Assembly (NCBI GenBank): GCA_003280095.1
Contig: QCGA01000009.1
Span: 1-46,859, forward strand
DNA: 46,859 nucleotides
Reading direction: 5' to 3'
Source: Prochlorococcus sp. AG-363-O16
GTDB taxonomy: Bacteria > Cyanobacteriota > Cyanobacteriia > PCC-6307 > Cyanobiaceae
Below are positions 1 through 46,859 of this stretch, piece by piece (position 1 is the stretch's first letter; every line of letters begins with the position of its first letter). A program made the translations under genes and the position numbers. A model generated the notes under the pieces. The model was not told the DNA's origin. It saw nothing but the letters and a program-made list of their open reading frames with translations, and did no database searches.

Positions 1-37
1 CAACCATGCTTATTTCAAAGTACTGATTGAGGAATGG

Positions 38-109
38 GTGAAGATAGAAGAAGAAAAGGATAAGAACTCTCTACTGAATTATAAATACAACCAAGATGAC
101 TATGTCTAA
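38..109 (+). CDS. Degenerate acidic leader peptide (copy 1)
   Basis: A 23-codon frame starts at GTG and reads EEEKDKNSLLNYKYNQDD before a stop. It overlaps the P450 start at 96 in another frame. It is recognisably related to the 37-aa acidic peptide at 10287-10400, which shares EEEK, K/NSLLNY and a DD-rich tail but has about 14 more residues in the middle. I infer a shortened and perhaps non-functional copy of that peptide gene. It may act only as a leader for the P450. There is no direct evidence that it is translated. Confidence 0.35.
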   Translation: MKIEEEKDKNSLLNYKYNQDDYV

Positions 110-1391
110 ATTGCGCCCTTTGCCAACCACTGGTGCCCTTACTGGAATTCTTGAGGCACTAGCATTTTTCCGCGATCCTAACTTCGCTCAAAGGCGATTT
201 GATCGTCTGGGAAATGTCTTTGAGACATCAATGCTTGGTCAGCCAATGGTGTTCATTCAGGGGAGCAAAGCTATTGCTGATTTATTGTCTCAACCGGAGG
301 CGATCGAAGGTTGGTGGCCGAAGAGTGTTCAACAACTTCTAGGTAGCCATTCACTCGCAAACCGCAATGGGGCATCTCATAAAGCAAGGAGAAGGGTAGT
401 AGCCCAGTTATTCTCATCTTCAGCACTTCAACGCTATAGCCCTGGCATTATCAACTTAATTGATGAGCTCGGCGAAGAACTAAAAGCCGCAAAAGCGCCT
501 CTCCCTTTGGCTGAGAGAATGCGACGTTTCGCGTTCTCTGTTATCGCGACAACTGTTCTTGGCCTAGAGGGGCATGATCGTGACAAGTTATTTTCTGATT
601 TCGAAATCTGGACCAAGGCTCTCTTCTCAATTCCCCTCGCTCTTCCAGGCAGTCCCTTTGCCAAAGCTCTCAAGGCAAGAAAACGTTTAATTGAAAAACT
701 TCAAGAAATAGTTAACCAACCTATCAATAGCAAAGGTGGCTTGGATTTACTTGCAGGGGGTCTTGATGAAGCAGGCATTCCTTTCGCAGATGAAGATTTG
801 GGAGAACAACTACTTCTACTGTTATTTGCTGGCTATGAAACCACAGCTTCTGCGTTGAGCTGCTTAATGCGGGAATTACTTCTCAATCCACAATTGGAAA
901 CATGGCTTCGTAAAGAAATCGATACCCTGGATTGGCCTCCAACACCTGAGCAGGCAACTATGGCTTACGACCCGACCAATGCGCAAAGACTCGATGCTCT
1001 CGTAAAAGAAGTAATGCGATTCACTCCACCAGTAGGTGGTTTTTTTCGCCGCACCAAGAAATCCTTGATCTTAGAAGATGACATTGTCGTTCCTAATGAT
1101 CGTGTAGTGCAAGTAGCTTTAATTGCTTCTAACCGTCATGGGATTGGTGATCTAGATATCTTTAGACCACAACGTCATCTAGAGAATGAAAGTTCTTTAA
1201 GCCTGATGCCTTTCGGTGGAGGCGAACGTGTATGCCTTGGCAAATCGTTAGCTGAACTTGAGATTCGACTGATGGTGGTTGGGTTATTTCGTAAATTGCA
1301 ACTTGAAGTTATCCCGGATCAAGACTTCACCCTACGGCAGATTCCCAGTCCATCTCCTCGTGATGGGTTATTAGTAAAAGTAAGAGGATGA
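96..1391 (+). CDS. Cytochrome P450 (copy 1)
   Basis: This is a full-length soluble-type P450 of 431 aa, a haem-thiolate monooxygenase that would need an external ferredoxin/reductase pair, since no reductase domain is present. Visible motifs are the I-helix AGYETT at residues 245-250 (oxygen activation), the K-helix ExxR at E305-R308, and the haem loop FGGGERVCLG at 373-382 with Cys380 as the iron ligand. No N-terminal membrane anchor is evident. The start ATGACTATG lies in a leader shared with the cargo gene at 10378. The gene overlaps the next by 4 bp (ATGA), so the two are probably co-transcribed. The glycine-rich haem loop resembles cyanobacterial CYP120-like enzymes, but the substrate cannot be read from sequence. 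P450s are uncommon in these streamlined genomes, which fits accessory cargo. Confidence 0.93.
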   Translation: MTMSKLRPLPTTGALTGILEALAFFRDPNFAQRRFDRLGNVFETSMLGQPMVFIQGSKAIADLLSQPEAIEGWWPKSVQQLLGSHSLANRNGASHKARRRVVAQLFSSSALQRYSPGIINLIDELGEELKAAKAPLPLAERMRRFAFSVIATTVLGLEGHDRDKLFSDFEIWTKALFSIPLALPGSPFAKALKARKRLIEKLQEIVNQPINSKGGLDLLAGGLDEAGIPFADEDLGEQLLLLLFAGYETTASALSCLMRELLLNPQLETWLRKEIDTLDWPPTPEQATMAYDPTNAQRLDALVKEVMRFTPPVGGFFRRTKKSLILEDDIVVPNDRVVQVALIASNRHGIGDLDIFRPQRHLENESSLSLMPFGGGERVCLGKSLAELEIRLMVVGLFRKLQLEVIPDQDFTLRQIPSPSPRDGLLVKVRG

Positions 1392-1615
1392 GATGGCCCC
1401 CCAACCAAGCCTGGACATCAACTTTCAAAAGAGAAGGCTATCGACATTTTGAAGTCAAGCAATATGGAGGAAAAAAAGATCAACGATGGGTCGAACTTTT
1501 TCCCGTCAACAACAAAGAGATTCTTATTCGAGTCTCGTGGGATGAACTAAAGACTCATTCACAATGGACAAGCGGCTGGCTCCAATTACCTAAAGATGAA
1601 GATTGCAGTGGATAG
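1388..1615 (+). CDS. TIGR02450-like Trp-rich small protein (copy 1)
   Basis: This 75-aa protein has the layout of the Trp-rich TIGR02450 family of cyanobacteria and some proteobacteria: an N-terminal AWTS, then RHFEV, a middle strand WVELFPV, and a C-terminal SWDELK...W..GW. The family has no established function. The start overlaps the P450 stop (ATGA), indicating translational coupling, so it may assist or accompany the oxygenase. The family assignment is from memory of the pattern and is fairly secure. The role is unknown. Confidence 0.8.
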   Translation: MRWPPNQAWTSTFKREGYRHFEVKQYGGKKDQRWVELFPVNNKEILIRVSWDELKTHSQWTSGWLQLPKDEDCSG

Positions 1616-1617
1616 AA

Positions 1618-1779
1618 ATGAGAACTGAACTTATTTGTTTTTCCTTGCTTGGAATCGCAGCTTTGCTTCTAGATGCTGGACTCGCCTCTCAATCTCTTCC
1701 GCTCTTTTGGTTAGTTCTTCCATTGGGAATAAAAATCAGCCTCGATGCCATGCAAAAACGCGCTGCTAAAAACAGCTAG
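1618..1779 (+). CDS. Small membrane peptide, 53 aa (copy 1)
   Basis: This short gene begins 2 bp after the TIGR02450-like stop. The peptide starts MRTELICFSLLGIAALLL, a hydrophobic helix. A second hydrophobic stretch (LPLFWLVLPLGIKI) follows, and the tail is basic (QKRAAKNS). It is probably a two-helix membrane peptide with a positively charged cytoplasmic end. I do not recognise a family. Tight spacing puts it in the P450 transcription unit. Confidence 0.6.
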   Translation: MRTELICFSLLGIAALLLDAGLASQSLPLFWLVLPLGIKISLDAMQKRAAKNS

Positions 1780-1805
1780 AAAGAGATTGAGCTCTCGAAA
1801 ATTAA

Positions 1806-2081
1806 TTGGCAATCTCAGTCACATCTCCCTGCCCTGAAAGCACAATCAACGAACTAGGAATCAAGCACTGGCCAATCTGGACTTGTGAGCCAAGTACATT
1901 CCCTTGGACATATAGCGACAAGGAAACTTGCTTAGTACTAGAAGGCGATGTGACTGTTACCCCTGATGGAGGGGAGCCTGTCAGGTTTGGGGTCGGTGAT
2001 CTAGTTGTCTTTCCTCAGGGGATGTCTTGTACATGGGAAGTGCATAAGGCAGTTCGAAAGCATTATCGTTTTGGCAACTAG
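1806..2081 (+). CDS. Cupin_3-like protein (copy 1)
   Basis: This 91-aa single-domain cupin resembles the Cupin_3 (DUF861, ureidoglycine-aminohydrolase-like) group. Visible signatures are PWTYSDKETCLVLEGDVTV (first cupin motif), then GEPVRFGVGDLVVFPQGM (second motif with the GD turn and FPxG), ending KHYRFG. These proteins form a small beta barrel. Enzymatic function is not predictable, and classical His ligands are largely replaced. The frame opens with TTG, and no ATG is available until residue 74, far inside the fold, so a TTG start is likely. It sits 26 bp behind the small membrane peptide. Confidence 0.82.
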   Translation: MAISVTSPCPESTINELGIKHWPIWTCEPSTFPWTYSDKETCLVLEGDVTVTPDGGEPVRFGVGDLVVFPQGMSCTWEVHKAVRKHYRFGN

Positions 2082-2109
2082 AAAATCTATGAACCCCTGA
2101 GATCGAGGG

Positions 2110-2131
2110 TTTATTCAAACTTTATTCAAAC
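2110..2131 (+). repeat. Tandem 11-bp direct repeat (copy 1)
   Basis: TTTATTCAAAC occurs twice, back to back, 37 bp before the start of the 60-aa gene. An 11-bp period is the spacing recognised by PhoB/OmpR-type response regulators, so this could be an operator. The motif itself does not match a regulator I can name. Confidence 0.4.
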
Positions 2132-2167
2132 TAGAGAAATGGTGAAAATAAAAGAAGTAGCGGCAGC

Positions 2168-2350
2168 ATGAAAGACCTTCCACCTCACTTCCTTCGCGAA
2201 AAAGAGAAAGAAGTTGTCTTCCATATTCCTGGTGCATTCCCAACACCGATGGTTGATGAACTAATGCAGGAATATTTCCCTGAATACAAGACTGTTCTTA
2301 TTCGCTGTGCTGAAACCTTTTATCGGATGCGTGAGAATGCAAGGGTATGA
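2168..2350 (+). CDS. Hypothetical protein, 60 aa (copy 1)
   Basis: This charged soluble peptide starts MKDLPPHFLREKEKEVVFHI and includes a PTPMVDELMQEYFP segment likely to be helical. I do not recognise a family. Its stop overlaps the start of the next small gene (GTATGA), a typical operon junction, which argues that it is a real gene. It follows an 86-bp gap containing a tandem 11-bp repeat, so it may start a new transcription unit. Confidence 0.6.
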   Translation: MKDLPPHFLREKEKEVVFHIPGAFPTPMVDELMQEYFPEYKTVLIRCAETFYRMRENARV

Positions 2351-2523
2351 CTGTTGATTGGAAAGAATCAGATGGAGCAGAGTGGAGGGAAGAGTTCAAG
2401 CAACTCAAAGGGACTGTCTCTATTGATGACCTCAAATTGCTGGATGAAGGAGCAACAACCATGAAAGAGGCATGGAGACTAAGCGCTCTTCATGCTGAAT
2501 ACAAACGACTGAAGAGAAACTAA
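2347..2523 (+). CDS. Hypothetical protein, 58 aa (copy 1)
   Basis: This frame overlaps the previous stop by 4 bp (ATGA). The 58-aa product starts MTVDWKESDGAEWREEFKQL and ends EYKRLKRN. It is highly charged, with two probable amphipathic helices. There is no recognised domain. The coupled start and intact frame support translation. The charge pattern resembles small accessory coiled-coil proteins, but no function is implied. Confidence 0.5.
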   Translation: MTVDWKESDGAEWREEFKQLKGTVSIDDLKLLDEGATTMKEAWRLSALHAEYKRLKRN

Positions 2524-2549
2524 CCACCAGACCTGCTAGATATTAAGCG

Positions 2550-2666
2550 ATGAACTATTCCGATGCGCTGTTGATATTTGCTCCCACCATTGGATTGGAG
2601 ATTTTCTTTGAGGTGATGAATATCATGATTACAAGGGTCTTCACCAATGACCGAAAAAGCAGATGA
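2550..2666 (+). CDS. Hydrophobic micropeptide, 38 aa (copy 1)
   Basis: The 38-codon frame starts MNYSDALLIFAPTIGLEIFF and ends TNDRKSR. It carries one clear transmembrane helix and a basic tail. The stop overlaps the next start (AGATGATTG), so it is plausibly co-translated with the 69-aa gene. I know no family for it. Its short length keeps confidence modest. Confidence 0.45.
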   Translation: MNYSDALLIFAPTIGLEIFFEVMNIMITRVFTNDRKSR

Positions 2667-2872
2667 TTGATGCCTACAGCTTTGAGCAATGCAAGAAAGA
2701 TAAGGAGATTAGACAACTCAAAATCAAGAACTTGGAGCATGCCATCTACCAGTCAGAAGCGATGATCGCTGAATCGCAAATGGATGGAGATGCCTTGACC
2801 TTTTTAAGGAGGAAGGTTGCCGACTCCAGGCAAGATCTAGAAGTGCTTTATTTAATAAATGATCAGGAGTAA
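2663..2872 (+). CDS. Coiled-coil small protein, 69 aa (copy 1)
   Basis: The product is mostly charged helix. The segments EQCKKDKEIRQLKIKNLEHA and FLRRKVADSRQDLEVLYL look coiled-coil-like. No catalytic motif is visible and no family is recognised. It overlaps the preceding micropeptide by 4 bp and directly abuts the next gene (TAA then ATG), so it sits in a continuous string of tiny genes. Confidence 0.55.
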   Translation: MIDAYSFEQCKKDKEIRQLKIKNLEHAIYQSEAMIAESQMDGDALTFLRRKVADSRQDLEVLYLINDQE

Positions 2873-3082
2873 ATGAGACCCTGCTACAAAAGACAAGAGG
2901 ACTCAATTGACACTGAGATTGTGACTATGGATTGGGACGCAGCCAAAGCACACTGCAAAGAGAAAAACTGGAAGTGGACTCTGAATTTGATCGACACGTA
3001 TCAGAAGGAGATGGAAGAACTAAAAGGCGAGAATGTGAAACTCAAGCGTCAGTTAGTCCTTCGCTCTCAACTGAACAAGTAA
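2873..3082 (+). CDS. Coiled-coil small protein, 69 aa (copy 1)
   Basis: It starts immediately after the preceding stop, with CAGGAG just upstream as a ribosome binding site. The product ends in a long charged helix, LIDTYQKEMEELKGENVKLK, typical of a coiled coil. An internal ATG at 2927 (MDWDAAKAH) is an alternative start. It resembles the preceding gene in size and character, but I cannot claim homology. Function unknown. An EVE-gene scar begins 18 bp downstream. Confidence 0.55.
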   Translation: MRPCYKRQEDSIDTEIVTMDWDAAKAHCKEKNWKWTLNLIDTYQKEMEELKGENVKLKRQLVLRSQLNK

Positions 3083-3100
3083 TGCCTAAGCACAATGAAG

Positions 3101-3189
3101 ACAGGCTTAATACCTGCTAACAGGTTCCATCCACACATTGCAATATCGCTGAGATCCCATGGCAGAACAGGAAATTAACTACTGGCTTA
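3101..3189 (+). repeat. EVE-gene 5' scar R1 (copy 1)
   Basis: This stretch mirrors the promoter and first codons of the intact EVE gene (14041-14139). ACAGGCTTAA is identical at both, the upstream region is similar, and the coding start reads M-A-E-Q-E-INYWL against M-T-E-INYWL. Homology ends at CTGGCTTA (3189), after which the frame runs into unrelated codons and stops at 3227. Bases 3127-3189 are identical over 63 bp to scar R2 (4991-5053). It is a truncated gene copy, not a functional gene. Confidence 0.85.
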
Positions 3190-3332
3190 CGACCCTGATA
3201 CAGAAGATCGAGGCATTACAGAATTGATCACTTTTAAGCACAGAAATGGTCCACTCGGCACGGTGAAACTCCTCTTTGAACCGCTGTTCAATCGGTTTAG
3301 AAACCTTGCTCATGAATAATTGACCCTGGCTT

Positions 3333-3746
3333 ATGAAATTCCTGCTAACTGGCCTGACGTCCTTTGCGCTATTTTCTGGCACTCATGCTTTGGGCATGAC
3401 ACTAGAAACAGATTTATTGGATGGAGTCGACGGAGGTTCAATAACTAAAGGAGCCCTGACCGCGTCCTTGAAGCATCGACATGAGGAAGTTAAATCGCGA
3501 TTATCCAATCAGATCAAAAGCTCTACTGCTTTCGTCACCGTCAAAGTGAATGGGGAAGTTGTCGGGACCGAGGTATGGATTGACGAAGGACATACTATAG
3601 ACAACGAAGTTACGTATCATGAAAGCACAAAATTTTGCGCAGCCATTATCCTCCCAATGCGCAATTCCCCTGAGGATTATAAAAATTTATACGTAGCTGA
3701 TAAGAGTATTGGCAGGAATATCTTCCTCATTGACTACCAGGAATAA
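3333..3746 (+). CDS. Secreted hypothetical protein (copy 1)
   Basis: This 137-aa protein has an N-terminal signal peptide, MKFLLTGLTSFALFSGTHA, likely cleaved after HA. The mature part is mixed beta (TAFVTVKVNGEVVGTEVWID) with no recognised domain and a single cysteine. It probably acts in the periplasm or thylakoid lumen. It converges with the metalloprotease gene, and their 3' ends overlap by 20 bp (3727-3746). Its start context CTGGCTTATGAAA (3326-3338) equals the EVE codons W-L-M-K in scar R2, so the gene begins where the scar would continue. Function unknown. Confidence 0.7.
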   Translation: MKFLLTGLTSFALFSGTHALGMTLETDLLDGVDGGSITKGALTASLKHRHEEVKSRLSNQIKSSTAFVTVKVNGEVVGTEVWIDEGHTIDNEVTYHESTKFCAAIILPMRNSPEDYKNLYVADKSIGRNIFLIDYQE

Positions 3747-4596
3747 ATCGCAAGGTATTTAGATCTCGATTGTACTTCCATTTCCCTGTCGTCTTTCCTC
3801 TTAATTCATCTTCAGAGTTGGGGTTATAGCTCTTGAGGAAATTAATCATTGCAGCCCTTCGATCGTCATAGCCGGGATGGGTTGAATCTTCTTTTGTTTC
3901 CTCTCCAAGGCCTTCATGCCTAGCTCTAAAATCATATTCATCTAAACATGTATTTCTAGGTAGCCCTGCATTAATAATCATTTTGCTAGCATTAAGATCA
4001 GCATTACTTTCAGATTCTCTGGAAATACTATTAGACAAAATCTCTCTCTTCTTTTCTTTTAAATTTTTACCTTCTCTGCCTTCACGAAGATTATCTTTGA
4101 AAATATCATCATTTAAAACATGGCTTAATTCATGACCTAGCAAGCAGGCAAAAAAGTTATCTTTTCCCTGATAACTTTGAAAAGAAGATCTACTAATTAA
4201 AATCACTCCATGGGACCAAGCATAACCTTCAATACCGTTAAATAAATAAGCTTGCCGAATTATCTCATTGATGTCTTTAGAAGATTCACCTATATAAGAT
4301 TCAAATGGATTTAATTCTCCATAGAAATTACATTCATCCTCTTTGCATAAGCTCAGTTCTTCTGCCAACCAATTGGCTTTGCTGCCAGTATTAATAATAA
4401 AAGTGATGGGTCGATCTCCTAGGTCATTCTTTGCTGCCAGCTTGTTAAAGACTCGTTTGATCGTCTTGTATTCCTCTGGCATGAATAGCTGAGAGGTTTG
4501 CCAAGTCTTGATGCCTCCAAAAACGGCCAAGACACTACCAGCGATAGCGGCTATATAAGTCGGCCAGCTTTTTCTGTTTCCCATCTTGCTGCTCAT
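3727..4596 (-). CDS. M48-like membrane metalloprotease (copy 1)
   Basis: This 289-aa protein has an N-terminal membrane helix (about residues 13-30, YIAAIAGSVLAVFGGI) and a zinc-protease signature HELSH at 155-159 within LLGHELSHVL. Downstream ESESNAD supplies the candidate third ligand, and THPGYDDR matches the THPP..R signature common in M48 peptidases. It is probably a membrane-anchored zinc endopeptidase; substrate and topology are unknown. Four cysteines in the pre-catalytic region may suggest a location outside the cytoplasm. It is divergent from HtpX and from typical BepA-like proteins, having no TPR domain. It is convergent with the secreted-protein gene. Confidence 0.82.
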   Translation of the reverse strand: MSSKMGNRKSWPTYIAAIAGSVLAVFGGIKTWQTSQLFMPEEYKTIKRVFNKLAAKNDLGDRPITFIINTGSKANWLAEELSLCKEDECNFYGELNPFESYIGESSKDINEIIRQAYLFNGIEGYAWSHGVILISRSSFQSYQGKDNFFACLLGHELSHVLNDDIFKDNLREGREGKNLKEKKREILSNSISRESESNADLNASKMIINAGLPRNTCLDEYDFRARHEGLGEETKEDSTHPGYDDRRAAMINFLKSYNPNSEDELRGKTTGKWKYNRDLNTLRFIPGSQ

Positions 4597-4990
4597 AAGA
4601 AGCCAGTGTTGCTTAGAAGAGGATGTCGATCAAGGGCAACCTGCTCAATATTTGACAGAAATGTCTCAGCGGCTTTAAACGACCCAGTCAGGAGATAGAA
4701 GCCCCCATACGTCCCCATTCGGAAAGCAGATCAAGGGAAAAAGACTTGAATACTCGTCTAAGAAACACGCACCGACTTGGCATCACTGGATCAGCCAGCC
4801 TTGTGTGGATAGGTTCTGAACTTTGTGTGGATATGAACTAGAGCAATTCAAGTAAATCCCTTATTCAACGGGCTGTCTCAGTAGCGAACATCTATTGCGA
4901 GCAAGGATATTTATATCGCATGCGATCTGTTTGGAATTAGAAATAACTAGCGATTAAATTAGAAAGTAATTGGGGTACCAAAATCTTTGG
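4597..4990. other. Gene-poor stretch before scar R2 (copy 1)
   Basis: About 390 bp hold no convincing gene. The stretch would contain the promoter for the metalloprotease (minus strand). TTGTGTGGATA occurs at 4801-4811 and again at 4823-4833, 22 bp apart. Each contains TGTGGATA, an 8-of-9 match to the reverse complement of the DnaA box TTATCCACA. A short open stretch without a start codon (about 4840-4938) might be a gene remnant. Confidence 0.6.
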
Positions 4991-5076
4991 CCATCCACAC
5001 ATTGCAATATCGCTGAGATCCCATGGCAGAACAGGAAATTAACTACTGGCTTATGAAAAGCGGCATTTGAGTGGTG
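4991..5076 (+). repeat. EVE-gene 5' scar R2 (copy 1 / duplication junction)
   Basis: This is a truncated copy of the EVE start region. The ATG at 5023 opens MAEQEINYWLMKSGI and then stops at 5070, against MTEINYWLMKSEP in the intact gene. The first 63 bp equal scar R1. The duplicated block ends at 5076 inside this scar, and a degenerate spacer leads to the second P450 unit. It is probably the hybrid product of recombination between two scars. Confidence 0.88.
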
Positions 5077-5158
5077 TAAAGGTATTACAAGGAAACGCTA
5101 AAACAAATACAAACTAAATACCAACCATGCTTATTTCAAAGTACTGATTGAGGAATGG

Positions 5159-5230
5159 GTGAAGATAGAAGAAGAAAAGGATAAGAACTCTCTACTGAAT
5201 TATAAATACAACCAAGATGACTATGTCTAA
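5159..5230 (+). CDS. Degenerate acidic leader peptide (copy 2)
   Basis: This is identical to 38-109: a GTG-start 23-codon frame overlapping the P450 start, related to the 37-aa acidic peptide at 10287. It is probably a leader or remnant. Confidence 0.35.
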   Translation: MKIEEEKDKNSLLNYKYNQDDYV

Positions 5231-6512
5231 ATTGCGCCCTTTGCCAACCACTGGTGCCCTTACTGGAATTCTTGAGGCACTAGCATTTTTCCGCGATCCT
5301 AACTTCGCTCAAAGGCGATTTGATCGTCTGGGAAATGTCTTTGAGACATCAATGCTTGGTCAGCCAATGGTGTTCATTCAGGGGAGCAAAGCTATTGCTG
5401 ATTTATTGTCTCAACCGGAGGCGATCGAAGGTTGGTGGCCGAAGAGTGTTCAACAACTTCTAGGTAGCCATTCACTCGCAAACCGCAATGGGGCATCTCA
5501 TAAAGCAAGGAGAAGGGTAGTAGCCCAGTTATTCTCATCTTCAGCACTTCAACGCTATAGCCCTGGCATTATCAACTTAATTGATGAGCTCGGCGAAGAA
5601 CTAAAAGCCGCAAAAGCGCCTCTCCCTTTGGCTGAGAGAATGCGACGTTTCGCGTTCTCTGTTATCGCGACAACTGTTCTTGGCCTAGAGGGGCATGATC
5701 GTGACAAGTTATTTTCTGATTTCGAAATCTGGACCAAGGCTCTCTTCTCAATTCCCCTCGCTCTTCCAGGCAGTCCCTTTGCCAAAGCTCTCAAGGCAAG
5801 AAAACGTTTAATTGAAAAACTTCAAGAAATAGTTAACCAACCTATCAATAGCAAAGGTGGCTTGGATTTACTTGCAGGGGGTCTTGATGAAGCAGGCATT
5901 CCTTTCGCAGATGAAGATTTGGGAGAACAACTACTTCTACTGTTATTTGCTGGCTATGAAACCACAGCTTCTGCGTTGAGCTGCTTAATGCGGGAATTAC
6001 TTCTCAATCCACAATTGGAAACATGGCTTCGTAAAGAAATCGATACCCTGGATTGGCCTCCAACACCTGAGCAGGCAACTATGGCTTACGACCCGACCAA
6101 TGCGCAAAGACTCGATGCTCTCGTAAAAGAAGTAATGCGATTCACTCCACCAGTAGGTGGTTTTTTTCGCCGCACCAAGAAATCCTTGATCTTAGAAGAT
6201 GACATTGTCGTTCCTAATGATCGTGTAGTGCAAGTAGCTTTAATTGCTTCTAACCGTCATGGGATTGGTGATCTAGATATCTTTAGACCACAACGTCATC
6301 TAGAGAATGAAAGTTCTTTAAGCCTGATGCCTTTCGGTGGAGGCGAACGTGTATGCCTTGGCAAATCGTTAGCTGAACTTGAGATTCGACTGATGGTGGT
6401 TGGGTTATTTCGTAAATTGCAACTTGAAGTTATCCCGGATCAAGACTTCACCCTACGGCAGATTCCCAGTCCATCTCCTCGTGATGGGTTATTAGTAAAA
6501 GTAAGAGGATGA
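5217..6512 (+). CDS. Cytochrome P450 (copy 2)
   Basis: This gene has the same sequence as 96-1391, with every motif (AGYETT, ExxR, FGGGERVCLG with Cys380) intact. Here the full upstream context is visible: scar R2, then a degenerate spacer (5077-5140), then the peptide remnant. Two identical P450 genes in tandem would raise gene dosage if the duplication is real. The complete absence of divergence means neither copy has begun to specialise. Confidence 0.93.
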   Translation: MTMSKLRPLPTTGALTGILEALAFFRDPNFAQRRFDRLGNVFETSMLGQPMVFIQGSKAIADLLSQPEAIEGWWPKSVQQLLGSHSLANRNGASHKARRRVVAQLFSSSALQRYSPGIINLIDELGEELKAAKAPLPLAERMRRFAFSVIATTVLGLEGHDRDKLFSDFEIWTKALFSIPLALPGSPFAKALKARKRLIEKLQEIVNQPINSKGGLDLLAGGLDEAGIPFADEDLGEQLLLLLFAGYETTASALSCLMRELLLNPQLETWLRKEIDTLDWPPTPEQATMAYDPTNAQRLDALVKEVMRFTPPVGGFFRRTKKSLILEDDIVVPNDRVVQVALIASNRHGIGDLDIFRPQRHLENESSLSLMPFGGGERVCLGKSLAELEIRLMVVGLFRKLQLEVIPDQDFTLRQIPSPSPRDGLLVKVRG

Positions 6513-6736
6513 GATGGCCCCCCAACCAAGCCTGGACATCAACTTTCAAAAGAGAAGGCTATCGACATTTTGAAGTCAAGCAATATGGAGGAAAAAAAGA
6601 TCAACGATGGGTCGAACTTTTTCCCGTCAACAACAAAGAGATTCTTATTCGAGTCTCGTGGGATGAACTAAAGACTCATTCACAATGGACAAGCGGCTGG
6701 CTCCAATTACCTAAAGATGAAGATTGCAGTGGATAG
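6509..6736 (+). CDS. TIGR02450-like Trp-rich small protein (copy 2)
   Basis: This is identical to 1388-1615, including the 4-bp ATGA overlap with the P450 stop. It is a small protein of unknown function with conserved Trp and RHF positions. Confidence 0.8.
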   Translation: MRWPPNQAWTSTFKREGYRHFEVKQYGGKKDQRWVELFPVNNKEILIRVSWDELKTHSQWTSGWLQLPKDEDCSG

Positions 6737-6738
6737 AA

Positions 6739-6900
6739 ATGAGAACTGAACTTATTTGTTTTTCCTTGCTTGGAATCGCAGCTTTGCTTCTAGATGCTGG
6801 ACTCGCCTCTCAATCTCTTCCGCTCTTTTGGTTAGTTCTTCCATTGGGAATAAAAATCAGCCTCGATGCCATGCAAAAACGCGCTGCTAAAAACAGCTAG
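6739..6900 (+). CDS. Small membrane peptide, 53 aa (copy 2)
   Basis: This is identical to 1618-1779: two hydrophobic segments and a basic tail, starting 2 bp after the TIGR02450-like stop. Confidence 0.6.
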   Translation: MRTELICFSLLGIAALLLDAGLASQSLPLFWLVLPLGIKISLDAMQKRAAKNS

Positions 6901-6926
6901 AAAGAGATTGAGCTCTCGAAAATTAA

Positions 6927-7202
6927 TTGGCAATCTCAGTCACATCTCCCTGCCCTGAAAGCACAATCAACGAACTAGGAATCAAGCACTGGCCAATCTG
7001 GACTTGTGAGCCAAGTACATTCCCTTGGACATATAGCGACAAGGAAACTTGCTTAGTACTAGAAGGCGATGTGACTGTTACCCCTGATGGAGGGGAGCCT
7101 GTCAGGTTTGGGGTCGGTGATCTAGTTGTCTTTCCTCAGGGGATGTCTTGTACATGGGAAGTGCATAAGGCAGTTCGAAAGCATTATCGTTTTGGCAACT
7201 AG
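6927..7202 (+). CDS. Cupin_3-like protein (copy 2)
   Basis: This is identical to 1806-2081. It is a single small cupin domain with a TTG start, and its function is unknown. Confidence 0.82.
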   Translation: MAISVTSPCPESTINELGIKHWPIWTCEPSTFPWTYSDKETCLVLEGDVTVTPDGGEPVRFGVGDLVVFPQGMSCTWEVHKAVRKHYRFGN

Positions 7203-7230
7203 AAAATCTATGAACCCCTGAGATCGAGGG

Positions 7231-7252
7231 TTTATTCAAACTTTATTCAAAC
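7231..7252 (+). repeat. Tandem 11-bp direct repeat (copy 2)
   Basis: TTTATTCAAAC is repeated back to back, the duplicate of 2110-2131, ahead of the 60-aa gene. Confidence 0.4.
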
Positions 7253-7288
7253 TAGAGAAATGGTGAAAATAAAAGAAGTAGCGGCAGC

Positions 7289-7471
7289 ATGAAAGACCTT
7301 CCACCTCACTTCCTTCGCGAAAAAGAGAAAGAAGTTGTCTTCCATATTCCTGGTGCATTCCCAACACCGATGGTTGATGAACTAATGCAGGAATATTTCC
7401 CTGAATACAAGACTGTTCTTATTCGCTGTGCTGAAACCTTTTATCGGATGCGTGAGAATGCAAGGGTATGA
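7289..7471 (+). CDS. Hypothetical protein, 60 aa (copy 2)
   Basis: This is identical to 2168-2350. It is a charged small protein with no recognised family, and its stop overlaps the next start. Confidence 0.6.
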   Translation: MKDLPPHFLREKEKEVVFHIPGAFPTPMVDELMQEYFPEYKTVLIRCAETFYRMRENARV

Positions 7472-7644
7472 CTGTTGATTGGAAAGAATCAGATGGAGCA
7501 GAGTGGAGGGAAGAGTTCAAGCAACTCAAAGGGACTGTCTCTATTGATGACCTCAAATTGCTGGATGAAGGAGCAACAACCATGAAAGAGGCATGGAGAC
7601 TAAGCGCTCTTCATGCTGAATACAAACGACTGAAGAGAAACTAA
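7468..7644 (+). CDS. Hypothetical protein, 58 aa (copy 2)
   Basis: This is identical to 2347-2523. It is a charged, probably helical small protein with an ATGA overlap to the preceding gene. Confidence 0.5.
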   Translation: MTVDWKESDGAEWREEFKQLKGTVSIDDLKLLDEGATTMKEAWRLSALHAEYKRLKRN

Positions 7645-7670
7645 CCACCAGACCTGCTAGATATTAAGCG

Positions 7671-7787
7671 ATGAACTATTCCGATGCGCTGTTGATATTT
7701 GCTCCCACCATTGGATTGGAGATTTTCTTTGAGGTGATGAATATCATGATTACAAGGGTCTTCACCAATGACCGAAAAAGCAGATGA
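7671..7787 (+). CDS. Hydrophobic micropeptide, 38 aa (copy 2)
   Basis: This is identical to 2550-2666. It has one transmembrane helix and a basic tail, and it overlaps the next start. Confidence 0.45.
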   Translation: MNYSDALLIFAPTIGLEIFFEVMNIMITRVFTNDRKSR

Positions 7788-7993
7788 TTGATGCCTACAG
7801 CTTTGAGCAATGCAAGAAAGATAAGGAGATTAGACAACTCAAAATCAAGAACTTGGAGCATGCCATCTACCAGTCAGAAGCGATGATCGCTGAATCGCAA
7901 ATGGATGGAGATGCCTTGACCTTTTTAAGGAGGAAGGTTGCCGACTCCAGGCAAGATCTAGAAGTGCTTTATTTAATAAATGATCAGGAGTAA
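7784..7993 (+). CDS. Coiled-coil small protein, 69 aa (copy 2)
   Basis: This is identical to 2663-2872. It is a charged helical protein of unknown function within the tiny-gene string. Confidence 0.55.
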   Translation: MIDAYSFEQCKKDKEIRQLKIKNLEHAIYQSEAMIAESQMDGDALTFLRRKVADSRQDLEVLYLINDQE

Positions 7994-8203
7994 ATGAGAC
8001 CCTGCTACAAAAGACAAGAGGACTCAATTGACACTGAGATTGTGACTATGGATTGGGACGCAGCCAAAGCACACTGCAAAGAGAAAAACTGGAAGTGGAC
8101 TCTGAATTTGATCGACACGTATCAGAAGGAGATGGAAGAACTAAAAGGCGAGAATGTGAAACTCAAGCGTCAGTTAGTCCTTCGCTCTCAACTGAACAAG
8201 TAA
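7994..8203 (+). CDS. Coiled-coil small protein, 69 aa (copy 2)
   Basis: This is identical to 2873-3082. It abuts the preceding stop and ends in a coiled-coil-like helix. Confidence 0.55.
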   Translation: MRPCYKRQEDSIDTEIVTMDWDAAKAHCKEKNWKWTLNLIDTYQKEMEELKGENVKLKRQLVLRSQLNK

Positions 8204-8221
8204 TGCCTAAGCACAATGAAG

Positions 8222-8310
8222 ACAGGCTTAATACCTGCTAACAGGTTCCATCCACACATTGCAATATCGCTGAGATCCCATGGCAGAACAGGAAATTAAC
8301 TACTGGCTTA
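8222..8310 (+). repeat. EVE-gene 5' scar R1 (copy 2)
   Basis: This is the duplicate of 3101-3189: EVE promoter-like sequence plus codons M-A-E-Q-E-INYWL from the ATG at 8280, then divergence. Confidence 0.85.
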
Positions 8311-8453
8311 CGACCCTGATACAGAAGATCGAGGCATTACAGAATTGATCACTTTTAAGCACAGAAATGGTCCACTCGGCACGGTGAAACTCCTCTTTGA
8401 ACCGCTGTTCAATCGGTTTAGAAACCTTGCTCATGAATAATTGACCCTGGCTT

Positions 8454-8867
8454 ATGAAATTCCTGCTAACTGGCCTGACGTCCTTTGCGCTATTTTCTGG
8501 CACTCATGCTTTGGGCATGACACTAGAAACAGATTTATTGGATGGAGTCGACGGAGGTTCAATAACTAAAGGAGCCCTGACCGCGTCCTTGAAGCATCGA
8601 CATGAGGAAGTTAAATCGCGATTATCCAATCAGATCAAAAGCTCTACTGCTTTCGTCACCGTCAAAGTGAATGGGGAAGTTGTCGGGACCGAGGTATGGA
8701 TTGACGAAGGACATACTATAGACAACGAAGTTACGTATCATGAAAGCACAAAATTTTGCGCAGCCATTATCCTCCCAATGCGCAATTCCCCTGAGGATTA
8801 TAAAAATTTATACGTAGCTGATAAGAGTATTGGCAGGAATATCTTCCTCATTGACTACCAGGAATAA
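8454..8867 (+). CDS. Secreted hypothetical protein (copy 2)
   Basis: This is identical to 3333-3746: a signal peptide followed by an unrecognised mixed-beta domain, 3' overlapping the metalloprotease gene by 20 bp. Confidence 0.7.
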   Translation: MKFLLTGLTSFALFSGTHALGMTLETDLLDGVDGGSITKGALTASLKHRHEEVKSRLSNQIKSSTAFVTVKVNGEVVGTEVWIDEGHTIDNEVTYHESTKFCAAIILPMRNSPEDYKNLYVADKSIGRNIFLIDYQE

Positions 8868-9717
8868 ATCGCAAGGTATTTAGATCTCGATTGTACTTCC
8901 ATTTCCCTGTCGTCTTTCCTCTTAATTCATCTTCAGAGTTGGGGTTATAGCTCTTGAGGAAATTAATCATTGCAGCCCTTCGATCGTCATAGCCGGGATG
9001 GGTTGAATCTTCTTTTGTTTCCTCTCCAAGGCCTTCATGCCTAGCTCTAAAATCATATTCATCTAAACATGTATTTCTAGGTAGCCCTGCATTAATAATC
9101 ATTTTGCTAGCATTAAGATCAGCATTACTTTCAGATTCTCTGGAAATACTATTAGACAAAATCTCTCTCTTCTTTTCTTTTAAATTTTTACCTTCTCTGC
9201 CTTCACGAAGATTATCTTTGAAAATATCATCATTTAAAACATGGCTTAATTCATGACCTAGCAAGCAGGCAAAAAAGTTATCTTTTCCCTGATAACTTTG
9301 AAAAGAAGATCTACTAATTAAAATCACTCCATGGGACCAAGCATAACCTTCAATACCGTTAAATAAATAAGCTTGCCGAATTATCTCATTGATGTCTTTA
9401 GAAGATTCACCTATATAAGATTCAAATGGATTTAATTCTCCATAGAAATTACATTCATCCTCTTTGCATAAGCTCAGTTCTTCTGCCAACCAATTGGCTT
9501 TGCTGCCAGTATTAATAATAAAAGTGATGGGTCGATCTCCTAGGTCATTCTTTGCTGCCAGCTTGTTAAAGACTCGTTTGATCGTCTTGTATTCCTCTGG
9601 CATGAATAGCTGAGAGGTTTGCCAAGTCTTGATGCCTCCAAAAACGGCCAAGACACTACCAGCGATAGCGGCTATATAAGTCGGCCAGCTTTTTCTGTTT
9701 CCCATCTTGCTGCTCAT
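8848..9717 (-). CDS. M48-like membrane metalloprotease (copy 2)
   Basis: This is identical to 3727-4596. HELSH (155-159), ESESNAD and THPGYDDR are intact, with one N-terminal membrane helix. Confidence 0.82.
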   Translation of the reverse strand: MSSKMGNRKSWPTYIAAIAGSVLAVFGGIKTWQTSQLFMPEEYKTIKRVFNKLAAKNDLGDRPITFIINTGSKANWLAEELSLCKEDECNFYGELNPFESYIGESSKDINEIIRQAYLFNGIEGYAWSHGVILISRSSFQSYQGKDNFFACLLGHELSHVLNDDIFKDNLREGREGKNLKEKKREILSNSISRESESNADLNASKMIINAGLPRNTCLDEYDFRARHEGLGEETKEDSTHPGYDDRRAAMINFLKSYNPNSEDELRGKTTGKWKYNRDLNTLRFIPGSQ

Positions 9718-10111
9718 AAGAAGCCAGTGTTGCTTAGAAGAGGATGTCGATCAAGGGCAACCTGCTCAATATTTGACAGAAATGTCTCAGCGGCTTTAAA
9801 CGACCCAGTCAGGAGATAGAAGCCCCCATACGTCCCCATTCGGAAAGCAGATCAAGGGAAAAAGACTTGAATACTCGTCTAAGAAACACGCACCGACTTG
9901 GCATCACTGGATCAGCCAGCCTTGTGTGGATAGGTTCTGAACTTTGTGTGGATATGAACTAGAGCAATTCAAGTAAATCCCTTATTCAACGGGCTGTCTC
10001 AGTAGCGAACATCTATTGCGAGCAAGGATATTTATATCGCATGCGATCTGTTTGGAATTAGAAATAACTAGCGATTAAATTAGAAAGTAATTGGGGTACC
10101 AAAATCTTTGG
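9718..10111. other. Gene-poor stretch before scar R2 (copy 2)
   Basis: This is the duplicate of 4597-4990. It again contains two TTGTGTGGATA repeats, 22 bp apart (9922-9932 and 9944-9954), with partial DnaA-box character. I see no gene. Confidence 0.6.
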
Positions 10112-10197
10112 CCATCCACACATTGCAATATCGCTGAGATCCCATGGCAGAACAGGAAATTAACTACTGGCTTATGAAAAGCGGCATTTGAGTGGTG
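10112..10197 (+). repeat. EVE-gene 5' scar R2 (copy 2)
   Basis: The truncated EVE start has its ATG at 10144, giving MAEQEINYWLMKSGI then stop. It closes the second duplicated unit. Beyond 10197 comes a spacer that carries the tandem TTCACAC motif also found upstream of the intact EVE gene. Confidence 0.88.
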
Positions 10198-10228
10198 GAG
10201 AGGGGTCTCAAGGAATTGCGATATTTAG

Positions 10229-10246
10229 TTCACACAAAATTCACAC
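10229..10246 (+). promoter_or_regulatory. Tandem TTCACAC motif, 11-bp period
   Basis: TTCACACAA is followed by TTCACAC with 11-bp spacing. The same pair stands at 11784-11801 and, ahead of the intact EVE gene, at 14072-14089. Conservation at three sites whose downstream cargo differs suggests an operator or recombination-protein site that travels with the EVE 5' region. Confidence 0.5.
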
Positions 10247-10286
10247 CATTCTTCTTTAATAAGTACTGATTGATGAATAGGTGAAA

Positions 10287-10400
10287 ATGGAAGAAGAAAA
10301 ACCCCTCACCAATAAAGAAGAGAAAAAAGAAAAAGATGAGAACTCTCTACTCAATTATGAATACGACGAAGATGACGATGGTGTCGACTGGGAGACCTAA
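10287..10400 (+). CDS. Acidic small peptide, 37 aa
   Basis: An ATG-start frame of 37 codons begins MEEEKPLTNKEEKKEKDENS and ends in an Asp-rich tail (YDEDDDGVDWET). It is very highly charged and contains no cysteine. A shortened relative precedes each P450 copy. The following cargo gene starts inside its tail (10372/10378) in another frame. I infer a mobile leader module whose 3' end has been used as the start region of different cargo genes. No known family is recognised. Confidence 0.5.
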   Translation: MEEEKPLTNKEEKKEKDENSLLNYEYDEDDDGVDWET

Positions 10401-10746
10401 TGAAATAACCGTGAAAAAGTCTTTTGATTTGCTGGTATATGAAGCTGTTTCACACATACCATTTGGTCAAGTCGCTACCTATGGTCAAATAGCTGAATTA
10501 ATTGGTGCATATGGGTGTGCACGGCAAATTGGATGGTCCTTAAAGAGATTGCGCTTGCCTTCAAAAATTCCTTGGCATCGAGTCATAAATGCCAAAGGGG
10601 AAGTATCAATGAGTATTGGTCGAGAGGGAACTGACTGGATCCAAATAGATTTATTGAAAAGCGAAGGTGTTTTTATAGATCAGGAATTAAAGATTCAACT
10701 ACGCAGGTATTTATGGAAACCAGATCTATTGAAAGATTCGGAATAG
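10378..10746 (+). CDS. Alkyltransferase-like protein (ATL / MGMT-fold)
   Basis: This is the DNA-binding domain of O6-alkylguanine-DNA alkyltransferases: FGQVATYGQIAEL (helix-turn-helix), GCARQIGWSLKRL with the Arg finger, and PWHRVINAKG. In true transferases the motif is PCHRV with the acceptor Cys. Here Trp replaces Cys (W66 from this start), as in ATL proteins such as E. coli YbaZ and yeast Atl1. Those bind O6-alkylguanine and flag it for nucleotide excision repair without transferring the alkyl group. I chose the ATG at 10378. In-frame ATGs at 10336, 10357 and 10372 lie in the acidic-peptide gene and would add an unlikely N-terminus. The gene probably heads a unit with the two genes downstream. 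Confidence 0.85.
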   Translation: MVSTGRPNEITVKKSFDLLVYEAVSHIPFGQVATYGQIAELIGAYGCARQIGWSLKRLRLPSKIPWHRVINAKGEVSMSIGREGTDWIQIDLLKSEGVFIDQELKIQLRRYLWKPDLLKDSE

Positions 10747-10755
10747 AAAGACGAT

Positions 10756-11127
10756 ATGACAACTAAAGAGAGCAATGAAGAAAGGAAAGAACGCTTCAAG
10801 GCAATGTCTAGTGCTGATAGGAAAGCATTAATAAGAGCAAAAATGAAAGCCGAAGGGTTACAAGAAGGGAGTGGGGTTCCAGGGAAAGACTTGTCTTCAT
10901 ATGACCGAGATGAGATCTGGGGTCTAATCCAAGTGACTAGCTGTTTCCCTGAGATGCGAAGCGAACCAAGAGCAATGAAGCCAAATGCTCCTAGCAAAAA
11001 AAAATCCTTAATTGCTTGGATACTGATTGCAATAGCTCTGAGAGGTGGAATGGTCTTGTATTACCGCCAATTTCCATCGCCAGATACAAGAAGAGAGTTA
11101 TCAGTAGATGCAATGTTTGCTGATTAA
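10756..11127 (+). CDS. Hypothetical protein with C-terminal membrane helix
   Basis: This 123-aa protein has a charged N-terminal half (KESNEERKERFKAMSSADRK, probably helical), a middle DLSSYDRDEIWGLIQVTSCF, and one transmembrane helix near residues 78-96 (SLIAWILIAIALRGGMVLYY). A short tail follows. It starts 9 bp after the ATL stop, so it is likely co-transcribed. No family is recognised. The topology suggests a membrane-tethered cytoplasmic protein. Confidence 0.65.
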   Translation: MTTKESNEERKERFKAMSSADRKALIRAKMKAEGLQEGSGVPGKDLSSYDRDEIWGLIQVTSCFPEMRSEPRAMKPNAPSKKKSLIAWILIAIALRGGMVLYYRQFPSPDTRRELSVDAMFAD

Positions 11128-11147
11128 GTTACGAAACCGTCCTTAAT

Positions 11148-11630
11148 ATGAAAACGGCAATGAATCCATCACTAGTCCTTAATTCAAAAATGCGGCGCTT
11201 TTTACTATTTGCATTAACTGCTGGAATTGCTTTACCACTAGTCGCCTGTAGTTCCAAGAAAGAAACATCTACAAATGTTGAACCTGTAATTATCGAAACT
11301 CTTATAAGTGCGACTGAGTCATGGAATGGAGATTCTTATGACTATCCAAAAGGCAAAGCGCAAATGACACTTCAGAGAATCACTGCTCAACCAGGTTTTA
11401 AAACACCTCTTCATTTCCACTCACAACCAGGAATTGCCTATGTGGTGAAAGGGAACCTTTCCTGTGGAACCCTCAATGGCAAAGCACTAAAAGTAGGTCC
11501 TGGAGAAAGTTTCGCCACTCCTCAAAACAGTGTTCATTATTGCGAAAGTGTTGGTGATGAAGCTGCATTAGTTTTTGTTGCTTCTGCAGGAGTCAAAGGA
11601 CAAAAAGTAACTGTTCCTTATAAGAAGTAA
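11148..11630 (+). CDS. Cupin-domain lipoprotein
   Basis: This 160-aa protein has a lipoprotein signal peptide ending in the lipobox LVAC, followed by SSKKETS. The mature part is a single cupin: PGFKTPLHFHSQPGIAYVVKG (first motif with His ligands), GPGESFATPQNSVHYCES (second motif), and a C-terminal strand. It is probably anchored to a membrane on the outer face and may bind a metal. The signal peptide works best from the ATG at 11190 (MRRFLLFALTAG); 11148 adds 14 residues. It closes the ATL cargo block. Confidence 0.82.
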   Translation: MKTAMNPSLVLNSKMRRFLLFALTAGIALPLVACSSKKETSTNVEPVIIETLISATESWNGDSYDYPKGKAQMTLQRITAQPGFKTPLHFHSQPGIAYVVKGNLSCGTLNGKALKVGPGESFATPQNSVHYCESVGDEAALVFVASAGVKGQKVTVPYKK

Positions 11631-11680
11631 GAGGATGAAAAATAATCCACATTATTTCTAAGTTAACTCTGTCCGAACCC

Positions 11681-11746
11681 TGTAATTCCCCGAGATCAAC
11701 TGGTATGAAAAGTATTAACTACTGGTTAATGAAAAGCGGCATTTGA
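11681..11746 (+). repeat. EVE-gene 5' scar R3
   Basis: This is a third, more diverged truncated EVE start. The ATG at 11705 gives MKSINYWLMKSGI then stop, within upstream sequence (CTGTAATTCCCCGAGATC) resembling the EVE leader. About 100 bp later the TTCACAC pair and TACTGGCTAATGA (11818-11830) appear; the latter is identical to the intact gene's Y-W-L-M codons. The locus therefore holds two nested remnants. Divergence from R1/R2 suggests an older event. Confidence 0.8.
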
Positions 11747-11783
11747 GTGGTGGAAAGCGATTACAAGGAATTGGAAAAATCCG

Positions 11784-11801
11784 TTCACACAAAGTTCACA
11801 C
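11784..11801 (+). promoter_or_regulatory. Tandem TTCACAC motif, 11-bp period
   Basis: TTCACACAA is followed by TTCACAC with 11-bp spacing, the same pair seen at 10229-10246 and 14072-14089. It lies between two EVE-gene remnants. Confidence 0.5.
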
Positions 11802-11855
11802 CACTCTTATTTCATAAGTACTGGCTAATGAGAGATGAAACAGAGACCTTTTTTT

Positions 11856-11867
11856 GGGGGGGGGGGG
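11856..11867 (+). repeat. Homopolymeric G12 tract
   Basis: Twelve consecutive G follow seven T. Such a run is rare in AT-leaning cyanobacterial DNA. It would be prone to slipped-strand length change and to sequencing error. Confidence 0.8.
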
Positions 11868-12141
11868 AAATAAATAAACTGGACTAATTCACACTTAGCT
11901 ATTAACTATGAACAATAAATAACTATCTGAAGAGCAGCAAAAGACAAAGAAAGAACTAAAAGAAAGACTTCTTAAGTAGGTTGAATTAAAGTTTAATCAC
12001 TACCATGTATACATTAAGAATCGACTTGTTCTCATCAATTCAACAATAGGAGCAATGAAACGCTTCAAGACCAAGATATAATAATTTTTAAAAGCATTGG
12101 TCTCTCTGTTCCTTGATAACTAAATCTACCTCTTCAAAAGA

Positions 12142-12882
12142 ATGATCCGATTCACAACCTACATATTGGGTTTCATCTTATCCAACTGGGTTATGGCCAG
12201 TGTAATTCCTTTCTTGATGTGGGTGGTTGCGGTTGCAAATGAGAAGACTATGACTCCTCGCATGATTTATATAAGACGACGTGCATTTGCATGGTCGATT
12301 GTTGCTTTAATTATTTTAAATATTATTGGAACATTTACACTATATGATGAACAACCAGAAGCATCCCCTAGATATGTAATGAGAATGGGTTTATGGGTCA
12401 TTTTTCTTATAATAGGCTTTCAGAAAAACAAAGGGGAAAATCGTGGATTTATGTACTCACTCTGGGAGGACTATCACCCTAGTTACGTTTTAATGGAGAA
12501 TGAAGAAGGTAGTAATATTGCTATAGAAACCAATGAGAATATAGATCAACAAAAAATTGATGAGGTATCTTCAAGAAAAAAGAAATATACGAAATATGGG
12601 GTATTGATTAAAGAAGAAGACTTATCTGAACCAGATAAAAAGTTGGGCAGCAGTGAATATAATCCTCATGAAATAAAAATGGAACCAGAGCCCAAAATCA
12701 AGCCAACTGCATCCATAATTAATAGAGCAACTACTCCGGTTAGAGATAAACAAGTCTCTGAAGATTCTAATAAAGAAGAACTTCCCATCCAAAGACTAGA
12801 AGAACTTAAGACTCTCTTCAAAAAAGGGCTAATTAGTGAAGAGGAATATAAACTACTAAAAGCAAAAGTATTAGGACTCTAA
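12142..12882 (+). CDS. Membrane protein with C-terminal SHOCT domain
   Basis: This 246-aa protein has about three N-terminal membrane helices (residues about 5-30, 50-68, 82-98), a long polar, lysine/glutamate-rich middle, and a C-terminal SHOCT domain: PIQRLEELKTLFKKGLISEE followed by EYKLLKAKVLGL. SHOCT is a short oligomerisation-type domain that ends many otherwise unrelated bacterial proteins. The next gene also ends in SHOCT, so the two may oligomerise together. Start ATG 12142 gives the membrane helix at once. The rest of the protein is unrecognised. Confidence 0.78.
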   Translation: MIRFTTYILGFILSNWVMASVIPFLMWVVAVANEKTMTPRMIYIRRRAFAWSIVALIILNIIGTFTLYDEQPEASPRYVMRMGLWVIFLIIGFQKNKGENRGFMYSLWEDYHPSYVLMENEEGSNIAIETNENIDQQKIDEVSSRKKKYTKYGVLIKEEDLSEPDKKLGSSEYNPHEIKMEPEPKIKPTASIINRATTPVRDKQVSEDSNKEELPIQRLEELKTLFKKGLISEEEYKLLKAKVLGL

Positions 12883-12892
12883 AAACCAAATA

Positions 12893-13876
12893 ATGCCTCT
12901 CAAGAAACCTATAGATAATAATTACGACAGTGAGGGTTTTGGTAACTCTCCAACAATTACTGATATGAAAGATAAGGGTTATAGGTCACTTTTAAAAGGG
13001 TTCTCATTCCGATCTGAGCTATTGAATCAAGAAGTGATTGGATTGTGGTTTTTGTGCCGTGCATGGCCTTTAATGCTTTCCAATATACTTAGCGCAAAAG
13101 ATCCTGGATGGCTGAGTTGGTTGCCAGGGTATTTCCCAGGGATACTTGTGGTCTTATATACGCTAGACATAATAGGTGCGCCTATCTTTGAAGCTCTTCT
13201 TCTAAATCGATTTTTCAATAGAATACAGAAAGACAAGATTCTTATTAGAACCTTTAACCATTTAATCACTAGTATTTCTTATGTGTTGGCAGTAGGTTTA
13301 GGCTTGATTTTTCTTATTATTCCTGGATTAGTTATTGCAAAAAGATATATCTTTGCTCCTATGATTTCAGCGAATGAGCTTCTTAACCCAATTCAATCAT
13401 TCAAGAAAAGTTATGTTATCTCTAGAAAAATTGATAACAGGTGGAGAATCTTTAGACGCGTATTATTCCTTTCATTGCTATATGTATTGATATCAGCTGG
13501 TATGGATTACATAATTAGTTCTGGAGATTTGGATTCCTCAACAATTGCTTTTGGAACTGTTTTTATGTCTTTGCTCTTTATGTTTGCAATTCAAATATAC
13601 TTAATAGATAAATATAGATATGCTCTTTATCTAATTAAAGATGAACAGCGAATAAAACCATTGGGCTTGAAGCAGGATGAAGTAAATTTAGATGACTTGG
13701 ACTCTGATCCTGATTGGAAGGAAAAGCTACCTTCAGGTCTAAAAGAATTTTCCAAAGACAAATCTTCAAGCTCTTTGTCAACTCAAAGACTAGAAGAATT
13801 AAAGGATTTATTTGAAAGGGGTTTAATTAGTGAAAACGAATATGAAACCTTACGCCGCAAATCTTTAGGACTGTAG
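12893..13876 (+). CDS. Polytopic membrane protein with C-terminal SHOCT domain
   Basis: This 327-aa protein has about five to six membrane helices and the motif LIFLIIPGLVIAKRYIFAPM followed by a segment around SFKKSYVISR. That layout is typical of the YciC/DUF975/glycerophosphodiesterase-membrane type of integral domain (PG..i..R..fap...S). Its last about 30 residues (STQRLEELKDLFERGLISEN, then EYETLRRKSLGL) are a SHOCT domain nearly matching that of the preceding gene. It lies 10 bp downstream, so the two form an operon. Exact function is unknown. A shared domain in adjacent genes suggests a complex. Confidence 0.75.
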   Translation: MPLKKPIDNNYDSEGFGNSPTITDMKDKGYRSLLKGFSFRSELLNQEVIGLWFLCRAWPLMLSNILSAKDPGWLSWLPGYFPGILVVLYTLDIIGAPIFEALLLNRFFNRIQKDKILIRTFNHLITSISYVLAVGLGLIFLIIPGLVIAKRYIFAPMISANELLNPIQSFKKSYVISRKIDNRWRIFRRVLFLSLLYVLISAGMDYIISSGDLDSSTIAFGTVFMSLLFMFAIQIYLIDKYRYALYLIKDEQRIKPLGLKQDEVNLDDLDSDPDWKEKLPSGLKEFSKDKSSSSLSTQRLEELKDLFERGLISENEYETLRRKSLGL

Positions 13877-14115
13877 ATTTTGGGTCCTACTTACCAATTC
13901 ATTTTCGGTCATCCGAAGGCTCTAAATCTTCCTGGAGTCTTGCCCTAGGAATCCCAACAGAACAGACTGAGTGAATGCAACCCTCTCCCCTTTCCTTTGT
14001 CTCCCCATACCCTTCAAAGCTTTTCTGAGGCAGAATAAAAACAGGCTTAAGAACTGCTCGTTTTCCAAAAGTTCACACAAGATTCACACACTGCAATTCG
14101 CCCAAATCCCTTGCT
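13877..14115 (+). promoter_or_regulatory. EVE gene upstream region
   Basis: These 239 bp precede the intact EVE gene. The right half (14041 on) is the template seen in scar R1. It carries ACAGGCTTAA at 14041-14050, and a tandem TTCACAC pair with 11-bp spacing at 14072-14089, about 27 bp before the start. No clear terminator for the SHOCT operon was found. Confidence 0.6.
14072..14089 (+). promoter_or_regulatory. Tandem TTCACAC motif upstream of EVE gene
   Basis: TTCACACAA and TTCACAC are spaced 11 bp apart, ending 26 bp before the ATG. The same pair occurs at 10229 and 11784. It is a candidate operator of a direct-repeat-binding regulator, or part of an integration site. Confidence 0.5.
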
Positions 14116-14580
14116 ATGACTGAGATAAACTACTGGCTAATGAAAAGCGAGCCAAATGCTTACAGCATCAATGACCTTCAAAAAGAAGAAAAAACCATCT
14201 GGGACGGAATTCGGAATTATCAAGCCAGAAACTTTATGCGTTCAATGCAAATTGACGATCAAGCTTTCTTCTATCATTCAAACTGCACACCACCCTGCAT
14301 AGTGGGTCTAATGAAAGTAATAGAAACTAATATCATTGACCCTACGCAATTTGATCCCACAGCTAAATATTACGATCCAAAATCGAAAAAAGATAACCCC
14401 AGGTGGGACTGTGTAAAGCTAAAATATCTAGCAAGCTTTACTCAAAAACTATCTTTGGAAAAATTGCGTGAGTTATACAAACCAGAAGAGCTACCTGTCC
14501 TCAAAAAGGGAAACCGTCTATCAATACTCCCTGTTCCAAAAACAACTGCGATTGACCTTCTCTCAAGATTAATGAACTAA
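14116..14580 (+). CDS. EVE-domain (PUA-like) protein, intact
   Basis: This 154-aa single EVE domain has the expected signatures: YWLMKSEPNAYSINDL, then WDGIRNYQARNFMRSM, FFYHSN and IVGLMKV. EVE domains are related to PUA and YTH and are thought to bind modified bases in RNA or DNA; human THYN1 and bacterial homologues share the fold. Its own role in cyanobacteria is not established. Full length matches the family (about 150 aa). It is the only complete copy here. At least five truncated copies of its 5' end lie upstream, each ending within the first 15 codons, so this locus looks like a repeated target for insertion or recombination. Confidence 0.92.
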   Translation: MTEINYWLMKSEPNAYSINDLQKEEKTIWDGIRNYQARNFMRSMQIDDQAFFYHSNCTPPCIVGLMKVIETNIIDPTQFDPTAKYYDPKSKKDNPRWDCVKLKYLASFTQKLSLEKLRELYKPEELPVLKKGNRLSILPVPKTTAIDLLSRLMN

Positions 14581-14769
14581 ATTAATAGAGGGTAGAAAAG
14601 CTTAGCCAGGTTTCAGTAGAGTCAGTCTAACTAAAAGAATCGAAAATTTTACAAAGTCAATTTAATAAATACGATAAATATATCTTTAATCTACAATTAA
14701 AAATATTTAATTTCTTATGAAAAGATATATTAGTAGTCTTCTTATGAATGGAGAAAATTATTTTCAGTT

Positions 14770-15057
14770 TTATAGCTTGGAGCCAAACATATTCCCCACA
14801 TAAAGGCGAGTAATTGCTCTTGAGTTTACCCCGTTCTGGACAAGAAAGCCCGCCAAAGCTGCCTGGATTAACCTGTATTGGTCCCAATTTGGATATTTCT
14901 CAATAAACCCCGCCATCGCGTCACGCAATGACAAGGGGAGCTCTGACTGGAAGCTCACGACTCCTTGGGGCTTGTGATCATCAACGTCTTCCTCCTGAGA
15001 TAAAGAGCTCTTTTCAAGAGCTTTCTCTCCCAACATATTCAGATGAATGGATTGCAT
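14770..15057 (-). CDS. DUF2811-like small protein
   Basis: The C-terminal half, SFQSELPLSLRDAMAGFIEK and the PNWDQYRLIQAALAGFLVQN stretch, matches my memory of the cyanobacterial DUF2811 family. This is a short helical domain with conserved PNWDQ and a terminal LYVGNMF. The N-terminal part (ALEKSSLSQEEDVDDHKPQ) is acidic and variable. I chose ATG 15057 (MQSIHLN). The frame extends to a TTG at 15108, which would add 17 residues. Function unknown. The ribbon-helix-helix-like pattern suggests a small regulator, but that is speculation. Confidence 0.75.
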   Translation of the reverse strand: MQSIHLNMLGEKALEKSSLSQEEDVDDHKPQGVVSFQSELPLSLRDAMAGFIEKYPNWDQYRLIQAALAGFLVQNGVNSRAITRLYVGNMFGSKL

Positions 15058-15249
15058 GTTGTCCCCGTCAACGACAACTAGTTCTCCACATACTTTGGCT
15101 GTCGTCAAGGCCCTCGTAACCTAGCAATCTCATCCTCTCCCAAACCAAGACACCAGTACTGGCAATTCTTTTCTACTTAAAAATAATTATATGGGGGCAG
15201 ATAAACACTTAAAAGAAAAGAGTCAAGCAAAATCATAAAAACAAATACA

Positions 15250-15300
15250 TTATCCACAGGTTCCAGCTTTGAAGAGATTTTCGAGAAGAAAACCTGTGGA
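15250..15300 (+). other. Inverted repeat with DnaA-box sequence
   Basis: TCCACAGGTT (15253-15262) and AACCTGTGGA (15291-15300) are perfect 10-bp inverted arms around a 28-bp spacer. The left arm extends to TTATCCACA (15250-15258), a perfect DnaA-box consensus. The right arm with its flank reads TGTGGAAAC, which is GTTTCCACA on the other strand (7 of 9). It is a candidate DnaA-binding site or structural hairpin; no T-run supports a terminator. Confidence 0.5.
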
Positions 15301-15369
15301 AACGATGTGAAATAACCTTTATTTCTCCGGGGAAATATAGAGGAAGTCAATTTTGATAAGTCTCCCTAA

Positions 15370-15747
15370 TCAGTGACAGGAGTCCCACATTTTTCTCATC
15401 GCTGAGGCCATTTCCTGCGCTGCAGGGAATGGCCAGCACCCCTCTACCCCTCGTCTAGAGATTGCGTCACCTTGCAAGACAAATTGAAATTCCCAAGAAT
15501 CTTGATTTCCATCTAGGCAAGCCCACCAATGGCCTCTCTCAATCTCGAGAGTAATAACCTCCTGTGGCATCAAGCGGTCTATGAATTGTGTATGTTGATC
15601 TATTAATTCAAAAAACACAGATACAAAGCTCGTCCATTCTTCATCCGTAAGTTCTATTGCCCAGTTCTCACCTCCAACAAGTACGGGAAATTTATTTCGG
15701 GCAGGATCTCTGGCTAACCGCCAACCAGGTCCTTCCTCTTGGAACAT
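15370..15747 (-). CDS. DUF1818-like cyanobacterial protein
   Basis: This protein of about 125 aa starts MFQEEGPGWRLARDPARNKF and contains WAIELTDEEW, ITLEIERGHWWACL and a FQFVLQGDAISRRGVEGCWP segment. I associate this pattern with DUF1818, a family found in cyanobacteria and plastid-bearing eukaryotes whose fold is antiparallel-beta-rich. Function is not established. The frame also opens at TTG 15753, but ATG 15747 fits the family start. It begins 2 bp after the rpoZ stop, so the two are co-transcribed. Confidence 0.78.
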   Translation of the reverse strand: MFQEEGPGWRLARDPARNKFPVLVGGENWAIELTDEEWTSFVSVFFELIDQHTQFIDRLMPQEVITLEIERGHWWACLDGNQDSWEFQFVLQGDAISRRGVEGCWPFPAAQEMASAMRKMWDSCH

Positions 15748-15749
15748 AT

Positions 15750-15962
15750 TCAACCAGGCAATAAATCTGGCTGATCCTGCTCATCACTAAGTTCAACTAT
15801 TGCTCTTTGAACTGGCTTCACACTCGACTCTTCAAGAAGACCATCAAAGTCATCAAAACGCCTTTGCTTTGCACGAAAAGCGATTTTCACAGTTGTCAGA
15901 TACCGATTACTTGACTGTCGGATCAGGCTCTCACCTCTGTTGGCGAGATCCTTGGAGTTCAT
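15750..15962 (-). CDS. rpoZ: RNA polymerase omega subunit
   Basis: This 70-aa small subunit supports assembly of RNA polymerase by clamping the beta' subunit. The core [20 protein letters not shown] matches the omega motif (NRY.l...a..rA..l), and the acidic tail [15 protein letters not shown] is typical of marine picocyanobacterial versions. I chose ATG 15962 (MNSKDLANR); the frame extends 5 codons to 15977. DUF1818 follows, so transcription runs rpoZ to DUF1818. Confidence 0.88.
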
Positions 15963-16027
15963 ACCTGATGAAATCACTTAGATTTGAAAATTTATTCCAA
16001 TTCATTTTAAAGCATAAAACTCCTTAA

Positions 16028-16340
16028 CTTAAGTATGAAAACAAAATACAAACGCTTCCTCAAACAGTCTTCACATAGATCCTTCTTCAAATGATCCGAA
16101 CTAGTTTCGAGAATATTAACAGTTTGATTAGCTAGGCATCTTTAAACATGTTTTCTCGATTTATGTATTCAATTCTTGTTTCTTGAGCTTTTAGCAAAAC
16201 CTAAAGGCCATCACCCCGCCTCTCTCAAGAGCAATCAAGGTCTTCCATAAAGAAACAACACCAGCGCAATTATCCAATCGAGCCATATCATGATGGGAAC
16301 ATGACATCTATCAAGTCAAACACAAACTCTCACATCACCA
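16028..16340. other. Intergenic region between rpoZ and Hsp70-like gene
   Basis: About 380 bp between divergent genes presumably contain both promoters. I see no gene. A minus-strand frame of 18 codons (16291-16235, hydrophobic, MIWLDWIIALVLFLYGRP) is too short to call. Confidence 0.5.
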
Positions 16341-17954
16341 ATGAATCAGCCCTCTGGGGCCACAGAGATACGTCTGGCTCCCAACAAAACGGGTACCTTG
16401 GCCATCGACTTTGGGAATACAACCACAGTGGTTGCCTTTCAAGAGAATGGAAGTTTTGAACCTGTTTTATTGGATTTACCTCCTATCAGCAAAAGACCCG
16501 GCGAGATACCAACCTTGCTCTGGCAAAATAAAAACGAAGCTAAGAAATACTTAATCGGTCAACAAGTCTTTGATAGAGGCCTTGCAAGAACAGAAAATCC
16601 TTCCCTAAGCAGGGATTTCAAAAAATGGATAGGAACTTCAGAAATTGCTCCAAATCACAACTCCGAGCTTTCCCCCCAAGAATCTGGAGAACTGATAATC
16701 CATGAAATCTGGAACAGAATTCCAAAACATATAACGATACAAAGATTGGTTCTAACTTCCCCTGTTGAGAGCTACAGAAATTATAGAAGTTGGCTTCATA
16801 AGGTCTGCAGTTCATTCCCTGTCGAGGAAATCGCCCTGGTGGACGAACCCACAGCAGCAGCAATGGGGGCTGGGCTAGTGCCAGGCTCAAAGATTCTCGT
16901 TTTAGATATAGGAGGTAGCACCATTGACCTCTCAGTCGTTGCTCTTGAAGGCGGAGAGGGGAAAGCACGACCCATTGCACAACTGATGCGTTTTGGAGGA
17001 CAAGACCTTGAAGGGAAAAGCCATCAGATCCTCCGCTGCGCAAAAGTACTAGGGAAAGCAGGGATGATGCTTGGAGGACGTGACATTGATCGTTGGATTG
17101 CGAATTGCATTTTCCCTAAAACAAAACTTACAGAACCACTACTTGATGCAGCTGAAAAGCTTAAATGCAAACTAAGTAACAAACTAATTAATGAAAATAA
17201 GGAGATTATAGAACATTTTTCTAGCGTTAATTCAGGCTTAAATGATCGTCTTATTCTTTGTAGGAGAGATCTAGAAAAACTCTTAATCGAGAAAGGGTTT
17301 CTCGGAAGCCTTAACTCCCTTCTGAAAGAAGTTCTGGCGAGTGCTAGCCGCAATAATTGTTCTCTAAATGATTTGCAAGCAATTGTGGCAGTAGGTGGGG
17401 GAGCACAAATACCCTTGGTTCAAAGATGGCTAATGGAAAAGACCAAACCTATTCCGCTACTGACACCACCTCCCATAGAGGCTGTTGCTATTGGAGCCCT
17501 TAAACTCACTCCTGGGACTGAAGTTAAAGATGTTTTAAATCACGGAGTATATCTCCGTTGCTGGAACCGACGTACTAAAAAATACATATGGCATCCTCTC
17601 TTTTTAGCCGGTCAAACATGGCCAACCTCTTCCCCCTTAGAACTTATTCTTTCTGCGAGCAAGGACAATCAATTAGAACTTGACTTAGTCCTAGCTGAGC
17701 CTCTTCTAAAAGGTAGCCAAAATATAATTTATCTCAATGGAATACCAACAATCCAAGAAGAACTCATAGAACCAAAATTTATTGAATGGGATTACATCCC
17801 AAAACCAATAAAGCTTGATCCACCAGGTCAAATTGGGGAGGACTGTCTACTCCTAAGATTTGATATCAATGAACAAGCCCTACTTGAAGTAGAAGGAAAA
17901 GACCTTAGGACTCAAGAACAGATCCAAAAAATCCAGTTAGGTCCAGTCAGGTGA
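16341..17954 (+). CDS. Hsp70-family (DnaK-like) ATPase
   Basis: This 537-aa actin-fold ATPase has phosphate-1 loop LAIDFGNTTTVVAF (about residues 19-32), the connect-1 motif VDEPTAAAMGAG, phosphate-2 ILVLDIGGSTIDLSVV, and the adenosine motif IVAVGGGAQIPLV. The usual DnaK beta-sandwich substrate domain with NRTTP/linker DVLLLDV is replaced by KDVLNHGVYLRCW and a divergent, beta-rich C-terminal part. It therefore looks like a shortened DnaK-like protein of the kind common in marine cyanobacteria rather than the housekeeping DnaK. Client unknown. It converges with pyrR, with 4 bp between the genes. Confidence 0.85.
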   Translation: MNQPSGATEIRLAPNKTGTLAIDFGNTTTVVAFQENGSFEPVLLDLPPISKRPGEIPTLLWQNKNEAKKYLIGQQVFDRGLARTENPSLSRDFKKWIGTSEIAPNHNSELSPQESGELIIHEIWNRIPKHITIQRLVLTSPVESYRNYRSWLHKVCSSFPVEEIALVDEPTAAAMGAGLVPGSKILVLDIGGSTIDLSVVALEGGEGKARPIAQLMRFGGQDLEGKSHQILRCAKVLGKAGMMLGGRDIDRWIANCIFPKTKLTEPLLDAAEKLKCKLSNKLINENKEIIEHFSSVNSGLNDRLILCRRDLEKLLIEKGFLGSLNSLLKEVLASASRNNCSLNDLQAIVAVGGGAQIPLVQRWLMEKTKPIPLLTPPPIEAVAIGALKLTPGTEVKDVLNHGVYLRCWNRRTKKYIWHPLFLAGQTWPTSSPLELILSASKDNQLELDLVLAEPLLKGSQNIIYLNGIPTIQEELIEPKFIEWDYIPKPIKLDPPGQIGEDCLLLRFDINEQALLEVEGKDLRTQEQIQKIQLGPVR

Positions 17955-17958
17955 CCGA

Positions 17959-18525
17959 TCATTTCTCCTTTCGACTTAGATTCTGACGAAGGAATACGCC
18001 TTCCTCCCCATCAACATCTGTCAACCTCAATTCAATACCCTCAGTACGACGAGTTGGCACCTGTCGTCCACAGAAGTCTGGCTGAATAGGCACTTCCCGA
18101 TGTCCTCTATCGACCATCACAAGCAAAAAAATTCTTTTTGGTCTCCCCCAAGCCTGCAATGCATCAAGAGCGGCTCGAACAGTACGGCCTGTAAAAATCA
18201 CATCATCGACTAAAACAACTTGGAGGCCTTCAAGACTTTTTGGTAAGTCCGTTGGCTCCACCAATCTTGTACCTATTCTCTCTAGATCATCACGATGAAA
18301 AGTAGGATCAATACTTCCTTGAGAGATTTTATGACCAGTGATTTCTTCAAGTTGCTTAGCTAAGACCTTTGAGAGATGTACCCCTCGGGTAGGGATCCCG
18401 AGCAATATCAACTCCTTGCTTTCAGATACTGATTCAAGCACTTGGGTGGCAAGCCTGGTCAAGGTCTTTCCCAACTCTTGCTGTGAAAGTATCTCCACCC
18501 TTGCAACACTGCTGGGATCAGTCAT
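17959..18525 (-). CDS. pyrR: PyrR, pyrimidine regulator / uracil phosphoribosyltransferase
   Basis: This 188-aa member of the PRTase fold has the PRPP loop VVLVDDVIFTGRT at about residues 103-115. Early GIPTRG and late PIQPDFCGRQVPT are both characteristic of PyrR. In Firmicutes PyrR attenuates pyrimidine operons by binding mRNA. In cyanobacteria it may act mainly as a uracil phosphoribosyltransferase that makes UMP from uracil and PRPP. No pyr operon or attenuator is visible nearby. It is transcribed divergently from gpmI. Confidence 0.92.
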   Translation of the reverse strand: MTDPSSVARVEILSQQELGKTLTRLATQVLESVSESKELILLGIPTRGVHLSKVLAKQLEEITGHKISQGSIDPTFHRDDLERIGTRLVEPTDLPKSLEGLQVVLVDDVIFTGRTVRAALDALQAWGRPKRIFLLVMVDRGHREVPIQPDFCGRQVPTRRTEGIELRLTDVDGEEGVFLRQNLSRKEK

Positions 18526-18685
18526 GGAGATAAAAATTAGTGGTCGGTTTTATCTCTTGCCAAGTTAGTCCAAAGAAATTTGCATTCTCAAAAGCTGACT
18601 TAACTCAGCATAAATAGAGACCCTTGCCTCAAAAGAAGTAGTTTGATGATGAGAAAACACTTAGAAGGAATCGTCACGGGTCACG

Positions 18686-20308
18686 ATGCCGAACATTAGT
18701 TCCGGAGACTCCATACGTTCCGGCCAGGCCGCACCAGTTGTACTGGCAATACTTGATGGATGGGGATACCGCACAGAAACCAAGGACAATGCAATCCGCT
18801 CTGCAGACACTCCTGTTATGGATGCTTTATGGCATGCATATCCACATACCCTCATAGAAGCTAGTGGAGCTGATGTTGGCCTCCCTGATGAGCAAATGGG
18901 CAACTCTGAGGTGGGTCACCTCACAATTGGTGCTGGTCGAATCATCCAACAAGAACTAGTGCGGATTAGTGACACCGTGAGCAACAACAAACTTGGTAAG
19001 AGACCAGCATTAATTGAAATTGGAAAGGTTCTAAAAAAATCCAACAGGACACTGCACCTTCTTGGGCTTTGTTCTGATGGTGGCGTTCATAGCCACCTAG
19101 ATCACCTCTGCGGACTGTTGCAATGGGCGAAAGATATTGGTCTGAGCAGAATCGCAGTTCATGCCATTACTGATGGACGCGACACACCAACACAAAGTGC
19201 CTCTAGTTATCTCCAATCAATCCAGAACACACTCAAAGCCACTGGAGTTGGTCATCTTGCAAGCCTATGTGGCCGCTATTGGGCAATGGACCGAGACCAA
19301 CGTTGGGAAAGGACGGCCAAAGCATATGAATTACTAACCAATCCTTCATTACCTATTTGCGAGGCGACCCCTCAAGAAATTCTTCATTTGAGTTATGAGT
19401 CTGGGATTACTGACGAATTTCTAGAACCAGTAAGAATTTCAGATTCATATCTACACGATGGCGATGGGTTGATCATGTTCAACTTTCGGCCAGACCGTGC
19501 AAGACAATTAATACAAGCTCTTTCTCTTCCGAGATTTGATAACTTTCAGAGAAATAATCAACCAAACCTCAACATTGTCACCTTTACTCAATATGAAGCA
19601 GACCTTCCAGTATCCGTTACCTTCCCCCCCGAATCATTAGATCATTTACTAGGCCAAGTTGTTGCCGAGCATGGGCTACGACAATACAGAACTGCAGAAA
19701 CAGAAAAATACCCACATGTTACATATTTCATGAATGGAGGAATCGAAAAACCATTACCAGGTGAAGATCGACATTTAGTACCTTCACCTCGTGTTGCTAC
19801 CTATGATTTGGCGCCAGAGATGTCTGCTACGGAACTTACGAATAGCTGCATCGAAGCAATAGAAAAGGGTATCTATTCCTTAGTAGTTATAAATTATGCA
19901 AACCCAGATATGGTCGGCCATACTGGAGTTATGGAAGCCGCAACTCAAGCCATAAAGACTGTTGATCAATGCATTGGTCAGCTTCTACAGGCAACAGGAA
20001 AAATGAGTGGAACTTTACTAATTACCGCCGACCATGGGAATGCCGAACTCATGAAAGGACAAGACGGACAAACTTGGACTGCTCATACCACTAATCCAGT
20101 CCCCGTTATTCTCATTGAAGGAGAAAAAACAAAAGTGAGTGGCCATGGCAATGCAATCAACCTTAGAGAAGGTGGTGGATTAGCAGATATTGCACCCACT
20201 ATTCTCCAATTAATGGGCCTGCCAAAGCCAACAGCAATGACTGGCAACTCATTAATAGAAGACATTGAGGCTCCCACTCTCAAGACCAAACTTCCACAAC
20301 CTGTATAG
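18686..20308 (+). CDS. gpmI: 2,3-bisphosphoglycerate-independent phosphoglycerate mutase
   Basis: This 540-aa cytoplasmic enzyme of lower glycolysis interconverts 3- and 2-phosphoglycerate using two metal ions and a phosphoserine intermediate. [10 protein letters not shown] gives the first metal ligand. Ser74 in [10 protein letters not shown] is the catalytic serine. [22 protein letters not shown], the NPDMVGHTG ligand motif and [10 protein letters not shown] are all present. Length is normal. secG follows 3 bp after its stop, so the two are one transcription unit, an arrangement familiar in marine cyanobacteria. Confidence 0.96.
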
Positions 20309-20311
20309 ACA

Positions 20312-20542
20312 ATGACTACAACTATTCTTTCCTGGATATGGATTTCATCTGGGGTTCTACTAATATTTTTAGTACTCCTACATAGTCCTAAAGGAGATGG
20401 GATGGGAGGCTTGGCAGCAAGCGGCAGTTCAATGTTCACAAGTGCTAGTAGTGCCGAAGCAACACTAAACAGAGTTACATGGACTTGCCTTGCAGTTTTT
20501 CTTTGTCTGGCTGTTATTCTCAGTGCAGGGTGGCTGAATTAA
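20312..20542 (+). CDS. secG: Preprotein translocase subunit SecG
   Basis: This 76-aa protein has two membrane helices (about residues 5-24 and 54-73) flanking the conserved loop HSPKGDGMGGLAASGSSMF. SecG assists SecYE in moving proteins across the plasma and thylakoid membranes. Length and the GG..G...F loop are typical. It lies directly behind gpmI. Confidence 0.93.
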   Translation: MTTTILSWIWISSGVLLIFLVLLHSPKGDGMGGLAASGSSMFTSASSAEATLNRVTWTCLAVFLCLAVILSAGWLN

Positions 20543-20610
20543 GTTACACATATAGCAAATACCAATATATACATTTAATCTCAAACAAGAGTTTAAATTA
20601 CAACAATGAC

Positions 20611-20628
20611 AGCTTACCACTGTAAGCT
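20611..20628 (+). terminator. Possible hairpin downstream of secG
   Basis: AGCTTAC and GTAAGCT form a perfect 7-bp stem with a CACT loop, 68 bp after the secG stop. No T-run follows, so this is at best a weak or factor-dependent terminator, or an mRNA 3' stabiliser. Confidence 0.35.
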
Positions 20629-20752
20629 CTAACAATATAAGAAAGGTAATAGATAAATAAATCACCTTACTCTATGTTCCCAAGTTTTTTTCTAAAGTCT
20701 GTAAAGAAAATAATAGGAGTAAGATATCACTCAAACCAATAGTCATTGAAGT

Positions 20753-21190
20753 TTGGAATTTCTGATTTTTCTTACAAAGGACTCACAGGAGATCCTCAAA
20801 TTACTTGAAAGAACAAATATTGCAATCATCGAGAACCCATCACCATGCTGGCAAAATCGAAAACTATTTGGAGCATTTCAAAAAGAACGAAGAAGACTAA
20901 TAATTTGTACAAACAATATAAACAAATCGAAAAGAGAAAATAAAGCTTTTCTCATAAATGAGACTCTTAATCATGAAGCCGTTCATGTGGCTCAATTCTG
21001 TAATAAAGACAAACCATTTGGGAGACCAGCAAATTACATGCGTTTATCCCCCCTCAAAAAAGAATTTCTCGAGGCATCCTATAAAATCTCACGCAATAGA
21101 CGAAAGGAGCATGAAGCCTATTGGCTAGAAGATAAACCTAGGCGTATAAAACTTGCCTTAAACAAATACTGCCTTAAGGGAAAAACCTAA
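20753..21190 (+). CDS. Small HExxH-containing protein
   Basis: This 145-aa soluble basic protein contains NETLNHEAVHVAQFC. HEAVH is a zinc-metallopeptidase-like HExxH, followed at a distance by the glutamates of EFLEASY and KEHEAYWLE that could complete a site. The size is minimal for a protease, so it may be a metal-binding domain of another kind. I recall no named family. The frame opens with TTG at 20753, and no ATG gives a complete protein, so the true start is uncertain. Single-gene unit. Confidence 0.65.
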   Translation: MEFLIFLTKDSQEILKLLERTNIAIIENPSPCWQNRKLFGAFQKERRRLIICTNNINKSKRENKAFLINETLNHEAVHVAQFCNKDKPFGRPANYMRLSPLKKEFLEASYKISRNRRKEHEAYWLEDKPRRIKLALNKYCLKGKT

Positions 21191-21318
21191 ATCATCCATA
21201 ATTCAAATCTCAAGAGAAATAGAATTTAGGAACTCAATTAATTATCAAATCAATAAAAAATAAATCATTAGCTAATTAATCTGCTAATAAAGATTATTCC
21301 TACCATAATTCACCACAA

Positions 21319-21798
21319 ATGAGAGATACACGAACACAACAGCTGATTATTTACATTTCAATAGTAGTGGCAAGTATTTGTCTATTGATTGGAATCAAGG
21401 AGATTGGACAAGGCTATGTATCTATACCAACCTATCTAGCAATCGCTGGGGCTTGCGCAACAACTTTTAGATATTCCAAAAGAGAAAATATCAACTTAGC
21501 TCAACAACTACTTCCGACTATAAAAAATGACTATACATTCAAGAAAAATATCGGACGAGAAATACTTTCACTATTATATGCGATTTCACAGGGTGGTTTT
21601 TTAGGTTCCTCACTGGGTTTCTTCATTGAATGGTTACATGCATTATTGACCCAACAAGTTTTTCAACCGGAAACCTATCTTTGGCTATGCATGGCAAGTC
21701 TAGCTTTAATTTTTCTCTCTCGTATATGCCTGGAAATCTCTTCTAATCTATATCAAATTTTCGCGGCCAGACAAGAGCATCTGAGGAAAAACAAATAA
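21319..21798 (+). CDS. Hypothetical membrane protein, 159 aa
   Basis: This protein has about four membrane helices: YISIVVASICLLIGI, IPTYLAIAGACATTF, a central segment around GGFLGSSLGFFIEWLHALL, and YLWLCMASLALIFLS. Between helices 2 and 3 is a basic cytoplasmic loop. No recognised family or catalytic motif. It stands alone, with 128 bp upstream after the HExxH gene and a long empty region downstream. Confidence 0.6.
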   Translation: MRDTRTQQLIIYISIVVASICLLIGIKEIGQGYVSIPTYLAIAGACATTFRYSKRENINLAQQLLPTIKNDYTFKKNIGREILSLLYAISQGGFLGSSLGFFIEWLHALLTQQVFQPETYLWLCMASLALIFLSRICLEISSNLYQIFAARQEHLRKNK

Positions 21799-22329
21799 TA
21801 TTATTAATTATCTCCCTAAGAATGCAACAGAAACTCAGCCTGACAGCTAAAGGAAATTCGAAAAAAAATTCGAATGGACGAATTCAACCAAGCCAAAAGA
21901 CATGCTTAGTAATTGAGTGAAATCATACTAAATCTATCTACCCAACAAAGAACAAGTCCAGAAAGATTATGTAAAAATAGAAATTTTTCATGACGTTATT
22001 TCACTTTAAAACAGAACTATAAGGCAACTTCTATTTACGAAGAAGACTATTTTAGAACTTTCTTAGAAAAGATTAATTTCTTTTTCTAAGACTTTTTAAA
22101 TTCCTCATCAACTTAAATAATCACTTCCCAGCATCAAGACTATTCCTTTCAATTAAATTCTCATCATGCAAAATATAAATCTGAAACCATGAGGCAAGAA
22201 ATTACTTATACCCAATTTCTTTTTCTAGCCATTCGGATTCATACTGAAATGAATAATTCATACAAGCAAAAGTCCATATTGATTTGTATTCTTGGAAAGA
22301 TATTGGTTCCAAAAATCACATAGGCAAAC
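21799..22329. other. Long AT-rich intergenic region
   Basis: About 530 bp lie between the membrane-protein gene and the groL terminator. I find no coding frame with sensible composition on either strand and no tRNA or recognised RNA motif. Confidence 0.55.
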
Positions 22330-22357
22330 AAAAAAAGGGCTGGGATATACCCAGCCC
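22330..22357 (-). terminator. Rho-independent terminator of groES-groL
   Basis: On the minus strand GGGCTGGG (8 bp) pairs perfectly with CCCAGCCC around a 5-nt loop, followed immediately by seven T. It lies 43 bp past the groL stop and is the clearest intrinsic terminator in the window. Confidence 0.9.
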
Positions 22358-22399
22358 CTCAAATATTAAACACCTTGATACCCGAATCTAAACCACAGT

Positions 22400-24070
<1,671 letters not shown>

Positions 24071-24103
24071 TCAGTGAAAAATCAAATAAATGGGCCGTGT
24101 TAA

Positions 24104-24415
24104 CTAATTAACAACGGCCAGGATGTCCTTCTCAGACAGAAGTACATACTCGTCGCCACCTAGCTTTATGTCTGTGCCGGCGTACTTGCTGTACAAAACC
24201 TTGTCGCCAACGCCAACTTCAGGTGCTTGACGAGAACCGTCATCGTTACGCTTGCCTGGGCCTACTTGGGCGACCTCACCCACCTGAGGTTTTTCTTTAG
24301 CAGTATCAGGAAGAAGGATACCTCCTGCGGTTTTTTCCTCTGATTCAGAGACCTTTACAAAAACACGATCTCCTAGAGGTTTAACTGTGGAAACGCTGAG
24401 AGAAACAGCTGCCAT
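24104..24415 (-). CDS. groS: Co-chaperonin GroES
   Basis: This 103-aa lid of GroEL contains [20 protein letters not shown], the mobile loop [24 protein letters not shown] and the terminal strand [13 protein letters not shown] chose ATG 24415 ([10 protein letters not shown]), which gives the standard length. An upstream ATG-like extension to 24475 would run into the CIRCE-like operator and is unlikely. First gene of the groES-groL operon, diverging from atpD. Confidence 0.96.
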
Positions 24416-24468
24416 GAGTAATGCAGAAGCAAAAAACAGGGCGCTAACGCGCCGCGATACGACCTGAG

Positions 24469-24495
24469 CTAGCACTCAAGGTCGATGACTGCCAA
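24469..24495 (-). promoter_or_regulatory. CIRCE-like operator (HrcA site)
   Basis: CTAGCACTC, nine bases, then GACTGCCAA. Compared with the CIRCE consensus TTAGCACTC-N9-GAGTGCTAA this is 8/9 and 7/9 with exact spacing. It lies 54-80 bp before groES, where CIRCE elements control heat-shock chaperonin operons in cyanobacteria. The degeneracy may mean weaker repression. Confidence 0.7.
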
Positions 24496-24599
24496 CCTAT
24501 GCCCAGCAGTGTTCAATCGACCAGTGGTCGGACTGTAGGGGTGACCGTACATTCCGCAATAGTCCCCTCACGGTGGTAATCTTGCGCCGCTCTGGATAG

Positions 24600-26111
<1,512 letters not shown>

Positions 26112-26198
26112 AGCAATCATCCCTAAAAGATCAACTTCTTAAAGCTCCAAGGATTCTCAAATAATCCTTACACCACCCTTTACCAACAACTTCTCACC

Positions 26199-26609
26199 AT
26201 GCCTCTCACAATACGCGTTCTGGCGCCAGACCAAAGCGTGTTTGACGCGAAAGCCGATGAGGTGATCATCCCAAGCACCACAGGCCTCCTGGGCATTCTT
26301 CCTGGTCACATTTCACTGGTTACAGCAGTGGATATAGGTGTAATGAGAATTTTCAGTGATGGTGCATGGAATTCAATCGCGTTGATGGGTGGCTTTGCGG
26401 AAGTGGAAGCTGATGATGTCACCGTGTTGGTAAATGGTGCAGAAATGGGCCAGGATATTGATACAATCGAAGCAGAGTCCGAATTAGAGAAAGCAAAGGC
26501 TGCATTAAGTCAACTTGAAGACCAGACAGTCTCAACCGAAAAAATAAAGGCCCAAGAAGAATTCAACAGAGCACGTGCCAGAGTTCAAGCAAGTAAGACA
26601 GAAGGCTGA
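26199..26609 (+). CDS. atpC: ATP synthase subunit epsilon
   Basis: This 136-aa F1 subunit has an N-terminal beta sandwich (LTIRVLAPDQSVFDAKADEV, then STTGLLGILPGHISLVTA) and a C-terminal two-helix hairpin (LEKAKAALSQLE...ARARVQASK) that can inhibit ATP hydrolysis. It lies 87 bp behind atpD in the same operon. Length and motif order are normal. Confidence 0.95.
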   Translation: MPLTIRVLAPDQSVFDAKADEVIIPSTTGLLGILPGHISLVTAVDIGVMRIFSDGAWNSIALMGGFAEVEADDVTVLVNGAEMGQDIDTIEAESELEKAKAALSQLEDQTVSTEKIKAQEEFNRARARVQASKTEG

Positions 26610-26633
26610 TTTCTTCTCTAGAGGGATTGATTT

Positions 26634-27320
26634 TTGAACCTTGAGCTTCTTCTAGATTCTGCTGAACCAACCAAATGGGAAGGCTTAATAAGCTCAGGAA
26701 TTTTCAATGGAATAACAACTAATCCAACCCTTTTAAAAAAGGCAAAACAGCCTTGCAATTTAGAAAATCTAAAGCGGCTTTCATTGAAAGCCGAAAGAAT
26801 GGGATGGAAAGAACTACATCTTCAAGCTTGGGGAGATAGTAGTTTAGAGCTAGAGGATTGTGGCATTTCCTTATCCAAATTTGCAACTGAATCACTAAAG
26901 ATTCATGTAAAACTCCCGATAACAAAGATTGGACACGATGCCGCTCAAAAGCTCATTAAATCCAATGTTTCAGTTACTTTAACTGCCTGTTATGAGCAAC
27001 ATCAAACCATTCTTGCCGCATCAATAGGTGCAAGTTATATAGCCCCTTATCTAGGGAGAATTAATGACAATGGAAAAGATGGAATCGAAGAAATACTTTC
27101 AATGAATAAAATCCTCAAAAACCTCAACAGTGAATGTAAGTTGCTAGTTGCTAGTATAAGAAAAATAGAAGATATAAATTCACTAATTAAAGGCGGCATC
27201 AATACCTTTACTATCAGCCCGGAATTGGCCGAAAAGTTCTTTGAAAATCAATTTACACTAGAAGCTTCAACGCAATTCTCAAAAGACTCAAAGGCTTCTA
27301 ACCAGAAAACAACACTCTAG
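26634..27320 (+). CDS. Transaldolase / F6P-aldolase-like protein
   Basis: This 228-aa TIM-barrel protein resembles the small transaldolase/fructose-6-phosphate aldolase family. The N-terminal LLLDSAEPTKW..LISSGIFNGITTNPTLL matches LDsA...GvTTNPsL. The Schiff-base strand reads IHVKLPIT with the expected Lys. LTACYEQHQTILAASIGASY and IAPYLGRINDNGKDG follow. It may act in the pentose phosphate pathway or on another sugar phosphate. Divergence (for example TAC in place of Tai, and the C-terminal tail) leaves specificity open. Start is TTG 26634 behind AGAGGG. It lies 25 bp after atpC, and its 3' end meets ycf65 with a 3-bp gap. Confidence 0.8.
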   Translation: MNLELLLDSAEPTKWEGLISSGIFNGITTNPTLLKKAKQPCNLENLKRLSLKAERMGWKELHLQAWGDSSLELEDCGISLSKFATESLKIHVKLPITKIGHDAAQKLIKSNVSVTLTACYEQHQTILAASIGASYIAPYLGRINDNGKDGIEEILSMNKILKNLNSECKLLVASIRKIEDINSLIKGGINTFTISPELAEKFFENQFTLEASTQFSKDSKASNQKTTL

Positions 27321-27323
27321 TCA

Positions 27324-28710
<1,387 letters not shown>

Positions 28711-28824
28711 TTTATTTCAATAAATCCTTACCCATAACCAAATATTCCTGAATTCAAATATCATTTAGTAAAAACAGTTTAGACATTCGGGGGCAAAGTC
28801 TTCACAAGGCTTAGTTAAATTAAG

Positions 28825-30174
28825 CTAATGTTCCAAAAGCTCAATAGAACTAGCTGCTGCGGAAGTGAGAACTTCATGCCCAGACTCATTCACCAAGATG
28901 TCATCTTCTATACGAATACCAATACCCTTCCAACGGTCCTGAATCTCTGGCTGGCCTTCAGGAACACATAAACGATCACTTATATATATTCCTGGCTCAA
29001 CGGTAAGAATCATCCCAGGCTCTAATTTGACATGATATTCCCCAAGCCTATAAGCCCCAACATCATGGACATCTAGACCCAACCAGTGACCTGTGCGATG
29101 CATATACAAATGACGATACGCACCCTGTTCAATTACACCATCAACATTGCCAGTAAGCAGTCCAAGTTCAACCAAACCCTCAACCAAGTTTCTGACAGCA
29201 GTTGTATGCACTTCCTCGGCTTGACAACCAGGGGTGACACAGGAAATGGCTTGCTTTTGAGCAGAATGCACAACTTCATAGAGCGCTTTTTGCTCTCCAC
29301 TGAACTTGCCATTAATTGGGAAAGTACGCGTTATATCGCTGTTGTAGTAATCAACAAGTGAACACCCCGCATCAATCAAAAGCAAATCTCCGTCTTTCAG
29401 CTGTTGATTATTTGACGCGTAATGCAATACACAGGCGTTATCTCCTCCAGCAACAATCGACCCATATGCAGGCCCTCGAGCACCCTGATCTACAAAATGC
29501 TTCTCTATCAAACCTTGAACCTGCCGTTCGTTCATACCTGGACGAGCTAACTCGCGCGCCAATTCATGTGCCTCAGCACCAATACGAGCAGCTTCTCTCA
29601 TACGATCGACCTCATCAGGCTGCTTTCTCAGACGTAGTTCATGAAGCAAGGGGCAAGGAGCTTCTAATCGAAATGCTGCTGAGCCTACTCTTGGTGCTTG
29701 ATCTAAATGTTCAGCCCAGACTTTGAGAACTAAAGGTTCAACCTTGGGATGCTTTCCTATACGGAATGCTATAGCTTCAGCACCTGTTAAATACTCACCT
29801 AAACGGCTTGGAAATTCAGAAAGAGGATGCGCCTTGTCAGCCCCAAAGTGACCCAATGCGCCATCAACACCCCAACGAAACCCATACCAAACCTCCTGAG
29901 CAGGGTCTCTAGGTTGAACAAAAAGAACAAATCTCTCCCCTTCAGGACGATGAGGTAAAAACAAAGCAACTGCGTCTGGCTCATCTAGACCTGTGAGATA
30001 CCAAAAATCACTATTCTGTCGGAACGGATACTCACAATCCGCATGGTGAACCACAGAAGATGCAGCAGGAATAATTGCCGCCCTTCCCGCTAAACAACTA
30101 ATGAAGCGCTCCCGGCGCTTTTTAAAAATACTTGGGTTGATCACGAAAAAGACAGAGACACGGATAACTGCCAA
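28825..30174 (-). CDS. pepP: Xaa-Pro aminopeptidase (aminopeptidase P)
   Basis: This 449-aa M24B peptidase releases an N-terminal residue before proline using two Mn/Zn ions. Visible metal ligands lie in LLIDAGCSLVDYYNSDITRT (two Asp), HRTGHWLGLDVHDV (His), LTVEPGIYI (Glu) and GIRIEDDILV (Glu). The N-terminal AMP_N domain has PFRQNSDFWYLTGL. The full-length frame opens at TTG 30174; GTG 30144 (FVINPSIF) is an alternative. Cytoplasmic, probably for peptide turnover. It diverges from the CNNM gene and converges with the HAD gene. Confidence 0.95.
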   Translation of the reverse strand: MAVIRVSVFFVINPSIFKKRRERFISCLAGRAAIIPAASSVVHHADCEYPFRQNSDFWYLTGLDEPDAVALFLPHRPEGERFVLFVQPRDPAQEVWYGFRWGVDGALGHFGADKAHPLSEFPSRLGEYLTGAEAIAFRIGKHPKVEPLVLKVWAEHLDQAPRVGSAAFRLEAPCPLLHELRLRKQPDEVDRMREAARIGAEAHELARELARPGMNERQVQGLIEKHFVDQGARGPAYGSIVAGGDNACVLHYASNNQQLKDGDLLLIDAGCSLVDYYNSDITRTFPINGKFSGEQKALYEVVHSAQKQAISCVTPGCQAEEVHTTAVRNLVEGLVELGLLTGNVDGVIEQGAYRHLYMHRTGHWLGLDVHDVGAYRLGEYHVKLEPGMILTVEPGIYISDRLCVPEGQPEIQDRWKGIGIRIEDDILVNESGHEVLTSAAASSIELLEH

Positions 30175-30331
30175 GATGGCAGGTATTCATAGCTAGTACT
30201 CACTTCCATGAATTCTCGGCTCCATTGCGACTGAGCTTAATATTTAGCCTATTGATATGAAGATTAGAGATCAAGCTGTGAGTTCTAGTTTCACACCAAT
30301 GTCGAATCATTTGCCAGGAGGCAACTAAAGC

Positions 30332-31318
30332 ATGAGCTCAGACCTTCTAGTCCTAGCTCTTCTAGTCATGATTGTTATTGCAGGATCTGCATTGTGTTCA
30401 GGTATAGAAGCAGCATTGCTGACAGTTAATCCTTTAAGGGTTCATGAGCTCGCGGCACGTTCACGTCCAATCCCTGGCGCAAAACGTTTAGCCAAACTGC
30501 GCAAACAACTTGGGAGGACCCTTGCAGTCCTTGTAATTGCAAACAATGGATTCAATATTTTTGGCAGCCTAATGCTCGGGGGCTATGCAGCGTTCGTCTT
30601 TGAACAAAGCATAGCCCTCCCAATTTTTTCTGTCGGACTAACCGTTCTCGTAATAGTTTTCGGTGAAATACTCCCAAAATCACTTGGAAGCCGTCTTGCT
30701 CTAACAGTTTCCCTAACAAGTGCTCCAATACTTCACATCCTTGGGATCTTTATGCGTCCTCTAGTTCTTTTGCTTGAGGGCTTGCTCCCTGTTATTACAG
30801 CCGAAAATGAAATCAGCACTAACGAAGAAGAAATCCGCCAGATGGCCAGATTAGGTTCCCAAAAAGGAAAGATCGAAGCTGATGAAGCAGCAATGATTGC
30901 AAAGGTATTTCAGCTAAATGACCTCACGGCCCGAGACCTCATGACACCTCGTGTAGCCGCCCCAACATTGAATGGCACAGCAAGTCTGGAAAAACTCCAA
31001 CCAGAACTATTATCCCAAAATTCACAATGGTGGGTAGTCCTGGGAGAAGAAGTAGATAAAGTTCTAGGAGTGGCGAGCCGCGAAAGACTACTCACTGCTC
31101 TCCTTCAAGGTCGAGGGAACCTCACTCCTGCAGATCTAAGCGAGGCAGTTGAATTCGTTCCTGAAATGATTCGTGCAGACCGACTACTAACGAGTTTTAG
31201 AGGAGACAAAAACGGCGTACGAGTTGTTGTTGACGAATTTGGTGGTTTCGTTGGAGTCATCGGTGCACAAGCAGTTTTAGCTGTTCTGGCTGGATGGTGG
31301 AGAAAATCACGAGCATGA
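30332..31318 (+). CDS. CNNM/CBS (CorC-HlyC-like) membrane protein
   Basis: This 328-aa protein has an N-terminal CNNM transmembrane domain (ALCSGIEAALLTVNPLRVHE, IANNGFNIFGSLM, and VIVFGEILPKSLGSR with the conserved FGEI.PK). A degenerate pair of CBS motifs follows (LTARDLMTPRVAAP; VVVDEFGGFVGVIG). The family is linked to magnesium or sodium-coupled cation export and is often misnamed hemolysin. It lacks the C-terminal CorC_HlyC domain, so it is shorter than usual (430 aa). Its stop overlaps the GTPase start (ATGA), so the two are translationally coupled. Confidence 0.88.
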   Translation: MSSDLLVLALLVMIVIAGSALCSGIEAALLTVNPLRVHELAARSRPIPGAKRLAKLRKQLGRTLAVLVIANNGFNIFGSLMLGGYAAFVFEQSIALPIFSVGLTVLVIVFGEILPKSLGSRLALTVSLTSAPILHILGIFMRPLVLLLEGLLPVITAENEISTNEEEIRQMARLGSQKGKIEADEAAMIAKVFQLNDLTARDLMTPRVAAPTLNGTASLEKLQPELLSQNSQWWVVLGEEVDKVLGVASRERLLTALLQGRGNLTPADLSEAVEFVPEMIRADRLLTSFRGDKNGVRVVVDEFGGFVGVIGAQAVLAVLAGWWRKSRA

Positions 31319-32637
31319 AAATCAACTCATCTATTCCAGGTTGTTCCCTTTCATTGCTTAAACAATGGAGACGAAACATCAGCCTCAACAACCGTGAAAG
31401 TAGTCTTCTAGCTGGAGAACTACTAACCCTAGATCGTCAAATAAGTCGTTTTATCGAACGTCGTCTGAGAATAGTTGTTTTTGGCAGAGTTGGTGTTGGG
31501 AAATCCAGCTTGCTGAATGCACTTATAGGCAGAAAGGTCTTCCACACCGATATTAAAAATGGTTCTACTCGTCATTCACAAGCCATTAAATGGGAGCAAC
31601 AGATTAAAGGCCTAAATAACGTAGAACTGATTGACACACCTGGAATCGATGAAATCAATGCAGCTAGCAGAGAACGACTTGCTACTCGTATTGCACTGCA
31701 GGCAGACCTGGTTCTGATGGTTCTTGATAGTGACATAACCAGTATAGAAACAGAAGCACTTCACGCTCTCCTGAAAAGTGGAAAACCAGTACAACTTGTC
31801 CTCAACCGCTGTGATCAATGGACACCCAAGCAAAAAAACGAATTACTTGAAAGTATTGCCAGTCGACTAACTTCTAATGCAGAACGGATTGTTATTCACT
31901 CGGTAGCTTCATCACCTAGAAAAGCTCAGGTCATGCCTAATGGTCGAATAAGAAGTTATCTTTGCAAACCACAAGTTGAACCTCTTCGTAATTCCATCAT
32001 TCAACTTTTGTCCAAACAGGGAGAACTACTCCTTGCAGTCAATGCACTAAAACAAGCAGACAATTTTTCCCAATCCCTCAAACAAGAAAGATTAAGACTT
32101 CGCAAGAAGGAAGCTCAGGGAATAATTGGACGATTTGCAGTAATGAAAGCTTCAGGTGTTGCAGCAAATCCACTAGTCATTTTAGATTTAGCCGGTGGCA
32201 TTGCCTGTGACACTGCACTCATCATCAGACTCTGTAAGTTATATGAAATGGAAATGGGTGGTCCGGCGGCAAGGCAATTACTAAAAAGACTCTCTGGCTA
32301 CAATGCATTATTAGGAGGAGCCCAAATAGGAATTCAAATAATTCTAGGGACCATTCGACAAGCACTTTTATTCGCAGCCCCTATTACTAGTGGATTAAGT
32401 CTTGCTCCTGCGACCCCAGTAGCCCTCGCACAAGCTGCACTAGCCATACATACGACCAAAGTTACAGGTCGACTTGCAGCGAAAGAATTGCTACTGAGCA
32501 GCAGAAAAAAAATCTTACAGCCAAGTTTTTTACTACAGCGTCTTGCCCGAAACAATCCCGAAGCAAAACTGCTACTGAATGAGTGGTCAAAATCAAGAGA
32601 CCTTAAAAAAAGAAGTATTCAAGCCTTACTACCATGA
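31315..32637 (+). CDS. Membrane-associated GTPase with DUF697-like domain
   Basis: This 440-aa Era/Der-like G domain has G1 GRVGVGKS at residues 57-64, G3 LIDTPGIDE and G4 LNRCDQW, where NRCD replaces NKxD. The C-terminal half, VAANPLVILDLAGGIACDTA followed by a GGAQIGIQ segment and hydrophobic helices, is a DUF697 (YcjF-type) domain that would attach it to membranes. Role unknown; possibly envelope or thylakoid organisation. ATG 31315 overlaps the CNNM stop; the frame extends to 31294, but the coupled start is preferred. Its stop overlaps nadD. Confidence 0.85.
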   Translation: MKINSSIPGCSLSLLKQWRRNISLNNRESSLLAGELLTLDRQISRFIERRLRIVVFGRVGVGKSSLLNALIGRKVFHTDIKNGSTRHSQAIKWEQQIKGLNNVELIDTPGIDEINAASRERLATRIALQADLVLMVLDSDITSIETEALHALLKSGKPVQLVLNRCDQWTPKQKNELLESIASRLTSNAERIVIHSVASSPRKAQVMPNGRIRSYLCKPQVEPLRNSIIQLLSKQGELLLAVNALKQADNFSQSLKQERLRLRKKEAQGIIGRFAVMKASGVAANPLVILDLAGGIACDTALIIRLCKLYEMEMGGPAARQLLKRLSGYNALLGGAQIGIQIILGTIRQALLFAAPITSGLSLAPATPVALAQAALAIHTTKVTGRLAAKELLLSSRKKILQPSFLLQRLARNNPEAKLLLNEWSKSRDLKKRSIQALLP

Positions 32638-33218
32638 ATGAAAACATAAGGCGTTTCGCACTTTTAGGCACCAGTGCTGATCCACCCACCTCTGGCCACA
32701 AAGCTCTTTTAGAAGGTTTGCTAACCCTATTCCCAAAGGTGATCACCTGGGCTAGCAATAATCCAATGAAACATCACAAAGCTTCTCTTGAAAAACGACA
32801 GCGACTACTCAATGCTCTCGTGGAGGAAATCGCAAATCCAAAACTTCACTTAATACAAGAACTCAGCAGTCCATGGACTATTCAAACTCTTGAAAAAGCT
32901 TCAACTAAATGGCCTACTACAGAGTTGGTGTTTGTAATTGGTAGTGACTTAACAAAGGACGTGCCTAACTGGGTAAGCGTCCAAGACATCCTAAAAAAAG
33001 CTCGTATTGCCATAGCACCGCGAAAGGGGTGGCCAATTCTCAGGTCGCATATACAGAAAATAGAATCCTTAGGAGGCCAACTAGATTTTCTTCCTCTAAA
33101 GATCCCTGCCACTGCTAGTTCACATGTGCATGAAAGATTAGAGACAAGAAACATCCCCTCTAGTGTTTTAAAACTTCTGCTCGAGGAAAATCTATACGGA
33201 CTTAATACCAACTACTAA
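32634..33218 (+). CDS. nadD: Nicotinate-nucleotide adenylyltransferase
   Basis: This 194-aa nucleotidyltransferase of NAD biosynthesis joins nicotinate mononucleotide and ATP to form NaAD. The motif ALLGTSADPPTSGHKALLEG corresponds to GxFDPxHxGH, with the last His present and T/S substitutions at the first positions. VFVIGSDLTKDVPNWV and PATASSHVHERL (ISST-R-like) complete the site. It is slightly divergent, but the context with nadE 1 bp downstream supports the call. It overlaps the GTPase stop by 4 bp. Confidence 0.88.
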   Translation: MNENIRRFALLGTSADPPTSGHKALLEGLLTLFPKVITWASNNPMKHHKASLEKRQRLLNALVEEIANPKLHLIQELSSPWTIQTLEKASTKWPTTELVFVIGSDLTKDVPNWVSVQDILKKARIAIAPRKGWPILRSHIQKIESLGGQLDFLPLKIPATASSHVHERLETRNIPSSVLKLLLEENLYGLNTNY

Positions 33219-34909
33219 TGAGGCTAGCCCTAGCCCAAATCAACCCTCTCATTGGAGACCTCTCCGGTAATAAAGATCTAATTTTGACTGCATGTGAAGC
33301 TGCCGTCCAACAAAAAGCAGATCTAATAGTGACACCGGAACTTTCTCTCTGGGGCTATCCTCCAAGAGATCTACTCCTTGACACATCACTCCTTGAAACT
33401 CAAACTCAGATCCTTGATGAGATAGTAAATAATCTCAGGAAATTTACACGAGAGATATACGTCCTCATAGGAATCGCCGAACATGCAGGAGATATGAAAT
33501 TTCCTTTTTTATTCAATGCAACCGCACTTGTAGATAAAAAAGGGTGGAACGTGATCGCCCGGAAACAATTACTACCTACATACGATGTCTTTGATGAAAA
33601 ACGCTACTTTCGACCAGGTATCTCTTCATCAATTTTAAAGTTACCCACTCAAAAAAAAATATGGCGAATAGGAATAACGATTTGCGAGGATCTATGGGTT
33701 GAGGAAAATTTGCAAGGACATCGTGTTAGAGGCCCAGACCCAATAGAAAACCTTGTCTCCAAAAATCCAGACCTTTTGATCAACTTATCAGCATCACCGT
33801 TCAGCCAATCAAAAGATAAAACAAGACATCAAATAGCAGCACAAGCAGTAAGGAGACTTCACTGTCCAATCGCATACCTTAATCAAGTGGGTGGCAATGA
33901 TGAACTTGTTTTTGACGGTGCGAGTTTTGTTCTCGATTCTCATGCAGAACTCATCTTAAGGCTCCCGAGTTGTAGTGAATCACTCGCATTTTGGGAGCCA
34001 TCATCATCGACTAATACTCCTCTGCTGTCAATCGAGGACCCTTTCGAAAAACTTTTCAAAGTACTAGTACTTGGAGTGAAAGATTACGTCAAGAAATGTG
34101 GGTTTGCAAAAGTTTTACTGGGTCTGAGTGGAGGTATCGACTCAGCATTAGTTGCGGTCATCGCAACCTATGCACTGGGTGCAGACAATGTAACAGCTCT
34201 ACTGATGCCATCTCCTTGGAGCTCAGAAGGATCTATTAAAGACTCCAATAAATTGGCCAAAAGGCTAAGAATTCATACTGAAACAGTTCCCATAACTGCA
34301 CTCATGGACTCTTACTGGAAGACACTCAAACAACCACTAGGTAAAGATCCTGAAGGAATAACTGCAGAGAACCTGCAATCACGCATTAGAGGAACCTTAC
34401 TCATGGCTTATGCGAATCAAGAAGGACAACTACTACTTTCGACTGGAAACAAATCAGAGTTAGCAGTTGGATATTGCACACTATATGGAGACATGAATGG
34501 AGGTCTCGCAGTCATAGGAGACTTATACAAAACCACTGTCTTCAATTTAAGCAACTGGCTTGACAGTCCAGCTGCTCAAGCAATAAGAGAAGAGCATGGA
34601 CTGGAGAATACTCCTCTAATTGGGGATGAAATTCGAAAGAAAGCACCGAGTGCCGAACTTAAACCAGATCAACTAGACATCAACTCATTGCCTGAATACG
34701 CAATCCTTGATCGAATACTAAAGGCTCTAATTGAAAAACGTAAAACACCTAAGCAACTGATTGATCATGGAGAAGATCCAAAATTAGTTAAACACATTCA
34801 AAATCTAATGAAGAAAGCAGAATTCAAACGGAAACAAGCTCCTCCTCTACTAAAAGTAAGCAACCAAGCCTTTGGTACGGGCTGGCGTATACCTATTGCT
34901 ACATCATGA
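33218..34909 (+). CDS. nadE: Glutamine-dependent NAD+ synthetase
   Basis: This 563-aa two-domain enzyme catalyses the last step of NAD synthesis, amidating NaAD. The N-terminal nitrilase-type glutaminase has its triad as Glu41 (VTPELSLWGY), Lys in ARKQLLPTYDVFDEKRYF, and Cys in GITICEDLW. The C-terminal synthetase has the PP-loop LLGLSGGIDSALVAVIA, then LLSTGNKSELAVGYCTLYGD. Everything is intact and of normal length. It follows nadD with a 1-bp overlap, giving a CNNM-GTPase-nadD-nadE transcription unit. Confidence 0.97.
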   Translation: MRLALAQINPLIGDLSGNKDLILTACEAAVQQKADLIVTPELSLWGYPPRDLLLDTSLLETQTQILDEIVNNLRKFTREIYVLIGIAEHAGDMKFPFLFNATALVDKKGWNVIARKQLLPTYDVFDEKRYFRPGISSSILKLPTQKKIWRIGITICEDLWVEENLQGHRVRGPDPIENLVSKNPDLLINLSASPFSQSKDKTRHQIAAQAVRRLHCPIAYLNQVGGNDELVFDGASFVLDSHAELILRLPSCSESLAFWEPSSSTNTPLLSIEDPFEKLFKVLVLGVKDYVKKCGFAKVLLGLSGGIDSALVAVIATYALGADNVTALLMPSPWSSEGSIKDSNKLAKRLRIHTETVPITALMDSYWKTLKQPLGKDPEGITAENLQSRIRGTLLMAYANQEGQLLLSTGNKSELAVGYCTLYGDMNGGLAVIGDLYKTTVFNLSNWLDSPAAQAIREEHGLENTPLIGDEIRKKAPSAELKPDQLDINSLPEYAILDRILKALIEKRKTPKQLIDHGEDPKLVKHIQNLMKKAEFKRKQAPPLLKVSNQAFGTGWRIPIATS

Positions 34910-34959
34910 TCACTACAAAATCTGGTCATATAGTCCTCTTATAGGCAACCTGAAGAAAG

Positions 34960-36111
34960 ATGCGTAGGTCTATGGCAAGCTCCGTTCTTTCGGCCCCGAT
35001 GGCAAGCATTGGGGTTCCAACTGAAATTAAAGCAGATGAATTACGTGTAGCTCTAACTCCTGATGGAGCAAGAGAGCTAGTTACGCAAGGTCTAGAAGTG
35101 AGGGTTCAATCTGGGGCCGGAGCTGCTGCTGGCATTAGTGACACAGCCTTTGCGAAGGCTGGGGCCAAATTGGTTACCAAGGAAGAAGCCTGGGGCGCAC
35201 ACCTAGTTGTAAAAGTAAAAGAGCCTCAAGAAGAAGAATTTCGACTACTTCGAAAAGATATGGTGATTTTCACCTATTTACATCTAGCTGCCTATCCAAA
35301 AGTAAGTGAGGCATTGATAGCAGCTGGGACAACAGCTGTAGGTTATGAAACTGTTCAGATGGAAAATGGGACACTGCCACTACTTGCCCCCATGAGTGAG
35401 ATAGCCGGCAGACTAGCAGCCCAAGTCGGAGCTCACTTACTAGAAAGGCCTCATGGAGGAAGCGGTGTACTGATAGGAGGCTGTACTGGAGTCAGGCCAG
35501 CCAGAGTAGTTGTTCTCGGAGCAGGAACAGTTGGTTGGAATGCTGCTCGACTTGCAGCAGCAATGGATGCTGAAGTCATGCTGCTAGATAGATCACCAGA
35601 AAGATTGCGCAATCTTGAAGCAGATCGCAGAGGAAGGCTTGTAAGTGTTGTTAGTAGTCGTGGTCTACTAGAAAGACTAATTCCTACAGCTGATCTTCTA
35701 ATTGGTGCTGTCTTAACTCCTGGCGGACGAGCACCAACCTTAGTTGATGAAGACATGGTGAAACAAATGAAGGCTAATTCAGTAATTGTTGATGTAGCTA
35801 TAGATCAAGGGGGATGCGTAGCTACAAGTGTTGAGACAACCCACACTCACCCAACCGTAACTATTCATGGCGTCCAACACTATGCAGTTGGCAATATGCC
35901 TGGAGCAGTTCCCTTTACATCAACAGAAGCTCTAATGAGTGTGACACTTCCCTATATCCTTGCGATAGCCGGTAGAGGACTGGAAAAAGCAATTATTGAG
36001 CGTCCAGAATTACTCTCAGGACTGAATACTATTCAAGGAGATGTATGTCATCCAGGAGTAGCCAAAGCACTAGATATTCCCCCTAGACACCCAATGGCTT
36101 GTCTGCGTTGA
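34960..36111 (+). CDS. ald: Alanine dehydrogenase
   Basis: This enzyme of about 370-383 aa uses NAD to convert L-alanine reversibly to pyruvate and ammonia. SIGVPTEIKADELRVALTPD opens the substrate domain. Lys in VVKVKEPQ and HLAAYPKVSEAL follow, and the Rossmann motif VVVLGAGTVGWNAARLA binds NAD. IDQGGCVATSVETTHTHP and YAVGNMPGAVPFTST complete the family pattern. ATG 34960 has a purine-rich upstream; ATG 34999 (MASIGVPTE) matches the usual family N-terminus. It follows nadE by 50 bp and converges with the DUF3326 gene. Confidence 0.95.
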   Translation: MRRSMASSVLSAPMASIGVPTEIKADELRVALTPDGARELVTQGLEVRVQSGAGAAAGISDTAFAKAGAKLVTKEEAWGAHLVVKVKEPQEEEFRLLRKDMVIFTYLHLAAYPKVSEALIAAGTTAVGYETVQMENGTLPLLAPMSEIAGRLAAQVGAHLLERPHGGSGVLIGGCTGVRPARVVVLGAGTVGWNAARLAAAMDAEVMLLDRSPERLRNLEADRRGRLVSVVSSRGLLERLIPTADLLIGAVLTPGGRAPTLVDEDMVKQMKANSVIVDVAIDQGGCVATSVETTHTHPTVTIHGVQHYAVGNMPGAVPFTSTEALMSVTLPYILAIAGRGLEKAIIERPELLSGLNTIQGDVCHPGVAKALDIPPRHPMACLR

Positions 36112-36138
36112 AACAAACATCTTTTCAACAAGTGAAGT

Positions 36139-37269
36139 CTAAATAGGTGCAACCCGAGTGATAGGACGATTTAAAGAATCAAGGTTTATGCCTTCCCTAA
36201 GTAGCATTAACAAACCAGCGACCTCGGCATAGTTCCCAGCCCGAATAACACTAGAAGTTGATGATTTCAAAGAATCGATATCATTTAATCCCAGTTTTTC
36301 CGAAGTCACATTCAAGACACCAGGGTTATGAACTGTTATCAGAGGCAACCCTCTCTCAAGGCAGGCCAACACTGCCTCCCCACCAAGAGCACCTTCAGGG
36401 ACGACCACTGCCCCCAGGTGATCAGCCGACAACAATTTCTGCATACACGAAAGCTTTGACTTATCTGAGTTGCTCATTGGAACCAGGTCAGGAGCCGTAC
36501 TAAGACCAACCAATACGCATGGTAAAAAAGTAAACCCTATCTCCTCGGCTGCAACACGTGGATCTAACTTTGGCGGGAGAGAAGATTGATTCATCGCTGG
36601 TGCATGTGCACTAGGTACTCCCAGATGACGAACCAAAAGATGGCTAATTAATGCCTCAGCTCCAGCGAACTCATCGATCCCCTCACCTTGTCGATAAGCA
36701 GAATTTAATGAATCCATTTGTGATTCGTCAGGGAATCTTGTAATTACTGCAATAGCTGTGGCACCAGCTTCTTTCAACCGATCAGCCGCTCTCAAAAGTA
36801 CAGACGGATGTCCGAGATCCCCCCAACTTGCACCACTCTCTCCTTGTTTGAATTTGACTTCAAGAGGAACTTCAGTAGTAACAACTGGACCAATATTTAG
36901 GCCTAATGTTGCACGACACGCATCAACTACATGCAACTGACGTTGTATTAACTCAGGTTCAATTCCAGCATCTAATAGAATACCTATTTTTTGTTGTCTT
37001 ACAGGAATTAAGCCTATTTCACCAGATGCAAAACGGTCTAATGCATAACCTTCAACATAAAGAATACGCTTATCGGTCCAATATAGAGATGCCCCATTCA
37101 TGACATTTGGATGAGTAATTAAACATCCACTAGCTGCAGCTAAAAGTCTTGCAGAAGGTATCGCATCACCTGCAAACCCTCCTAATAAACAGCCAATTCC
37201 AGAAGGGACCACCATTAAGGTTGGCATTGGCGCAGAGTCATTTGAGAATGTAGGAAAAGGATTCAGCAT
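36139..37269 (-). CDS. DUF3326 protein
   Basis: This 376-aa protein starts near MPTLMVVPSGIGCLLGGFAG and contains CLITHPNVMNGASLYW, YVEGYALDRFASG and LGHPSVLLRAADRL. I associate this pattern with DUF3326, conserved in cyanobacteria and plants. Two similar halves (each with hydrophobic sheets and GG loops) suggest a nucleotide-like or enzyme fold, but no function is known to me. ATG 37269 is taken; ATG 37227 (MPTLMV) is an alternative. It lies between ald (convergent) and a small gene upstream. Confidence 0.78.
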   Translation of the reverse strand: MLNPFPTFSNDSAPMPTLMVVPSGIGCLLGGFAGDAIPSARLLAAASGCLITHPNVMNGASLYWTDKRILYVEGYALDRFASGEIGLIPVRQQKIGILLDAGIEPELIQRQLHVVDACRATLGLNIGPVVTTEVPLEVKFKQGESGASWGDLGHPSVLLRAADRLKEAGATAIAVITRFPDESQMDSLNSAYRQGEGIDEFAGAEALISHLLVRHLGVPSAHAPAMNQSSLPPKLDPRVAAEEIGFTFLPCVLVGLSTAPDLVPMSNSDKSKLSCMQKLLSADHLGAVVVPEGALGGEAVLACLERGLPLITVHNPGVLNVTSEKLGLNDIDSLKSSTSSVIRAGNYAEVAGLLMLLREGINLDSLNRPITRVAPI

Positions 37270-37291
37270 TATCAGAACACTCTTTTACTTT

Positions 37292-37483
37292 CTAGCTATC
37301 AACAACTAGTACTACTGCTTCCAGCTTCATAATAGGAATAGTTTTTGCGCCATCTAAATCTGTTATTGCCCATCGAACAGGTTCTCCATATGATCTTATT
37401 TGTTCAAGGACAAATGCTCTCAATTGATGATGTAGTAGACCTTGAGGCCATTCAAGGTCAAGCTGTAGAAACCTAAAGTTCAC
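37292..37483 (-). CDS. Small conserved-type protein, 63 aa
   Basis: The 63-aa product starts at GTG (MNFRFLQLDLEWPQGLLHHQ), with central EPVRWAITDLDG and a terminal LEAVVLVVD. The composition is that of a folded alpha/beta mini-domain. I believe similar small proteins occur in other marine cyanobacteria but cannot name a family. It lies 57 bp after the atpG stop on the same strand and 22 bp before the DUF3326 gene, so it may be read through from the ATP synthase operon. Confidence 0.62.
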   Translation of the reverse strand: MNFRFLQLDLEWPQGLLHHQLRAFVLEQIRSYGEPVRWAITDLDGAKTIPIMKLEAVVLVVDS

Positions 37484-37540
37484 AAGGAACCTGTATCTTT
37501 TTCACAAGAGAACCTTAAAAGAGACATCAAGATCTTAAGT

Positions 37541-38491
37541 CTATGAAAGTGAACCACCTACTACTTCAAGAATTTCCTGAGTAATTGCAGCCTGTCTTGC
37601 CTTGTTGTAATCCAGGGTCAGAGTCTTTGCGAGGGCCTTGGCATTATCACTTGCGTTGTTCATCGCCGTCATTCGGCTAGCCAACTCAGATGCAGCAGAT
37701 TCCTGCAGGGCCCTAAGAAGTTGATTTTGCAAATAAAGAGGTAATAACGCATTCAGCAACTGATCAGGACTCTGTTCAAAAACAATGTCAGATGGTAGAG
37801 GTGGTTGCTCATTAGCGGGAGCATCTCCCTTCTCAATCGTTAGACGACTGTCTTTTGTGGTGAGCCTAAACATCTCGTCATCAGCTTCTGCAATACCCTG
37901 AGGGTCTAAAGGAAGCAATGTCTGCACAACTGGGTTACAACTGACAAGGTTGATAAACTTGGTATAAATAATCTCGACTCTATCTGTACTTTGAGAAAGG
38001 AATTCCGCCAACACTTCCCTTGTTATTGACTCAGAATCATCGGCAGTTGGAACTTGTTCAAGGTCAGTGAAAGTAGCCCGAATCGAATACTTACTGGCCC
38101 GGTTCTGAAAATAAGTAATGGACTTTCGACCTATACATACAAGATCTGGACTAAATCCTTGAGCTTCTAACTCTGTATAACGTTGCTCAGTACGTTTGAT
38201 GATGTTGGAATTATATCCACCACATAATCCACGATCGCCAGTAACAACAAGAAGAGTGATTTTGCCGACATCCCTGGTTTTGAGAAGCGGTGAATCCGCC
38301 ATCTCAAAACCCATTCTTGATTGTATGTTTTCAAGCACCCTTGCCAAACGATCAGCAAAGGGCCTACTCCTCAATACTTGCTCTTGAGCACGTCTTACTT
38401 TGGCCGCTGCGACTAGTCGCATTGCCTCAGTAATTTTCCTAGTGTTTTTGACAGAAACAATTCTGTCACGAATGTCCTTAAGATTGGCCAT
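37541..38491 (-). CDS. atpG: ATP synthase subunit gamma
   Basis: This 316-aa central rotor shaft starts [20 protein letters not shown] and ends [20 protein letters not shown], the two helices of the coiled coil. [13 protein letters not shown] is conserved. The middle contains the extra insertion usual in cyanobacteria and chloroplasts (about residues 195-235); I see no CxxxxxC redox pair in it, as in other cyanobacteria. Last ATP synthase gene of the operon, 33 bp after atpA. Confidence 0.96.
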
Positions 38492-38524
38492 TGATCAAAG
38501 GTTCTCCTTGGTAAGTGCTAAAGC

Positions 38525-40649
<2,125 letters not shown>

Positions 40650-40650
<1 letters not shown>

Positions 40651-41165
40651 CAGTCTTCTCCCAAATTTTTAATGGACTGGCTTACAAAAGTTGATTGTGC
40701 CTTGTCATCTAATTTTCCAGGGAGAGCTATCAAAGCTTTCTCAATCGCCAATTGAGCAGCTACACGACGTAATTCAGAACTAACTCGAGAAGCTTCGGCA
40801 TTCAGGTCAGAAGCTGCACCTTGCTTAATTCGAGCCATTTCCTCAACCGTACGCTTCTCGCTCTCTAATCGAATTGCTTCTGCTCGAGCTTTGCAATCAG
40901 TTCTAATCTGAGCAGCCTTTTGCTCAGCTGCTGCCAACTCCTTCCTTGCCTCTTCTAGATCTTTACTGGAAGATACCAACTTCTCTTCAGCATCTTGAAG
41001 ATCAACCAAAATAGAAGATCTTCGCCTCTCGAGCATTCCTCCAAGAAAATTCGGAAGAAATTTATAGAGACCAAAAATAACTACTGCCAAATTGAGGACA
41101 TTGGTCTCAAAAAGATTGAGATTTAATCCAAATCCTCCTGTCGCAAAAATAGATAAGCAAGTCAT
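40650..41165 (-). CDS. atpF: ATP synthase subunit b
   Basis: This 171-aa protein has one N-terminal membrane helix ([18 protein letters not shown]) and a long charged coiled coil ([20 protein letters not shown] onward) forming the peripheral stalk. The extended hydrophobic start [17 protein letters not shown] resembles the cyanobacterial form. It overlaps the b' gene by 4 bp (ATGA) and atpH by 1 bp, indicating tight coupling. Confidence 0.94.
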
Positions 41166-41623
41166 TGGGCTGCAAGTAGACGTTCAATGATGAGTGCCCC
41201 AAGCTTCTCAGAATCAGTATTTAACTGAGTTAAAGCCGAATCCCTTTGAGAATCAATTTCTCTCCGGGCCGCCTCACGAGATGCATTCGCCTCGGTTGTC
41301 GCAAGGGCCAATGCTTCTCGATAAAGCTTGTCTGAATCCTGCTCTGCCTCATTAATTAACTTTTGAGCTTCCTGTCTCGCTTGCTTTAGCTGATCCTTTA
41401 GATCAGCTTGAAGCCTTGTGACTTGAGCAAGCCTCTCCTTTGCCTCTGCACGACTTGTTATGACGTATTCCTCTCTTTCCTCAACCACCTTTCCAACGGG
41501 TCTAAAGAAAAGTGCATTGAGTATGAAAGTCAACAAAACCACTTGTACCGCCATTAACGGCAGAGTGGCATCGAAGTCGAAAAGACCTCCTTCAGTAGCA
41601 CCGAACAGAAACAAACTGGACAT
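41162..41623 (-). CDS. atpG': ATP synthase subunit b'
   Basis: This 153-aa second peripheral-stalk protein is present only in photosynthetic bacteria, cyanobacteria and chloroplasts. It has an N-terminal helix ([20 protein letters not shown]) with [14 protein letters not shown] next and a long coiled coil. It pairs with subunit b as a heterodimer. Some databases call it atpF2. Position between atpE and atpF is the standard cyanobacterial order. Confidence 0.94.
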
Positions 41624-41756
41624 TTGGAAGAGGTGCAGGAAATTTAGAGCAGACGGAAAGCTTTAAAAAAGCTCATGAAGATAACCTGGAAAATTTGATT
41701 TAAACAGCCAATTCACGCAATGGAATTAGCTGTTCAAAACAAACTCTAAAAACTCA

Positions 41757-42056
<300 letters not shown>

Positions 42057-42171
42057 TTATACCTGCGCGGGGACATCTCGGTATTTTTTGAGATGGGCCA
42101 GGAATAAAACTGACCTTCGCGCTAGGAGTTTGCCAGACCGTCAATGAGGAATGGCAGATTTAATAGTGTGA

Positions 42172-42897
42172 TCAATGATGTTCTTCAACCGCTTCACCGA
42201 TGTAATAAGCAGCGAGAGTGGCGAAGATTAAAGCTTGAATTGCACTGGTAAATAATCCGAGGAACATTACCGGCACAGGAAGGATCAGAGGGACTAGAAA
42301 AACCAAAACAGCTACCACCAACTCATCGGCCAAAATATTGCCGAATAGACGGAAAGATAGAGATAAAGGCTTAGTAAAGTCCTCAACAATCTTGAAGGGG
42401 AGCATGATTGGAGTTGGATGAACGTAGTACTCGAAGTACCGCAAACCCTTCCGACTCAAACCTGCGTAAAAGTATGAAAGTGAAACTAACAATGCCAATG
42501 CCACGGTGGTATTGATATCAGCCGTAGGAGCACCAAGTTCACCACTTGGAAGTTTAATTAACCTCCAAGGTACTAACGCACCACCCCAATTACTAACGAA
42601 AATAAATAAGAAAAGAGTTCCTATAAATGGCATCCAATCTCGATAGGCCTTTTCTCCAATTTGGGTCCTGGCCAAATCTCGAATGTAATCCCAAAGGAAC
42701 TCAAGTAAATTCTGAACACCTCTAGGGTCTCTTTCCATCTTTCTTGTGCCTACAACAACCAAGGCAAGCAAAGCACCAATAACTATCCAGGAAGTCATGA
42801 AAACTTGGCCATGAAGCCTAAGATTTCCTAACTGCCAATAAAGATGTTGACCTACCTCAAGCTCAGCTAAAGGAAGAAAAAATGGCAAAGAACCCAT
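42172..42897 (-). CDS. atpB: ATP synthase subunit a
   Basis: This 241-aa membrane protein supplies the proton half-channels beside the c-ring. Conserved segments are the penultimate helix [20 protein letters not shown] with the essential Arg (FRLFGN), and the last helix [20 protein letters not shown]. The N-terminal part has [20 protein letters not shown]. Five to six helices; normal length. It follows atpI on the same strand, 87 bp away. Confidence 0.96.
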
Positions 42898-42984
42898 TGG
42901 GGGAGAAGTTCGAAGTCGTTAGTAAAAAGACGTTCTTTTGAAACATCAAAGGCCATTCTCGTCTATTGAGAGTTCAGTTCAAGT

Positions 42985-43503
42985 TCAAGACTCGAGCAAA
43001 AACTGCAAAACAAGAGAGGGCTTGTATAGAAGAAAACCCAAAAGAGCAGGAAGTAAATCAAGTTGAGAGACTCGAGAAACTAATAAAACCAGCAAAACCG
43101 GTACTAATAGCTGAATCTTGTTCAAACTCCTGGAACCTTTCCCGATTTTCCCAACACTGCGAGCAAGAAGTCGCAAATAAATGATCCCAAACAGTGCCCC
43201 AACAAAAATGCTAAGGGTGGTTAATGGATCAAAGAAGATCGCTGAGATAGAAACTGCTAATGCAGAAACAAGAAGTGTTGCCAGAAATATGCGCAGCTGT
43301 AACTGCACATATTCACTTGTGGAAGACAAATCTGCCTCTTCAGGCGAAGAAGAATTCCCACGAGCAAATGAACTTTGAGAGCTATCCTCAATGGATTCCA
43401 GCACCTCATTTCCTCCCTTGGGAGTCGATGATTGAGACTGGAGCAGCGGGAAAGCCAACAAAGGCGCCGGGGCTCTTTTGATAAGGCTCGCGGAATCTAT
43501 CAT
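42985..43503 (-). CDS. atpI: ATP synthase protein I (AtpI-like)
   Basis: This 172-aa membrane protein is first in the ATP synthase operon. The N-terminal half is polar, Ser/Glu-rich (QSSTPKGGNEVLESIEDSSQ). The C-terminal half has four hydrophobic helices arranged in two hairpins, with GALFGIIYLRLLARSVGKIG between, the usual AtpI pattern. AtpI is thought to help assemble the c-ring or handle Mg2+, and is not an enzyme subunit. ATG 43503 (MIDSASL) is preferred over the GTG at 43539. The N-terminal extension is longer than in most homologues. Confidence 0.85.
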   Translation of the reverse strand: MIDSASLIKRAPAPLLAFPLLQSQSSTPKGGNEVLESIEDSSQSSFARGNSSSPEEADLSSTSEYVQLQLRIFLATLLVSALAVSISAIFFDPLTTLSIFVGALFGIIYLRLLARSVGKIGKGSRSLNKIQLLVPVLLVLLVSRVSQLDLLPALLGFLLYKPSLVLQFLLES

Positions 43504-43539
43504 GTAGAAGGCTTGAGAGGCGAAGATTAGGAGAAGCAC

Positions 43540-44312
43540 GTATTTTTCCTATAGATCCCTTCTCAAAACAGGCATATTGCTCGATCAATACTCAACTTTG
43601 AAAGAATCAAAAGGCACCTCTTAAGAGGTGAAAACGAGTTCAATTAAAAAATCTCTTCACCCCACAATTAGCCATATAGCTTCCATATAAAACTAAACAA
43701 TATAATCACAAAATCAATCAGAAAGGGATGAACTTAGACGAACCAAATAAGACAAAAAATCAATTTCGATAAAAAAGTACGCAATACAAATTTGCCCTAC
43801 AAACAGGAGACAAAACTAACCGAAAAATACTGAAAAAGAGATCTACTTTTAAGTTAAAATCTCACAACAAGGAAATTACATTAAAAAAGAAAATCTTTGA
43901 TGGAGTAAGCATTCTCAGTTGATTTCAGGCATTAAAATCAACAGCACAGTATAAAATTGACACAAGTGATAAAAAGAGAGAAATTGTAAAATTTATTGCC
44001 TCACAATACTTTTACATAGTCAAAAATCAGAATAACAATTTCCGCAACCTAAAAGCCAAGAGAAATCTTTTTACTAAAAATAATTTAAGTATAAAAGCCT
44101 CAAGGAATGGCCTCGCAATCAATCAGAATTCATCCAATACCAAAGTAGAAATAGGGATGAATAACTCAACTCACAATTCTCCAAACTTAGTTTTTGTTTT
44201 CTATGACTTGGCAATTTGCTAGTAAGGCGGCTCAATAGGAACACTCAGTTTCCTGCCTGAAACCTTGCGCAATCCGTCTTTCACAAGCCACAGGGTTAGC
44301 CAAGCAAGTCAA
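43540..44312. other. Long AT-rich intergenic region upstream of the ATP synthase operon
   Basis: About 770 bp without a credible gene lie between divergent atpI and ftsW. A perfect 16-bp palindrome, CACCTCTTAAGAGGTG (43615-43630), lies about 112 bp before atpI and may be a regulatory site. The rest is A/T-rich. The promoters of both operons must lie here. No known RNA gene was recognised, but the length leaves room for one. Confidence 0.6.
43615..43630. promoter_or_regulatory. Perfect 16-bp palindrome upstream of atpI
   Basis: CACCTCTT and AAGAGGTG are fully complementary with no spacer. Its position about 112 bp before atpI suits a dimeric regulator. It lacks a T-run and is too compact for a terminator. 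Confidence 0.4.
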
Positions 44313-45509
44313 ATGAATGAATTGCACCAAAAAGATATTCAGGCTTTAAAGGTTCCGAAGTGGCAAAGACTCTTACCTCTTCCATGGACACTATGGCCCT
44401 CTGAATCCAGGCTACTACTAACGCTTACAGCATTCTGGTGCCTCTCTGGACTATTAATTCTCGGATCAGCAAGCTGGTGGGTAGCCAGTCGGGAACTTGG
44501 AGATGGTGCTTATTACATTAAAAGGCAGCTAATTTGGATGACTTCGAGTTGGAGTTTTCTCGCTTTAGCCGTTTCAACAAATTTACGCTCGTGGTTGAGG
44601 CTTGCTGGACCAGGACTTTGGCTAGGGGTTGGTTTAACTGCCTTGACATTAATTATTGGAAGTCCTGTTAACGGAGCTACTAGGTGGTTAATCATCGGCC
44701 CCCTACAAATCCAGCCTTCAGAACTTATAAAGCCATTTGTTATTTTGCAATCTGCCAACTTATTCTCTCAATGGAAACGGATCAGAACAGATCAAAGATT
44801 CCTCTGGATAGGGTGTTTCCTAGGCCTTCTAGCACTAACTCTTAAACAACCCAACTTAAGTACCGCCGCACTCACAGGAATTCTCATATGGCTAATAGCA
44901 ATGGCTTCAGGAATCAAGTGGGCAACATTGTTTACCACCGCTTTCAGTGGTGGATTACTTGGTACAATAAGTATATTAACTAATGAATATCAACGCCTAC
45001 GCGTAATATCATTTCTAGACCCTTGGAAAGATCCACAAGGAAGTGGCTATCAGCTTGTTCAAAGTCTTCTTGCTATTGGATCTGGAGGTTGGTTGGGAGA
45101 AGGTTTTGGGCTCTCAACACAAAAGCTAAGCTACTTACCAATACAAAATACTGATTTTATTTATGCAGTATTTGCAGAAGAATTTGGTTTCGTAGGGTCA
45201 GTAATGTTGATTTTATTTCTTCTTCTATTTGCATTCCTAGGGCTTCGTGTTGCCATACGCTGTCGCTGTAATCAATCAAAAATAGTTGCCATAGGATGTA
45301 CAACACTATTAATCGGTCAATCAATAATGAACATTGCAGTAGCATCCGGATTTATGCCAACCACAGGATTACCCTTACCAATGGTCAGCTATGGGGGAAA
45401 TTCCTTACTATCAAGTCTGACGATTGCAGGTCTGCTAATTCGCTGTTCTATTGAATCAACTGGATTAGTCGGTGGCAGGAGAGTCAGGAAATTTCGTCAG
45501 ATAGGGTAA
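44313..45509 (+). CDS. ftsW: Septal peptidoglycan polymerase FtsW
   Basis: This SEDS-family protein of about 398 aa has around ten membrane helices. It contains GSPVNGATRWLIIGPLQIQP (the NGA-RW loop), SELIKPFVIL, QPNLSTAAL and a segment reading LRVISFLDPWKDPQGSGYQL. FAEEFGFVG and PLPMVSYGGNSLL follow. SEDS proteins are glycosyltransferases working with class B PBPs; FtsW makes septal wall. Its presence next to ccdA is seen in related genomes. ATG 44313 (MNELHQKD) is preferred over the TTG at 44265. Distinguishing FtsW from RodA rests on pattern and is fairly secure. Confidence 0.87.
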   Translation: MNELHQKDIQALKVPKWQRLLPLPWTLWPSESRLLLTLTAFWCLSGLLILGSASWWVASRELGDGAYYIKRQLIWMTSSWSFLALAVSTNLRSWLRLAGPGLWLGVGLTALTLIIGSPVNGATRWLIIGPLQIQPSELIKPFVILQSANLFSQWKRIRTDQRFLWIGCFLGLLALTLKQPNLSTAALTGILIWLIAMASGIKWATLFTTAFSGGLLGTISILTNEYQRLRVISFLDPWKDPQGSGYQLVQSLLAIGSGGWLGEGFGLSTQKLSYLPIQNTDFIYAVFAEEFGFVGSVMLILFLLLFAFLGLRVAIRCRCNQSKIVAIGCTTLLIGQSIMNIAVASGFMPTTGLPLPMVSYGGNSLLSSLTIAGLLIRCSIESTGLVGGRRVRKFRQIG

Positions 45510-45538
45510 AAACAGGAACTCAAAGACACCCAACTAGA

Positions 45539-46258
45539 TTGTCCTCTATAACACTTGCCCTCTCTGATATTGCTCAAAGCAGCGAAGGAATGATTCGTCA
45601 TGGGCTCAAAGAACCAGGGTTACCAACAATTGCTCTTGTATTTAGTGGGGGGCTACTAACTAGTCTTGGTCCGTGCTCAATATCCTTATTGCCAGTAACT
45701 ATGGCCTATCTAGCAGGATTTGATAACCGATTAAGTCCACTATTGCGCAGTCTTTCATTCTGCGGCGGCATAGTCACTGCTCTAGTCATACTAGGTGGAA
45801 TAAGTGGCTTCCTAGGACAAATCTACGGGCAGGTTCCAATACTCCTACCCGAAGCGGTAGCGATATTGGCATTAATAATGGGGTTAAACCTCTTAGGAGT
45901 GATTCAGATCCCATTACCAGCAGGTCCTGACCCAAGATTATGGGCTCAAAAATTACCTCCCCCTCTCGCCCCAATAGCAGCCGGTCTTGCATTTGGACTA
46001 GCAGCATCTCCTTGCACTACGCCTGTTTTAGCTGTACTTCTTGGCTGGATTGCACAAAATGGGAATCCTATGACTGGTTTACTGCTTCTGACCTCCTTTG
46101 GAGCAGGGCAAGTAGTCCCTCTTTTAATTGCAGGGACTGCAGCGGCAACAATCCCTAGTTTGCTTGCACTACGTCCTTTTGCGCAGTGGATTCCAGCACT
46201 AAGTGGAGCAGTGCTTGTCACAACAGGTGTTCTTTCACTCTTGGCCAACCTGGTCTAA
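45539..46258 (+). CDS. ccdA: Cytochrome c biogenesis protein CcdA
   Basis: This 239-aa membrane protein of the DsbD/CcdA family carries reducing power across the thylakoid membrane to apocytochrome c. Six helices. The first reactive Cys lies in GGLLTSLGPCSISLLPV and the second in GLAASPCTTPVLAVLL, both at the start of helices as required. The frame opens with TTG 45539. It precedes ccs1, its partner in system II cytochrome c maturation, with the stop and next ATG adjacent. Confidence 0.93.
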   Translation: MSSITLALSDIAQSSEGMIRHGLKEPGLPTIALVFSGGLLTSLGPCSISLLPVTMAYLAGFDNRLSPLLRSLSFCGGIVTALVILGGISGFLGQIYGQVPILLPEAVAILALIMGLNLLGVIQIPLPAGPDPRLWAQKLPPPLAPIAAGLAFGLAASPCTTPVLAVLLGWIAQNGNPMTGLLLLTSFGAGQVVPLLIAGTAAATIPSLLALRPFAQWIPALSGAVLVTTGVLSLLANLV

Positions 46259-46859
46259 ATGAATACTCTTAAAAAAATAATTACCTGGATATCAAGCCTC
46301 AAAGTAGCAATACTTCTTCTATTAATAATTGCTTTAGCCAGCGCAATTGGTACTGCCATTCCTCAAGAACAGGCCAAGGAAAATTATCTAGAGTTGTACA
46401 AAGATCCTTTACTAGGCTTTCTCAATGGAGAATCAATAATCAACCTTCAGCTGAATCATGTGTACACAAGTGTATGGTTCTTATTTCTATTGGCTTGGCT
46501 TGGCTTGGCCCTAATAATTTGCAGTTGGCGTAGTCAACTCCCAAGGCTTCAGGCTGCCTTTAAATGGATAGATTATCAAGAACCTCGTCAACTGAGTAAA
46601 TTAGCAATCGCTGAAACAATTACTATTCAACCAAGTAATTCAATCCTTTCAGATTTAGAAAACATATTAAACCTAAAGGGGTGGAAAGTTAGACGCAAAG
46701 AAAATCGTCTAGCCGCCCGCAAAGGTGCAATAGGTAGAGCAGGTCCACCTTTAGTACACCTTGGACTAATAGTCCTAATGATAGGAGCAGTATGGGGGGC
46801 AATGAATGGTGATCGACTAGAGAAATTTCTTTCGTTAAATCGATCCGTTGATTTGTTAA
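46259..46859 (+). CDS. ccs1: Cytochrome c biogenesis protein Ccs1/ResB (partial)
   Basis: The first about 200 residues are present; the frame is open at the window end. It starts [20 protein letters not shown] with the first helix, then [18 protein letters not shown] and a second helix in [40 protein letters not shown] and [19 protein letters not shown] (third helix) follow. With CcsA, Ccs1 forms the haem-delivery and ligation complex on the lumenal side. The start abuts the ccdA stop, so the two are co-transcribed. Confidence 0.92.

What the first reader, a model, noticed from the sequence alone, without database searches (positions are those of the whole stretch)
1618..3082. String of overlapping micro-genes of unknown function
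Six genes of 38-69 aa plus the cupin run with ATGA overlaps or immediate stop-start contacts. At least two are membrane peptides and two coiled coils. Coupled, intact frames of such small proteins in a cargo block suggest a multi-component system, perhaps a toxin/antitoxin, phage defence or membrane complex acting with the P450 operon. None has a recognisable family.
Basis: partly seen in the sequence, partly recalled or inferred. Interest (0 to 1): 0.5.

Follow-up and report, generated by a model that had tools for sequence, protein, structure and literature searches.

The report
Orphaned micro-gene operon in cassette array
The string of tiny genes is real: in other genomes of the marine cyanobacterium Prochlorococcus the same kinds of genes sit in the same order behind a DNA-cutting recombinase, and here a piece of that operon without its recombinase rides as one cassette in a gene array that seems to have grown at the start of a single conserved gene.

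Summary
The micro-genes are real: frames are conserved in relatives, pooled dN/dS 0.10-0.39. The string is two units. The TM peptide and cupin end a P450 cassette; five genes (E-I, 2168-3082) form a second cassette.

Outside this array, relatives of E-I lie downstream of a DNA-invertase-type serine recombinase: 19 of 30 recombinase loci fetched, with an ATGA overlap of recombinase stop and next ATG in 18 of 30. Eleven micro-gene families follow in a fixed order with variable membership: 209 of 211 ordered pairs agree. Three of them and the recombinase have phage relatives. The window keeps a recombinase-tail-like remnant before E and a stub after I, but no recombinase.

The cassette lies in an array anchored on the 5' end of a single-copy EVE-domain gene (14116-14580). 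A ~150-bp linker model matched 119 times in 12 other AT-rich genomes, 112 of them in the EVE region; one of the 12 has only its EVE start. Five GC-rich relatives had no match, a sixth only its EVE start. No recombinase explains the array; the function of the micro-proteins is inferred.

The parts
96..1391 (+). cytochrome P450, first large gene of the neighbouring cassette
   Evidence: PF00067 4.7e-43; ATGA overlap with next gene
1388..1615 (+). TIGR02450 / DUF2389 Trp-rich protein
   Evidence: TIGR02450 2.1e-18, PF09493 3.4e-17; dN/dS 0.10 in 7 sequences
1618..1779 (+). 53-aa hydrophobic (membrane) peptide, belongs to the P450 cassette
   Evidence: dN/dS 0.39 in 10 sequences
1806..2081 (+). 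Cupin_3 protein, last gene of the P450 cassette
   Evidence: PF05899 3e-31; dN/dS 0.10
2114..2131 (+). box: direct repeat TTCAAAC-N4-TTCAAAC; junction of the P450 cassette and the E-I cassette (EVE-start linker absent here)
   Evidence: block boundaries 2112-2131
2136..2171 (+). probable remnant of a serine-recombinase C-terminus (..KIKEVAAA*), stop overlapping the ATG of E
   Evidence: up to 19 of 24 nt identical to recombinase tails; 0.4% of 1369 ATGA contexts do as well
2168..2350 (+). micro-gene E (60 aa; predicted beta-beta-alpha-beta-alpha)
   Evidence: dN/dS 0.27; AF2 pLDDT 84; E types follow the recombinase in other loci
2347..2523 (+). micro-gene F (58 aa here, 68 aa in the 9 other copies compared); related to part of a T4-like cyanophage protein
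   Evidence: phrog_16908 3.6e-9; 39 phage records at E <= 0.1
2550..2666 (+). micro-gene G (38-aa hydrophobic peptide)
   Evidence: dN/dS 0.20 in 16 sequences
2663..2872 (+). micro-gene H (69 aa, coiled-coil-like by eye)
   Evidence: dN/dS 0.11 in 13 sequences; 19 Prochlorococcus loci
2873..3082 (+). micro-gene I (69 aa, coiled-coil-like by eye)
   Evidence: dN/dS 0.29 in 8 sequences
3082..3120 (+). 12-codon stub at the place of gene K (TAATG overlap kept, then unrelated)
   Evidence: complete K 110 aa in L046 5724-6053
3123..3188 (+). partial EVE-start linker, right end of the E-I cassette
   Evidence: nhmmer 1.4e-16
4991..5127 (+). EVE-start linker (core at 5041)
   Evidence: nhmmer 3.9e-30
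7235..8248 (+). second, identical copy of the E-I cassette
   Evidence: 1-5076 = 5122-10197
10112..10248 (+). EVE-start linker
   Evidence: nhmmer 1.3e-33
11660..11803 (+). EVE-start linker
   Evidence: nhmmer 2.3e-30
14072..14089 (+). box upstream of the intact EVE gene
14116..14580 (+). intact EVE-domain gene (family named from its sequence, recalled), anchor of the array
   Evidence: one match in each of 22 genomes searched; intact at array end

Best explanation
SHOWN by comparison: genes E-I correspond to a fragment of an ordered, largely ATGA-chained micro-gene operon that in other loci is headed by a small serine recombinase (resolvase/DNA invertase type). In the window the recombinase and the downstream genes are gone. 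The E-I piece lies as one cassette in an array of short segments upstream of, and oriented like, an intact EVE-domain gene. The segments are separated by ~150-bp linkers that repeat the start of the EVE gene. The TM peptide and cupin belong to the neighbouring P450 cassette. INFERRED: the array grew by repeated site-specific insertion into the 5' end of the EVE gene. Each insert brought a new EVE start, and the linkers act as att sites (core with inverted repeats and paired direct-repeat arms). The recombinase acts in trans or was lost. INFERRED, weaker: the micro-proteins are phage-related accessory proteins of the recombinase module, co-expressed by ATGA coupling, and active in host-cyanophage conflict. 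In the window they are passengers.
For: Frames under purifying selection. Recombinase-micro-gene association: 19 of 30 PF00239 loci fetched carry E/F/G/H/I/K relatives downstream (some weak, such as L213 and L219 at 33-43% in F), ATGA recombinase-stop/ATG overlap in 18 of 30, order agreement 209 of 211 pairs with 24 different contents in 26 rows, own-genome paralogues F, G and part of I behind a recombinase at G000:C2. Remnant recombinase tail before E. Phage link: recombinase phrog_125 7.3e-59 and 1.1e-40; the 46-aa gene phrog_685 1.9e-18, in 330 of 50,697 phage records; F phrog_16908 4.1e-10; a 58-aa gene phrog_2128 3.3e-8. Array: linker model 112 of 119 matches in the EVE region of 12 AT-rich genomes; in the eight regions with an intact EVE, 71 of 71 linkers are on the EVE strand; one EVE match per genome in 22 genomes; perfect box repeats near +67 from the core in 63 of 144 core-like sites, 54 of them exactly at +67, against 0.57% of random windows. 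In G151 the EVE site holds no linker but its own start and one weak match (E 0.0014), so a nearly empty site exists.
Against: No tyrosine recombinase (PF00589) lies in the array of the single-contig genomes, and the PF00239 matches lie outside the arrays too (nearest: G026:C2, ~8 kb from a core site). None of 20 tyrosine-recombinase regions fetched has a linker. Only G108:C38 has a tyrosine recombinase near linkers, and its 96%-identical relative in G046 has none in 19 kb. Seven of 119 linker matches lie away from the EVE region, and in G026 11 linkers run the other way. Box pairing within elements is modest (7 of 24 identical, 2.7 expected, p 0.006, some elements homologous). E, H and I have no phage tblastn match (G and TM53 were not searched). 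Folds: no significant neighbour for E (PDB, BFVD) or F (PDB). Eleven of 30 recombinase loci lack the micro-genes. No expression data. Copies with stops exist.
Confidence: 0.72

Rival explanations
1. The linkers are repeated promoter regions (the boxes are regulator sites), and the array grew by ordinary homologous recombination between these repeats, without site-specific recombination.
For: The box at 14072 starts 44 nt before the EVE ATG and the box at 2114 starts 54 nt before the ATG of E; an 11-bp period suits response-regulator sites (recalled); no recombinase found in the arrays.
Against: The repeat includes the first EVE codons and a 20-nt core, which a promoter does not need. Every region that reached the EVE gene has it intact at the same end. 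The 7-mers differ between sites while the two halves match. Box sequence is shared across a cargo more often than across a linker (7 of 24 against 2 of 28).
Confidence: 0.25
2. E-I is a self-contained toxin-antitoxin or anti-phage defence system selected as cargo.
For: Coupled small genes, a membrane peptide, purifying selection, a phage-related member.
Against: No Pfam, NCBIfam or PADLOC family (one weak PADLOC match of H). Membership varies: single genes are absent or replaced while order is kept, which is unusual for an obligate pair.
Confidence: 0.15
3. The micro-genes are regulators of the adjacent recombinase (directionality factor or cofactors), now orphaned.
For: Position behind the recombinase with ATGA coupling in 18 of 30 loci, across recombinases that differ strongly.
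Against: Neighbours are exchangeable; the cassette persists without recombinase in the array; F and the 46-aa gene occur in phages next to other genes.
Confidence: 0.2
4. Decaying debris of an old prophage or island without function.
For: F shortened in the window; copies with stops; truncated ends.
Against: dN/dS 0.11-0.29 for E-I (on intact copies), and all five frames kept in several genomes.
Confidence: 0.15

Closest known systems
Tandem ssrA-specific genomic islands of Dehalococcoides (PMC3146451; abstract, outline and the section 'ssrA Genomic Islands' read)
   Same: One single-copy anchor, several islands in tandem, each bounded by a partial repeat of the anchor, mixed cargo.
   Different: Anchor there is the 3' end of a tmRNA gene and 16 of 31 islands carry an integration module with serine recombinases; here the anchor is the 5' end of a protein gene, neighbouring linkers lie ~0.5 to 9 kb apart or more (which looked only below 9 kb), and no integrase was found in the arrays of the single-contig genomes.
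dusA-associated islands (PMC4482086; abstract and outline seen)
   Different: The integrase gene is the one universal feature of dusA islands; none was found in the EVE arrays of the single-contig genomes, which hold many cassettes.
Tycheposons of Prochlorococcus (original paper not held; passages about them in PMC10872708 seen)
   Same: Cargo-carrying islands in the same organism group.
   Different: Described there with tRNA genes at the border and a tyrosine recombinase; here an EVE gene anchor and no recombinase in the arrays looked at.
Integron cassette arrays (recalled)
   Same: One-sided array of short cassettes separated by a common recombination-site-like sequence, mostly in one orientation.
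   Different: No integron integrase seen by the array; cassettes often hold several genes; the linker derives from a host gene start.
Phage DNA invertases, phrog_125
   Same: Two recombinases that head the operons belong to this family.
   Different: The paper searches made (listings) showed no invertase operon with an ordered chain of micro-gene families.

Membership tests
Serine-recombinase-headed micro-gene operon (defined here) | PF00239 gene directly upstream | tested here: not met
   Absent in the window; only a tail-like remnant at 2136-2171. Present in other loci.
Serine-recombinase-headed micro-gene operon (defined here) | Same gene families in the same order (E-F-G-H-I) | tested here: met
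   L046 has E(65-aa type)-F-G-H-I-K behind the recombinase.
Serine-recombinase-headed micro-gene operon (defined here) | ATGA chaining of genes | tested here: met
   E/F and G/H in the window; F/G coupling lost by the short F.
Tandem site-specific island array | One intact anchor gene at one end | tested here: met
   Intact EVE at the array end in 8 regions (G000, G058, G039, G003, G052, G014, G007, G011), in 11 AT-rich regions and in G374.
Tandem site-specific island array | Partial anchor repeats in one orientation at element borders | tested here: met
   71 of 71 linkers on the EVE strand in the eight regions with EVE, 161 of 172 on one strand overall; 112 of 119 in the EVE region.
Tandem site-specific island array | Integrase gene within elements | tested here: not met
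   PF00589 searched in 82 genomes; only G108:C38 near linkers. In draft genomes nearness was judged only against the exact core matches that one search listed, and that list was cut.
Tandem site-specific island array | Excised circles or precise empty sites | tested here: inconclusive
   Circles not testable. G151 has a nearly linker-free EVE site, but it was not compared with a close filled relative.
Tycheposon | tRNA anchor | tested here: not met
   No tRNA in the window; anchor is the EVE gene.
Tycheposon | Tyrosine recombinase in the element | tested here: not met
   with the exception of G108:C38.
Integron | Integron integrase beside the array | tested here: not met
   No PF00589 match in the array regions of G058, G039, G003, G031, G052, G010.
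Integron | attC-type folded sites | not tested
   Inverted repeat seen by eye in the linker consensus; no fold test done.
Toxin-antitoxin or known defence system | Match to a known family | tested here: not met
   (one weak PADLOC match of H, E 0.0018).

The most novel reading that the evidence does not exclude
Two linked, undescribed modular systems shape the flexible genome of Prochlorococcus. One is a cassette array that grows at the 5' end of the EVE-domain gene across AT-rich (high-light-type) and GC-richer (low-light-type) lineages, through an att site with element-specific arm repeats and a recombinase acting in trans. The other is a DNA-invertase-headed operon whose micro-genes, some shared with T4-like cyanophages, are gained and lost gene by gene in a fixed order at stop-start overlaps. 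Pieces of the second system are captured as cassettes by the first.
Probability: 0.35. Interest if true: 0.85.

Novelty: new variant of a known kind. Interest (0 to 1): 0.68.

Why it matters
Prochlorococcus is among the most abundant photosynthetic organisms, and how its genomic islands form outside tRNA genes is, to my knowledge, open. A searchable EVE-anchored array with a defined linker makes island growth testable strain by strain. The recombinase-headed micro-gene operon gives a context to many tiny unannotated proteins and links some of them to cyanophages.

Tried and rejected
Rejected: one joint system with the P450 (blocks occur apart). Rejected: chance ORFs. Not supported: a viral carrier of the linker (core pattern in viral contigs gave 6 matches whose context does not look like a linker). 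Viral-contig scans with F, H and I alignments gave no relative. Foldseek for E (PDB, BFVD) and F (PDB): no match at E <= 0.001. Considered: the ~388-aa tyrosine recombinase as the in-trans enzyme. It lies beside a ferrochelatase-like gene (named by eye) in the 5 single-contig genomes opened for it (G031, G058, G003, G010, G039); nothing ties it to the array and it was not searched in the GC-rich genomes. Considered: the tyrosine recombinase plus small HTH-like ORF in G108:C38; its close relative in G046:C16 has no linkers. Inverted repeats around recombinase operons: the 66-nt pair in L226 is part of a repeated sRNA-like element, so it was not taken as an inversion site. A copy of a recombinase 3' tail lies right behind E in 6 loci (L191, L193, L194, L196, L198, L200), which suggests insertion at the recombinase end; not developed further. 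The box pattern alone is not confined to one place in every genome: G026, G011 and G052 have matches elsewhere.

Full report
WHAT IS THERE. All 19 loci found by gene H in the named genome collection are titled Prochlorococcus (18 contigs), so I take the window as Prochlorococcus; its GC is 42%. The reported ORFs exist, but the string is not continuous: it overlaps or touches only at E/F, G/H and H/I.

CODING. dN/dS pooled over all pairs is 0.10 to 0.39 for the eight small genes of the two blocks. The rows were hand-picked: rows with stop codons, frameshifted pieces, most short partial hits and a few further copies were left out; 12 tblastn pieces with stops are listed. The alignments are almost free of internal gaps.

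TWO BLOCKS. Against 400 family genomes the DNA of 1388-3130 matches in 174, in recurrent sub-blocks, several of which meet at window 2112-2131 (maps). Left of this point are P450, TIGR02450, the TM peptide and the cupin. Right of it are E-F-G-H-I. The blocks occur apart in other genomes.

ORIGIN OF E-I. In loci without EVE linkers (L046, L049, L055, L068, L072), E-I relatives follow a ~180-210-aa serine recombinase (PF00239, 6.3e-28 to 2.5e-38 for the three tested). I searched 44 chosen genomes for PF00239: 33 have a match. Of the 30 loci handed out, 19 contain E/F/G/H/I/K relatives, downstream on the same strand, and in 18 of 30 the recombinase stop overlaps the next ATG as ATGA. The first gene may be an E type, F or an unrelated small ORF; 11 of 30 have no relative. 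With longer flanks and clustering an order appears: E, F, G, H, LprI-like, m11, m5, m3 or I, K, m2. In a hand-made table of 26 rows (the window is one), 209 of 211 ordered pairs agree and 24 contents differ. The two exceptions are E/H in L068 and L072. Some rows may be homologous loci, so they are not independent.

THE WINDOW COPY IS A FRAGMENT. Just before E the DNA reads KIKEVAAA*, whose stop overlaps the ATG of E. It matches recombinase tails at up to 19 of 24 nt, reached by 0.4% of 1369 ATGA contexts from the same loci (some of those contexts are themselves such junctions). After I the TAATG overlap of gene K is kept but K is a 12-codon stub. F is 58 codons instead of 68 in the 9 other copies compared.

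PHAGE LINK. Two recombinases match phrog_125, DNA invertase (7.3e-59, 1.1e-40). F matches phrog_16908 and part of a ~130-aa protein of T4-like cyanophages that lies beside uvsY in the two annotated genomes opened. The 46-aa gene m5 matches phrog_685 (1.9e-18) and 330 of 50,697 phage records. m11 matches phrog_2128 (3.3e-8). E, H and I gave no phage match; G was not searched by tblastn. AF2 models: E mean pLDDT 84, F 75; no structural neighbour at E <= 0.001 (E; F, PDB only). PADLOC: one weak match of H only.

THE ARRAY. Intergenic DNA around the blocks repeats the start of the EVE-domain gene at 14116. Truncated EVE starts recur upstream of an intact EVE gene in the same orientation. A 152-column profile from 75 sites finds 172 linkers in 19 of 21 regions, 161 on one strand; the 11 others are all in G026. 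In the eight regions where one search found an intact EVE gene, 71 of 71 linkers are on its strand; the other regions were turned by me. Each full linker has a box (7-mer, 4 nt, same 7-mer) ~57 nt before the core and another near +67. Perfect repeats occur at 48 and 63 of 144 core-like sites (54 of the 63 exactly at +67), against 0.57% of random windows. The 7-mers vary between sites. Within an element the left and right boxes are identical in 7 of 24 cases (2.7 expected, p 0.006); within a linker in 2 of 28 (2.9 expected). A 780-bp element counted three times weakens this, and G026 was left out.

HOW GENERAL. EVE has one match in each of 22 genomes. Upstream linkers are present in all 11 AT-rich regions and absent in eight GC-rich ones; a ninth, G034, has one weak match (E 0.0044) besides its own EVE start. 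A sequence-only linker model was searched in 19 whole genomes; only the 150 best candidates per genome were scored, so counts are lower bounds. In 12 AT-rich genomes other than the window's own it matches 119 times: 112 in the EVE region, seven elsewhere (three in G052, two in G160, one each in G172 and G367). The EVE position of G374 and G151 was checked afterwards. G151 has only its EVE start plus one weak match 10 kb upstream, a nearly empty site. In G031 the matches span 1,568,264-1,677,016. Five GC-rich genomes have none, and G034 has only its EVE start. The window's own genome has 6 on C9, 6 on C17 and 1 on C1.

NO ENZYME FOUND. PF00589 recombinases were listed for 82 genomes. In the single-contig genomes among them none lies in the array. 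Among 20 recombinase regions fetched, none has a linker. The exception is G108:C38. PF00239 matches lie outside the arrays too. Thus the insertion mechanism is inferred from anatomy and from precedents: tandem ssrA islands (PMC3146451) and dusA 5'-end islands (PMC4482086, abstract).

NOVELTY. Ten searches of the paper library, of which I saw listings only except for four papers opened, pointed to no description of an EVE-anchored array or of the recombinase-headed micro-gene operon. Subscription journals and most preprints are not held. The function of E-I remains inference.

Noticed in passing
window 1-5076 and 5122-10197: Perfect 5076-bp tandem copy at the contig end; the identity ends just behind the att-like core of a linker. 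Real duplication, unrolled circle or assembly artefact cannot be told apart.
   Followed up: partly
L226 1261-1380 and relatives in 15 other loci: A repeated ~115-bp element upstream of many recombinase operons carries, on the opposite strand, the ACTCCTCACAC motif of Yfr1/Yfr10 sRNAs (motif recalled; passages of PMC6778093) and a terminator-like hairpin; a Cyano-1 (RF01701) match lies beside it in L226 and L231.
   Followed up: partly
G000:C17 (L056) 10656-17812: A second stretch of EVE linkers in the window's own genome, perhaps the upstream continuation of the same array.
   Followed up: no
L167 (G108:C38) 11466-12629 and 13229-13444: Tyrosine recombinase and a small HTH-like ORF near EVE linkers; the same recombinase in G046:C16 has no linkers.
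   Followed up: partly
L049 1859-2167: An LprI-like gene (PF07007, 1e-4) sits between H and I in this locus, and relatives occupy the same zone in L222 and L227.
   Followed up: no
window 3727-4596 (minus strand): 289-aa protein with a GHELSH motif, metallopeptidase-like by eye, in the cassette next to E-I; no family search other than PHROGs was made on it alone, and it was one of 105 ORFs.
   Followed up: no
window 11856-11867: A run of 12 G after a run of T behind a linker, a likely hypermutable or error-prone tract.
   Followed up: no
L046 3914-4151: An inverted second copy of H just upstream of the recombinase, 92% complementary to the copy inside the operon: a possible trace of DNA inversion.
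   Followed up: no
L241 (G151:C1:1350500-1370000): EVE gene with no full linker upstream in ~17 kb, a nearly empty site in an AT-rich genome.
   Followed up: partly
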